A DNA stretch of 64,000 nucleotides from Sycon ciliatum (lineage: Eukaryota; Porifera; Calcarea; Leucosolenida; Sycettidae). The notes under the pieces were generated by a model that worked only from the letters and a program-made list of their open reading frames with translations, was not told where the DNA came from and searched no databases. Location: contig NW_027044871.1 of the NCBI RefSeq assembly GCF_964019385.1, positions 62,001 to 126,000 of the forward strand, written 5' to 3'. The translations under genes were made by a program, and so were the position numbers. Of this stretch, positions 1 to 64,000 are shown piece by piece (the stretch's first letter is position 1; every line of letters starts with the position of its first letter).

Positions 1-1073
1 TTTGGAGCTGGATGGCCTCCCTGAGACTTGTGTTTGTGGAGCAACTCTAACCACTGAGCATGCAATGGCTTGTCCTACTGGCGGCTACACCATCGCACGC
101 CATAATGATGTTCGCGATTTGCTGGCGGGTGTACTGTCGGAGGTATTGCCTGACGTGGAGGTGGAGCCAGTGCTAGCGCCATTTGATGGGGAGGATCTTC
201 CCCATCGTACAGCCAACAGGAAATCCGAAGCTCGCCTCGATGTGAGGGCGCGGGGTTTCTGGTCCACGCAGCAGGAGGCTTTTTTTGATGTTCGGGTGAC
301 TCACCCAAAGCCAAACCTGCTGTCGCGTCCAGAAGTCCAGCGCCATCTCCAAAAGCATGAAGGCATGAAAAAGCGGGAATACGGAGCGCGTGTTGTGAAT
401 ATAGACCGAGGCACGTTCACCCCGTTGGTTTTCGCCACGAATGGCATGTGTGGCCGGGAGGCAGACCGCTTTCTCAAGTGTCTTGCAGCCCAGTATGTCG
501 ATAAACACAGTGACTTGGCCTACTCGCTGGTTATGGGTCGATTGCGGTGCCTGCTCTCATTCACTTTGCTCCGTTGGGCAGTGACCTGTTTTCGTGGCTG
601 CCGTAGCTCCTACCAGAAAAAGTCAGTCAAGAATTTCAGGAGTTATTGTTTGATGGGTCGTTAGATAGAGGCCGGTGTTTGTGAGACTGCAATCATTTAA
701 TGTTTCTTCCTCAGTGGTGTAGGTAGATTCTGTTTTGTAAGCATAGTAGGACTACTTTTGTTTTGTAAGTCAATCTCATTCTCCACGCTTTGCTGTCATT
801 TGGTTATGTTTTAAAGTAGTTTTTATGACCTGATGTTTGTTTTTTATATTTGTAGTTCTATTGTTGACATCTTTTGTCTTTTCTTTTGGTTAAAAGGTTA
901 ACTTCATCCTCGTTTTCTTATTGCCTTGTATTGGAATTTGCCCATAAAAGTGGCTACGGTGTGATAATGCATTTTAATATTTCGTGTTTTAACATTATTT
1001 TCAGAAAATTGCTCTTACAATACCTTGCGTTTTATATTCATAATATTGTTGCCCGTAAAAGCGGCTTGGTCAC
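1..1073 (+). mobile_element. RLE-type non-LTR retrotransposon, copy A (3' part)
   Basis: The window opens inside this copy. It has the end of the ORF, a T-rich 3' UTR (665-1073) and then an (ATG)n tract. The UTR contains the motif TTGCCCRTAAAAGYGGCT twice, at about 936-954 and 1049-1067; the second copy is the last thing before the tail. The same terminal motif closes copies B, C, D, E and H, so it probably marks the element's 3' end and may be what the reverse transcriptase recognises (inference). The upstream RT part lies outside the window. Confidence 0.85.
2..664 (+). CDS. C-terminal CCHC + restriction-like endonuclease of RLE non-LTR element, copy A
   Basis: The reading frame is open at the window edge and ends at TAG 662-664, so this is the last 220 codons of a longer protein. 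It begins with a zinc-binding CCHC motif, C-x-C-x7-H-x3-C (residues 10-24), followed by RHN (33-35) and an LDV...FFDVRV segment (D80, D96). That order, CCHC then RHN then two spaced aspartates in beta-strand context, matches the C-terminal restriction-like endonuclease of early-branching non-LTR retrotransposons (R2/NeSL-like arrangement). It would nick target DNA in the nucleus for target-primed reverse transcription. Conserved features after the nuclease are FTPLVFATNG and a basic, cysteine-bearing LLRWAVTCFRGCR tail shared with all other copies here. The frame has no stop or shift, so this segment may be young. The exact clade is not determined. Confidence 0.8.
   Translation: MELDGLPETCVCGATLTTEHAMACPTGGYTIARHNDVRDLLAGVLSEVLPDVEVEPVLAPFDGEDLPHRTANRKSEARLDVRARGFWSTQQEAFFDVRVTHPKPNLLSRPEVQRHLQKHEGMKKREYGARVVNIDRGTFTPLVFATNGMCGREADRFLKCLAAQYVDKHSDLAYSLVMGRLRCLLSFTLLRWAVTCFRGCRSSYQKKSVKNFRSYCLMGR

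Positions 1074-1108
<35 letters not shown>
1074..1108 (+). repeat. (ATG)n microsatellite between copies A and B
   Basis: About 11 ATG units directly follow the terminal motif of copy A and directly precede the truncated start of copy B. Confidence 0.95.
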
Positions 1109-1525
1109 CGCGGCTTTTGGTCGTGGCAACAGGACGCTTACTTTGATGTGCGGATCACTCATCCCGCAGCGTCTGTGTTGTCTCGATCACAAGCCCTGAG
1201 TCAGCTGAAGTCTCACGAGCGAAACAAGAAAAATCAATACGCCAGCCGTGTGGTTAACGTGGAGCGCGGCTCCTTCACGCCACTTGTGTTCTCGACGTAC
1301 GGCTTTAGTGGCCCAGAAACTACTCAATTCCTGAAATCATTGGCCTCCCTGTTTGTTGAGCGCCATACTGAACTGAAGTACCCACTAGTAATGGGCATAC
1401 TACGCACCCGTTTGTCTTTCTGCTTGCTGCGATGGGCAGTCACCTGCTTCCGCGGTTGCCGCGGTTCGTACGGCAAGAGGCGACAGCCGAACTCATTTCT
1501 GGCCCAGTGCCGCCAGGCGGAGTAG
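1109..1525 (+). pseudogene. Truncated RLE domain of copy B
   Basis: The frame enters from the (GAT)n tract and reads RGFWSWQQDAYFDVRITHP, then an arginine/lysine-rich stretch, FTPLVFSTYG and LLRWAVTCFRGCRGS before TAG at 1523-1525. The first nuclease aspartate and the CCHC are missing because the copy is truncated; the second aspartate (FDVRI) remains. The frame is intact over about 139 codons, but without an RT or zinc finger it cannot be autonomous. The upstream poly-Asp codons are the microsatellite read through, not protein. Confidence 0.8.
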
Positions 1526-1734
1526 GGTGCTGCCTTTGGCCTCAACTTAATATAATGCTATTTGGTTTTTCCCCTTTTATTACTCTGTGTTCATTGCTTG
1601 TTTTTGTATTGATTTACTTCCTTGACTGCTTTTGTGTTTCATCATTTTCCGGTTGGTTTTGTGTTGATTTCCCCTGTTCACTTTACATATTGTAATGATA
1701 TACATTTGCTTTGCCCGTAAAAGAGGCTTTTCTC
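1109..1734 (+). mobile_element. RLE non-LTR retrotransposon, copy B (divergent family)
   Basis: A 5'-truncated copy that begins inside the nuclease domain at the (ATG)n edge. Its 3' UTR differs from copy A except for the terminal motif, here TTTGCCCGTAAAAGAGGCTT, followed by (ATG)n. This keeps the end signal but not the rest of the UTR, so B is a separate family. Confidence 0.8.

Positions 1735-1784
<50 letters not shown>
1735..1784 (+). repeat. (ATG)n microsatellite between copies B (+) and F (-)
   Basis: About 16 ATG units. The 3' end of copy B abuts the left side and the 3' end of minus-strand copy F abuts the right side, so two elements meet tail to tail in the same tract. Confidence 0.95.
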
Positions 1785-1787
<3 letters not shown>

Positions 1788-2190
1788 TGGGCAAACAAAA
1801 CACAATTTCCCAAGATGAAGGAGTGGAACCCTACACAAATAATAGTTTAAATGAATCCAACGCAAAGATCGTTTTTCCATGAAATACAACAAATGAACAC
1901 CATTACGTGCTTAAAGGCATGAAAGCAACAAAACAGCAACAAAAGGGTAAGCGCCATACCAATCCCGCATGCACAGTCAGGACACAGCACGATACTTAAC
2001 AAACTAGACCTGACTCGGCCACGGCAATCGAGACATCATGAAAACATCTCGCCGGATGGTGGTACCGTGACCGAGCCCCACGTATGCACAACACAGCAGC
2101 ACGCAGCAAAGCAAAAGACAGCCGACAGCGGAGCAAACCAATGACCTGGGAATAGTGAGATCCCGATGACTCGGCCTGCATCTGGCACAG
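1785..2190 (-). mobile_element. RLE non-LTR retrotransposon, copy F (3' fragment)
   Basis: About 97% identical by eye to the 3' end of copy G (2238-2650), in the same minus orientation, and 5'-truncated at the point reading ATCTGGCACAG on the plus strand. It retains the last ~55 codons of the ORF and the 3' UTR, which ends TTTGCCC plus a short A run against the (ATG)n tract. Confidence 0.85.
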
Positions 2191-2204
2191 GCATGATGAT
2201 GATG

Positions 2205-2237
<33 letters not shown>
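2191..2237 (-). repeat. (ATG)n stub and 30-base A tail of copy G
   Basis: Between F and G lies a five-unit ATG remnant followed by about 30 T (an A tail on the minus strand) that directly joins the GTTTGCCC end of copy G. This family therefore has a poly(A)-like tail as well as the microsatellite, unlike family A. Confidence 0.85.
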
Positions 2238-4157
2238 GGGCAAACAAAACACAATTTCCCAAGATGAAGGAGTGGAACCCTACACAAATAATAGTTTAAA
2301 TGAATCCAACGCAAAGATCGTTTTTCCATGAAATACAACAATTGAACACAATTACATGCTTAATTACATGCTTAAAGGCATGAAAGCAACAAAACAGCAA
2401 CAAAAGGGTAAGCGCCATACCAATCCCGCATGCACAGTCAGGACACAGCACGATACTTAACAAACTAGACCTGACTCGGCCACGGCAATCGAGACATCAT
2501 GAAAACATCTCGCCGGATGGTGGTACCGTGACCGAGCCCCACGTATGCACAACACAGCAGCACGCAGCAAAGCAAAAGACAGCCGACAGCGGAGTAAACC
2601 AATGACCTGGGAATAGTGAGATCCCGATGACTCGGCCTGCATCTGGCACAGTCTCTTGAGGAACACATTGCACAGCCTCCCACAACCACCATGCACAGAG
2701 AACACGAGAGGTGTGAAAGCGGCTCTTTCTACATTTGTGACTCTTGGCCCATATTCGTTCCACTTACGCCGCTCGTGCTGCTGGTACAATGCAGGAAGGG
2801 TTCTGGACCCGTAGGAAGGAGCATCTGGGCAAAATACCCTTACATCAAAAAAAGCTTCCTCCCCACGGGTCCAAAACCCTCGAGCGGCTATGTCCAGGCG
2901 CGCATCCTCTCGGCGGTTCGTTGACCGAAGAGGAAACCTCTCACCAGAAAGAGGTTGCAGCGCTGGTTCTGTCGAAACGGCAGTGCAGACTTCAGTCAAT
3001 TCCCTCGCCAGCAGGTCACGTATCTCGTTATGACGAAGTGTCGGGAAGCCGCCCCTGGCGCAACATAGCTGATGCTCAACTGAGAACAGCTCACCACACA
3101 CACAGGTTGCTGGTGTATTGGCTAGCGGCCATGCATATCTCAATGCCAGAGCATCCCGGAAGTCACGCTTGGTGAGACGAAAGCCATGCTCCGCCAGGGG
3201 CAGCACGCTCAGCCATGAGGATGATCCTTTCTCCGTGTGTTCTTCTATTCGTCGCTTCGTCATCTCATCGCTCGTGTCCACTATTTTGTTCCTGGCTGCC
3301 TTTGCGCGCTCCCGGTTTTCGGTGTGGACGACACGCTTTTTGTGACGCATTTCATCGATCATCCTCTGAAAGGGGGTACCAGCACCAGCAACATCAGCAG
3401 CCACATCCGGTCCAGGGTTTGAGTTGCCAGCGACCTCCCGCGGCTGCACCTCCGTTGCCGTCATCGTGGGAGTGGGAGACGCTCCACCACGGTCAGCAGT
3501 ATCTGCAGAAGCCGGCACATCTCCAGCGAGAGAAATTGGATCGCTATCCTTAGCGAAATCGCCCAGAACCTCCTTCACCATAGGTCCGGACACTTGCTTG
3601 GAGCCCTGGTGCTCAAACCGTGGTCGAGTCGTGAGGTCCGGAAGGGCCATCCCACCATCCCGTGTCGGGAGCTTTAGAATATCAATGTCTTTCAGAGGCA
3701 CGCTCGGTTGTCCCACGAGCTCCGGTAGAAGTGAGGAGTGAAGCTCCCGCTCCAACGGCGCCAAGTCCTCCGCAGAAACAGACATAGTTCGAAACACATA
3801 GTTCCATCTGTTGACTAAGCCATGGGTCAACGCAGAGTATGCTGCATGCGGCTCTGATGCGGCATAATTTGCCAAAATCTCTGTATGTTTCACCCACTCT
3901 TCTACTTTTGTCTCTTTGAATTCTCCGAGGAATGCCTCAGTCCCGATAGCAGCGCCCAGATACTGTACGCCACGAGACTTGACGTGGATAGTTGTGTCAC
4001 CAAAAGTCTCGGCAGCCAAGGACTCAAAGCCAGGCTTGACGAGTAGTTGCGTTTTTGTTTCGTTGATGTTGTAGCCGTATTTTTGGCCCTCTTCCTTAAG
4101 GAGGTTGTACCACTTTCGCAATGGGGAGAGCCCTCCGGCAGCTGCCGAGTCATCTGC
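2238..4157 (-). mobile_element. RLE non-LTR retrotransposon, copy G (about 1.9 kb)
   Basis: The longest uninterrupted RLE copy. It is 5'-truncated at the RT active-site motif and bounded on the right by (GAT)n at 4159-4194. Copy F is a shorter member of the same family immediately downstream, in the same orientation. Confidence 0.85.
2457..4157 (-). pseudogene. RT thumb, linker, CCHC and RLE domains of copy G (5'-truncated)
   Basis: One open frame of about 565 codons. The first codons after the microsatellite read ADDSAAAGG, so truncation fell at the Y/F-A-D-D catalytic motif of the RT palm. Next come the RT thumb region (LVKPG, YLGAAIGTEAFL, PHAAYSALTHGL), a Pro/Thr/Ala-rich linker and a basic segment (KKRVVHTENRERAKAARNK), then CCHC (C-x-C-x7-H-x3-C in TCVCGELFSVEH), RHN, and LDI...FFDVRV of the restriction-like nuclease. 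The order RT-linker-CCHC-RLE is that of site-specific non-LTR elements. No stops or shifts are seen, so it is damaged only by truncation. Confidence 0.85.
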
Positions 4158-4158
4158 A

Positions 4159-4194
<36 letters not shown>
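4159..4194 (+). repeat. (GAT)n/(ATG)n microsatellite between copies G (-) and C (+)
   Basis: Twelve units. Head-to-head junction: the truncated 5' ends of minus copy G and plus copy C both lie against it. Confidence 0.95.
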
Positions 4195-4891
4195 CAGCGC
4201 GTGTTGTGAATATAGACCGAGGCACATTCACCCCGTTGGTTTTCGCCACGAATGGCATGTGTGGCCGGGAGGCAGACCGCTTTCTCAAGTGTCTTGCAGC
4301 CCAGTATGTCGATAAACACAGTGACTTGGCCTACTCGCTGGTTATGGGTCGATTGCGGTGCCTGCTCTCGTTCACTTTACTCCGTTGGGCAGTGACCTGT
4401 TTTCGCGGCTGCCGTAGCTCCTACCAGAAAAAGTCAGTCAAGAATTTCAGGAGCTATTGTTTGATGGGTCGTTAGATAGAGGCCGGTGTTTGTGAGACTG
4501 CAATCATTTAATGTTTCTTCCTTAGTGGTGTAGGTAGATTCTGTTTTGTAAGCATAGTAGGACTACTTTTGTTTTGTAAGTCAATCTCATTCTCCACGCT
4601 TTGCTGTCTTTTGGTTATGTTTTAAAGTAGTTTTTATGACCTGATGTTTGTTTTTTATATTTGTAGTTCTATTGTTGACATCTTTTGTCTTTTCTTTGGG
4701 TTTTAAAAGGTTAACTTCATCCTCGTGTTCCTATTGCCTTGTATTGGAATTTGCCCATAAAAGTGGCTACGGTGTGATAATGCATTTCTATAAATTATTT
4801 CGTGTTTTAACATTATTTTCAGAAAATTGCTCTTACAATACCTTGCGTTTCATATTCATAATATTGTTGCCCGTAAAAGCGGCTTGGCCAC
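4195..4891 (+). mobile_element. RLE non-LTR retrotransposon, copy C (family A)
   Basis: Differs from copy A by only a few substitutions over its ORF end (4197-4475, residues from ARVVNIDRG to the stop TAG) and 3' UTR. It starts after the nuclease active site, so it is non-functional. It ends with the terminal motif plus (ATG)7. Confidence 0.85.
4197..4475 (+). pseudogene. C-terminal ORF fragment of RLE copy C
   Basis: Ninety-two codons identical or nearly so to the end of the copy A protein, starting at ARVVNIDRGTF and ending with the same stop. CCHC, RHN and both nuclease aspartates are absent through 5' truncation. Only the conserved basic C-terminus (LLRWAVTCFRGCR) is kept. Confidence 0.85.
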
Positions 4892-4912
4892 ATGATGATG
4901 ATGATGATGATG
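4892..4912 (+). repeat. (ATG)7 between copies C and D
   Basis: Seven perfect units. Confidence 0.95.
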
Positions 4913-5016
4913 CATTTTTATATTTCGGTTTTTAACATTATTTTCAGAAAATTGCTCTTACAATACCTTGCGTTTTATATTCTAAATATTGTTGCCCGTA
5001 AAAGCGGCTTGGTCAC
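4913..5016 (+). mobile_element. RLE copy D: 104-bp 3'-end-only insertion
   Basis: Matches only the last ~104 bp of the family-A 3' UTR (compare 5432-5534) and is bounded on both sides by (ATG)n. It contains no coding sequence but keeps the terminal motif TTGCCCGTAAAAGCGGCTT. It is an extreme 5' truncation. Confidence 0.85.

Positions 5017-5049
<33 letters not shown>
5017..5049 (+). repeat. (ATG)11 between copies D and E
   Basis: Eleven perfect units. Confidence 0.95.
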
Positions 5050-5534
5050 TTTTCGTGGCTGCCGTAGCTCCTACCAGAAAAAGTCCGTCAAGAATTTCAG
5101 GAGTTATTGTTTGATGGGTCGTTAGATAGCGGCCGGTGTTTGTGAGACTGCAATCATTTAACGTTTCTTCTTTAGTGGTGTAGGTAGATTCTGTTTTGTA
5201 AGCATAGTAGGACTACTTTTGTTTTGTAAGTCAATCTCATTCTTCATGCTTTGCTGTCATTTGGTTAAGTTTTAAAGTAGTTTTTATGACCTGATGTTTG
5301 TTTTTTATATTTGTAGTTCTATTGTTGACATCTTTTGTCTTTTCTTTGGGTTAAAAGGTTAACTTCATCCTCGTTTTCTTATTGCCTTGTATTGGAATTT
5401 GCCCAAAAAAATGGCTACGGTGTGATAATGCATTTTTATATTTCGTGTTTTAACATTATTTTCAGAAAATTGCTCTTACAATACCTTGCGTTTTATATTC
5501 ATAATGTTGTTGCCCGTAAAAGCGGCTTGGTCAC
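5050..5534 (+). mobile_element. RLE copy E (family A, 3' end)
   Basis: Begins in the codons FRGCRSSYQKK at the very end of the ORF (stop TAG 5123-5125), then the family-A 3' UTR, terminal motif, and (ATG)4 at 5535-5546. After that comes an unrelated element. Confidence 0.85.
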
Positions 5535-5546
5535 ATGATGATGATG

Positions 5547-6200
5547 AGGAGGATAGGCTTCATTATTCAGGCAAGAATAGGTGCTGCGAATAGAGCGTCA
5601 CAAACTGAGCTCCAGGCTTTGTATGTTCTCTGCCCTCATTCTGCCTATCCTGTTGTATAACTGCGGACTGTGGGAACTGACACAGCAACTCAGTAATCGG
5701 CTGGACGCATGGTACCAAAGAAAATTGCGATACCTGCTTGGTGTTCTGTACCCTCACCACATGTCGAATGCTACGGTGTACTCCTCAACGCGACAAGACC
5801 CAGTCAGCACTACCTGTTGCAGACGTCGGCTGCTCTGGCTGGGCCATATTGTTCGCGAAGGACGTAACTCAGCGTCATACCAAGCACTGGAAATGGCAAT
5901 TAATACCCGGGACATCAAGCGCCCACGTCGCCGACCCCATCTCAGATGGACTGAAAGTATAAAAAATGATCTAAAGCACGCAAATATTGATATTTCTGAC
6001 TGTTTTGAACTGGCTCTAGACAAGGGAAAATGGCTGATGCTTGTGAAAAAATGTGGTGCGCTTGCGTAGTTGTTCTTACTGCGATACGTTCTAACAATAA
6101 TGAGATGCCTTTTGTTGGCTCTTCTGCCTGGATTTCGTTGACAGATGGGTTAAGCCCATGGATCCTACCAAGAATGACATGCGAACTGTAACTATTATTG
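5547..6200 (+). mobile_element. Fragment of another non-LTR retrotransposon (RT C-terminus)
   Basis: Contains the ORF remnant described next and a 3' part ending near TATTATTGTTATTACAGG. It starts directly after the last ATG tract. No target duplication could be recognised. Confidence 0.6.
5551..6069 (+). pseudogene. C-terminal RT region of a non-LTR element with RRRLLWLGH motif
   Basis: From 5581 the frame is open to TAG 6067-6069 (about 162 codons). It carries LPILLYNCGLWEL, RLDAWYQRKLRYLLGV and RRRLLWLGHIVRE, then a basic RPRRRPHLRWTESIKNDL segment. These blocks are typical of the region downstream of the RT thumb in APE-type non-LTR elements that share a conserved WLGH(V/I) motif. The RT core is missing. 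The clade is not certain. Upstream sequence 5551-5580 looks like the same protein in a shifted frame (QARIGAANRA). Confidence 0.65.
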
Positions 6201-6585
6201 TTATTACAGGCTACATGAAGTCATAACTCATGAGATCCGACCCTCATCTGGTCTTGAAAAGGTGCAGCTGTAAGTGCAACGCATTGTACGGGTACGTACA
6301 GGACTTTGTGGACACGTAACACATTTAGCACTTTGTCCGCTGTATGTAGCAATGCAGTTATGTACATACCAATAAATGTACAGTCATGTACAGTGGTATT
6401 TTACACAGTTATACACCAGTACTCGAAGGCGGTCTCTTGGCTACAAATTCTTCCAAAAATAATAAAATCCAAATTTTCGGGCCAGGCCCATCTTCAGGAA
6501 GAATAATTCCAGAACAAAGACTATGGTTATTATATCTGACAAAAACGATGGGAAAATAGCACCAAAAGAAATAGAGAGCGCGAAC
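6201..6585. other. No feature recognised
   Basis: AT-rich sequence without a coding signal or recognised repeat. Confidence 0.5.
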
Positions 6586-6586
6586 A

Positions 6587-6665
6587 AAACCAGCAGCAAC
6601 AGCAGCAGCATAAGCAGCAAGAGCAGCAGCATAAGCCGCAACAAGAGCAGTAAAAACACACGAAG
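6587..6665 (+). repeat. Imperfect (AGC)n tract
   Basis: CAG/AGC-rich, degenerate trinucleotide repeat with ATA and AAG interruptions. Confidence 0.7.
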
Positions 6666-6682
6666 CAGGCTAGAACATTGCA

Positions 6683-7604
6683 ATCCTGGGTCCTGTCCTC
6701 TTTAACCTGTCCGTCCGAGCTCTGCCATCATGTACCATCACGAGCAAGGTTCGGCAGTTTGCAGAGGACGTGTCTATTGTATAAGGCAGGCAGGAACTTG
6801 CAGCAACTCACTGATGATCTCTCTGCTGACATATCTGTCATCAGAGAGTACCTAAGTGACCGAGCTCTCAAACTTAATGACTACAAGACTCAATTTCATC
6901 ATAAGACAAAAAAATGTGGTCCTCCTAACATCTGCCCTCGGCTCGGCGATGTCCTCATATCCCCAACACCAACGGTGAAGTATCTTGGTCTCACCATTAA
7001 CGAACATCTATCCTTCTCCTCATATGTCACTGAAGTTGAGTAAAAGGTCGGAACAAAACTTGCCATGTTCCGCAAGATCAGGGACAATCTGACACCAGCT
7101 GCGAGAAAGACCTTCTACTGCTCATTTATTCAAGCACACCTTGAGGATGGTTCTAATGCGTTAGTACACTGCCTTCACACCACGCAACATGATAAACCAA
7201 CTCGTATTGCTAACCGCGCTGTTAGGATTGTTTTTGGTTTCCTTTGGCACTATGATGTTTCAGTCTTACACACCAGATATGGCCTTGCTCCTATTGCACT
7301 GCGCTATCAGCTTAAACTGTATATTCTTGTCTTTCGGGCCCTAAGAGGCATGTGTAGCACTCTGCTCTCTGATTGCTTCTGCCTTCGTTCTGCCACAACA
7401 CACACAACTGCCCGTACACGTTCCCAGTCCATAGATGCACTTCCTCTGCCTAAAGCACGCAATCGTTATGGCTTATTCGCTTTGAGCATTCTGGCTTCTG
7501 ACCCCTGGAATTCTCTTCCAGCTGACATTCGCTCTTGCTCCTCGCTTTCACTATTCCGCAAATCTGTACGTGATCACATAGGGTACCCTGTAAAAAGTCC
7601 TTAG
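6683..7604 (+). pseudogene. Degenerate RT of an APE-type non-LTR retrotransposon (CR1/L2-like)
   Basis: Three pieces in different frames. About 6683-6790 reads GPVLFNLSVRALPS then FAED where a functional RT has F/Y-A-D-D, followed by a stop. About 6780-7043 reads LSDRALKLNDYKTQF and TPTVKYLGLTINEHLSF (RT motif after the active site). 7065-7604 reads FRKIRDNLTPAARKTFYCSFIQAHLEDG, TRIANRAVRIVFG and DPWNSLPADIRSCSSLSLFRKSVRDH, the usual C-terminal end of this group. The substituted catalytic aspartate and at least two frameshifts make it dead. An (AAT)n tail follows at 7633-7652, as often seen at the 3' end of CR1/L2-type elements. Confidence 0.75.
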
Positions 7605-7632
7605 GCCTGCGGGCATTGCCCTATTCAAAATT

Positions 7633-7652
7633 TAAATAATAATAATAATAAT
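7633..7652 (+). repeat. (AAT)n 3' tail of the preceding non-LTR remnant
   Basis: Short AAT tract ending in a C-rich run. Confidence 0.7.
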
Positions 7653-7822
7653 CCCCGCTCCCCCCCCCCAACCAACCAGTAGCATCACACCATTCCCAGC
7701 AAAAGTAAGCGGCGTATGATTGTACTGGTACAAAAAGGACAAACTGAACATATCAGTGACTAAATAACGCCCAAGCACCTAAACATCGCCCAAAAGTGTG
7801 CAGCTGACGTCGGTGCTGCAGT

Positions 7823-8562
<740 letters not shown>

Positions 8563-8594
8563 TATCCTTGGTGATGTTCGTGCCTGGACAGCAC

Positions 8595-8602
8595 TATATA
8601 AG
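8595..8602 (+). promoter_or_regulatory. Candidate TATA box, alpha unit 1
   Basis: CACTATATAAGTGG lies about 40 bp upstream of the ribozyme and is conserved in unit 2. A Pol II start about 30 bp downstream would put the hammerhead near the RNA 5' end (inference). Confidence 0.4.
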
Positions 8603-8640
8603 TGGTGCTCTTCAGGCACAATCTTCCTAAGCCTACTCAA

Positions 8641-8686
8641 GCTCAACTGATGAGGGGTGAAATCCCCGAAACACTGTGTATTGAGC
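8641..8686 (+). ncRNA. Hammerhead ribozyme alpha-1
   Basis: Core CTGATGA (8647-8653) and GAAA (8668-8671) enclose helix II, GGGG/CCCC with loop TGAAAT. Helix III is ACA/TGT with loop CTG; cleavage is predicted after A8680 (GTA). Helix I is GCTCAA (8641-8646) paired perfectly with TTGAGC (8681-8686). Helix I is the open one, so the topology is type I. All invariant core positions are present. Confidence 0.85.
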
Positions 8687-9074
8687 AGGGAGTGGTGCTT
8701 TCTTGCAGGTTTGCCGAGTCGAAGGTTCGATGGACTTCTCGTGTTTTCTGGATGGCAGTCGTGAGTCAGTCAAGTGTCAAGTCGTCGGCGGAATAGCGCG
8801 AGGTCCAGTGTGGGAGCAAACCCATTCCTAAACAAAATCATCGCCGAAGTCGCAACATCTACTTCGTACTGTTGTGCCCAGCGTGGGCGTGCGACTAGCT
8901 GGTTTGGAGGTGACAGCGTTGTGAATGACCGAGGGTCCTCTACGTCTGTTCTCACCGTCCAGGAGCGATAACTGACTCACGCTGCTATCTGGTGTTCACA
9001 AGGTGTTTGTCGCGTTGGAAACGGAGTGTCTCTATAAGTTTGTACCCCTGGTGATGTTTGTGCCTGGACAACAC

Positions 9075-9082
9075 TATATAAG
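9075..9082 (+). promoter_or_regulatory. Candidate TATA box, alpha unit 2
   Basis: Same ACTATATAAGTGG block as in unit 1, at the same distance from its ribozyme. Confidence 0.4.
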
Positions 9083-9120
9083 TGGTGCTCTTCGGGCACA
9101 ATCTTCCTCAGCCTACTCAA

Positions 9121-9166
9121 GCTCAACTGATGAGGGGTGAATTCCCCGAAACACTGTGTATTGAGC
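9121..9166 (+). ncRNA. Hammerhead ribozyme alpha-2
   Basis: Same structure as alpha-1, with one substitution in the helix II loop (TGAATT). Core and helices I and III are intact. Confidence 0.85.
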
Positions 9167-9367
9167 AGGGAGTGGTGCTTTCTTGCAGGTTTGCCGAGTC
9201 GAAGGTTCGATGGACTTCTCGTGTTTTCTGGATGGCAGTCGTGAGTCAGTCAAGTGTCAAGTCGTCGGCGGAATAGCGCGAGCTCCAGTGTGGGAGCAAG
9301 CCCATTCCTAAACAAAATCATCGCCGAAGTCGCAACCTCTATTTCGTAAATATTAATCAAAATGTAC

Positions 9368-9540
9368 TCAGATGGAGAGCCAAGGTTTAATTTATACAAA
9401 AGAGAAAGACCAAGGAACTATAAGTTACGCTATACTGTCCACTAACACCACCAGGTACTAAACAATCAGCTCATGCGATAACATTGCAGGACACTGAGCG
9501 ACGGTACTGACGTTCTACAACTAACTGGCTAACAATGTTA
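9368..9540 (-). repeat. Dispersed repeat R1, inverted copy
   Basis: Reverse complement of 9590-9785: shares the blocks reading TAGTTCCTTGGTCTTTCTC and AATGTTATCGCATGAGCTG. Together they form an inverted pair about 20 bp apart. Confidence 0.75.
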
Positions 9541-9563
9541 TGTAATTTCTATAACTTAGAACC

Positions 9564-9788
9564 TTCCAAGTTGGAAGGCTGTTGGAGTGCGCATCCAAGA
9601 TGTGCTAGAGCTGTTAGCCAGTTAGTTTTAGAACGTCAGTACCGTCGGTCAGTGTCGTGCAATGTTATCGCATGAGCTGATTGTTTAGTAACTGGTGGTG
9701 TTAGTGGACAGTATAGCGTAACTTGTAGTTCCTTGGTCTTTCTCTTTTGTATAAATTAAACCTTGGCTCTCCATCTGAGTACATTCCT
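9564..9788 (+). repeat. Dispersed repeat R1, direct copy
   Basis: Starts ACCTTCCAAGTTGGAAGGCT (self-complementary) and runs to the hammerhead at 9790. Related copies lie at 10145-10366, 26375-26504 (-), 30350-30570 and the matching distal positions. No coding potential. Confidence 0.7.
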
Positions 9789-9789
9789 G

Positions 9790-9838
9790 CACACCTGATG
9801 AGCCGTCTTTATCTATACGGCGAAACGATCGTCGTGTG
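9790..9838 (+). ncRNA. Hammerhead ribozyme, R1-associated
   Basis: CTGATGA (9795-9801), helix II GCCGT/ACGGC with a 10-base loop, GAAA (9822-9825), very short helix III (AC/GT, loop GATC), cleavage predicted after C9833 (GTC), helix I CACAC (9790-9794) with GTGTG (9834-9838). The very short helix III is characteristic of hammerheads in Penelope-like elements. Confidence 0.8.
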
Positions 9839-10144
9839 AAACTGCTGCTTGTTACCGCTGCTTATTGTCCATCTAAATTGTCATAGTCGAAGTACAGTGC
9901 TGTTTTACTGAGGTGTTCGTTTTTTCATGATTCTTGTTCGCATAGCTTCCCCTTTTATTGATCTTCGCATCTCTTGAGCCACACACGTTGTGTGGGATGT
10001 TGCTTTGCGTTCTGGAATCGTGGTTTGACCGTATTGTCCAATGGTCTTGCCAGTATCGTCATCGACATGCATGAACATCCGCCAACGTCCTTCACAGCTG
10101 AGACTTTCAGCTCGTGCTTATCTTGCTTGCGCTCACCTTCCCCT

Positions 10145-10366
10145 CCTTATGTTATTTCTATAACTTTGAACCTTCCAAGTTGGAAGGCTGTTGGAGTGCG
10201 CATCCAAGATGTGCTAGAGCTGTTAGCCAGTTAGTTGTAGAACGTCAGTACCGTCGGTCAGTTTCGTGCAATGTTATCGCATGACCTGATTGTTTAGTAA
10301 CTGGTGGTGTTAGTGGACAGTATAGCGTAACTTGTAGTTCCTTGGTCTTTCTCCTTTGTATAAATT
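10145..10366 (+). repeat. Dispersed repeat R1, third copy
   Basis: Near-identical to 9564-9770, ends at (AAT)n 10366-10381 without the hammerhead. Confidence 0.75.
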
Positions 10367-10447
10367 AATAATAATAATAATTTTATGAAAGCAATAAAGA
10401 CAACAAATTCTGCAGTCATCGCCACACTACAACGAAGTCATGAAAGT

Positions 10448-10487
10448 TTACCAGAATTGATTTTCTTGTCACATTCATCAGTGGAAA
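10448..10487 (-). ncRNA. Degenerate hammerhead motif, PLE1 left arm
   Basis: Minus-strand counterpart of 14032-14071: CTGATGA, a 9-base helix II loop segment (ATG TGA CAA), GAAA, helix III AAT/ATT, helix I TTTCCA/TGGTAA with one mismatch. Helix II has an A-A mismatch at its base, so activity is doubtful. Confidence 0.5.
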
Positions 10488-10739
10488 GTCCTGACTGAAG
10501 AGTAACGATGCTGAACAATGAATAAATATACATTCAATGATGTGTTACGAGAACAAAATATAGTGCCAAAATAGAATGAGGGAAGGTGAGACAATAGAAG
10601 TGAAGTGAGAGCTAAGTGCAACGGCGGGTGAGAAATAATTATAACGCTAAAACTGTGTAGTGAGACAAACAATCATGCTGTGCACCTACGAAAACAACAC
10701 GTCGATTATTTGCATATTTTAAACGGAGATACTCTAGGA

Positions 10740-11600
10740 GTCAGGTTGAAACCCTGAATGATGCTCTGCGCAAACGCTACTTGGCTAGAAACATCTCACA
10801 TAATATTATCTTTTTGAAGCGCTGTAAGGAAAATGGAGTGTGGCCTACTTCCATCCAGAATCGGACGCACAAAGCCCGTGCTTATCACTCATTAGCAATA
10901 GAAAGAGTATTCCTCAAAGACGACATTGCGCGCTCTAGTGACACATTATGTTCTGTTAAGTCTCAATTTAAACGTCTGTATAGTTCGGCTCGTTCGTTCC
11001 TTTCCTATCACGACTACCTCAGATTCAGTACACTACTGGCCGAGAATGACAGCAAACAGCAAGTCAAACTCCTCGCCAAGTACGAGAAAAACATCAAATG
11101 GCTGCGTGCAAAGCGGTATGGCTCCTTTAAGCCCAACATGGACACGATTATTAATCTGGCCAACATCGAACTATCCCTGTGCAAAAGGAATTACTTTGCC
11201 GGGGAACGGAGTTTGGTATTCCTCCTTCTAACAACAGAAAGGAAATAGTTCTTACGCAATTCGAAATGTTCCACAAAAAACACATGAAGGATTTTACACC
11301 AGTGTCTGAAAATCAGCGTGCTATCTGTACGGCTAATCTTCGAGCCATCGCCGAAGAACACGCAGAAAAATCTCCAGACCGAAGCACATTTTCATTATCC
11401 AGAGAACACCTTTTAAGGCTCGACGTCATCTTACGAACAACAACGATATTAGAATCGCAAGACCAGACAAGGGTCAAGCTACAGTTATTATCAGCACACA
11501 AGAGTACAATACGAAAATGGCGGTCATCCTTGAGAACACGAGTAAGTTTGTCCAACTCGGTCCGGTATCTACTCATGACAACACAGTTTGAGTAGAGAAA
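10740..11600 (+). pseudogene. PLE1 N-terminal region, frameshifted
   Basis: Pieces in three frames. 10781-11248 carries LLAKYEKNIKWLRAKR; about 11175-11400 includes LCRGTEFGIPPSN and SREHLLRL; about 11420-11580 reads RIARPDKGQATVIIS and EYNTKM, a conserved block just before the RT fingers. At least two frameshifts and a stop separate them. These blocks match the conserved region preceding the RT domain of Penelope-like proteins. Confidence 0.7.
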
Positions 11601-11665
11601 AAGTTGAATAGTTTTCTCAAGAGACTGAAGAAAATAAACAGATATCGGAGGAAGAGTTCTTCAAA

Positions 11666-12607
11666 ATGCGGCCCATTGGTTCCGTCCGGCCACGTCTCTA
11701 TGGGCTACCAAAAATACATAAACCGAACTGTCCGTTGCGCCCCATATTATCCATGGTTGCATCACCGCAATATAATATCTCTAAATGGCTGTGTGGTTGG
11801 CTTGACATCGTGCAAACGTTCTATTGCAAACATACAGTTAAAGACACCTTCGAATTCATTTACGACCTTCGCTCCCACCCAGTTCCGGCCTCCGCGCATA
11901 TGTGCTCGTTTGATGTTGTGAGTCTGTTCACGAACGTCCCGTTAGAAGAGACTATCAATATTTGCCTAGATGTGTTGTACCGAAATGATGAAGTTGACAC
12001 GCCATGGATATCGGAGACGGCGTTCCGGGAACTGATGTTGCTCGTGACGACTGGTGTGGAGTTTTCCTTCGTTGACATTATGTACAGGCAGGTTGATGGG
12101 GTAGCCATGGGCTCTCCATTGGGTCCAGTTTTAGCGAATGTGTTCGTTGGTTACTGCGAGTCACTGATTGCAGAACAGTTGTGGCCAGCATTGTACGTTC
12201 GTTTTGTTGATGATTCCTTCACCTGGTTTGATTCTGTTGAAGATAGCCAAATCTTTCTTGGTATTCTAAATGACCTACATCCTTCCATACGTTTTACGTG
12301 TGAACACGAACAAGCGAACAAACTTCCCTTTCTAGACGTCCTTGTGGAAAAGTCTAGTCAGGGTACCGTAACATCTGTGTACAGAAAGCCTACATTCACA
12401 GGCCAGTACATAATGTTTGACTCGTATTGTTCGTACCAATACAAGGTGAATTTGGTGCGTAACTTGGTGGATCGAGCAGAGCGTATTTGCTCCTCTTCCA
12501 AACTAGCTGAGGAACTGGACTTCCTTAAGTCCGTTTTTCTAAAGAATGGGTACCCCGACGATCTATTGAAGGAACTCATGAGCGAAAGGCTGGATAAAAA
12601 GGAATAA
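11666..12607 (+). pseudogene. PLE1 reverse transcriptase
   Basis: An open stretch of 313 codons within a broken ORF. RT blocks in order: RLYGLPKIHKP (about residues 10-20), FDVVSLFTNVPL (first catalytic Asp, about 81), GVAMGSPLGPVLANVFV, YVRFVDDSFTWF (catalytic FVDD, about 181) and LPFLDVLVEK. Catalytic residues are all present. The KIHKP and FTNVPL blocks are diagnostic of Penelope-like RTs. It would copy element RNA primed at DNA ends cut by the downstream GIY-YIG nuclease. It is inactive in this copy because the N-terminal part and the nuclease are in other frames. Confidence 0.85.
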
Positions 12608-12673
12608 CGTTTTGGCCCGGACAAATGTCCCACGTATCTTTCTCTCCCCTGGAAAGGTAACCTCTCATTATCC

Positions 12674-13829
12674 ATGAGTCGCGTGGTACGGAAAATTGTA
12701 CAGCAAACTTACTACGCGGTACATTTTGTACCCGTTTTCACAACTGTACGTGCGTTCACGGTGAGGAAGGATGTCCTACCAACCCAACTTGCATCTAAAT
12801 TGGTATACCAATTTGAGTGCCGACAATGCGGTAGTCGGTACGTTGGTAGGACTCTTCAACATCTGAACGCACGTATCAAGCAGCACGTCCCACTGCATAT
12901 GCTGACTGGCTCGGGCACTGCGACCCAAACGCGCCAGGCCACTGCAGAACCCTCGGCCACAGCCATCGTTAGCACAATTTCCGTCATCGGCAATTGTGCC
13001 TCCATTACCCGTATCGAGAGCCTTGGAGTCGGGTAATGGGCATATTGTCACCACAACACAATGCACCATAACAACACAAGATAACACACCACAACAACAT
13101 TCAGCTCAAGACCAAAGTGGACGCTGTGATGAGGTAATGCCCTCATCGCCGTCTTTGCCGTTGCCTCCCCCAGAACCGCCACCTACATCTATCATCGGCG
13201 GTGCTGGGACTGAGTCTGTGGTGTCGGTGGCACGTGCATATATGTATGAGGCAAGCACTGAACGTGAACAACGAGAAAGAAGGCTGAAGGGAACGGAATT
13301 CAACAAAGAAAGTAACACAATCAACGTTCAAAGACCTAGACGATCAACGGCTAATTATTCAATTAATTATTACCGTACTGGAGATCAAGCACCGGAGAGG
13401 ACACTGGGAACACAAGATTTAACAACAGCAACAACAACAATGGTAACAATTTACCATCAAGATCAAAGGAGGAGTCAACGAACAGAGGTTAAACAACATG
13501 AAGCGAGCCTGGGACCGATCAGTGTTGATGAGGAGAATGACACGGAGGACGACACTGAGGACGAGGTGGGAGATGAGACGGAGGACGAGGTTGCGGTTGT
13601 TGGAGACGAGGAATCAGATGGTGATTGTGATCATAAGAGGTCTGCCGTTTTTCTTCACTTGTTGTCTCACCCTAAGTCACAGGTGTATGATGATTTTAGT
13701 TTTTCTGTTCTTTGTCGTGCACGGTATGCTAGTCAGTTGAAAGTACTTGAGGCTGTTTGTATTCGTTTGCATAAGCCTGATCTCTGTAAGCAGAAGAAAC
13801 ATGTAGTTGCGTTAAAATTGTTTTCGTAG
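12674..13829 (+). pseudogene. PLE1 GIY-YIG endonuclease with a long acidic insertion
   Basis: The first half (frame 12674-13036) has LVYQFECRQCGSRYVGRT, i.e. the Y-Q-F / Y-V-G signature, then ARIKQHVP. The second half (frame 12996-13829) ends with FSVLCRARY, LEAVCIRLHKPDLCKQKKH and LKLFS, including the glutamate of the LEA motif. Between them lie about 200 codons of low-complexity sequence, with a Glu/Asp-rich run at about 13528-13640. The spacing YVG to LEA is about 300 codons, against about 73 in the other PLE nuclease at 28692-29180. A frameshift lies near 13000. The stop is at 13827-13829. Confidence 0.75.
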
Positions 13830-14031
13830 GTGCAGAGCATGATTGTTTGTCTCACTACACAGTTTTAGCGCTATAATTATTAGTTTCTCACCCGCCGTTG
13901 CACTTAGCTCTCACTTCACTTCTATTGTCTCACCTTCCCTCATTCTATTTTGGCACTGTATTTTGTTCTCGTAACACATCATTGAATGTATATTTAATCA
14001 TTGTTCAGCATGGTTACTCTTCAGTCAGGAC

Positions 14032-14071
14032 TTTCCACTGATGAATGTGAGAAGAAAATCAATTCTGGTAA
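14032..14071 (+). ncRNA. Degenerate hammerhead motif, PLE1 right arm
   Basis: CTGATGA (14038-14044), nine-base helix II segment, GAAA (14054-14057), helix III AAT/ATT, predicted cleavage after C14065, helix I TTTCCA/TGGTAA with one U-U mismatch. It lies about 205 bp after the ORF stop, the same place as the hammerheads at 15595-15632 and 32283-32324. Helix II is poorly paired. Confidence 0.5.
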
Positions 14072-14076
14072 ACTTT

Positions 14077-14402
14077 TGTTGAGTTCGAAACAGGACGACT
14101 GACGACACATTATCCAGACATTACAACGGGAACAGGTAGGTTGGGATTGGGAACGACATTTATTATAGACGACGAGACAAGAGACCAAGACGAACGAAAC
14201 GACTACATGGTGATTATTGACGAGTGAGAAAAGAGAGAGACAGAGAGATCAAGTCTGAACGGCAAGATAAAGGGGCTGGGTAGCTATGGCAAATATGGGC
14301 GCGCAAGTAGCTACCCAGGCCAACGGAACAAAAGGAGACAAAAGGTGAGTACGTAAGTGCATGCAGGCCAGCTAGAAAAGGTACGGGAGGAGGTACTTAA
14401 CA
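14077..14402 (-). repeat. TRIM LTR (3' LTR of the element)
   Basis: About 97% identical by eye to the other LTR. Contains a hairpin, CTGGGTAGCTA/TAGCTACCCAG with a 21-base loop (about 14275-14318). Confidence 0.9.
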
Positions 14403-14837
14403 TACCACCCCTCCATGAAAAAAATCCCGCGTCCTCGCGGAGAGAAAAAAAAGAGAGAAAAAGATTTTAAAAAATGAACTGGAGGAGAAAACACACACAC
14501 ACACACACACATACTGCGCGCGCGCACGGATCTCACGAAAGTATATACTAAAAATGCACTACAGATCATTCCTGTACTACTTATAGTGTGTAATAACTAT
14601 TGGAGTTTGACGAGGAAGGTGAATTACTAGTATTTTGCACAGCTAATACAGCCTAGTTACACTTTTGCTAAACATCAAAAAATTAGAGCGTGGCTCACCA
14701 TGATCGGACCCCTAACTTGGTAATGTTTTATGAATACACGCGCGCACACACTACAAAAAAATTCACGAAAATAAATTTGACGAAGAAGGAACGCATACAA
14801 AAAAAAAAAGAGAAAGCTGACCTGCATGGCTTGTACG

Positions 14838-14952
14838 AGACTAGACGAGGTTGGCGTAGGAGAGACGAGGTTGATAGAGACGAGACGAGGTTGGCGTAGG
14901 AGAGACGAGACTGACATGGACGAGACGAGGTTGACATAGACGAGACGAATGG
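14838..14952 (-). repeat. Minisatellite inside the TRIM
   Basis: Irregular repeats of GACGAGGTTGGCGTAGGAGA and shorter variants such as GACGAGAC. Confidence 0.75.
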
Positions 14953-15017
14953 CGATTGAGGACGCCTGGGCATGGGATGATCTCAGGATCGTGGGTCGAT
15001 CAATAATCGGGCGCCAA

Positions 15018-15343
15018 TGTTGAGTTCGAAACAGGACGACTGACGACACATTATCCAGACATTACAAAGGGAACAGGTAGGTTGGGATTGGGAACGACAT
15101 TTATTATAGACGACGAGACAAGAGACCAAGACGAACGAAACGATTGCATGGTGATTATCGACGAGTGAGAAAAGAGAGAGACAGAGAGATCAAGTCTGAA
15201 CGGCAAGATAAAGGGCCTGGGTAGCTATGGCAAATATGGGCGCGCAAGTAGCTACCCAGGCCAACGGAACAAAAGGAGAGAAAAGGTGAGTACGTAAGTG
15301 CATGCAGGCCAGCTAGAAAAGGTACGGGAGGAGGTACCTAACA
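15018..15343 (-). repeat. TRIM LTR (5' LTR of the element)
   Basis: Paired with 14077-14402. Here the hairpin stem extends to 14 bp (GGCCTGGGTAGCTA). Confidence 0.9.
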
Positions 15344-15594
15344 CTTTCATGACATCGTTGTAGTGTGGCGATGACTGCAGAATTTGTTCTCTTTATTGCT
15401 ATTATAAAATTGTTGTCTCTACGTCGATTATTTGAATTAAATAATTTTAGAATTGCGATCAACAGAACGAGCTGAACCGACATTTCACAAAGGCTTTTAT
15501 TGTATTATAAAAACCAGAGAGAATACGAAGGCAGTGAAGAACATGGAAGAAAGAAAAAATGTGATATGGAAGAAATGATGAACAAAATTGTTTT

Positions 15595-15632
15595 ACTTCG
15601 AACTAGTTTTCGCACAACACTCCTCAGGAAGC
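15595..15632 (-). ncRNA. Hammerhead ribozyme, PLE3
   Basis: Minus strand: helix I GCTTC/GAAGT; CTGAGGA; helix II GTG/TGC with loop TTG; GAAA; palindromic helix III segment AACTAGTT (first A belongs to GAAA); cleavage predicted at TTC. Core is complete; helix II is short and includes G-U pairs. It aligns base for base with 32283-32324. Confidence 0.65.
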
Positions 15633-15828
15633 TACGTTGTACTAATGAAAAACAATCCAGAGAAATGGAGTGAGAAGAAACACCTATGAAAATGATAATC
15701 CTAGCACTAAGGTAATAACAGGAAAAACTGCGAAAGCACTTAACGAACTTGTAAGGACTACTAGTATACTGTGACACAAGATATGACACCATGGCCAACC
15801 AGGGCCAAACAAACAGAACAAGCTGCTA

Positions 15829-15972
15829 CTAAAACAATTTCAAACGAATAATGCTGTCCTTCAGGACACACAGATTAGGCTTATGAATACGTTGACAAAC
15901 AGCTTCTAACACAGTCAAATGCAACTTATAACCATGACGAGCACGGCACAAAACAGAAAAAAAAAATCAGAG
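15829..15972 (-). pseudogene. C-terminus of a PLE GIY-YIG endonuclease
   Basis: Reads RARHGYKLHLTVLEAVCQRI then HKPNLCVLKDSIIRLKLF and a stop at 15829-15831. This is the final conserved block (LEA glutamate, KP-x-LC) of Penelope-like GIY-YIG domains. The rest of the domain is missing upstream. Confidence 0.75.
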
Positions 15973-16194
15973 TAAACCTTGCACCAATCAGGACGAGATA
16001 CAAGATGCTTATACACTGATGACTTCCTACTAGAAAACACATGCTCGCACCCACTCTTACTCACACAATCATTCTCGCTCTCCCACTCACCGGACTCACT
16101 GGCCGAATCCTCCTCAACGACGTCCTGCCTTGGAGCAATCAGGTCCCGTCTCCTCCCGTCCCTCGTCTCACGTTCCTGTTGTGTATTCCGCTGG

Positions 16195-16345
16195 CTCGGT
16201 ACTTCCGTACTGTGAATGTCTGTGGTGCCTCCTTTGCACCATGGCTGGTAGCTCGGCCTATTTAGCTCGTAGCTGTACTGATGAGGTCTTTATGGCCGAA
16301 ACAGCTTGCTGTCTACAGCATTGGGTATATATAGCATTGGGTATA
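16195..16345 (+). mobile_element. Hammerhead retrozyme-like monomer, family beta, plus copy
   Basis: Matches the reverse complement of 16346-16470 from about the TGTCTRTGGTGCCTCCTTTG block through the ribozyme to the terminal GCATTGGGTATATA. No ORF. Confidence 0.65.
16272..16319 (+). ncRNA. Hammerhead ribozyme beta-1
   Basis: Helix I GCTGTA/TACAGC (6 bp perfect), CTGATGA (16278-16284), helix II GGTC/GGCC with loop TTTAT, GAAA (16298-16301), helix III ACAG/CTGT with loop CTTG, predicted cleavage after C16313 (GTC). Complete core, type I. Confidence 0.88.
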
Positions 16346-16363
16346 TAATATAATATACCCAAT

Positions 16364-16411
16364 GCTGTAGACAGCAAGCTGTTTCGGCCATAAAGGCCTC
16401 ATCAGTACAGC
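16364..16411 (-). ncRNA. Hammerhead ribozyme beta-2
   Basis: Same fold as beta-1 with helix II GGCC/GGCC (a T-G pair in beta-1 is C-G here). Complete core. Confidence 0.88.
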
Positions 16412-16604
16412 TGCGAGCTAAAATAATAGGCCGAGCTACCAGCCATGGTGCAAAGGAGGCACCATAGACATTAAGATACCTCGTCGCTCTAGCGCCAAAG
16501 TGCTCAAACTACAAAAAGTAGCGGGTATTGCGCGATGCAGCAGCCCTAGAGCAGCCTACTGAGAGTGCTCAACAAGGCGAAAACCGAGGAGCGTGATACC
16601 CAAT

Positions 16605-16652
16605 GCTGTAGACAGCAAGCTGCTTCGGCCATAAAGGCCTCATCAGTACAGC
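16605..16652 (-). ncRNA. Hammerhead ribozyme beta-3 (one core change)
   Basis: As beta-2, but GAAA reads GAAG, turning the A15.1-U16.1 pair into G-U. Cleavage may be weakened. Confidence 0.7.
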
Positions 16653-16729
16653 TACGAGCTAAATTGGCCGAGCTCCCAGCCATATTGGAAAGGCTTCCTG
16701 TCTGAAGCCTTTCCATACTGGTACTCGAT

Positions 16730-17905
16730 GTTCCAGTTTTGTGACACGAGAATGGCACGAGAATTAGTGTACCGCTGAGTGTACCGCTATACACGTGGTC
16801 GACACGTAGTCGACACTTTGTTGATACTTTTTTGACACGTGACCCCGTCAACGGTCTGCTTTGTGCCAATGCCACTCGGTAAACGCCGATGTCGCGTACG
16901 ACAAAGACGACTATCCCGTACGCGAAATAGTTGAGAACTGCATGACGTTCACCTGACGGCAAGGACAACTGCGAGGAGGCCCCTTTCGGTACCCCTGACG
17001 GGAAGGAGAACTGCAGAAGTTGACGAAGTCGAACGAGGAGGCCCCTTTTTCCGTACCCCATACTGCAAAGTGCCATTGATGGATACCTTTTGCACCTGGA
17101 ACGACCCCTTAAACGCTGTCGCGGCGACTATCTCGTACGCGAAATAGTTGAGAACTGCTGACGTGGACCTTTTTGCACCTGGAACGGCCCCGTAAACGCT
17201 GTCGTGTCGGGGGAGTGAATGTGCAGGGTACTAGGGTGAAAAGAATTGCTGCAAAGACGTCCCCTCTACTAGGCTCTAGGCCTTTGCCTTTGGAGACATC
17301 GTCGGCGAACTGAATGCGCAGGGCGAAAAGAATTGCTGCAAAGACGTCCGCTCTAGGCCTTTGGAGACATCGTGGGAACTCCTTCCGGTACTATACAAAC
17401 TGCTGACGTGGCCGTGGACATGTACATGGAGAGTCATGGTGGGACTTCATGTACATGGATACATGGTGGGAATTCCTTCCGGCACCCCCGTACCGCAAAG
17501 CCAACGGTGGGGAAGGAGAAGTGCAGACGTGCAGGAAGACGAACGAGGAGGAACCAGGACGAGCGAGCAATGGCAGGACTAGCTGGACCGTAAGTAATAG
17601 CTGAATTGTGCATGACAACATGACACCCATGCGGCACTCGCCACTTGCCAATGCATATTTCTTGTCCACTAACAATGTCTCTCCTCTGCCCCCTGTGTGT
17701 CCACGGCCCTGTTTCTGAATTGGCCCGATGAATCGAATGTCTTCCGCAACTGGAACGGCCCCGTGAACGCTGTCGCGTCGGCTACTGAATGCGCAGGAGG
17801 GAAAATATTGCTGCGAAGACGTCTCCTCTAGACGACGGTAAGGCACCCCATTGATATGTTGCCGGTGTGTGCCAGGGTATCGCGCGATGGTGAATGAGGA
17901 ATGAT
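16730..17905. repeat. Non-coding region with short scattered direct repeats
   Basis: Several blocks recur two or three times, e.g. GTACGCGAAATAGTTGAGAA, GAGGAGGCCCCTTT and AAAGAATTGCTGCAAAGACG. No ORF with a recognisable product. It looks like a decayed local duplication array. Confidence 0.5.
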
Positions 17906-17908
17906 GAA

Positions 17909-18268
17909 GGGTACGGTGGGACTGTAGACCTGTTACCTTCTACTAACACGTTATCAGGTGGAGAGTGTCTTGTACTCACGTTATCAGGTCGAGAGCGTAT
18001 TGTAGTCGCTCTCTCTATTCCTGTACTTCATTACGTTTAAGGTGTACGTATAACTTCTCAAAAAAATTTAATGGTCCACAGTCGTGTCGGAAGGGTACGG
18101 TGGGACTGTAGACATGTTACCTTCTAACACGTTATCAGGTGGAGAGTGTCTTGTACTCACGTTATCACTATATCAGGTCGAGAGCGTATTGTAGTCACTC
18201 TCTCTATTCCTGTACTTCATTACGTTTCAGGTGTACGTATAACTTTTCCAAAAAAATTAATGGTTCAC
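17909..18268 (+). repeat. Tandem duplication, 184-bp period
   Basis: Units begin at 17909 and 18093 with GGGTACGGTGGGACTGTAGA and include GAGAGCGTATTGTAGTC. Confidence 0.85.
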
Positions 18269-18497
18269 GTCTTCAGATAGAGAGCGTATTGCACCCACTG
18301 TCTAGTCTCTGTAGTGCATTGAGATTTTGTTGATCGAACATGAAATGGATACACAGACAAAGCCAGGCCAAGTACATGGCGAGATGTCGCCAGAAGAACG
18401 TCTTCAGGTAGAGAGCGTATTGCACCCACTGTCTAGTCGATTTTGTGGATCGCACATGAAATGGATACACAGACAAAGCAGGCCAAGTACATGAGAG
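18269..18497 (+). repeat. Tandem duplication, 131-bp period
   Basis: Units start at 18269 and 18400 with GTCTTCAG and share GAGAGCGTATTGCACCCACT; the second is shorter. Confidence 0.85.
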
Positions 18498-19717
18498 AGT
18501 GGACGATGTGCAGATCGACACGGCCTGCGGGTACTTCATTAAAGTTACCCGTGACATAACTAGGATAAAAGTTAATCACTGCAAAAACATTGCCAAATAT
18601 GTGAGCACTTTGGACTTGACAGAAGAGTGCACGGGCGACGTTGACAAAATATACCGCGGTGACTGTCACTATCATGACAGCAGGGCACATCGCACGCAGC
18701 ATCGCAGATCGTGTCGAATTGCGCATCATAATAATTATTGCAAAATTGCTCCTGTGCATGCAAGTGGATTTCATTGCACTTCTCAGTTTGGGAAATGCTC
18801 GATTATGACAATTCTCCGTGTGAGTGCACTGGCCCTGAACAGACATGTAGGTGAACCGTTTGTGGTGTGGTGTCTCATAGCCTACCTCACGACCTTCTGC
18901 TTTCTTTCTTCATCACTTGTATCTTGCAGGTATATCATCCCGTGACGACCACATTGAAGTCTGAATTTGAAGTGTGAAGATGCTTCAGCAACCACATCGT
19001 ACTTTTCCATTGCTTTCATTGTGCTTCTACTGTGCATGTGTGTAACTTGTGGGGTAAACATGTGATGACATTGTATGCTGGCGACACGGTCAGATGTTCA
19101 TGCGTCTAACGTACACCTGCATGTTATGCATTGAAAAGGGTTTGCCACTTGCGATCCTGGGACGAGTATCAGGTCCGCTTTGTCCTGTGTGGGCTGTTTC
19201 AGATTGCTGTTCACTTCTCTATCTGTTGGATATGTGACTTTCTGCAAGTTTCTGGTGTATGATGGCCACGTCCTTGCTTGTCCCTTTGTATGATATTACA
19301 TTCTGTATTCGCTGCTTCCATGGCCATATGGCATGGTCTGCAAACTGCAATCCTTGGGCAAATGTCATGTTTGCTATGTTGTGCTTTGGCCGTCAGCTTG
19401 TCTACACGCTGTAGTTGAATTATTTTTGTTTCACAACTGACTTCCTCAAGTACGGTGGCCACTGCTTTGCATGGCATTATACATGAAGAATTTCCTGTTT
19501 GTGTCGTGTGCATGTGCGTATGTGTGCGTGGCCACGTGTGTGTGCCGTGTGCATACACATGTTTGTGTATCTGTGTGCGGGGTAGCGAGGCGGGGAGGGC
19601 TGGTATGTATCAGTGTGTTATTGCAGTCGCATGGCTACATACAGTACATCGCGCGTGTGGTCATCATGTTTCCCTTCGGGGTTGGGGTGGGGAGGGAACG
19701 GAAAAAGAGCTGAAATT
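18498..19717. other. No gene recognised; GT-rich patch
   Basis: A 148-codon frame at 18499-18945 has no recognisable motif and is not called. A GT-rich stretch lies at about 19499-19590. Confidence 0.5.
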
Positions 19718-19719
19718 AT

Positions 19720-20192
19720 CCATATAAAAATCGCTCTGTGAGCGGTTCTAAAAAACCTTTACTGGTACTGCCCCGTCGTAAAAGTAAGAAATTAGAACTG
19801 GCCCATTGTCCCCCCAAATGCGAACTGATCCACCTAAATCGCGAATGACGGGACCCGAACGCACCAGTAGCACGAGGTTCCTACCTGTGGATGCAGATGG
19901 GGACGTTGGTCCGGACCATAGGCCATGTCCTGTACTATACTAGCGGTAGGCTTCCCTATCAAAATAATAAATTCTACAACTACTACTACTGGTGTTACCC
20001 TATGATAATTGCCGTGATCCTGTGCCCTCCCGACCTCGTGCTACTGGTGCGTTCGGGTCCCGTCATTCGCGATTTAGGTGGATCAGTTCGCATTTGGGGG
20101 GACAATGGGCCAGTTCTAATTTCTTACTTTTACGACGGGGCAGTACCAGTAAAGGTTTTTCAGAACCGCTCACAGAGCGATTTTTATATGGA
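19720..20192. mobile_element. Foldback element with 159-bp terminal inverted repeats
   Basis: Arms 19720-19878 and about 20033-20192 are nearly perfect reverse complements (I see one or two differences), starting CCATATAAAAATCGCTCTG. The 154-bp spacer has no ORF. The flanks are AT-rich, so the target duplication is ambiguous. Confidence 0.85.
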
Positions 20193-20289
20193 TATATATT
20201 ATATACTCAATCTGCGGACAGCAGGATATTTATACTGATTGGAAATTTTTATTTCCATTGCTATCAGGTTCGGCCTCATTTCCTCTGTG

Positions 20290-20335
20290 CTGCGCTGATG
20301 AGTTCAAAAAGAACGAAACAGCATGCTGTCCGCAG
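20290..20335 (+). ncRNA. Hammerhead ribozyme gamma, first
   Basis: Helix I CTGCG/CGCAG; CTGATGA (20295-20301); helix II GTTC/GAAC with loop AAAAA; GAAA (20315-20318); self-complementary helix III ACAGCATGCTGT (counting A of GAAA as first base); predicted cleavage after C20330 (GTC). Complete core. A palindromic helix III allows double-hammerhead folding in tandem RNA. Confidence 0.88.
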
Positions 20336-20517
20336 ATTGAGTATTTCGCTCCTGCTCTTGTAGCAGTTGAGCACTCTTGCGTGGGGTAGTGCCTTTGCTG
20401 TTTGCTTTATGCAGAGCTCACTGACTTGTCAGTTTGAGCACTCTGGCAAGGTACGTTTGGGCCTGATTGGAAAGTTTTATTTCCATTGCTATCAGGTTCG
20501 GCCTTATTTCCTCTGTG

Positions 20518-20561
20518 CTGCGCTGACGAGTCCACAAAGGACGATACAGTTGTGTCCGCAG
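20518..20561 (+). ncRNA. Hammerhead gamma, second (mutated core)
   Basis: CTGACGA and helix II GTCC/GGAC keep pairing by a double change relative to the first copy (T-A to C-G), but GAAA has become GATA, which should abolish or strongly reduce cleavage. Helix I CTGCG/CGCAG is intact. Confidence 0.75.
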
Positions 20562-21106
20562 ATTGAGTATATATATAAATATATATGTTGGACTCAGTAG
20601 AGCGTCCAGCCCCTATATGATGTCCAACCCCTATATAGAGTCCATTGGTCCAAAATCCACTGTACAGAGTCCAAACTTGGAATCAACTGTGAGCTCAAAG
20701 TTTCGATGGACATCACTCCCTGTATAGAGTCCAGCCAATTGGCTTCACCCCTATATAGAGTCCATTGGTCCAAAATCAACTGTACGGAGTCCAAACTTTG
20801 AAATCAACTATAAAGAGTCTTTATGTGGACAACACCCCCTGTATAAAGTCCAGCCAATTAGGCATCCCCTATCGAGTTCGAAAATAGACATAGGATCTGC
20901 TGTAAGCAGTGAATATTAACCAGAAAACGGCCTCTCCCTTTAATCCTTTACATCATTCACTTCTCAAGATAAAAAAATATGTATTGAGGCGCCACTGCAG
21001 CCACTTCATTACATGAAAAACCCTACAAACACCATCCTCAAATCAAGTGGTCTCTTCGCAGACGCTGCAAATTACAATATCTCAATCATGTACTGATGTA
21101 GTGTTG

Positions 21107-21300
21107 CCAAATTATTGTGCACGCACACACACATGCACACACCCACACAACGCCAAGAAAATACAAAAAAAACAAGAATCGAAAGAGAACAATGGAGAGC
21201 CCAGGATTAATTATTTGTTTTCAAATTATTGTGCGCGCGCACACACACACACACACACACAAACTTATACAACGCCAAGAAAACACCAAAAAAAGAGTAG
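21107..21300 (+). repeat. Local duplication with (CA)n inside the long-TIR transposon
   Basis: The block CAAATTATTGTGC...(CA)n...CAACGCCAAGAAAA occurs twice, about 118 bp apart. Confidence 0.75.
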
Positions 21301-22424
21301 AGACACAATACACACGCAACTCCAACAGCCATGCAAACGTCCACCCATTTACATGAAAGTCAAGAGGGATAACAAATAATTATACGAAACGAATGCGTAC
21401 GGGGACGGGTACACGCACGTTTACATACACGTAGTAGTGTAAGAGAGTAACATAGTGCAGTGGTCAGCATAATACTAGCACATGCGGAGAGTGCAATAGC
21501 AAGCTTCACCATTGCTCATGGCCATGCAAATGTTCAGCAGCACTCAGTTCCGCAAGCTTCTGAAGATCAGCACACCTGCAACAAATAAATAGCACAAGGA
21601 TACGCTTATTACCGTAATGATGCATGGGAGCACACAACTACCTAGTTCTCAACGAATGTGATGCTGAATGAAAATCAATCCACTCAAAGACCTGTGAACA
21701 GGTGATGGTGGGGACAATAATCTATTAGTAATACGAGGAATAAGATCGTTTGTGCAAACTCAAGACGCACAGACACACCAACATACATGTAGTGTACACA
21801 GTGTTTCACTTCACTGCAACTAAATTGAAATGAGATGATTTTGAACAATCTGTACAGCGTTGCTGTCAGTCAGTCTTCCCCAAGATGGAAATGCAATGAT
21901 TTGTTGTCACGAGGCAGTTTCACTGACACAATGTCATGTTCGTGACATCAAAACGGTTACTTCAGGGAATACGAGTATTAGCTTGAGAAGCTTTTTCTTG
22001 TCATTGGCATACAAGCAATCCTCCTAGTCCTACTACTAGTACACTGGCACTGCGTTTGTGGATCCCAATGTATTTGACATCATACTACAGGAAGAGTGTC
22101 GTGGAGTTCACATAATTATCACAGGGATAAAAATACATTTCTCATGAAATGAAATAATAATTGATGATAGCTAGACGATCATATACGATTGATGCAAAGT
22201 CCTTGCGGTCCTTGAGGACGAAGTGGTTGATTACTTTTAGGGCATTCATTCAAGCAACATCAAACAAACGCGATACGCTCCTTGAAAATGGAAAAGAAAT
22301 TCAAGCATAACGACAGAACAGCAGACCAATCGAAACGAGTAAAAGCTTCCTTACCTCAGTCATCGTCCTGCCATGTAGTTGGACAGCCTTTTGACACGGT
22401 GGTACAGGCAGCTCTTGTCCAGTC

Positions 22425-22735
22425 AAACAGGGGTATCCTTGTGGCGTCGAACGAAAGAGAGTGTCAGTGTATCTGACTCGTCAGATTGCAGCTGTGCTGA
22501 ACTTTTCTCTTTCTCCGCTTTCTGCTTTCATCCCTCGCTCTGATGAAACCGTTCAAACGTCTTACTGGCAGCAATGGCCAGCCAAACAGGGGATCCTTGT
22601 GGCGTCGAACGAAATAGAGCGTCAGTGTACCTGACTCGTCAGATTTGAACTGTGCTGAACTTTTCTCGTTCTGCAATTTCTGCTTTCATCCCGCGCACTG
22701 ATGAAACGTCTTCAGAGAACCACAAGACGCTTTCC
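22425..22735 (+). repeat. 158-bp tandem duplication inside the long-TIR transposon
   Basis: GTGGCGTCGAACGAAA occurs at 22441 and 22599, and the following ~130 bp (GACTCGTCAGATT, GCTGAACTTTTCTC) are repeated in order. Confidence 0.8.
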
Positions 22736-23320
22736 AGATTTGATTTTGAACGTCTCCTTATCCTCCTTGGTTAGGTCGAGACCGATTACTGTCAGCAACT
22801 GCACAGCAGAATTGGCAGCCATGGCTGAAGTGAAGAAAGGAATGCGCTGCCACGAGGCAAGCAAAACTGAAAATATGTTCTCTTTCGGGCACAACACACA
22901 GGACGGCGTGACTGGATAAACTGGACTCCTGGACCGTGAATAGGGGACTTGTAGAAAAAGTGTACTCCTTATAGGGGATTGCGCGGCAGGATGAAGCTGA
23001 TCAAAACTGAGTGGACTCCTGGACTCTGTATAGTGGATTTTGGACCAATGGACTCTATATAGGGTACTGGACATCATATAGTGCATGGACTCTATACTGA
23101 GTCCTACATATATACACACAACAACAAGGTTGTCAGTTTCATAATACCAAAAGCTTTTCACCCATTTTCATCAGTAGTTACATGGGAATGAGCAAGAACG
23201 AAAACGAAGCCAGAATTTATACTGGGGGTAGAGAATCAGCAAGAATATTCTTACGTGCCTCAAGTTCACACTACACTACCATAAGAATGTTTGGAGCAGT
23301 GGAAAAATGCGGAAAACAAC

Positions 23321-23835
23321 TAGGCCTTGACAGATTATGCTAGCAAAATATTTCGCCTAATTCCTACCAAAATCGAATAATCGCATAATTCGAGGCAAAT
23401 TGCATACGAATCGCTTAAAATTGGAATAATCCGCCTGTTCGCATCAAATTCCATACAACTGTATGGAATTTGATGCGAACAGGCGGATGTACAGGTACAT
23501 GTTCTACAAGTTCAAGTACAAGTAGATGCACCAGGAAGTCGTAGGTTTACGACTCCCTTGATAACATGTCCAGTCCACTACAATCAGTGACCAGGGTGGC
23601 TAGGTTGGACGGTGCGTTGACCCCGCTGAACTTTTGCTACTACAGTACAACGCCCTCTACAAAATAATTCACCTGTTATTTTGCACAGAACCATCATATA
23701 CATTAGCAGCATATGTGAGCACAATGCGGCATAATATGATAACTTTTAGCATAAAAATAGCATAAATCTGCAATTTTTTCAGCAATGCGAAAAGCATAAT
23801 TTCACGAAAATATTAGCATAATCTGTCAAGGCCTA
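23321..23835. mobile_element. MITE with GCATAAT subterminal repeats, copy 1
   Basis: TIR TAGGCCTTGACAGATTATGC at the left is matched by its reverse complement at the right. GCATAAT/ATTATGC motifs are repeated near both ends. TA may be the target duplication. Copy 2 (29233-29709) is in the opposite orientation. Confidence 0.8.
23430..23486. repeat. Perfect palindrome in the MITE
   Basis: TCCGCCTGTTCGCATC... reads the same on both strands around a two-base centre, with arms of about 28 bp. Copy 2 has only one arm (29575-29605). Confidence 0.85.
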
Positions 23836-24208
23836 ACTGTAGGGGCATAATACAGCTTTGTCAGAAAGCCTGTAGATGTTTTTTTACTATAGTAATAGTT
23901 TCATGTCCAAGTCTTTTAAAGTATGCATGTCGTACCCCGCACGTGTGCTGCAAAAGTGAAATATTTGAGAAAAGTGCAAAAGTGAACAGAGGTCGCGTCC
24001 TGAACTCCTGATGTCGTCACCTCGGAAGCCACGCATGCGAAAACCATGCATGCATACTTGTTTTTAATCTGAAAAGGCCGTTGTTTTTCCTTTGAAAATA
24101 GGGTGGAACCGAGCATAATTCAGCATAATTCAGCATATTTGTTGGCATAATTATTGTGGCATGATCAAAAGCATTATTTGACGATTGGCCGTGCATAGTC
24201 CACCAATG

Positions 24209-24480
24209 GCTACTAGCTTCCGTATAATTATACCAACACTTGGCAACAGCCTTCCAACTTACAATCCCCGTAATGCTATGCTACTAGCTACCGTATATAC
24301 CAACACTTGGCAACAGCCTTCCAACTTACAATCCCCGTAATGCTAGGCTACTAGCTACCGTATATACCAACACTTGTCAACAGCCTTCCAACCTACAATC
24401 CCCGTAATGCTATGCTACTAGCTACCGTATATACCAACACTTGTCAACAGCCTTCCAACTTACCTGGAAAGCCTTCTGAG
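24209..24480 (+). repeat. 67-bp tandem repeats (about 4 units)
   Basis: Units start CTACTAGCTACCGTATATAC and contain CAACAGCCTTCCAAC and CAATCCCCGTAATGCTA. Inverted copies of the same unit lie at 30160-30380. Confidence 0.9.
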
Positions 24481-25228
24481 TAACATATGCGTCAGCAAAA
24501 CAATCCCCGTAATGCTATGCTACTAGCTATCGTATGCATGTAGCCGCATACACTGCCACTGCGTGCTAGGACTGCATCATGCAGACAGAGTGCAGCGCGG
24601 ACTGTTTAGTTCAGTGCTGTGCTAGATGATAGTACTGTCGGTGAACGAGTACCATACCAATGTTATGTACATGACTTGTATCAAGGGTGCATAACCCAGG
24701 GTTATGAACTCTTGCTAGTGTCCACGGCATTGGCTGGACCTTTTTGGCGACGACTGTACAATCATGTACTTTGAAGTAAGGCACAATATTATTATTATTA
24801 TTGTAGAAAGGAAAAGGACATATGGATACGAGTTAAAAGTAACTCTTCATCACTGTAACATGATACTATAATATACAGTCAGAAAGTGCAATAACTAGGC
24901 ACAAAACTGACAGCGTACTGAGATATTCGACGTCCTGACAACTAGCTTCAACACGTCTCCGTAGCGCTAACCGACAGCCTTCCAATTTGGGAGGTTCAAG
25001 GTTATGGAAAGAACAAAGAGGGGAAGGCAAGCGCAACGAAAACGAGCAAAAGCTACAGTCCCAGCGGAACAAAGAATGTCGATTGTTACTGGACGATGAC
25101 GAGACCAGTACGATATTTGACAAAGCGGTCTAACTACAATTCGAAGAAGCTACGGAGATGTGTTGAAGTTTTGTGCCTAGTTATTGCACTTTCTGAGTGT
25201 ATCACGTTACAGTGATGGAGAGTTACTC

Positions 25229-26292
25229 CTAAGGGGGCAGCCTACCCATAAATTTCATAGAGCATTCAATTGACCGTAACTTTGGTGTTTCTCAATGGAT
25301 TTGAGTGAAATTTTGACCACACACTCCTGCCACTATGCTGGCCCTCAAGACATGATTTACAAGTTCTTGCGCCTCACTGACAGGCTTTCTAGGCCGGAGA
25401 AACTCAAATTTCCGGCATAGTGCCACGGTGTGCGAGCCACCCAGGAGCCAATCAAATTTACAATTTTTTCACATTTTCGTGCCCATTCTGTCCGTGCGCG
25501 GGACCCAAACCTAAAACAAGTCCACAAGCAGCCATGGGTGGTGGGGTAGGGCCCCTCAACGTGGCCCTGCAATCTGTCACAACGGAACGAGTGGGCGTTC
25601 TCTCACAGACTCCCACAGACCCAAGTCAATTTTTGAATTTTTTTAGGTTTAGCACGTGCTACGAGGTCGTACCTTTGATACAACATCCAGTGCTGGGACG
25701 GCCACAGCAAGCCATTTCCACAGCGCTGTACACCAAATCGAGGTTACCTTCAGAAACCGGCAAAGACAACCACTCACGTTCCACTGGCACTACTGCCTAG
25801 TACTGACTGAATCCTACCTGACTTATTTACACGACTCAAACTTGCCAGAGTCACTAAATCAACGTCAACTACAATAATGAAGCCACATATGTGCAACGTC
25901 ACGAGGGTGCTGGCAAAAGTCCTGCTGCACGGCGGCGGGCTTCGCCTGCCGCCGTGCAACCCAATACATGGTTTTTTAACGTGATTTTTTGGACTTTGTT
26001 TGGACTTGGAGCAAAATTCTGCACACTTTCGCGCGTTTCCATGATACGACAAGTTGCGCACGGTCTGCTCACGTTCAAATACAGTGCTGCCAACAAATGA
26101 CAGCGTGCAACAAAAAAATATTTCCTTGCAAGGGCACATTTTCGGCCATAACTCTCCAACGGCTGGTCGGATCGGGAAACAATTTTCAGAGTATTTGCAG
26201 CTATTCATAATCTTTCAACTGACGTAGCACTCAATAATTATGAATTTACAAATTCGATTTTCAGCGAATTTTTGGGTAGTCTGCCACCTTAA
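25229..26292. mobile_element. TTAA-type MITE, copy 1 (1,064 bp)
   Basis: TIRs GGGGGCAGCCTACCCA (left) and GGTGGCAGACTACCCA (right, inverted); the right flank is TTAA and the left CTAA, consistent with a TTAA target (piggyBac/Kolobok-type). It sits inside another dispersed repeat. It contains the GC-rich hairpin at 25926-25958 and no transposase. Confidence 0.8.
25926..25958. repeat. GC-rich hairpin
   Basis: TGCACGGCGGC pairs with GCCGCCGTGCA around a short loop. Confidence 0.85.
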
Positions 26293-26374
26293 CTCGTATC
26301 CATATTATGTCTTTTTCCTTTCTATATTTATTTATGGCTCAACATCTGAGTTTCAAATTATTATTATTATTATT

Positions 26375-26504
26375 TATACAAAATAGAAAGACCTAAGAAC
26401 TACAAGTTACGCTATACTGTCTACTAACACCACCAGTTACTAAACAATCAGCTCATGCGATAACATTGCACGACACTGACCGACGGTACTGACGTTCTAC
26501 ATTA
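26375..26504 (-). repeat. Dispersed repeat R1, truncated minus copy
   Basis: Matches the reverse complement of 9630-9760; bounded by (ATT)n on both sides. Confidence 0.75.
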
Positions 26505-26546
26505 TTATTATTATTATTTAAACTCGGATACTGAGCCAGTAATAAA

Positions 26547-26745
26547 ATGTAAAAAAGAGAAGAAACACATGAGAACGAGTTATGCAGCAACTATCCACGA
26601 CTGTAACGAGATGATAAACGGTCAGAAAGTGCGATAATAGTTGTGTGCCCTATTATCGCACTTTCTGACCGTTTATCATCTCGTTACAGTCGTGGATAGT
26701 TGCTGCATAACTCGTTCTCATGTGTTTCTTCTCTCTTTTTTTACA

Positions 26746-26746
<1 letters not shown>
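26547..26746. repeat. Long palindrome, 94-bp arms, 9-bp centre
   Basis: 26547-26640 and 26650-26746 are reverse complements apart from a small A-run indel; the centre is TTGTGTGCC. (ATT)n lies outside each arm. Confidence 0.9.
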
Positions 26747-26776
<30 letters not shown>

Positions 26777-26785
26777 TAAATAGGC

Positions 26786-26945
26786 GTCGAGGCGACAACA
26801 GTTTTAGAATTGTGATCAACAGAACGAGCTGAACCGACATTTCACAAAGGCTTTTTTGTATTCAAAAAGCGAGAGGATACGAAGGCAGTGAAGAACATGG
26901 AAGAAAGAAAAAATGTGATATAGAAGAAATGATGAACAAAAAATC
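26786..26945 (-). mobile_element. PLE3 3'-end fragment
   Basis: Over 90% alike to 15447-15585 but truncated just before the position of the hammerhead. Confidence 0.75.
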
Positions 26946-27421
26946 TTAAACTCGGATGTTGAGCCAATAATAAATGTAGAAAGGAAAAGGAAATACATGT
27001 AAATATACGAGTTGAGAGTAACTCTCCATCAGTGTAACCAGAAAAAGCTTCCCTCCCGAAAGCTTCCCTTTCTTTACTTATCTTTGATATTTATGACCCA
27101 CCCAAGTTGGGTGGTGTGCTGCTTTGCTGCTTCGAATTGTAGTTAATTTAAACCGCTGTGTCAAATATCCTATTGGTCTCGTCATAGTCCAGTAGCAATC
27201 GACATTCTTTGTTCCGTTGCGACTGTAGCTTGTGCCCATTTTCGTTGCGCTTGCCTTCCCCTTTTTGTTCTTTCCATAACCTTGAACACATTGAAAATGA
27301 TAGGAAATTTCACACACATTAGTTCTTCCTTTTCTCTACATCACTAAATCCCCTAGCATCATCCTGAATACCAAAGAGCAACCGAAATCTGCGATCATGT
27401 ACCAACCACGACACATCCCAC

Positions 27422-27800
27422 TTGTCCTTAGGGCTCATGAACGTATGCAATCTCCGCTTCAAGGTCCATGCTCTAACCGCACTGATCCCCAAGTACGACA
27501 TCCTGTGTATAGCCGAAACATGGCTAAACAGCGCGATCTCTGACGGAGAAGTACAAATCCCAGGTTATAACCTTACCAGATGTGACCGCGAAAACAGGAC
27601 TGGAGGCGGTGTATGCATCTACTACAAATCATCACTTCCCATCACGCCACAGCCAAATCTCCGCCTAGACGGCGTGGAAACCGTCTGGATACTGCTGCGA
27701 TCGAAGTCCCAGAAGCACCTGTTCGGATGTATATCGTCCCCGCAGGAGCCTGTCGCGTACTGTACTCTCCTGGACTCTGCCTTCCATAGAGCGTCTCTGG
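27422..27800 (+). pseudogene. APE-type endonuclease domain of a non-LTR element, part 1
   Basis: Reads PKYDILCIAETWLNSAISDG, IPGYNLTRCDRE and TGGGVCIYYKSSLP, the N-terminal apurinic-endonuclease-like domain (including the ETWL glutamate) of CR1/L2/RTE-type retrotransposons. The frame is broken by the MITE that starts at 27801 and resumes at 28477. Confidence 0.8.
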
Positions 27801-28468
27801 TAGGCTTTTCCACATTATGTTTTGCATTATATTTTGCATCTTGGGGGTAAAAATGAATCCCCGTTGTAAAATGCATCTTTCGTGATTTTTGCCAGATTTT
27901 CTTCAAAAGCAACAACGTTTGCGTGGTTTTGCCAGATTTTCTTCAAAAATAACAAATTTGGCGTGATTTTTGCCAGATTTTCTTCAAAAACAACAAGACA
28001 AGATAGTATTAGTTAGTTCAAGTTGCAAGTGTTAGCTAAACTTTAGCCTACAGGCATTTTCTTCTGCTGGCAAGACTTGACCTTGCCCCGCACCTGACGT
28101 AACCTGACTCTTGTCAGTCTCGAAATATGCCTGGCACTGGGGCCGGCAGGCGGCAGTGCATGATGATGTGCATGCATGCACGGGTACATGTCCTTTATGG
28201 TTCCCTGAGCTGATGCCAACATGTACATGCTTCGAATCAGGGAGTCGTAAAATACCGGTATTTTACGACTCCCTGCTTCGAATAAATTTGGCAGCCATCT
28301 TGTTGCCATGGCAACGGGTGAATAATTTTCGCACATGGGGTGATTTTTTGAATTTTTTTAGATTTTTTTCAAATCTATCCATTTTTGAGAATAACATCAT
28401 TCCCCCAAAAAATCGAGTTTTACATCCACATCTTTCCAATATTTTTTCGAATAATGTAGAAAAGCCTA
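27801..28468. mobile_element. 668-bp MITE with 8-bp target duplication (hAT-like)
   Basis: TIR TAGGCTTTTCCACATTAT matches its inverse at the right end with one mismatch. GTCTCTGG flanks both sides (27793-27800, 28469-28476). An 8-bp duplication is typical of hAT elements. It interrupts the endonuclease ORF. Confidence 0.88.
28239..28274. repeat. 36-bp perfect palindrome in the hAT-like MITE
   Basis: AGGGAGTCGTAAAATACC followed immediately by its reverse complement. Confidence 0.95.
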
Positions 28469-28678
28469 GTCTCTGGTGACAACATCAATGACCGTTGTTA
28501 TGTAGGAGACTTCAATGTGGACATGTTCCGAGGCCAGAGAATGGCGCAACGTCATCACCTTGAAGATGTCGCATCTGCTTACAGCCTCACAAACCACGTG
28601 CTGTACCCCACAAGGATTACACCTCTCTGTCCCCAAGGTAGCACCATAGATTTAGTCCTTTCCTCAGAGAACTCAGTG
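28469..28678 (+). pseudogene. APE-type endonuclease domain, part 2
   Basis: Continues after the MITE with CYVGDFNVDMFRG, LEDVASAYSLTNHV, TRITP and STIDLVLSSENSV, including the GDFN motif and the S/T-x-I-D-L block near the end of the APE domain. It ends at TGA 28679-28681. No RT follows. Confidence 0.8.
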
Positions 28679-28691
28679 TGAACTCAGTGCA

Positions 28692-29180
28692 ATGCAAAAT
28701 TGCATTGCCTTCCGCAAAAAGATTAAAGCTGCAATTTTGAACTGCTATCCTACAGTATCCCCCATTGTAATTTATACAATCAGACCCGCATTCAGGTCTA
28801 TCGCGAAGGATGTTTCACCAACTCTTGAAAATAGTAATTTTATTTATAAGTATGCGTGTCGCTGTGAGAGGACGTACGTTGGTGAGACATGTCAGCGATT
28901 CTCGGAAAGGATCAAGCAGCATATCCCAGGCAAGCTGTACAAGAAGCCGCCTGACAAACGTGTGGCAACAAGTGATAGCGCCATCACAAAGCATTTGCAG
29001 GCGCAACCTGAATACATCCCGCAGGAACGCAACAGCAGCTTCAGTGTCATCACACCAGCCCGGAACAGCGCGCACGGATTCACACTGGAGGCGCTGTGCA
29101 TTCGCAGTTTGAGGCCAGAACTGTGTCGACAAAAGAAGCACATCAAGGTGCTACGGCTGTTCAAGCTGACACCGGACTGA
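28692..29180 (+). CDS. PLE C-terminal fragment with complete GIY-YIG endonuclease
   Basis: An open 162-codon frame: a short RT-thumb remainder, then FIYKYACRCERTYVGETCQR (Y-K-Y / Y-V-G signature), RIKQHIP, SAITKHL, FSVITPARN, LEALCIRSLRPELCRQKKH and LRLFKL before the stop. All GIY-YIG positions expected to be catalytic are visible: the two tyrosines, the arginine of RIKQH and the glutamate of LEA. The nuclease would nick target DNA for a Penelope-like element, but the RT is missing, so it is a 5'-truncated copy. An identical copy lies at 53499-53987. Confidence 0.8.
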   Translation: MQNCIAFRKKIKAAILNCYPTVSPIVIYTIRPAFRSIAKDVSPTLENSNFIYKYACRCERTYVGETCQRFSERIKQHIPGKLYKKPPDKRVATSDSAITKHLQAQPEYIPQERNSSFSVITPARNSAHGFTLEALCIRSLRPELCRQKKHIKVLRLFKLTPD

Positions 29181-29232
29181 CAACTTTATCACGTGTTTGT
29201 TCTGGTACTGCATTCCCCTCATGTGTTGTTTC

Positions 29233-29709
29233 TAGGCCTTGACGGATTATGCTAATATTGTCGTGAAATTATGCTTTTCGCATTGCTGAAAAAATTGCAG
29301 AAGTATGCTTTTTTATGCTAAAAGTTATCATATTATGCCGCATTATGCTCACATATGCTGCTAATGCATAATGGTTCTGTGCAAAATAACAGGGGAATTA
29401 TTTTGTAGAGGGCGTTGTACTGTAGTAGCAAAAGTTCAACGGGGTCAACGCACCGTCCGACCTAGCTACGACCATCACTGATTGTAGTGGACTGGACATG
29501 TTATCAAGGGAGTGGTAAACCTACAACTTCCTAGTGCATCTACTTGTACTTGTACTTGTAGAACATGTACAACTGTATGGAATTTGATGCGAACAGGCGG
29601 ATTATTACCATTTATGCGATTCGTATGCAATTTGCCTCGAATTATGCGATTATTCGATTTTGGTAGGAATTATGCGAAAAATGATGCTAGCATAATCCGT
29701 CAAGGCCTA
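29233..29709. mobile_element. MITE with GCATAAT subterminal repeats, copy 2
   Basis: TIR TAGGCCTTGACGGATTATGC and its inverse. Reverse-complement orientation relative to 23321-23835. A further related end, GCATAATCCGTCAAGGGCTA, lies at 30139-30158. Confidence 0.8.
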
Positions 29710-30159
29710 TATGGAATCCTCTTTCAATTATGTTTCTAAAGTCTATTTCTCAAAAAAGCAATTCGTAACAAGAATAGTATTTCGGCCAGGTTTTGCCCCA
29801 AAAGCACTGAATTGGGAAAGACCATCAAAATCCAGGCCATTTGATCCTGCCGGCAACAGTGCATTGTACGGTTCGAACCCCAGTTCAGGTACCCTTTTTG
29901 GACCGTTTTTCAAATTTCAAACTTCGCAGCACTGCACTGTGTACGATAAAATCTTTTTTAAAAATTCGCCAAATACGGGAGCTCGCCAGAGCCAGGGCCC
30001 ATCTTTTTGTGAATGGACTGAAAGCATTATTTTTGTCTAAACCGAAAGATTATGCCGACCTTACACGTTGGAATCCGTATATTATGCCGGAGCATAATTT
30101 TTTGACGAAATCCCAAGATTATGCAAAATATTGTGCCGGCATAATCCGTCAAGGGCTAG

Positions 30160-30380
30160 TAGCTAGTAGCATAGCATTACGGGGATTGTAAGTTGGAAGG
30201 CTGTTGACAAGTGTTGGTATATACGGTAGCTAGTAGCATAGCATTACGGGGATTGTAAGTTGGAAGGCTGTTGCCAAATGTTGGTATATACGGTAGCTAG
30301 CAGCATAGCATTACGGGGATTGTTTTGCTCACGCATACTTAGAAGGCTTTCCAAGTAAGTTGGAAGGCTGTTGCCAAGTG
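30160..30380 (-). repeat. 67-bp repeat units, inverted copies
   Basis: Reverse complements of the 24209-24480 units (e.g. AGCATTACGGGGATTGTAAG), leading into an R1-like repeat at 30350-30570. Confidence 0.85.
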
Positions 30381-30868
30381 TTGGAGTGCCTGACCGAGAT
30401 GTGCTGAAGCTGACTGCCAGTAAGTGGTAGAGGACGTCAGCACCGTTGCGTTGGTCAGTGTCGTGCAATGTCATCGCATGAGCTGTTTGGCCAGTAACTG
30501 ATGGTGTAAGTGGACGACTGTGTAGGGTAACTTGTAGCTCCTTGGCCCTTTTGTCTTTCCTATACAGTATCATCACGATTGCCATTGCGATTGTGTACGT
30601 TGCACATTCACTGTTCCTCGACAAGTCACTACTGTAGGAGTGTTCACGTCATGCGCAATATTCCTCTCAATACATGTATTGCCAAGGGTGGATGGCGTTA
30701 TCTCGCTAGCACAACACTGCCAACTGTTCCTCGTGCCGGCATCACTCAGGCTGGACAACGTAGCCTCTCGAATGCGTCAGACTTGGATCATTTGCATCAC
30801 CTGCGTGACATCGCCAAGGGACCGGCGGATTCTGCTCGAAAAGATGGCAGATTCTGCTCGAAAAGCAG

Positions 30869-31352
30869 TTAAGGTGGCAGACTACCCAAAAAATCGCTGA
30901 AAATTGAATTTGTAAATTCATATTGAGTGCTACGTCAGTTGAAAGAGCTTGAATAGCTGCAAATTCTCTGAAAATTGTGTCCCGATCTGACCAGCCGTTC
31001 AAGAGTTATGGCCTAAAATGCGCCCTTGCAAGCAAAGATTTTTTTGTTGCACGCTGTCATTTGTTGGCAGCACTGTATTTGAATGTGAGCAGACCCGTGC
31101 GCAACTTGTCGTATCTTGTCGTAAGTCCAAAAAATCATGTTTTTGAGCCAGGTATTGGGCTGCACGGCGGCGGGCAAAGCCCGCCGCCGTGCAGCAGGAC
31201 TTTTGCCAGCACCCTCGTGACTTTGCAGATATGTGGCTTGATTATTGTAGTTGACGTTGATTTAGTGACTTTGGCAAGTTTCAGTCGTGTCAAGAAGTCA
31301 GGTAGGATTCAGTACTAGGCCATATGAAATTTATGGGTGGGCTGCCCCTTGG
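30869..31352. mobile_element. TTAA-type MITE, copy 2 (484 bp)
   Basis: Inverted relative of 25229-26292 with a larger internal deletion; left flank TTAA, right flank TTGG (mutated). Confidence 0.8.
31160..31194. repeat. Perfect 16-bp GC-rich hairpin
   Basis: CTGCACGGCGGCGGGC, loop AAA, then its exact reverse complement. Confidence 0.95.
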
Positions 31353-31949
31353 CAGAACCATACAAACCTTATGGCGGGCAATTCCTCGAATTCTGCTCCA
31401 TTTTTTTTATCCACTTACCAAACATGCATGAAACCTACCAGAAAAAGTACCGAATTCTGCCAATTTTTTGGCCGGCAGAATCCGCCGGACCCTAGCCAAG
31501 GGTCGCCCGCAATGGCAACATCTCTGCAACCGATATCATCATTAATTGTTATCCCTAATGACTAAAACATTCAGTTGATGGCCTATCACTGAAATATTAT
31601 CATCTCTAAAATCACTGCAGTATCATTTATCACTAATGGATGAAACATTAATTTTCTCGTCCCAGCCAACGGAATGCGAATTCCTGTTCATGTGTTTTAG
31701 CTACCATAGTACGCAGAGTACATTATACATGTACATTATAAGGATATACGCTTCAGGCTATTTTTTTTGTTTTTGTTCGACACCTCTGTTTGACACCATT
31801 TGATGCAGTGTCTCTACCATGTGGGTGGACGATAGTGGGTACGGGAGATGTGGGGTGTGTTTCGACCGCGTTAGTATTTCGGTATCTCGTGCTGAATGTT
31901 GCCAAAATTAATGTATTCTGATTAATGTTTCTCCGTTTTGTGCCGTGGA

Positions 31950-32055
31950 AGTCGTGGTTATCAGTTACCGGTGAAAGTATTGGATGCTGCGTTCCAACGC
32001 ATTCATAAGCCTCATCTTTGCGTTCAAAAGGAGAGTGTTATCTTGTCGTGTTAGT
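31950..32055 (+). pseudogene. C-terminus of a PLE GIY-YIG endonuclease
   Basis: Reads RGYQLPVKVLDAAFQRIHKP then HLCVQKESVILS and stops. The LEA glutamate is D here. The 3' region that follows aligns with 15425-15830 (minus). Confidence 0.65.
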
Positions 32056-32560
32056 CTGGTTATCGTGTTACTCTGGCCTTGTTCGGCCAGAATTTTTTCA
32101 CTAGTATTGTTTCATACTTGAATTTTGTCCCCTTGGCGTGTTTGATTGTTATCTTTCACGCATATGGATTATGGTGTCTTTCAAGAATACCTTATGATAC
32201 TTTTTTGGCATTTTTTAGGTGGTGTTTATCACTATTGATCTTTTATAGTAGCCAGTGTTGCAATTTGTTAATTTGTACAACCATGCTTCCTGACGAGCGC
32301 TGTGGGAAAGCTAGTTTGATGCATTTTATATTTTTCATCGTTTCCTTTTATTGTTCTTCACAGTACATTTCCATCACAATTATTTCTTTGTCCATCACCA
32401 CTTTACATTTCAATAAAACCTTCGTAACAAGTCATGTCGCTTCAGCTGATTCTGTTTGTTGCCATCCCAAACAAGACAATCATGTTGTTTTTTCTAATGA
32501 ACATGTCTGGGATAGAGGTAGTCACCGTTTTGTATGCTGGCACACGCGGGTTTTCTCATT
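32056..32560 (+). mobile_element. 3' region of a PLE3-like element
   Basis: Contains the hammerhead at 32283-32324 and the AATAAAACCTTCGTAACAAG block that corresponds to 15447-15500 on the other strand. A 221-codon frame here is rejected as coding. Confidence 0.6.
32283..32324 (+). ncRNA. Hammerhead ribozyme, PLE3-like (partly degenerate)
   Basis: CTGACGA (32290-32296), nine-base helix II segment GCG CTG TGG (base mismatch at the helix foot), GAAA (32306-32309), helix III segment AGCTAGTT (A of GAAA first), predicted cleavage after T32317, helix I ATGCTTC/GATGCAT with one mismatch. It lies 228 bp after the ORF stop. Confidence 0.55.
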
Positions 32561-32837
32561 CTTTGTTTCCTTGCTTTGCAAGCTGGTTAACCACCCTCCC
32601 TCCAGTTGTGGATCTTGGTGTTATGTTTGTATTGAATGTTCTCATGCTGGCCGGTGTAGTGAATTTTGTTTCAATTCTGCTGACATGTTTGTAAAGGCTG
32701 TAAATGCTGCATGGTGTGCCTCATGCAATGCACTGGAGTTCTAAAATGGTGCATCCAGCCTTGCTGTGCCTGTGCCTGCATTTCTTGTCTTCTTGCTGTG
32801 GCTGTCGCTGCAGTTGTTTGTTAGCTGGTGGAATGTG

Positions 32838-32979
32838 TGTGTGTGTGGGGGGGGGGGATGGGGTGTGTGTGTGTGTGGGTGGGTGTGTGCGCGCGTGTGT
32901 GTGGGTGTGTGGCTGGGTGTGCGTGTGTGTTTGTGCGTTCGGGCATGCACACATGTGTGTGTGTGTGTGTGTGTGTGTG
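32838..32979 (+). repeat. (GT)n-rich tract
   Basis: GT repeats with G runs and a GCGC patch; the last ~28 bp are pure GT. RLE copy H starts right after it. Confidence 0.95.
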
Positions 32980-33486
32980 CAGGGAGTGAACAGGGTAGAC
33001 CGTGGAGCTTTCACTCCTATCGTTTTCAGTACTTCAGACATGTGCGGCAAAGGGATAACATTGTTTTTGAAGGCACCTGCATCGCAACTGGTTGAGAAAC
33101 ATAGCGAGCTGGCTTACTCGGTAGTAATAGGCGAGCTTCGAAGCCTCCTGTCGTTTACCCTGCTACGTTGGACCATGATATGCTTCCGCGGGTGCAGGGG
33201 GTCATAATCCCCCTGAGCGAGACCACGGCTTCTTGCACTGCTCCTTGTCCAGGTAAGCGGCCTAGACTTTCAACATTGTTAGTGCTTACGTTAGGTGATA
33301 TTTTTTGCCGCGTGACCGCCAACTGTCTTTACTTACCATCTTCTTGGATTTGTTTCGGGTTTCAGTTCCCGTATGGCAACACAGGATTGGGCTTTTTTCA
33401 CATTCTTGGTGTTTTGATCATTTTTTTGTATTTTATGTCATATGTAAGCACATTGGCTTTGCCCGTACAAGAGGCCTTTTATGTGT
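32980..33486 (+). mobile_element. RLE non-LTR retrotransposon, copy H
   Basis: 5'-truncated at the (GT)n edge. ORF end (32985-33207) reads NRVDRGAFTPIVFSTSDM and LLRWTMICFRGCRGS. The 3' UTR ends TTTGCCCGTACAAGAGGCC and is followed by an (AT)n tract. Confidence 0.8.
32985..33207 (+). pseudogene. C-terminal ORF fragment of RLE copy H
   Basis: About 73 codons of the conserved basic C-terminus after the nuclease domain; the catalytic part is missing. Cys/Val-rich residues upstream come from the (GT)n tract. Confidence 0.75.
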
Positions 33487-33488
33487 AC

Positions 33489-33516
33489 ATATATATATAT
33501 ATATATATAATATATG
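33489..33516. repeat. (AT)n tract: empty site for the gamma array
   Basis: Ten AT units then AATATATG. At the matching place in the distal duplicate a 1,076-bp net longer sequence is present. Confidence 0.95.
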
Positions 33517-33769
33517 TATTTGTTTGTGTGCACGCACGTGTGTGTGTTGCAGACGCATGTGAGTGAGAAAAGAAGCATTCCTCACACTACATGTATACGA
33601 GGATTAGCGCCAAACAACTGAAGTGACAAAACGTTTGTTTTGTTTGTTAGGATTTCAAGGTTTTTCACCCGATTCTTGTAGTCTCTCCATAATTATCATA
33701 CTGTTTTCACAGCCATTTAAAAAGTAAATAAAATAAATTTGGACCCCAAAAAATCGGCGCTGTAAGAGA

Positions 33770-34776
33770 AAATCTGCGGGGGCTCGTACAAATCCAGTGC
33801 ATTTGCAGATTGCGATGCTTGTGCAACCGAAGGCCTAGCATTTGCGATGGCAGTAACTTCACTGCTGCTGCAGCAGCCGTACCGAGCACAGGAGCAGCGC
33901 ATACACGCAGAGTGCCTCACTCGACGCCTGGAACAGTGGAGGCTCGGAGACATCAATGGCCTGATGTTGGAATCACGCACTATCCAGCGTCAACTGCACA
34001 ACGGGTCTAAGCAGCACGGCCAGAGACGTGACGATGGTGCATGTCCCTTTGCATCAATGGTGTATGACGGCAAGATCACATCAGCCTCGAGAATGCTGTC
34101 GGAAAGCGACTCTGCAAAGCCACTGGACCTGCAAGAGGTCATCGACGGGAAAACAGTGCGTGATATCCTGGGCAAGAAGCACCCTCCGGCAGAGCCACTC
34201 AGTGAATCAGCCCTGCTAGGGGATGGCCAGCATCCACCAGAGACACACTGACTCTGTTGTCTTCTCCGGTCTTAACGGTCGGGTAATCAGCCAAGCTGCA
34301 CTGCACACACAAGGCGCAGCGGGCCCATCTGGGCTGGATGCAGCAGGGTGGAGACGGATGTGTACCTGCGCGGAGAATCCCTACCACCTACGTGGACCCT
34401 TCCTCTCTAGAACTAGAAGCATATGCGGCGTGTCGATTGAGTCCGCTTGACAAAAACCCTGGAGTTCTACCTATTGGCATCGGTGAGGTTGCAAGACGGA
34501 TCATAGGGAAGGCTATCCTGCAGGTCATTGGCTCAACCATCACGCAAGCCGTTGGCGGCCGGCAGCTTTGTGGAGGCCAGGAGAGTGGTATGGAAGCCGC
34601 CATCCATGCTATGCGAGTGACGTTTTCCGAAGAGGACACGGATGCCGTGCTATTCGCCGATGCTTCAAACGCATTCAGCCGGCTGAACAGGGCCACCTGC
34701 ATGCGGAACATTCGTCACCTGTGCCCGGAGTTCGCTGCTACTATCATCAACACCTACAGCTCGCCTGCAAGGTTGT
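33770..34776 (+). pseudogene. RLE element copy I: N-terminal region and first half of RT
   Basis: 33666-34251 reads FADCDACATEGLAFAM, GKITSASRMLSE and GKKHPP; after a frameshift, 34223-34330 reads VVFSGLNGRVISQAAL and AAGPSGLDAAGWRR; after another, 34338-34776 reads SPLDKNPGVLPIGIGEVARR, GQESGMEAAIHAMR, VLFADASNAFSRLNR (RT motif with the first catalytic Asp) and INTYSSPARL. It ends at the BEL/Pao insertion; the RT continues at 40258. Same protein family as copies A-G, and the only one here with the RT fingers. Confidence 0.85.
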
Positions 34777-35118
34777 TGTTGTGAACCCTCTAAGATTCTC
34801 TAAATTGTCAGGATCGTACGACCACACGGCACGAGGACAACACTTTTCCTTTAGACAGTATATTTCACTTCATCGAATAATCAACAATGAACACTAGTAA
34901 CACCAGCTATTTATAGCATGCAAAAACAGCGTACATGCAAAAAACATACGCATATAAAACTGGACATAACAGCGTTTACAGCAAAACGCACACAACGCAT
35001 ATAGCGTATGCCATGCAGCAACATCAGTGGTACGGCGGAGTCGAAATACAACATTTCAACGAATACAATGCCATAAGCGCGAAGGCCTTTCCCAATTGAG
35101 AACTGGTGGTTTACAACA
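34777..35118 (-). repeat. BEL/Pao 3' LTR
   Basis: Begins TGTTGTAAACC on the minus strand and ends GTTCACAACA. Confidence 0.97.
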
Positions 35119-35131
35119 TTCTCCCCACCAA
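35119..35131 (-). promoter_or_regulatory. Polypurine tract of BEL/Pao
   Basis: Minus strand GGTGGGGAGAA directly abuts the 3' LTR. Confidence 0.75.
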
Positions 35132-35354
35132 AGGGCTTCTCACCGCCGTACAACAATGCACAAAAGTCAAAAACGATCCGGGGCTCTGACTACACGCCCA
35201 GAACGCGTCATCTCCTGCTGCCGTGGTGGTGGTAACGGTGCTGACGGTTCAAACGCTGGCTGCAGAGGGACGATAGCAGGTTGAGCGGTATCGGCAAGCC
35301 CAGGAGCCACGTCCTGTGACGATACTTCTTATGGCACTAACCTTTGGATCGGCC

Positions 35355-36760
35355 TCAACAGGGTACTGTGGGGGTGGTCCGACTGAGGTAACGCAATCTC
35401 GATGACATCTGCGCAGCGTCCAGGGTACCTGCTGGCTTCTCTGACGACATCCAGATGTTACCCATCATCATTGCAGGGGTTACTGGTGGCTCATCCAGGC
35501 TATCAGACACATTAGTTAGCGGACGACTATTCACCACTGCTTCAACCTCATACAAGAGGGTCTCAAGCTCCTGGACCTTCAGAAACGCTGTTCCCATTAC
35601 CTTTTTCAAGGCACTCTTCACTGTACCAACCATTCGCTCATAGAAGCCTCCATGCCATGGTGCAGCTGGAGGATTGAACATCCATGGCACACTCAGTTTG
35701 TCAGATGCCGCCTTGAACGTTGTAGCGTTGTCAGACCTGATCCGAGACGGCAAACTACGTCTCGCGACAAACTTCCGAAATGCCATCAAGAATGACTCGG
35801 TACTTAAACTATCGACCACCTCCAAGTGAACTGCTCTGGTGGTGGCACACACAAACAATGCTATCCATACCTTCGGAAATGACTCACCACGGCGCACGTA
35901 CAACGGACCAGCATAGTCGATGCCGGTAGTTGCGAACGGCCTCTCGTGAACAACTCGGTCTTCCGGCAGCGGCGGGCAGACTTCTGAGGCAGCCTTAGCC
36001 TTGTAGCGGCGGCATGTAACACATCGCTGAGTAATGTTGCGTAGCGCCCGTCGACCACCGATAATCCAAAATTTCTGACGGATGAACGACAAGACTCCTT
36101 CTACACCTTGGTGCATCCTTTCAACATGCATTTTCTCCAACAGCAACTCGGTCAGATGATGTTTGCCTAACAGGACTGGGTGCTTGGCTCCATACGCCAA
36201 CTCGCTGTGCTTAAGTCGTCCCCCGACTCTGAGCACTCCATGCTCATCCAGAAACGGTGCAAGCTGATACACCTTCGACCCAGGCTTCACTGGTTGACCT
36301 TGCTTGATCAGCTCAAGATCCTCAGCGAAACATGCGGCTTGAACGATGCGGTACAATACGTTGTCTGCTGCAAAATAGAGTTCAGCACGAGGCTCAGTGT
36401 GCTTCCACTGCAACATCCGAGTCACCATGCCCTGTGCCCTCGACCATTTATTGAATCGGAGCCACCATTCCTTATCAGATTCTCGACTACAGGTGGTGGC
36501 TGACACTCGTACTTCTACACTGGACTCATCTGTAGCTGCGGTTGAGGATGCGGTGGGCCAGTCATTGGGCTCCGTGATCCAGGTTGGTCCACCCCTCCAG
36601 AACGGACTACGGGTCTGCTGTGCACTACTCCCACGCGACGGTAAATCTGCAGGGTTGTGAAGGCCCGGGCAATGGTTCCACACAATACCGACCTTCTTCG
36701 ATATCTCTTGGACTTGACTGACGCGGTTAGCCACAAATGTTTTCCATTTGTACTTGGATT
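35355..36760 (-). pseudogene. BEL/Pao integrase region
   Basis: From the RNase H end (HCPGLHNPADLPSRG) through the zinc-binding part (H-x3-H...CVTC, around residues 205-245), to the DDE catalytic core: Asp in TTGIDYAGPL (about 271), Asp in RSDNATTF (about 332) and Glu in GGFYERM (about 367). All three are present. It joins target DNA to element cDNA ends. The frame is shifted relative to the RT-RNase H ORF near 36735-36760, so a polyprotein is not made from this copy. The C-terminus (RYLSRTTPTVPC) looks cut short. Confidence 0.9.
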
Positions 36761-38086
36761 ACTGATCCAATGAACGGTAGTGAGACTGTCAGTCCAGCCA
36801 TAGACTTGCGTGACGGTCACACGCAGCTCCTTCACCACAAACTCAACGTAGTGAGCCGCTAGACATACTGCTTGTAACTCAAAGCGGGCTAACGTGGGCG
36901 GAGACACAGGTGCCACTTTGGCCTTGGCAAATACCAAGTGCGACTGTCCATTGACGACTGCATACAAACAACATCCAAACGCTTTCTCACTGGCATCGGC
37001 GAAGGCATGAAGCGCAATCGGCGTGTCAAGATTGCAGCAAATCCAACGTGGTATGTCAATGCTCACCACTTCGGCCAACTCTCCCCACCATTGCGCACAT
37101 GCGGCTGAGATGCCATCAGGCAACCTATCATCCCAGTCGCCTCCGACTTTCCAGGCTTGCTGTAGCAGTATCTTTCCCGGCACAACTGCCGGTGCTGCTA
37201 GACCTAGCGGATCAAACACTGATGCAACACACTTGAGGAGGGATCGCCGGGTCCAAACAGACGGCCTATCGGACTCGCCTAGCGCTGCTATGCTGAGCAA
37301 GTCATCACTGGTTTTCCATTTCAGACCGAGGACTTTATCTCCGGCCTCTGGATCGCACGGGATTTCGTTGCCTCGCCACTTGCGTAACTCCATGCCAGAA
37401 TCCGTAAGCACACGCACGCTGAACTCTTGCATCTCCTTGGCTTCCGAGGCATTTGAGACACTAGAGACCAAATCGTCAACGTAGAAACTCGTGAGCAAGA
37501 GATCAATACGATCTCGCTCTTTGGGTGCAGACAACGCCCGTAGCTCCTTCAAGTGATGCTGAATCACCGCAGTAAGCATGTACGGCGAGCAGTTCACGCC
37601 AAATGGCAGTTTCGTTAGCCTCCAGGTTAACAGTTCATCGCTGTCGCTTCGACCGGGCCACAAGAAACGCAGGTACGGACGGTCTTCGGGATTAACCGCG
37701 ACCATGAAAAAAACCTTGCGGATGTCCGCTTGCAGCGCGCTCTTATATTCACGGAACCGTAATAGCATACCTGCGAGACTCGGCAATAGCGACGGTCCAG
37801 GGTCAACCATGCCGTTCAACGACTTGCCATCTGGAGCCGTCGCCGAGGCATTGAACACCACTCTTAACTTCGTGGTTGCAGCGTGCTCGCGGAATACACC
37901 ATGATGCGGTACATAGTACCCGGCATTGCTCTCACATGGCTCCAGCTCAATTGCTCCAAGCTCGCGGTACTCCCGGATCAGCACACCATCATAGAGCGCA
38001 CGCTTCCCATTCCTCTTCAGCTTTTCAAGAAGCCGCGTTGCGATGACTCTAGCTTGAGCAAAGTTATCCGTTGGGCGACGCTCATT
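36515..38086 (-). pseudogene. BEL/Pao reverse transcriptase and RNase H
   Basis: Pao-type RT: LRVVFNASA, ALQADIRKVFFMV (first catalytic Asp), LPFGVNCSPYML, SFYVDDLVSS (catalytic YVDD, about residue 170 from 37984) and SVFDPLGLAAP; then the Pao/RNase H part with HAFADASEKAFG and YGWTDSLTTVHWI. It is in the same frame as gag-protease, separated only by one TGA at 38087-38089, and becomes frameshifted before the integrase. The catalytic residues are intact, so damage is recent and slight. Confidence 0.92.
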
Positions 38087-39880
38087 TCACCACAAGAGAC
38101 CCACTTGGTACCCGCTGCCCTGGCGACATAGCGGGAACGATGGCAGGTGCTGATGTTGTTCTGGAGGTTCATCCAACTGCCATAGTTGTTCAATTTGGGC
38201 TGTGACACATGACACGGTCACCGGCTGACTGTTTCGACTTGGTGCAGACGCTGGACCAGATAATACATTACCTATCTCTGTGTTCCACACCGTCTCACCA
38301 TTAACTTCCTTCTTGCTGTGCAGTACCGCGTTTATATAGTCTGCACCAATCAGCAAATGTATTTCGTCTGATGTCCCTTGTTGAGGCTTGTCACTCAGCT
38401 CTACTCCCCAACTGTGCCACTGCGCAATGGTCTGCGGACTTGCGCACTTCAAGTCCAGCTCAAGCGTTGGTTTCACGAACGCGCATACCCGAATGCTAGC
38501 GGAGCTACCCTGGATCGTGATGGCGTACTTATCCATGCGCTGTTGGGTTGGTTCCGCGCCGAACGGCTTCACCTCTACATTTTCAACCCCAACGTGTTCT
38601 GCATCGATTGCTGACACCAACGCTGCAGTCACGAATGACGCCTCAGCACCCGAGTCCAGGAACACGCGAACCTTCGCGTTTCGAGTTCTTCCCTCAACTC
38701 GTGCCACTCCGGTCATCAGCCGCACACTTGGCGAGTGTAGACAGCACGACCCAACATTCTTCTCCGTAACTATCTCAGTCGGTTTCTCCCGGCTGTAACC
38801 TGCTCTATCCAACACATCATGTATTAGCAGGTGGTGTTTCCTCTGGCATTTCGTGCATCTCGGGCCTGACCGACATTCTCTGGCCATATGGCCATACTTA
38901 AGGCAGTTCCAGCAGAGTCTCTCTCGCTGCAGAAAACCCTTTCTCCCTTCCTGTGGCAGCGACTTTAGCTGCTTCTCTGCATCTGCGACCGATATCGCCA
39001 TGCACTGTGCCGACGCCGTGGGCCTTGGCACGGATCGTTCTACTGGCTTCCTGGCAGTATCACCCTGTCGTCCGTGCGCGACCTGGTAAGACGCGCCGTG
39101 CTCCTGTACCTGGCGCAGTGACATCCCGTAGCACTGTCGTTCGACCAGGTACGTCTTCATCTCAGGTCCGCATTGCTCCAAGATTACCTGCTTTGCCATT
39201 GCTTGCAGCACCGGGGACATTTTACCTATATCGGCGCTATACTTGGTGTCCACCTCGCCATCTTCTGTCATAGCGAGTGTGGCCCACACCTCTACCTCTC
39301 GGCAAACACGGACAACGTATTGATGAAACGACTCATCTGACCGCTGCTTTCCTGTCAGCAATGTCTTCCACGCTTTATCCGGAGTCTTTCCGAGCGAGGC
39401 AAGCAACTCTCGCTTTGCTTCCTCGTAATTGTTGCATCCAATACATATCCTCTCCGCTTTGCTACCCGATAGCGCGATGCGCAGTCGCAGCAGCCATTCG
39501 CTTTCTTTGAACTCGTTCTTGGAACAGATGTCCTCGAACAGGTCAAGATAACGCTCCAATGGCTGCGTTCCATCATATGAGGGGATTTTCATCAACGGTT
39601 GACGCCCACCGCTGTGACTGGGAGATTCCTCTGTACCTCCCATCGCGGCGTTACCCTCACCCTCATGCGCATTGGCGATGCGCTCGTTAATCTCCTTTAG
39701 TGTTTTGGCAAACTCGGTGCGGAGCGCCTCCTCTCGCCGTCTGGCACTGCGATCCTCACGCTCCGCGTACTGTTGGAGCCTCTGCTCCACATGTACCTTC
39801 AACAACTCGCCTTCTAATCCTAACCGCTCTCCATTGTCGATAAAGCTGGCTTCCAAATTGTTCCATAGTTCCTCTGCCAT
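38087..39880 (-). pseudogene. BEL/Pao gag and aspartic protease
   Basis: 597 codons from ATG 39880. Order: coiled-coil-like N-terminus; gag core (PSYDGTQPLERYLDLFEDIC...LLRLRIALSGSKA), of the type seen in BEL/Pao polyproteins; two zinc knuckles, CWNCLKYGHMAREC and CTKCQRKHH (about residues 325-350); aspartic protease with FLDSGAEASFV (about 408-418). Gag packages RNA; the protease matures the polyprotein. The ORF ends at TGA just before RT; BEL elements normally read through in one ORF, so I treat this as a nonsense mutation. The same TGA is in the distal copy. Confidence 0.92.
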
Positions 39881-39897
39881 GCTCGCTCCGTATCCTG

Positions 39898-39915
39898 GCG
39901 TGGTGGGTCGCCAAA
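39898..39915 (-). promoter_or_regulatory. Primer-binding site of BEL/Pao
   Basis: Minus strand after the 5' LTR reads TTTGGCGACCCACCACGCC; TGG matches the complement of a tRNA CCA end. The tRNA was not identified. Confidence 0.7.
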
Positions 39916-40257
39916 TGTTGTGAACCCTCTAAGATTCTCTAAATTGTCAGGATCGTACGACCACACGGCACGAGGACAACACTTTTCCTTTAGACAGTAT
40001 ATTTCACTTCATCGAATAATTAACAATGAACACTAGTAATACCAGCTATTTATAGCATGCAAAAACAGCGTACATGCAAAAAACATACGCATATAAAACT
40101 GGACATAACAGCGTATACAGCAAAACGCACACAACGCATATAGCGTATGCCATGCAGCAACATCAGCGGTACGGCGGAGTCGAAATACAACATTTCAACG
40201 AATACAATGCCATAAGCGCGAAGGCCTTTCCCAATTGAGAACTGGTGGTTTACAACA
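39916..40257 (-). repeat. BEL/Pao 5' LTR
   Basis: Partner of 34777-35118. Confidence 0.97.
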
Positions 40258-41578
40258 GTTGTTTGTAGGCGGAGAAGAGCTGCAGTCCAGTGAGAGCACT
40301 AGTACCCAGGGTGACCCTCTCGCAATGTATATGTATGCGCTGGGCACTATCCCACTGATCAACGATGTGTCGACCGTCGACACCTTGCAGGCATGGTACG
40401 CCGATTACTCTGCAGCTGGAGGCAAGTGGAATGCCGTGAAGGAGTGGTGGACTGGTGGATGAAGCTCGAGTCTCGCGGACCCGACTATGGCTACGTCACC
40501 AACGCCGAGAAGTCAGTTCTTCTAGTGAAGCCCGGCAAGATGGAGGAGGCCAAGGCACAGTTCACTGATACCTCCATCAAAGTTGTCAGTGATGGATACC
40601 GTCACTTGGGTACGGCACGAAGGTACGGAAGAGTTCTGTACCGAACATGTTTTTGTTTTTTTTACTAGAGCCACGTAAACCCGTCATGTGTGAGCCATGA
40701 ATAAGGGGAGTGGTGGCGTGGTCTGGGATGTGGAGTCAAAGATGCAGGGAGGGTGCGCCAAGATTCAGCGAGCAGCGGAGGTTGCACAGTCACAGCCACA
40801 GGCCGTCTACACCACCTTCACGCAGGGGCTCAGGCACAAATGGAGCTTACTTGCGTGGGTGATGCCGGACATCTCTGATCAATTCTGTCCCCTGGATGAC
40901 ATCATCACCTCTTCTATGCTCCTATCACTGACAGATCGAGTGCCACCTGGTGAATTGGAGCGAGCTGACCTTCCATGCCGTGATAATGGTCTTGCTATCC
41001 TCGACCCCCAGACCTCAATACAGCAGCATCAGGACTCCGTTGATATCACCCAGCCGCTCGTTGAGAAGATCATGGCACAGGATCTCTCCCTTACTGACAC
41101 CCTCACCGTCATGCGCTCAATCAAATCGAAGGTAAAGGTGGCAACGCACCAACTACCTGAGAGGACGACTGGAGTTGGATGATCGTCATGCCCTTGATCT
41201 TGCGGCAGAAAAGGGCGCATCCAGTTGGCTCACCTGTCGCCCATCCCGCCGGCACGGATTTGTGCTATCAAAGGGTGAGGTCCGTGATGGTATATGCCTG
41301 TGGTATGGTTGGCGCCCTGCTTGTATGGTTGGCACCCTGTGGTATGGTTGGCACTCTGCTCGTCTGCCTAGTCTATATGTATGTGGAGCTGCTTTCAACG
41401 TGACTCACAGCCTGTCATGCCCAACCGGGAGGTTTCCCCACTATACGGCATAATGCGATCCGCGATGTCACTGCCAGCTTTCTGAAGCGTATCTGCACCA
41501 ATGTAAGCATCGAGCCACATCTCCAGCCCATCACAGGAGAGGTGTTTAGCCACAGGTCTGCCATGACCGAGGAAGCTG
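40258..41578 (+). pseudogene. RLE element copy I: second half of RT, linker and CCHC
   Basis: Continues copy I across the BEL insertion. STQGDPLAMYMYAL (RT motif) then WYADYSAAGG: the second catalytic Asp is changed to Tyr. Frameshifts follow; 40697-41182 has QPQAVYTTFTQGLRHKWS (thumb). Around 41300-41360 a 22-bp unit with TATGGTTGGC is repeated three times. The zinc motif reads YVCGAAFNVTHSLSC (first Cys is Tyr), then HNAIRDV and IEPHLQPITGEVFSHRS. At 41579 a PLE fragment replaces the nuclease domain. Confidence 0.85.
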
Positions 41579-42330
41579 TATGGTGGGTTGTACCATGTTA
41601 TCTTTCTCCTCCGCTTGTTCTTCTTCTTGGTAGGCCCACCGCCGTCGAACACTATGGCCCCTGGAAATCCGCTGGCAGATAGCGCAGCTCTGTATGCGGG
41701 TGCCGCGTTCGTGAATTCCTCCTCGTCGCACGAGATGTCGGACACCCGCCTATTGATCATTGCAGGTAGATTCCGGAGTATATTGGGCGGGTGATTCGAC
41801 TTGGTGTGTATGTATCTGTGTGCGTCAATCGGTTTGCGGTATGGGTGGTAGCGGCCGCTGGCTAGATCAAAGGTGACGTCGAGGAAGTCCACTGTCCTCT
41901 GGTTGGTACTGATGGTTATTCGTAGGCCAACGTCTTTTAATAGCTTCGTGATTGCCTTGCGGATGGAGTCTGCGTCGTGTCCTGTAGTAGTCCAGAGCAC
42001 GGCCAGTCCGTCGTCGTGGTACAGCCCGACACTAGCCGGATCATACATATCCGCGAGTCATTTGACCAGGAACGCTCCCACTAGTTGCCACACCTCTGCC
42101 CCATCAAAACTTCCCATCGTCACATCGAATAGGCTCTGCCTGTCTTTCTTGGCCCACACCTTGCCATTGGCAAATAGTAGCGACTTTCGTGCGTGGAGAA
42201 TTACGTCGACGTCGCACTGGGGAATGGGAGTGAATTGGGCGGCGAACTCCAGAGCCGTTTGGAGTAGCTGCTCCGAGATGGACGGGTAAAACTCGACTAT
42301 ATCGAAGCTGACCAACGATTAAGGGTCCTT
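41579..42330 (-). pseudogene. Penelope-like RT fragment (PLE2 family)
   Basis: Minus frame with SFDIVEFYPSIS (first catalytic Asp), a single in-frame TGA at 42058-42060, then VGLYHDDGLAVLW (catalytic DD), DFLDVTFDLASGRYHPYRKP, IHTKSNHPPNI and KRRRKITWYNPPYS, typical of a PLE group that also contains 44118-44790. Both ends are truncated. It replaces the 3' end of RLE copy I. Confidence 0.8.
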
Positions 42331-42645
42331 GACAGCTCCCTAGTACATGTATAATGAGGGTCAGAACCAGGACTACGACCCATACTGTTCAAATGGTCGG
42401 CCGGGGCTCTGCCAACCGTGGACATGATGGGGGTTGTGGTAAAGTGCGCTGTTTTCCCAACACAGTCAGTGCGTCCACCGCGCCTTGTTACATGCATGCT
42501 GTTAACCAACAACAAATCGTACTTACTTCGTACTTGCATGAATTATTAATTTTATAAAACCATTCACAGCCATCACCTAATTAAGTAGGAGACAACCGGC
42601 TCCAGTGGTTGTCACCTTTCATCTCTGCTCTCATTCGTACTTTTA
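42331..42645. other. No feature recognised
   Basis: Unassigned sequence between the PLE2 fragment and the MULE remnant. Confidence 0.4.
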
Positions 42646-42654
42646 GATTTGCCC

Positions 42655-43880
42655 CAAGGGTGTTCCCGACGGTTCTCCGAAAACGGCGTCACAGAACGAC
42701 CATTCACAGAACGACGTTTCACCGAAAGACATTTCACAGAGTGTAAGATTTAGCGACTGTTCATTTCGCCGAAAATCAGGTTCACAGAAAACAGGTTTAT
42801 CGAGAGCATGTTCACCGAATATCGGTTCACAGAATAGCAGTTCTGCCGAATAGCAGCTTCACTGAAAAAAGGTCGCTGATGACATCGATATAATTATATC
42901 GCATTCGAATCCTCTAAAGAATAGCGGTTTCACCACATAACAATTTCACCGAAAACATGCCCCTTCTTCCAGCGACTCTGATATCGAATTTGAGTCCTTT
43001 TACTTGTGAAACAAGCCCTTGCTTTCATTCCACTGGGAGACGTTGCGCATTACTTTGAGTCACTGGAAGCCGACTTTCCTCCCGAGGCGGAGGAAGTATT
43101 AACGTACTTTGAAACTTTCTACATAGGCAGTCTAGGAGCTAATGGGACCAGAAACACGCCTTTGTTCCGGCATTAGTGGTGGAACGCGCACACAAGAACG
43201 GCTAATGGAGAACACAGAACGAACAAATCCAGGAAAGTTGGCATCGCCGATTTTCAGCTGAAGTAAACTGCCATCATCCGACATTGTGGAAGCTGATCGA
43301 GAACATAAGGAGCAAGCAACGAAGCACTGAAGAAAATCTGGGAAGAATGCATGCTGGGCAAGATGGGCCAACAAGGAAGGAGCGGTACAGGAAGGTTGAT
43401 CAGCGCCTGCGCACTGCAGTGACCACATTTGAGCAATGCCCGCCACTGGAGTTTTTGCGTGGTATTGCCCATAATCTGGCTTTCTTTGTGGAGCCGTGAT
43501 GTGATTATTTCCTCAAATTGCACCACAAGACTTAGTCTTCTTCTCCAATGTTGTTTTGGATTTTATTTCATTGTGTTAGTTTTAGCCGATAAGTGAGGCT
43601 TGCCGCTTGAGTACCTTTCACTACACATTTTATAAGCGGCCATGATTTTGGGTCAATTATAAGTAATTTTCGGTGAACTGTCCATTCGGTGAAAAAATGC
43701 GTCTGTAAACCGGGATTCGACGAAACAGAATTCTGCGAATGAAAATTCGGTGAATAGATATTTCGGTGAATCTGCAGTGGCGGTGAACTGTCATTCTGTG
43801 AAATGTCTTACCGTGAAACGTCTTTCTGTGAATGGTCGTTCTGTGAACACGTTTTCGGTGAACGGTCGTAGATCCATGAT
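42655..43880 (+). mobile_element. MULE-type DNA transposon remnant with iterated ends
   Basis: Both ends carry many copies of a 9-11-bp unit: TTCACCGAA / TTCACAGAA on the left (42660-42960) and TTCGGTGAA / TTCTGTGAA on the right (43665-43865), in inverted arrangement. The middle has transposase remains. Exact borders are uncertain; an 18-bp direct repeat ACTTTTAGATTTGCCCCA lies near each side (42639, 43915). Confidence 0.7.
43017..43500 (+). pseudogene. C-terminal MULE (FLYWCH-associated) transposase remnant
   Basis: Frames with stops read FIPLGDVAHYFESLEADFPP, YFETFYIG, WWNAHTRTANGEHRTNKS and, after a stop and shift, HPTLWKLIENIRSKQ. WN...NGEHRTNxS...HPTLWKxIE is a conserved signature downstream of the MULE catalytic domain in animal FLYWCH/MULE proteins. 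The catalytic DDE part is missing. Confidence 0.7.
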
Positions 43881-44066
43881 GCTGTCATTAACGCTTTGCA
43901 CTGCCGCCAGTCACAACTTTTAGATTTGCCCCATTTACTCTTTGCTTTGTGAGTATATAAACCAATACACATGGAAAGTTGGGTGTGGTCCTCGAACGAG
44001 TGCTCAATGCCCTGGGGTGCAGAGCTTCATTCAAAAAGAATAGAATGGGATACGGAGCTTGGGTTG

Positions 44067-44109
44067 GCTGTGACTCAGAGTTTCACGCCTGTGGCGGTCA
44101 TCAGACAGC
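44067..44109 (-). ncRNA. Hammerhead ribozyme, PLE2 left end
   Basis: Minus: helix I GCTGT/ACAGC; CTGATGA; helix II CGCC/GGCG with loop ACA (outermost C-T mismatch); GAAA; minimal helix III AC/GT with loop TCTGA; cleavage predicted at GTC. The minimal helix III is the form known from Penelope-like elements. Confidence 0.8.
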
Positions 44110-44117
44110 AATGATTA

Positions 44118-44790
44118 CAAAATGCCAAAGCTGGCTGATAAGTTCGATAGTGATAACATCGGACTCTACCGCGACGACGGGTTGGCGGTCTTGAGAGATG
44201 CGACAGGCATGGCAGCAGACAGAGCAAGAAAGGAGATATGCCCAAAGATCTTGGGCTGAAAATTACCATCCATGCCGGCATGAAGGTCGCAAACTACCTC
44301 GACGTAACACTCAATTTTGCCGACGGGACTTACCGCCCCTACCGAAAACCAAATGACACGCCGGTGTACGTCCACACACTATCCAACCACCAACCCGCCA
44401 ACATCCAACAAATACCCAAGTCTATCAGCAGACGATTGACAGATATTTCGTCCAACAGAGACATCTTCCAGGAGGCGGCACCTCTGTACAACAGTGCGCT
44501 CAAGGCCAGCGGTTACGCCGAGCAGATCGTGTACAGGGAGGAGAGAGAAAAAGATGAAGAGAAAAAGAAGAAAAACCGCAGACGAAACATCATCTGGTAC
44601 AATCCTCCGTTCAGCAAAACAGTAGCCACGAATGTCGCGCAAAGATTCTTGCACCTCGTCTACAACATTTCGGTCTTGCGGAGGAAGCAGAAAGATGATC
44701 AACAGAGAACAGAGAAAAGATGCAACTGCAGGGATGCCCCATGCATGGAAACTGCCAGATCCAGTCAATCGTATACAAGGCCAGCGTGAC
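44118..44790 (+). pseudogene. PLE2 reverse transcriptase (5'-truncated, frameshifted)
   Basis: Starts just after the inverted hammerhead with LADKFDSDNIGLYRDDGLAV (catalytic DD). After a one-base shift near 44260 it continues LGLKITIHAGMKVANYLDVT, YRPYRKPNDTPVYVHTLSNH, ISRRLTDIS and NIIWYNPPFSKTVATNV. The N-terminal RT half is missing. Confidence 0.8.
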
Positions 44791-45151
44791 AGAAACCGGA
44801 AAAGACGAACCAAATGAGTACTTCGGCCTAACTGAAATGACGTTCAAGAAGCGATACGACGGACACATGACGTCAATGAGGCATGAGCGAATGGAGAAGA
44901 GTACCGAGTTGTCGAAGCTCATCTAGGACATGAAGCGCAAGAATGCCGGGTACAGCATCAGTTGGTCAGTTGTCGCCCAAACACGAGCATACTCCAATGC
45001 CACCAAGCGCTGCCCTCTCTGTCTGCGTGAGAAGCTGGATATATTGCATGCTGACAGAAGGGTGAACATCAACAAGCGATCGGAGCTAGTGGCCAAGTGC
45101 AGACATGAGAACAAATTCTACATATCTAACTTCACACCTCCAGTTCCATAA
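44720..45151 (+). pseudogene. PLE2 linker zinc motif and GIY-YIG-like endonuclease
   Basis: Reads GCPMHGNCQ (cysteines of the linker, with CNC in the neighbouring frame), VYKASVTETG, YFGLTEMTFKKRYDGH (Y-F-G in place of Y-I-G), STELSKLI, a TAG at 44923-44925 where Trp is expected, then CPLCLREK and NKRSELVAKCRHENKF. The cysteine-rich C-terminus is typical for this PLE group. Confidence 0.75.
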
Positions 45152-45297
45152 ACCAGGATTACACCTGATGTCTGGCGCTGATCTTGCAAGTACATGCATA
45201 GAATCACCGCTTGACGCTATTTGCGCTTAAATTCTCTGATTCCACTAGCACCTTACCACACTATATCAAGAACATTGATTGAGTTTTTGTAATCATT

Positions 45298-45340
45298 GCT
45301 GTCTGATGCTCGACACAGGCGTGAAACTCTGAGTCACAGC
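45298..45340 (+). ncRNA. Degenerate hammerhead, PLE2 right end
   Basis: Counterpart of 44067-44109 with helices I and III intact, but CTGATGC instead of CTGATGA and a disrupted helix II. Confidence 0.6.
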
Positions 45341-45409
45341 CAACCCAAGCTCCGTATCCCATTCTATTCTTTTTGTATAAACCAATACTGATCCAGATTT
45401 CTCATTACT

Positions 45410-45452
45410 GTTTTCTGATGATCGCTTAGTGCCTGAAACTCGGAGTAAAAAC
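45410..45452 (+). ncRNA. Hammerhead-like motif, PLE2 downstream
   Basis: Helix I GTTTT/AAAAC; CTGATGA; poorly paired 13-base helix II (TCGC...GCCT); GAAA; helix III AC/GT with loop TCGGA; cleavage at GTA. Confidence 0.6.

Positions 45453-46533
<1,081 letters not shown>

Positions 46534-46608
<75 letters not shown>
46534..46608 (+). repeat. (ACT)n microsatellite, 25 units
   Basis: Lies between truncated 5' ends of J (-) and K (+), head to head. Confidence 0.97.
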
Positions 46609-47231
46609 GCAAGATGCATTTTTTGATGTGAGGGTCACCCACCCCTCGGCGTCCTTGCTGTCGAGATCGGATGTACTTGCCCAGTTGTCTCGTAACGAAG
46701 CACAGAAGAAACGGGCCTATCTACAACGTGTGATTGATGTTGAGCGAGGCACCTTCACACCTTTGGTTTTCGCGACCAATGGTATGTGCGCTTCCGAATG
46801 TTCCCGTGCTCTAAAGAACATTGTTCAGCTCATTGTCGAGAAGCAGCCAGAGCTTAGTTATGCAATAGTAATGTCGCATTTGCGCTGCAGGATCTCTTTT
46901 ACTTTGCTCCGCTGGCTGATTACTTGCTTTCGTGGGTGCAGAGCTTCACACTGCCGAAAGCGTGTAGCAATTTCATTCCTGGACCAATGCCGTTTGCTCC
47001 AGTTGTGAGTGGGAATATAATTATAAGGTCCTCCATGTGCTGTGCACGGAGGCCTTCGGTTAATTTCAATATCTTCCTTTTTGGCCGGCTTTCCAAGTTG
47101 CGCTATTGTGAATAGTGATCTGCTTTGATAGTAGTGACTGTTAATATTTGCCTGGATTTGACTCGAGTTTGGATTTTTTCTTCAATCATCTTTCCGATCA
47201 CATTATCATGGATTTTCAATAAAGTTCTTTG
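46609..47231 (+). mobile_element. RLE non-LTR retrotransposon, copy K
   Basis: Plus-strand, starts at the FDVRV strand codons, ends TTTTCAATAAAGTTCTTTG directly before (ACT)n. Confidence 0.85.
46610..47008 (+). pseudogene. C-terminal RLE ORF fragment of copy K
   Basis: QDAFFDVRVTHPSASLLSR, VERGTFTPLVFATNGM, LLRWLITCFRGCRASHCRKR to TGA 47006-47008. It keeps the second nuclease Asp only. Confidence 0.8.
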
Positions 47232-48772
<1,541 letters not shown>

Positions 48773-49019
48773 TATTTGAGAAAAGTGCAAAAGTGAACAG
48801 AGGTCGCGTCCTGAACTCCTGATGTCGTCACCTCGGAAGCCACGCATGCGAAAACCATGCATGCATACTTGTTTTTAATCTGAAAAGGCCGTTGTTTTTC
48901 CTTTGAAAATAGGGTGGAACCGAGCATAATTCAGCATAATTCAGCATATTTGTTGGCATAATTATTGTGGCATGATCAAAAGCATTATTTGACGATTGGC
49001 CGTGCATAGTCCACCAATG

Positions 49020-49291
49020 GCTACTAGCTTCCGTATAATTATACCAACACTTGGCAACAGCCTTCCAACTTACAATCCCCGTAATGCTATGCTACTAGCT
49101 ACCGTATATACCAACACTTGGCAACAGCCTTCCAACTTACAATCCCCGTAATGCTAGGCTACTAGCTACCGTATATACCAACACTTGTCAACAGCCTTCC
49201 AACCTACAATCCCCGTAATGCTATGCTACTAGCTACCGTATATACCAACACTTGTCAACAGCCTTCCAACTTACCTGGAAAGCCTTCTGAG
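49020..49291 (+). repeat. 67-bp tandem repeats, distal
   Basis: Duplicate of 24209-24480. Confidence 0.9.
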
Positions 49292-50039
49292 TAACATATG
49301 CGTCAGCAAAACAATCCCCGTAATGCTATGCTACTAGCTATCGTATGCATGTAGCCGCATACACTGCCACTGCGTGCTAGGACTGCATCATGCAGACAGA
49401 GTGCAGCGCGGACTGTTTAGTTCAGTGCTGTGCTAGATGATAGTACTGTCGGTGAACGAGTACCATACCAATGTTATGTACATGACTTGTATCAAGGGTG
49501 CATAACCCGGGGTTATGAAATCTTGCTAGTGTCCATGGCATTGGCTGGACCTTTTTGGCGACGACTGTACAATCATGTACTTTGAAGTAAGGCACAATAT
49601 TATTATTATTATTGTAGAAAGGAAAAGGACATATGGATACGAGTTAAAAGTAACTCTTCATCACTGTAACATGATACTATAATATACAGTCAGAAAGTGC
49701 AATAACTAGGCACAAAACTGACAGCGTACTGAGATATTCGACGTCCTGACAACTAGCTTCAACACGTCTCCGTAGCGCTAACCGACAGCCTTCCAATTTG
49801 GGAGGTTCAAGGTTATGGAAAGAACAAAGAGGGGAAGGCAAGCGCAACGAAAACGAGCAAAAGCTACAGTCCCAGCGGAACAAAGAATGTCGATTGTTAC
49901 TGGACGATGACGAGACCAGTACGATATTTGACAAAGCGGTCTAACTACAATTCGAAGAAGCTACGGAGATGTGTTGAAGTTTTGTGCCTAGTTATTGCAC
50001 TTTCTGAGTGTATCACGTTACAGTGATGGAGAGTTACTC

Positions 50040-51103
50040 CTAAGGGGGCAGCCTACCCATAAATTTCATAGAGCATTCAATTGACCGTAACTTTGGTGTT
50101 TCTCAATGGATTTGAGTGAAATTTTGACCACACACTCCTGCCACTATGCTGGCCCTCAAGACATGATTTACAAGTTCTTGCGCCTCACTGACAGGCTTTC
50201 TAGGCCGGAGAAACTCAAATTTCCGGCATAGTGCCACGGTGTGCGAGCCACCCAGGAGCCAATCAAATTTACAATTTTTTCACATTTTCGTGCCCATTCT
50301 GTCCGTGCGCGGGACCCAAACCTAAAACAAGTCCACAAGCAGCCATGGGTGGTGGGGTAGGGCCCCTCAACGTGGCCCTGCAATCTGTCACAACGGAACG
50401 AGTGGGCGTTCTCTCACAGACTCCCACAGACCCAAGTCAATTTTTGAATTTTTTTAGGTTTAGCACGTGCTACGAGGTCGTACCTTTGATACAACATCCA
50501 GTGCTGGGACGGCCACAGCAAGCCATTTCCACAGCGCTGTACACCAAATCGAGGTTACCTTCAGAAACCGGCAAAGACAACCACTCACGTTCCACTGGCA
50601 CTACTGCCTAGTACTGACTGAATCCTACCTGACTTATTTACACGACTCAAACTTGCCAGAGTCACTAAATCAACGTCAACTACAATAATGAAGCCACATA
50701 TGTGCAACGTCACGAGGGTGCTGGCAAAAGTCCTGCTGCACGGCGGCGGGCTTCGCCTGCCGCCGTGCAACCCAATACATGGTTTTTTAACGTGATTTTT
50801 TGGACTTTGTTTGGACTTGGAGCAAAATTCTGCACACTTTCGCGCGTTTCCATGATACGACAAGTTGCGCACGGTCTGCTCACGTTCAAATACAGTGCTG
50901 CCAACAAATGACAGCGTGCAACAAAAAAATATTTCCTTGCAAGGGCACATTTTCGGCCATAACTCTCCAACGGCTGGTCGGATCGGGAAACAATTTTCAG
51001 AGTATTTGCAACTATTCATAATCTTTCAACTGACGTAGCACTCAATAATTATGAATTTACAAATTCGATTTTCAGCGAATTTTTGGGTAGTCTGCCACCT
51101 TAA
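50040..51103. mobile_element. TTAA-type MITE copy 1, distal
   Basis: Duplicate of 25229-26292. Confidence 0.8.
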
Positions 51104-51357
51104 CTCGTATCCATATTATGTCTTTTTCCTTTCTATATTTATTTATGGCTCAACATCTGAGTTTCAAATTATTATTATTATTATTTATACAAAATAGAAA
51201 GACCAAAGAACTACAAGTTACGCTATACTGTCTACTAACACCACCAGTTACTAAACAATCAGCTCATGCGATAACATTGCACGACACTGACCGACGGTAC
51301 TGACGTTCTACATTATTATTATTATTATTTAAACTCGGATACTGAGCCAGTAATAAA

Positions 51358-51557
51358 ATGTAAAAAAGAGAAGAAACACATGAGAACGAGTTATGCAGCA
51401 ACTATCCACGACTGTAACGAGATGATAAACGGTCAGAAAGTGCGATAATAGTTGTGTGCCCTATTATCGCACTTTCTGACCGTTTATCATCTCGTTACAG
51501 TCGTGGATAGTTGCTGCATAACTCGTTCTCATGTGTTTCTTCTCTCTTTTTTTACAT
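51358..51557. repeat. Long palindrome, distal
   Basis: Duplicate of 26547-26746. Confidence 0.9.
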
Positions 51558-51593
51558 ATTATTATTATTATTATTATTATTATTTAAATAGGC

Positions 51594-51753
51594 GTCGAGG
51601 CGACAACAGTTTTAGAATTGTGATCAACAGAACGAGCTGAACCGACATTTCACAAAGGCTTTTTTGTATTCAAAAAGCGAGAGGATACGAAGGCAGTGAA
51701 GAACATGGAAGAAAGAAAAAATGTGATATAGAAGAAATGATGAACAAAAAATC
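51594..51753 (-). mobile_element. PLE3 3'-end fragment, distal
   Basis: Duplicate of 26786-26945. Confidence 0.75.
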
Positions 51754-52229
51754 TTAAACTCGGATGTTGAGCCAATAATAAATGTAGAAAGGAAAAGGAA
51801 ATACATGTAAATATACGAGTTGAGAGTAACTCTCCATCAGTGTAACCAGAAAAAGCTTCCCTCCCGAAAGCTTCCCTTTCTTTACTTATCTTTGATATTT
51901 ATGACCCACCCAAGTTGGGTGGTGTGCTGCTTTGCTGCTTCGAATTGTAGTTAATTTAAACCGCTGTGTCAAATATCCTATTGGTCTCGTCATAGTCCAG
52001 TAGCAATCGACATTCTTTGTTCCGTTGCGACTGTAGCTTGTGCCCATTTTCGTTGCGCTTGCCTTCCCCTTTTTGTTCTTTCCATAACCTTGAACACATT
52101 GAAAATGATAGGAAATTTCACACACATTAGTTCTTCCTTTTCTCTACATCACTAAATCCCCTAGCATCATCCTGAATACCAAAGAGCAACCGAAATCTGC
52201 GATCATGTACCAACCACGACACATCCCAC

Positions 52230-52608
52230 TTGTCCTTAGGGCTCATGAACGTATGCAATCTCCGCTTCAAGGTCCATGCTCTAACCGCACTGATCCCCAA
52301 GTACGACATCCTGTGTATAGCCGAAACATGGCTAAACAGCGCGATCTCTGACGGAGAAGTACAAATCCCAGGTTATAACCTTACCAGATGTGACCGCGAA
52401 AACAGGACTGGAGGCGGTGTATGCATCTACTACAAATCATCACTTCCCATCACGCCACAGCCAAATCTCCGCCTAGACGGCGTGGAAACCGTCTGGATAC
52501 TGCTGCGATCGAAGTCCCAGAAGCACCTGTTCGGATGTATATCGTCCCCGCAGGAGCCTGTCGCGTACTGTACTCTCCTGGACTCTGCCTTCCATAGAGC
52601 GTCTCTGG
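52230..52608 (+). pseudogene. APE-type endonuclease part 1, distal
   Basis: Duplicate of 27422-27800, again interrupted by the hAT-like MITE. Confidence 0.8.
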
Positions 52609-53275
52609 TAGGCTTTTCCACATTATGTTTTGCATTATATTTTGCATCTTGGGGGTAAAAATGAATCCCCGTTGTAAAATGCATCTTTCGTGATTTTGCC
52701 AGATTTTCTTCAAAAGCAACAACGTTTGCGTGGTTTTGCCAGATTTTCTTCAAAAATAACAAATTTGGCGTGATTTTTGCCAGATTTTCTTCAAAAACAA
52801 CAAGACAAGATAGTATTAGTTAGTTCAAGTTGCAAGTGTTAGCTAAACTTTAGCCTACAGGCATTTTCTTCTGCTGGCAAGACTTGACCTTGCCCCGCAC
52901 CTGACGTAACCTGACTCTTGTCAGTCTCGAAATATGCCTGGCACTGGGGCCGGCAGGCGGCAGTGCATGATGATGTGCATGCATGCACGGGTACATGTCC
53001 TTTAGGGTTCCCTGAGCTGATGCCAACATGTACATGCTTCGAATCAGGGAGTCGTAAAATACCGGTATTTTACGACTCCCTGCTTCGAATAAATTTGGCA
53101 GCCATCTTGTTGCCATGGCAACGGGTGAATAATTTTCGCACATGGGGTGATTTTTTGAATTTTTTTAGATTTTTTTCAAATCTATCCATTTTTGAGAATA
53201 ACATCATTCCCCCAAAAAATCGAGTTTTACATCCACATCTTTCCAATATTTTTTCGAATAATGTAGAAAAGCCTA
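52609..53275. mobile_element. hAT-like MITE, distal
   Basis: Duplicate of 27801-28468, one base shorter, with the same GTCTCTGG flanks. Confidence 0.88.
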
Positions 53276-53485
53276 GTCTCTGGTGACAACATCAATGACC
53301 GTTGTTATGTAGGAGACTTCAATGTGGACATGTTCCGAGGCCAGAGAATGGCGCAACGTCATCACCTTGAAGATGTCGCATCTGCTTACAGCCTCACAAA
53401 CCACGTGCTGTACCCCACAAGGATTACACCTCTCTGTCCCCAAGGTAGCACCATAGATTTAGTCCTTTCCTCAGAGAACTCAGTG
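53276..53485 (+). pseudogene. APE-type endonuclease part 2, distal
   Basis: Duplicate of 28469-28678. Confidence 0.8.
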
Positions 53486-53498
53486 TGAACTCAGTGCA

Positions 53499-53987
53499 AT
53501 GCAAAATTGCATTGCCTTCCGCAAAAAGATTAAAGCTGCAATTTTGAACTGCTATCCTACAGTATCCCCCATTGTAATTTATACAATCAGACCCGCATTC
53601 AGGTCTATCGCGAAGGATGTTTCACCAACTCTTGAAAATAGTAATTTTATTTATAAGTATGCGTGTCGCTGTGAGAGGACGTACGTTGGTGAGACATGTC
53701 AGCGATTCTCGGAAAGGATCAAGCAGCATATCCCAGGCAAGCTGTACAAGAAGCCGCCTGACAAACGTGTGGCAACAAGTGATAGCGCCATCACAAAGCA
53801 TTTGCAGGCGCAACCTGAATACATCCCGCAGGAACGCAACAGCAGCTTCAGTGTCATCACACCAGCCCGGAACAGCGCGCACGGATTCACACTGGAGGCG
53901 CTGTGCATTCGCAGTTTGAGGCCAGAACTGTGTCGACAAAAGAAGCACATCAAGGTGCTACGGCTGTTCAAGCTGACACCGGACTGA
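53499..53987 (+). CDS. PLE C-terminal fragment with GIY-YIG endonuclease, distal
   Basis: Identical in protein sequence to 28692-29180: complete GIY-YIG motif set, RT missing. Confidence 0.8.
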   Translation: MQNCIAFRKKIKAAILNCYPTVSPIVIYTIRPAFRSIAKDVSPTLENSNFIYKYACRCERTYVGETCQRFSERIKQHIPGKLYKKPPDKRVATSDSAITKHLQAQPEYIPQERNSSFSVITPARNSAHGFTLEALCIRSLRPELCRQKKHIKVLRLFKLTPD

Positions 53988-54039
53988 CAACTTTATCACG
54001 TGTTTGTTCTGGTACTGCATTCCCCTCATGTGTTGTTTC

Positions 54040-54516
54040 TAGGCCTTGACGGATTATGCTAATATTGTCGTGAAATTATGCTTTTCGCATTGCTGAAAAA
54101 ATTGCAGAAGTATGCTTTTTTATGCTAAAAGTTATCATATTATGCCGCATTATGCTCACATATGCTGCTAATGCATAATGGTTCTGTGCAAAATAACAGG
54201 GGAATTATTTTGTAGAGGGCGTTGTACTGTAGTAGCAAAAGTTCAACGGGGTCAACGCACCGTCCGACCTAGCTACGACCATCACTGATTGTAGTGGACT
54301 GGACATGTTATCAAGGGAGTGGTAAACCTACAACTTCCTAGTGCATCTACTTGTACTTGTACTTGTAGAACATGTACAACTGTATGGAATTTGATGCGAA
54401 CAGGCGGATTATTACCATTTATGCGATTCGTATGCAATTTGCCTCGAATTATGCGATTATTCGATTTTGGTAGGAATTATGCGAAAAATGATGCTAGCAT
54501 AATCCGTCAAGGCCTA
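54040..54516. mobile_element. GCATAAT MITE copy 2, distal
   Basis: Duplicate of 29233-29709. Confidence 0.8.
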
Positions 54517-55619
54517 TATGGAATCCTCTTTCAATTATGTTTCTAAAGTCTATTTCTCAAAAAAGCAATTCGTAACAAGAATAGTATTTCGGCCAGGTTT
54601 TGCCCCAAAAGCACTGAATTGGGAAAGACCATCAAAATCCAGGCCATTTGATCCTGCCGGCAACAGTGCATTGTACGGTTCGAACCCCAGTTCAGGTACC
54701 CTTTTTGGACCGTTTTTCAAATTTCAAACTTCGCAGCACTGCACTGTGTACGATAAAATCTTTTTTAAAAATTCGCCAAATACGGGAGCTCGCCAGAGCC
54801 AGGGCCCATCTTTTTGTGAATGGACTGAAAGCATTATTTTTGTCTAAACCGAAAGATTATGCCGACCTTACACGTTGGAATCCGTATATTATGCCGGAGC
54901 ATAATTTTTTGACGAAATCCCAAGATTATGCAAAATATTGTGCCGGCATAATCCGTCAAGGGCTAGTAGCTAGTAGCATAGCATTACGGGGATTGTAAGT
55001 TGGAAGGCTGTTGACAAGTGTTGGTATATACGGTAGCTAGTAGCATAGCATTACGGGGATTGTAAGTTGGAAGGCTGTTGCCAAATGTTGGTATATACGG
55101 TAGCTAGCAGCATAGCATTACGGGGATTGTTTTGCTCACGCATACTTAGAAGGCTTTCCAAGTAAGTTGGAAGGCTGTTGCCAAGTGTTGGAGTGCCTGA
55201 CCGAGATGTGCTGAAGCTGACTGCCAGTAAGTGGTAGAGGACGTCAGCACCGTTGCGTTGGTCAGTGTCGTGCAATGTCATCGCATGAGCTGTTTGGCCA
55301 GTAACTGATGGTGTAAGTGGACGACTGTGTAGGGTAACTTGTAGCTCCTTGGCCCTTTTGTCTTTCCTATACAGTATCATCACGATTGCCATTGCGATTG
55401 TGTACGTTGCACATTCACTGTTCCTCGACAAGTCACTACTGTAGGAGTGTTCACGTCATGCGCAATATTCCTCTCAATACATGTATTGCCAAGGGTGGAT
55501 GGCGTTATCTCGCTAGCACAACACTGCCAACTGTTCCTCGTGCCGGCATCACTCAGGCTGGACAACGTAGCCTCTCGAATGCGTCAGACTTGGATCATTT
55601 GCATCACCTGCGTGACATC

Positions 55620-56301
55620 GCCAAGGGACCGGCGGATTCTGCTCGAAAAGATGGCAGATTCTGCTCGAAAAGCAGTTAAGGTGGCAGACTACCCAAAAAA
55701 TCGCTGAAAATTGAATTTGTAAATTCATATTGAGTGCTACGTCAGTTGAAAGAGCTTGAATAGCTGCAAATTCTCTGAAAATTGTGTCCCGATCTGACCA
55801 GCCGTTCAAGAGTTATGGCCTAAAATGCGCCCTTGCAAGCAAAGATTTTTTTGTTGCACGCTGTCATTTGTTGGCAGCACTGTATTTGAATGTGAGCAGA
55901 CCCGTGCGCAACTTGTCGTATCTTGTCGTAAGTCCAAAAAATCATGTTTTTGAGCCAGGTATTGGGCTGCACGGCGGCGGGCAAAGCCCGCCGCCGTGCA
56001 GCAGGACTTTTGCCAGCACCCTCGTGACTTTGCAGATATGTGGCTTGATTATTGTAGTTGACGTTGATTTAGTGACTTTGGCAAGTTTCAGTCGTGTCAA
56101 GAAGTCAGGTAGGATTCAGTACTAGGCCATATGAAATTTATGGGTGGGCTGCCCCTTGGCAGAACCATACAAACCTTATGGCGGGCAATTCCTCGAATTC
56201 TGCTCCATTTTTTTTATCCACTTACCAAACATGCATGAAACCTACCAGAAAAAGTACCGAATTCTGCCAATTTTTTGGCCGGCAGAATCCGCCGGACCCT
56301 A
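55620..56301. mobile_element. Nested MITEs, distal
   Basis: Duplicate of 30813-31494, with the TTAA MITE at 55676-56159 inside. Confidence 0.65.
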
Positions 56302-56756
56302 GCCAAGGGTCGCCCGCAATGGCAACATCTCTGCAACCGATATCATCATTAATTGTTATCCCTAATGACTAAAACATTCAGTTGATGGCCTATCACTGAA
56401 ATATTATCATCTCTAAAATCACTGCAGTATCATTTATCACTAATGGATGAAACATTAATTTTCTCGTCCCAGCCAACGGAATGCGAATTCCTGTTCATGT
56501 GTTTTAGCTACCATAGTACGCAGAGTACATTATACATGTACATTATAAGGATATACGCTTCAGGCTATTTTTTTTGTTTTTGTTCGACACCTCTGTTTGA
56601 CACCATTTGATGCAGTGTCTCTACCATGTGGGTGGACGATAGTGGGTACGGGAGATGTGGGGTGTGTTTCGACCGCGTTAGTATTTCGGTATCTCGTGCT
56701 GAATGTTGCCAAAATTAATGTATTCTGATTAATGTTTCTCCGTTTTGTGCCGTGGA

Positions 56757-56862
56757 AGTCGTGGTTATCAGTTACCGGTGAAAGTATTGGATGCTGCGTT
56801 CCAACGCATTCATAAGCCTCATCTTTGCGTTCAAAAGGAGAGTGTTATCTTGTCGTGTTAGT
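56757..56862 (+). pseudogene. PLE GIY-YIG C-terminus, distal
   Basis: Duplicate of 31950-32055. Confidence 0.65.
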
Positions 56863-57089
56863 CTGGTTATCGTGTTACTCTGGCCTTGTTCGGCCAGAAT
56901 TTTTTCACTAGTATTGTTTCATACTTGAATTTTGTCCCCTTGGCGTGTTTGATTGTTATCTTTCACGCATATGGATTATGGTGTCTTTCAAGAATACCTT
57001 ATGATACTTTTTTGGCATTTTTTAGGTGGTGTTTATCACTATTGATCTTTTATAGTAGCCAGTGTTGCAATTTGTTAATTTGTACAACC

Positions 57090-57131
57090 ATGCTTCCTGA
57101 CGAGCGCTGTGGGAAAGCTAGTTTGATGCAT
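57090..57131 (+). ncRNA. Hammerhead, PLE3-like, distal
   Basis: Duplicate of 32283-32324. Confidence 0.55.
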
Positions 57132-57784
57132 TTTATATTTTTCATCGTTTCCTTTTATTGTTCTTCACAGTACATTTCCATCACAATTATTTCTTTGTCC
57201 ATCACCACTTTACATTTCAATAAAACCTTCGTAACAAGTCATGTCGCTTCAGCTGATTCTGTTTGTTGCCATCCCAAACAAGACAATCATGTTGTTTTTT
57301 CTAATGAACATGTCTGGGATAGAGGTAGTCACCGTTTTGTATGCTGGCACACGCGGGTTTTCTCATTCTTTGTTTCCTTGCTTTGCAAGCTGGTTAACCA
57401 CCCTCCCTCCAGTTGTGGATCTTGGTGTTATGTTTGTATTGAATGTTCTCATGCTGGCCGGTGTAGTGAATTTTGTTTCAATTCTGCTGACATGTTTGTA
57501 AAGGCTGTAAATGCTGCATGGTGTGCCTCATGCAATGCACTGGAGTTCTAAAATGGTGCATCCAGCCTTGCTGTGCCTGTGCCTGCATTTCTTGTCTTCT
57601 TGCTGTGGCTGTCGCTGCAGTTGTTTGTTAGCTGGTGGAATGTGTGTGTGTGTGGGGGGGGGGGATGGGGTGTGTGTGTGTGTGGGTGGGTGTGTGCGCG
57701 CGTGTGTGTGGGTGTGTGGCTGGGTGTGCGTGTGTGTTTGTGCGTTCGGGCATGCACACATGTGTGTGTGTGTGTGTGTGTGTG

Positions 57785-58291
57785 CAGGGAGTGAACAGGG
57801 TAGACCGTGGAGCTTTCACTCCTATCGTTTTCAGTACTTCAGACATGTGCGGCAAAGGGATAACATTGTTTTTGAAGGCACCTGCATCGCAACTGGTTGA
57901 GAAACATAGCGAGCTGGCTTACTCGGTAGTAATAGGCGAGCTTCGAAGCCTCCTGTCGTTTACCCTGCTACGTTGGACCATGATATGCTTCCGCGGGTGC
58001 AGGGGGTCATAATCCCCCTGAGCGAGACCACGGCTTCTTGCACTGCTCCTTGTCCAGGTAAGCGGCCTAGACTTTCAACATTGTTAGTGCTTACGTTAGG
58101 TGATATTTTTTGCCGCGTGACCGCCAACTGTCTTTACTTACCATCTTCTTGGATTTGTTTCGGGTTTCAGTTCCCGTATGGCAACACAGGATTGGGCTTT
58201 TTTCACATTCTTGGTGTTTTGATCATTTTTTTGTATTTTATGTCATATGTAAGCACATTGGCTTTGCCCGTACAAGAGGCCTTTTATGTGT
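57785..58291 (+). mobile_element. RLE copy H, distal
   Basis: Duplicate of 32980-33486; ORF end at 58012. Followed by (AT)n into which the gamma array is inserted. Confidence 0.8.
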
Positions 58292-58323
58292 ACATATATA
58301 TATATATATATAATATACTCAAT

Positions 58324-58369
58324 CTGCGGACAGCATGCTGTTTCGTTCTTTTTGAACTCATCAGCGCAG
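58324..58369 (-). ncRNA. Hammerhead ribozyme gamma array, unit 1
   Basis: Helix I CTGCG/CGCAG, CTGATGA, helix II GTTC/GAAC, GAAA, palindromic helix III (ACAGCATGCTGT), cleavage at GTC. Complete core. Confidence 0.88.
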
Positions 58370-58551
58370 CACAGAGAAAATGAGGCCGAACCTGATAGCA
58401 ATGGAAATATAAATTTCCAATCAGGCCCGAACGTACCTTGCCAGAGTGCTCAAACTGACAAGTCAGTGAGCTCTGCATAATGCAAACAGCAAAGGCACTA
58501 CCCCACGCAAGAGTGCTCAACTGCTACAAGAGCAGGAGCGAAATACTCAAT

Positions 58552-58597
58552 CTGCGGACAGCATGCTGTTTCGTTCTTTTTGAACTCATCAGCGCAG
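58552..58597 (-). ncRNA. Hammerhead ribozyme gamma array, unit 2
   Basis: Identical to unit 1. Confidence 0.88.
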
Positions 58598-58779
58598 CAC
58601 AGAGAAAATGAGGCCGAACCTGATAGCAATGGAAATATAAATTTCCAATCAGGCCCGAACGTACCTTGCCAGAGTGCTCAAACTGACAAGTCAGTGAGCT
58701 CTGCATAATGCAAACAGCAAAGGCACTACCCCACGCAAGAGTGCTCAACTGCTACAAGAGCAGGAGCGAAATACTCAAT

Positions 58780-58825
58780 CTGCGGACAGCATGCTGTTTC
58801 GTTCTTTTTGAACTCATCAGCGCAG
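58780..58825 (-). ncRNA. Hammerhead ribozyme gamma array, unit 3
   Basis: Identical to unit 1. Confidence 0.88.
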
Positions 58826-59007
58826 CACAGAGAAAATGAGGCCGAACCTGATAGCAATGGAAATATAAATTTCCAATCAGGCCCGAACGTACCTTGCCAG
58901 AGTGCTCAAACTGACAAGTCAGTGAGCTCTGCATAATGCAAACAGCAAAGGCACTACCCCACGCAAGAGTGCTCAACTGCTACAAGAGCAGGAGCGAAAT
59001 ACTCAAT

Positions 59008-59053
59008 CTGCGGACAGCATGCTGTTTCGTTCTTTTTGAACTCATCAGCGCAG
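59008..59053 (-). ncRNA. Hammerhead ribozyme gamma array, unit 4
   Basis: Identical to unit 1. Confidence 0.88.
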
Positions 59054-59235
59054 CACAGAGAAAATGAGGCCGAACCTGATAGCAATGGAAATATAAATTT
59101 CCAATCAGGCCCGAACGTACCTTGCCAGAGTGCTCAAACTGACAAGTCAGTGAGCTCTGCATAATGCAAACAGCAAAGGCACTACCCCACGCAAGAGTGC
59201 TCAACTGCTACAAGAGCAGGAGCGAAATACTCAAT

Positions 59236-59281
59236 CTGCGGACAGCATGCTGTTTCGTTCTTTTTGAACTCATCAGCGCAG
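59236..59281 (-). ncRNA. Hammerhead ribozyme gamma array, unit 5
   Basis: Identical to unit 1; the unit is cut short at GAGCTCTGCAT (59389). Confidence 0.88.
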
Positions 59282-59650
59282 CACAGAGAAAATGAGGCCG
59301 AACCTGATAGCAATGGAAATATAAATTTCCAATCAGGCCCGAACGTACCTTGCCAGAGTGCTCAAACTGACAAGTCAGTGAGCTCTGCATATATATGTAT
59401 TTGTTTGTGTGCACGCACGTGTGTGTGTTGCAGACGCATGTGAGTGAGAAAAGAAGCATTCCTCACACTACATGTATACGAGGATTAGCGCCAAACAACT
59501 GAAGTGACAAAACGTTTGTTTTGTTTGTTAGGATTTCAAGGTTTTTCACCCGATTCTTGTAGTCTCTCCATAATTATCATACTGTTTTCACAGCCATTTA
59601 AAAAGTAAATAAAATAAATTTGGACCCCAAAAAATCGGCGCTGTAAGAGA

Positions 59651-60657
59651 AAATCTGCGGGGGCTCGTACAAATCCAGTGCATTTGCAGATTGCGATGCT
59701 TGTGCAACCGAAGGCCTAGCATTTGCGATGGCAGTAACTTCACTGCTGCTGCAGCAGCCGTACCGAGCACAGGAGCAGCGCATACACGCAGAGTGCCTCA
59801 CTCGACGCCTGGAACAGTGGAGGCTCGGAGACATCAATGGCCTGATGTTGGAATCACGCACTATCCAGCGTCAACTGCACAACGGGTCTAAGCAGCACGG
59901 CCAGAGACGTGACGATGGTGCATGTCCCTTTGCATCAATGGTGTATGACGGCAAGATCACATCAGCCTCGAGAATGCTGTCGGAAAGCGACTCTGCAAAG
60001 CCACTGGACCTGCAAGAGGTCATCGACGGGAAAACAGTGCGTGATATCCTGGGCAAGAAGCACCCTCCGGCAGAGCCACTCAGTGAATCAGCCCTGCTAG
60101 GGGATGGCCAGCATCCACCAGAGACACACTGACTCTGTTGTCTTCTCCGGTCTTAACGGTCGGGTAATCAGCCAAGCTGCACTGCACACACAAGGCGCAG
60201 CGGGCCCATCTGGGCTGGATGCAGCAGGGTGGAGACGGATGTGTACCTGCGCGGAGAATCCCTACCACCTACGTGGACCCTTCCTCTCTAGAACTAGAAG
60301 CATATGCGGCGTGTCGATTGAGTCCGCTTGACAAAAACCCTGGAGTTCTACCTATTGGCATCGGTGAGGTTGCAAGACGGATCATAGGGAAGGCTATCCT
60401 GCAGGTCATTGGCTCAACCATCACGCAAGCCGTTGGCGGCCGGCAGCTTTGTGGAGGCCAGGAGAGTGGTATGGAAGCCGCCATCCATGCTATGCGAGTG
60501 ACGTTTTCCGAAGAGGACACGGATGCCGTGCTATTCGCCGATGCTTCAAACGCATTCAGCCGGCTGAACAGGGCCACCTGCATGCGGAACATTCGTCACC
60601 TGTGCCCGGAGTTCGCTGCTACTATCATCAACACCTACAGCTCGCCTGCAAGGTTGT
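59651..60657 (+). pseudogene. RLE copy I, first half, distal
   Basis: Duplicate of 33770-34776 with the same frameshifts. Confidence 0.85.
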
Positions 60658-60999
60658 TGTTGTGAACCCTCTAAGATTCTCTAAATTGTCAGGATCGTAC
60701 GACCACACGGCACGAGGACAACACTTTTCCTTTAGACAGTATATTTCACTTCATCGAATAATCAACAATGAACACTAGTAACACCAGCTATTTATAGCAT
60801 GCAAAAACAGCGTACATGCAAAAAACATACGCATATAAAACTGGACATAACAGCGTTTACAGCAAAACGCACACAACGCATATAGCGTATGCCATGCAGC
60901 AACATCAGTGGTACGGCGGAGTCGAAATACAACATTTCAACGAATACAATGCCATAAGCGCGAAGGCCTTTCCCAATTGAGAACTGGTGGTTTACAACA
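60658..60999 (-). repeat. BEL/Pao 3' LTR, distal
   Basis: Identical to 34777-35118. Confidence 0.97.
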
Positions 61000-61235
61000 T
61001 TCTCCCCACCAAAGGGCTTCTCACCGCCGTACAACAATGCACAAAAGTCAAAAACGATCCGGGGCTCTGACTACACGCCCAGAACGCGTCATCTCCTGCT
61101 GCCGTGGTGGTGGTAACGGTGCTGACGGTTCAAACGCTGGCTGCAGAGGGACGATAGCAGGTTGAGCGGTATCGGCAAGCCCAGGAGCCACGTCCTGTGA
61201 CGATACTTCTTATGGCACTAACCTTTGGATCGGCC

Positions 61236-62641
61236 TCAACAGGGTACTGTGGGGGTGGTCCGACTGAGGTAACGCAATCTCGATGACATCTGCGCAGCGT
61301 CCAGGGTACCTGCTGGCTTCTCTGACGACATCCAGATGTTACCCATCATCATTGCAGGGGTTACTGGTGGCTCATCCAGGCTATCAGACACATTAGTTAG
61401 CGGACGACTATTCACCACTGCTTCAACCTCATACAAGAGGGTCTCAAGCTCCTGGACCTTCAGAAACGCTGTTCCCATTACCTTTTTCAAGGCACTCTTC
61501 ACTGTACCAACCATTCGCTCATAGAAGCCTCCATGCCATGGTGCAGCTGGAGGATTGAACATCCATGGCACACTCAGTTTGTCAGATGCCGCCTTGAACG
61601 TTGTAGCGTTGTCAGACCTGATCCGAGACGGCAAACTACGTCTCGCGACAAACTTCCGAAATGCCATCAAGAATGACTCGGTACTTAAACTATCGACCAC
61701 CTCCAAGTGAACTGCTCTGGTGGTGGCACACACAAACAATGCTATCCATACCTTCGGAAATGACTCACCACGGCGCACGTACAACGGACCAGCATAGTCG
61801 ATGCCGGTAGTTGCGAACGGCCTCTCGTGAACAACTCGGTCTTCCGGCAGCGGCGGGCAGACTTCTGAGGCAGCCTTAGCCTTGTAGCGGCGGCATGTAA
61901 CACATCGCTGAGTAATGTTGCGTAGCGCCCGTCGACCACCGATAATCCAAAATTTCTGACGGATGAACGACAAGACTCCTTCTACACCTTGGTGCATCCT
62001 TTCAACATGCATTTTCTCCAACAGCAACTCGGTCAGATGATGTTTGCCTAACAGGACTGGGTGCTTGGCTCCATACGCCAACTCGCTGTGCTTAAGTCGT
62101 CCCCCGACTCTGAGCACTCCATGCTCATCCAGAAACGGTGCAAGCTGATACACCTTCGACCCAGGCTTCACTGGTTGACCTTGCTTGATCAGCTCAAGAT
62201 CCTCAGCGAAACATGCGGCTTGAACGATGCGGTACAATACGTTGTCTGCTGCAAAATAGAGTTCAGCACGAGGCTCAGTGTGCTTCCACTGCAACATCCG
62301 AGTCACCATGCCCTGTGCCCTCGACCATTTATTGAATCGGAGCCACCATTCCTTATCAGATTCTCGACTACAGGTGGTGGCTGACACTCGTACTTCTACA
62401 CTGGACTCATCTGTAGCTGCGGTTGAGGATGCGGTGGGCCAGTCATTGGGCTCCGTGATCCAGGTTGGTCCACCCCTCCAGAACGGACTACGGGTCTGCT
62501 GTGCACTACTCCCACGCGACGGTAAATCTGCAGGGTTGTGAAGGCCCGGGCAATGGTTCCACACAATACCGACCTTCTTCGATATCTCTTGGACTTGACT
62601 GACGCGGTTAGCCACAAATGTTTTCCATTTGTACTTGGATT
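61236..62641 (-). pseudogene. BEL/Pao integrase region, distal
   Basis: Duplicate of 35355-36760: DDE residues present, same frameshift relative to the RT. Confidence 0.9.
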
Positions 62642-63967
62642 ACTGATCCAATGAACGGTAGTGAGACTGTCAGTCCAGCCATAGACTTGCGTGACGGTCA
62701 CACGCAGCTCCTTCACCACAAACTCAACGTAGTGAGCCGCTAGACATACTGCTTGTAACTCAAAGCGGGCTAACGTGGGCGGAGACACAGGTGCCACTTT
62801 GGCCTTGGCAAATACCAAGTGCGACTGTCCATTGACGACTGCATACAAACAACATCCAAACGCTTTCTCACTGGCATCGGCGAAGGCATGAAGCGCAATC
62901 GGCGTGTCAAGATTGCAGCAAATCCAACGTGGTATGTCAATGCTCACCACTTCGGCCAACTCTCCCCACCATTGCGCACATGCGGCTGAGATGCCATCAG
63001 GCAACCTATCATCCCAGTCGCCTCCGACTTTCCAGGCTTGCTGTAGCAGTATCTTTCCCGGCACAACTGCCGGTGCTGCTAGACCTAGCGGATCAAACAC
63101 TGATGCAACACACTTGAGGAGGGATCGCCGGGTCCAAACAGACGGCCTATCGGACTCGCCTAGCGCTGCTATGCTGAGCAAGTCATCACTGGTTTTCCAT
63201 TTCAGACCGAGGACTTTATCTCCGGCCTCTGGATCGCACGGGATTTCGTTGCCTCGCCACTTGCGTAACTCCATGCCAGAATCCGTAAGCACACGCACGC
63301 TGAACTCTTGCATCTCCTTGGCTTCCGAGGCATTTGAGACACTAGAGACCAAATCGTCAACGTAGAAACTCGTGAGCAAGAGATCAATACGATCTCGCTC
63401 TTTGGGTGCAGACAACGCCCGTAGCTCCTTCAAGTGATGCTGAATCACCGCAGTAAGCATGTACGGCGAGCAGTTCACGCCAAATGGCAGTTTCGTTAGC
63501 CTCCAGGTTAACAGTTCATCGCTGTCGCTTCGACCGGGCCACAAGAAACGCAGGTACGGACGGTCTTCGGGATTAACCGCGACCATGAAAAAAACCTTGC
63601 GGATGTCCGCTTGCAGCGCGCTCTTATATTCACGGAACCGTAATAGCATACCTGCGAGACTCGGCAATAGCGACGGTCCAGGGTCAACCATGCCGTTCAA
63701 CGACTTGCCATCTGGAGCCGTCGCCGAGGCATTGAACACCACTCTTAACTTCGTGGTTGCAGCGTGCTCGCGGAATACACCATGATGCGGTACATAGTAC
63801 CCGGCATTGCTCTCACATGGCTCCAGCTCAATTGCTCCAAGCTCGCGGTACTCCCGGATCAGCACACCATCATAGAGCGCACGCTTCCCATTCCTCTTCA
63901 GCTTTTCAAGAAGCCGCGTTGCGATGACTCTAGCTTGAGCAAAGTTATCCGTTGGGCGACGCTCATT
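62396..63967 (-). pseudogene. BEL/Pao RT and RNase H, distal
   Basis: Duplicate of 36515-38086, including the TGA immediately upstream (63968-63970). Confidence 0.9.
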
Positions 63968-64000
63968 TCACCACAAGAGACCCACTTGGTACCCGCTGCC

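Follow-up and report, generated by a model that had tools for sequence, protein, structure and literature searches.

Hammerhead retrozyme inserts with a common RNA-3' junction at AT tracts, and a paired empty site, in a 64-kb window of the Sycon ciliatum genome

Metazoan non-LTR retrozymes were defined by Cervera and de la Pena in 2020 (PMC7229834), and the sections of that paper available here propose Penelope-like helpers for them from shared hammerhead ribozymes (HHRs), tandem copies and co-existence. According to the available portions of the review PMC7761336, retrozyme repeats show no conserved motif that would betray the helper. The HHR satellites of newts are now held to be retrozymes and the schistosome W-elements to be putative mobile elements, as stated in excerpts of PMC7229834 and PMC8490949. 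For a Penelope-like element that carries an HHR (Frangieh 2024, PMC11167929), the accessible text reports that cleavage falls in AT-rich DNA, that both target strands are extended and that reverse transcription begins internally; in vitro, the substrate is mainly RNA that has not been processed. Neither a common insertion end, nor an AT-tract target, nor an empty/filled site pair is described in the available sections of PMC7229834 or PMC7761336, and a search of the literature, with most subscription journals outside its scope, brought up no description of a fixed junction for retrozymes, most papers being covered by their listing entries.

The window (the whole 64,000-nt stretch of Sycon ciliatum DNA analysed here) contains a tandem array that is a metazoan non-LTR retrozyme, an already-known kind of element. 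We assign it to a family termed F1 and delimit it as follows, a slash marking the junction between flank and element:

58294..58317, no strand: left flank of the (AT)n target, next to the array's RNA 3' end, ...TAATATA/CTCAATC (sequence, junctions)
58318..59388, RNA sense on the minus strand: F1 retrozyme array, 4.7 x 228 bp, units 1-4 identical (TRF)
59389..59397, no strand: right flank of the target, ATATATATG, next to the array's RNA 5' end (sequence)
58318..58376, minus strand: HHR of the RNA-3' terminal array unit, CTC...GAG with the outer stem I pair (Rfam HH9, motif scan, covariation)
from 58546, 58774, 59002 and 59230, minus strand: HHR repeats in the array, every 228 bp (Rfam HH9, motif scan)

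TRF places the tandem array at 58315-59391, with a period of 228, 4.7 copies and 100% matches; units 2-4 show no differences from unit 1, and the fifth unit is cut at 165 bp. An earlier sequence-only reading of this DNA had described 4.7 head-to-tail 228-bp units, each with a hammerhead, and both points are confirmed, by the TRF matches and by an HHR in 5/5 units. Its extent of 58316..59389 captured the array but not the exact boundaries, since the element-specific sequence covers 1071 bp (58318-59388) and five more bp of AT have no assignable side. The designation as a retrozyme is likewise borne out by the type I HHR, the tandem 228-bp units and the lack of a long reading frame through the array: one of the 45 window frames of at least 150 aa enters it, and stops at 58383. 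As the period of 228 equals 76 codons, an open frame of the unit would appear among the listed frames. GC content is 47.4% for F1 and 51.5% for a second family, F2, described below. Relative to shuffled sequences, folding is more stable for the F1 sense monomer (z -2.9) and also for its antisense strand (z -2.0).

The Rfam model Hammerhead_HH9 matches all five array units on the minus strand, with E-values of 4e-6 to 8e-5 when a 1.7-kb stretch is searched and of 1.5e-4 to 2.9e-3 for the same five HHRs in the whole window. No family reached its Rfam gathering score, and all HH9 matches in the array fall below gathering, so the HHR call draws on these sub-threshold matches combined with the core, the stems and the covariation. 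A lax Rfam scan of the whole window also returned matches to miRNA families. Each array HHR comprises an outer stem I (CTC with GAG), stem I (CTGCG with CGCAG), the core CTGATGA, stem II (GTTC with GAAC), then GAA, and stem III (ACAG with CTGT). Stems II and III are closed by loops and stem I is open, so the topology is not type III, in which stem III is open. Cleavage presumably follows GTC, on a type I consensus and a core numbering that we take to be the standard ones.

A motif scan of the 64-kb window gave 14 rows, representing 12 distinct full type I HHR sites, five of them in the array, against 0-2 HHR sites in each of 20 Markov-simulated windows. The scan site at 15627 on the minus strand has the core CTGAGGA and was set aside as probably due to chance. 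For the covariation analysis, six HHRs with five distinct sequences were scored against the presumed type I consensus. Within the helices 98.8% of cells are paired, a level that none of the 500 shuffles reaches, and the same holds for the covariation score of 0.350 (0/500). Four pairs are changed on both sides, but 50 of the 500 shuffles reach the same number, and 389 of 500 reach the observed number of further pair types, leaving two of the five measures (two-sided changes and pair types) not outstanding. The canonical hammerhead was absent when the monomer and the HHR region were folded to minimum energy without constraints.

The array lies in one of two near-identical duplicates, and the other has an (AT)n tract at the corresponding place:

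23962..38119, plus strand: duplicate copy 1, without the array, the part matched in the window (self-BLAST)
48773..64000, plus strand: duplicate copy 2, with the array, reaching the end of the window (self-BLAST)
33489..33516, no strand: empty counterpart site, (AT)n in copy 1 (sequence, offsets)

Left of the array, 23962-33507 and 48773-58312 share 99.87% identity, with six mismatches and three gaps in 9546, and on its right 33510-38119 and 59391-64000 are 100% identical over 4610 bp. All six mismatches between the copies are confined to 24698-28198, with none in 28199-38119, where two dinucleotide tracts differ in length from copy 2. The offset between the copies changes from 24805 to 25881 across the site, which gives a net insertion of 1076 bp, that is, the 1071 element-specific bp and the five AT bases without an assignable side; these extra bases could represent microhomology or a short duplication of the target. 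The earlier description of near-identical duplicates, one with the array and the other with (AT)n only, is thus upheld at 99.87-100% identity and with a 1076-bp difference. The pure AT tract measures 21 nt at the empty site and 19 nt at the filled site, where the left flank is one dinucleotide shorter, implying that no tail of the template was added. An exact-removal test for a target-site duplication, comparing filled and empty sites, yielded 0 placements, since the two copies do not have the same AT count, and any such duplication at the array amounts to at most 5 bp, ATATA, within the AT tract.

Because the two flanks share ATATA, a gain by copy 2 and a loss by copy 1 are both possible. The sequence-only proposal that a multimer was inserted into (AT)n is still the best reading, and it is strengthened by two additional inserts, A and B, with the same end and AT-rich flanks; the copies may be paralogues or haplotypes, and the source of the multimer may have been an RNA circle, a linear concatemer or growth at the site itself. 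Its phrase 'strong evidence for recent mobility' is fair for an empty/filled pair and falls short of proof. We regard the array as a real, recent-looking retrozyme insertion.

Other repeats accompany the duplicates. Immediately before copy 2, positions 47232-48774 form a 1.5-kb, nearly pure triplet tract, (ACT)514. Some other long triplet tracts adjoin partial retroelement ORFs with a common FFDVRVTHP...LRW..TCFRGCR-like ending, as if those retroelements inserted at, or were cut off at, triplet repeats. A BEL/Pao-type retroelement occupies 35355-39928 on the minus strand (Peptidase_A17 at 4e-39, RVT_1 and integrase zinc-binding), and the portion of it inside the duplication is present again at 61236-63967.

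The two additional inserts have the following parts:

20206..20567, plus strand: insert A, family F1, with an antisense left end CTCAATCTGCGGACAGCA... and a sense body at 20235-20567
20283..20341, plus strand: first HHR of insert A, identical to the array HHR
20511..20567, plus strand: second HHR of insert A, 3'-terminal, with a core A changed to U and stem II changed on both sides
16215..16341, plus strand: sense copy of insert B, family F2, with an HHR at 16266-16325 and the end ATTGGG/TATATATA
16358..16693, minus strand: minus-strand 1.4-mer of insert B, family F2, with HHRs at 16358-16417 and 16599-16658

Insert A matches the array at 95% over 338 bp, about 1.5 units. Its right end is in sense orientation (...CGCAGATTGAG), and both outer ends read GATTGAG/TATA, with the RNA 3' terminus facing outward on both sides. 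The changed core base of its terminal HHR is what we take to be A14. The two HHRs of insert A are unlike each other, and the core of the terminal one is broken, so this insert was not copied from a uniform circle, which speaks for a mixed template. An inverted repeat with 162-bp arms that are 99.4% alike (19717-20194) adjoins this insert. Insert B spans 16215-16693 and represents the second family, with a unit of 241 bp; the 3' termini of its sense copy and of its minus-strand 1.4-mer face each other across TATATAATATAATATA. At 16326-16341, the terminal GCATTGGG/TATATA of the plus copy appears twice in succession, 16 nt apart, as if reverse transcription had started, stalled and restarted at one place.

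All five RNA-3' junctions at the three loci (the array, the left and right ends of A, and the plus and minus ends of B) follow the pattern GTC^NNCAG(N)ATTGRG/TATAT. Past ATTGRG, internal units continue with TATTTCGC in F1 or TATCACGC in F2, as opposed to TATAT at the ends. Counted from the HHR cleavage site, the RNA 3' end lies 11 nt (F1) or 12 nt (F2) further on, exactly where the outermost stem I pair (CTC with GRG) is located. The BLAST boundaries of the RNA 5' ends are different in each insert (78 and 133 for F1, 139 and 155 for F2). Each unit offers five (F1) or six (F2) UAU places. F1 also contains a single TATA (index 145), which suits an AT primer better but does not coincide with any of the three F1 ends. 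If all UAU places were equally likely, the probability of five hits on the observed one would be roughly 1 in 4500, a figure that serves as a guide only, the ends being not fully independent: F1 and F2 are related and both ends of A come from one event, so the five ends do not amount to five independent trials. The junction evidence covers three loci in one 64-kb window.

When public sequence collections were searched with the junction pattern, nine loci were found, eight of which have no CTGANGA within 70 nt upstream. The ninth has no tandem repeats and, by eye, no hammerhead, and was taken as chance. The HHR pattern occurs at 14 viral-contig loci, in contexts that are HHRs of other sequence, and the F1 pattern at 0 loci in a collection of genome contigs.

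Pure AT tracts of at least 8 nt begin at these positions of the window:

16326, 20192, 20568 and 20579: tracts at inserts A and B
58294 and 59389: tracts at the array
33489: tract of the empty site

All seven tracts of this length in the window lie at retrozyme ends or at the empty site (7/7), and 100 Markov sequences of the same make-up hold a mean of 1.1 and a maximum of 5. A tract of this length lies no more than 10 nt away from four of the five RNA-3' ends; the minus end of insert B has none within 16 nt and adjoins TATATAATATAATATA. Shorter AT tracts of 6-7 nt number 25 in the window, including three near ends. The presence of the tract in copy 1 without the array favours a choice of target, unless copy 1 once held the array.

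The fixed 3' ends, variable 5' ends, AT flanks, two-sided insert, mismatch-free units and absence of a tail together point to target-primed reverse transcription with an internal start. We think it probable, with some reserve, that a Penelope-like or similar enzyme copied retrozyme RNA (circular in the case of the array) in this way, primed from AT tracts and with a fixed internal starting point. HHRs would cut the transcripts, and the monomers would be closed into a 228-nt circle. An endonuclease would open an (AT)n tract, and the freed ...ATA-3' end would pair with the UAU just 3' of HHR stem I (AUUGRG/UAU). The reverse transcriptase could then circle one RNA 4.7 times, giving identical units, and AT microhomology would join the far end. 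A circle is the simplest template for the array because a cleaved linear monomer cannot yield 4.7 identical units across five cleavage sites; an uncleaved linear concatemer is a possible alternative. At insert A, both target strands would prime at one RNA site and leave the same terminus outward on both ends, and the geometry read from its sequence, at this one locus, is as expected if they did. The HHR with its stem I might thereby have a double role, as the ribozyme that makes monomers and as the landmark that fixes the start of reverse transcription.

Several other histories could produce parts of this picture. The two copies could be haplotypes, or a false assembly duplication, with the array heterozygous or inserted during assembly; copy 2 does start where the 1.5-kb (ACT)514 ends, a likely assembly break, and the identity of 99.87-100% extends across 14 kb. 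A heterozygous insertion is an insertion all the same, however, and an assembler would not create a fixed end common to the array, A and B. We consider this a serious, if somewhat unlikely, possibility, and it is compatible with target-primed reverse transcription as the best explanation. The template, too, might have differed: a linear read-through RNA bearing its parent's (UA)n flank as a tail would account for the common end of F1 and F2 and for the AT tracts. The fixed end would then be inherited, with no choice made by the enzyme, and a tail of this kind would survive at insert A, where the terminal HHR is broken. Against it, no tail was added at the filled site, whose left tract falls short of the tract in the empty copy, and the core letters are intact in three of the four judgeable 3'-terminal HHRs (array, B plus and B minus), by which a tail would be cut off. 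We judge a read-through template unlikely, though it deserves some weight.

The number of units may have changed after insertion, if a retrozyme of about 1.7 units was inserted and the array later grew in place to 4.7 by unequal exchange or slippage. Such growth also yields identical units and the same two ends, so that unit identity cannot tell it apart from multimer insertion, and it can point to insert A with about 1.5 units and to the minus arm of B with 1.4. It would nevertheless require two events after the copies separated, a brief period given that 28199-38119 is free of mismatches, and we consider it unlikely. Less probable still is that the array predates the duplication and that copy 1 lost it by deletion between the terminal ATATA repeats. 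The left flank ends in ATATA, the right flank is ATATATATG, and a 5-bp microhomology deletion would yield the empty site, but every element-specific base would have to go precisely, whereas insertion with a short AT duplication is one event, of a kind seen at two further places in the window. A common satellite DNA that spreads through DNA recombination, and holds a hammerhead by chance or as a relict, would be tandem and without a long reading frame, as is the array; yet the HHR has compensating changes, a fixed junction recurs at three loci with AT flanks, and an inverted insert such as A is unexpected from satellite growth, all of which makes this origin very improbable.

For target-primed reverse transcription of the retrozymes, a candidate for the kind of helper is found in the window itself:

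11612..12607, plus strand: reverse transcriptase fragment of Penelope-like type, candidate helper kind (RVT_1 E 3e-5, below cut-off)
8647..9180, plus strand: two HHRs in repeated flanks, 96% alike and 480 bp apart, upstream of the reverse transcriptase fragment (motif scan)

The best 120 of the 6134 homologues of the fragment include a Sycon ciliatum protein at 71%, the sole entry with a name among them, and an ENA protein at 97%. In the Sycon ciliatum homologue, RVT_1 (1.2e-7) precedes a weak GIY-YIG match that stays below cut-off (0.0031), and RVT_1 then GIY-YIG is the Penelope domain order in the available text of PMC11167929. Its matches among solved structures comprise eight sequences with E-values of 0.014-0.82, all of them reverse transcriptases or AbiK, and pin down no family. 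Judged from the fragment and from the domains of its homologue, a Penelope-like sequence appears to co-occur with the retrozymes here; by analogy with described systems, a Penelope-like enzyme would be the most likely helper for this RNA.

The HHR flanks at 8647..9180 are Penelope-type by position and form, though this is not proved. The repeated flanks as a whole (8333-9348, with HHRs at 8647 and 9127) directly follow (CT)114, not an AT tract. A further type I HHR candidate (9780-9840, at 9795) also lies upstream of the Penelope-like fragment, and the segment 10443-14076 that holds the fragment is flanked by inverted copies of one sequence (96%, 259 bp). The ORF at 28656-29180, found again at 53463-53987, resembles by eye what we take to be the GIY-YIG end of a Penelope element. 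We do not count it as a GIY-YIG endonuclease: it has no match in Pfam, and none of its 11 homologues lists such a domain; one homologue (P0129) lists PF26215, as reverse transcriptase matches do.

The main value of the present data lies in the RNA-3' junctions, which go beyond the array and the empty site of the earlier reading. The stem I junction, the AT target, the two-sided insert and the empty/filled pair lead to concrete predictions on the retrozyme helper and on the form of its RNA that can be checked in any long-read sponge, coral or mussel genome, and a pair without an added tail bears on circular versus read-through templates. As a tentative extension, one that we take seriously without leaning towards it, a Penelope-like enzyme may in metazoan retrozymes at large read the base of stem I, use (AT)n ends of both target strands as primers at the UAU next to it and copy an intact circle repeatedly, with the HHR as both cutter and landmark. 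If the landmark reading is true, one RNA structure both makes the circle and sets the integration end.

The elements described here resemble the metazoan non-LTR retrozymes, as characterized in the available sections of PMC7229834, in their type I HHR, in a unit size within 170-400 nt (here 228 and 241), in occurring as dimers to multimers, in having no long frame and in sharing their genome with a Penelope-like sequence. GC content is below 50% in those retrozymes and near 47-51% here, with F2 at 51.5%, and their target-site duplications, given in the same sections as more than 4 bp when present, compare with at most 5 bp and an ambiguous case here. Plant LTR retrozymes are likewise non-coding HHR repeats that make circular RNA, but in the excerpts of PMC7229834 and PMC7761336 they are distinguished by a type III HHR, about 700 bp between HHRs, LTRs, a PBS, a PPT and a 4-bp target-site duplication. 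The HHR satellite DNAs of newts and schistosomes consist, as here, of tandem type I HHR repeats, and come from other hosts, with units of other lengths, such as about 330 bp in newts (PMC7229834 and PMC8490949, available sections).

The Penelope-like element of PMC11167929, as far as its accessible text describes it, encodes a reverse transcriptase and an endonuclease, whereas the retrozymes here are non-coding. Its reverse transcription begins within an AC-rich stem-loop that is not homologous to the cleaved DNA, in contrast to the UAU/ATA match proposed here, and its distance from HHR cut to start is also different. Against a Penelope helper stands the putative Penelope-type flank in the window, which adjoins (CT)n and not (AT)n. 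What the described element and these retrozymes appear to share is an HHR that lies upstream of the internal point where reverse transcription begins, a target rich in AT and perhaps the extension of both strands, the last suggested here by the geometry of insert A.
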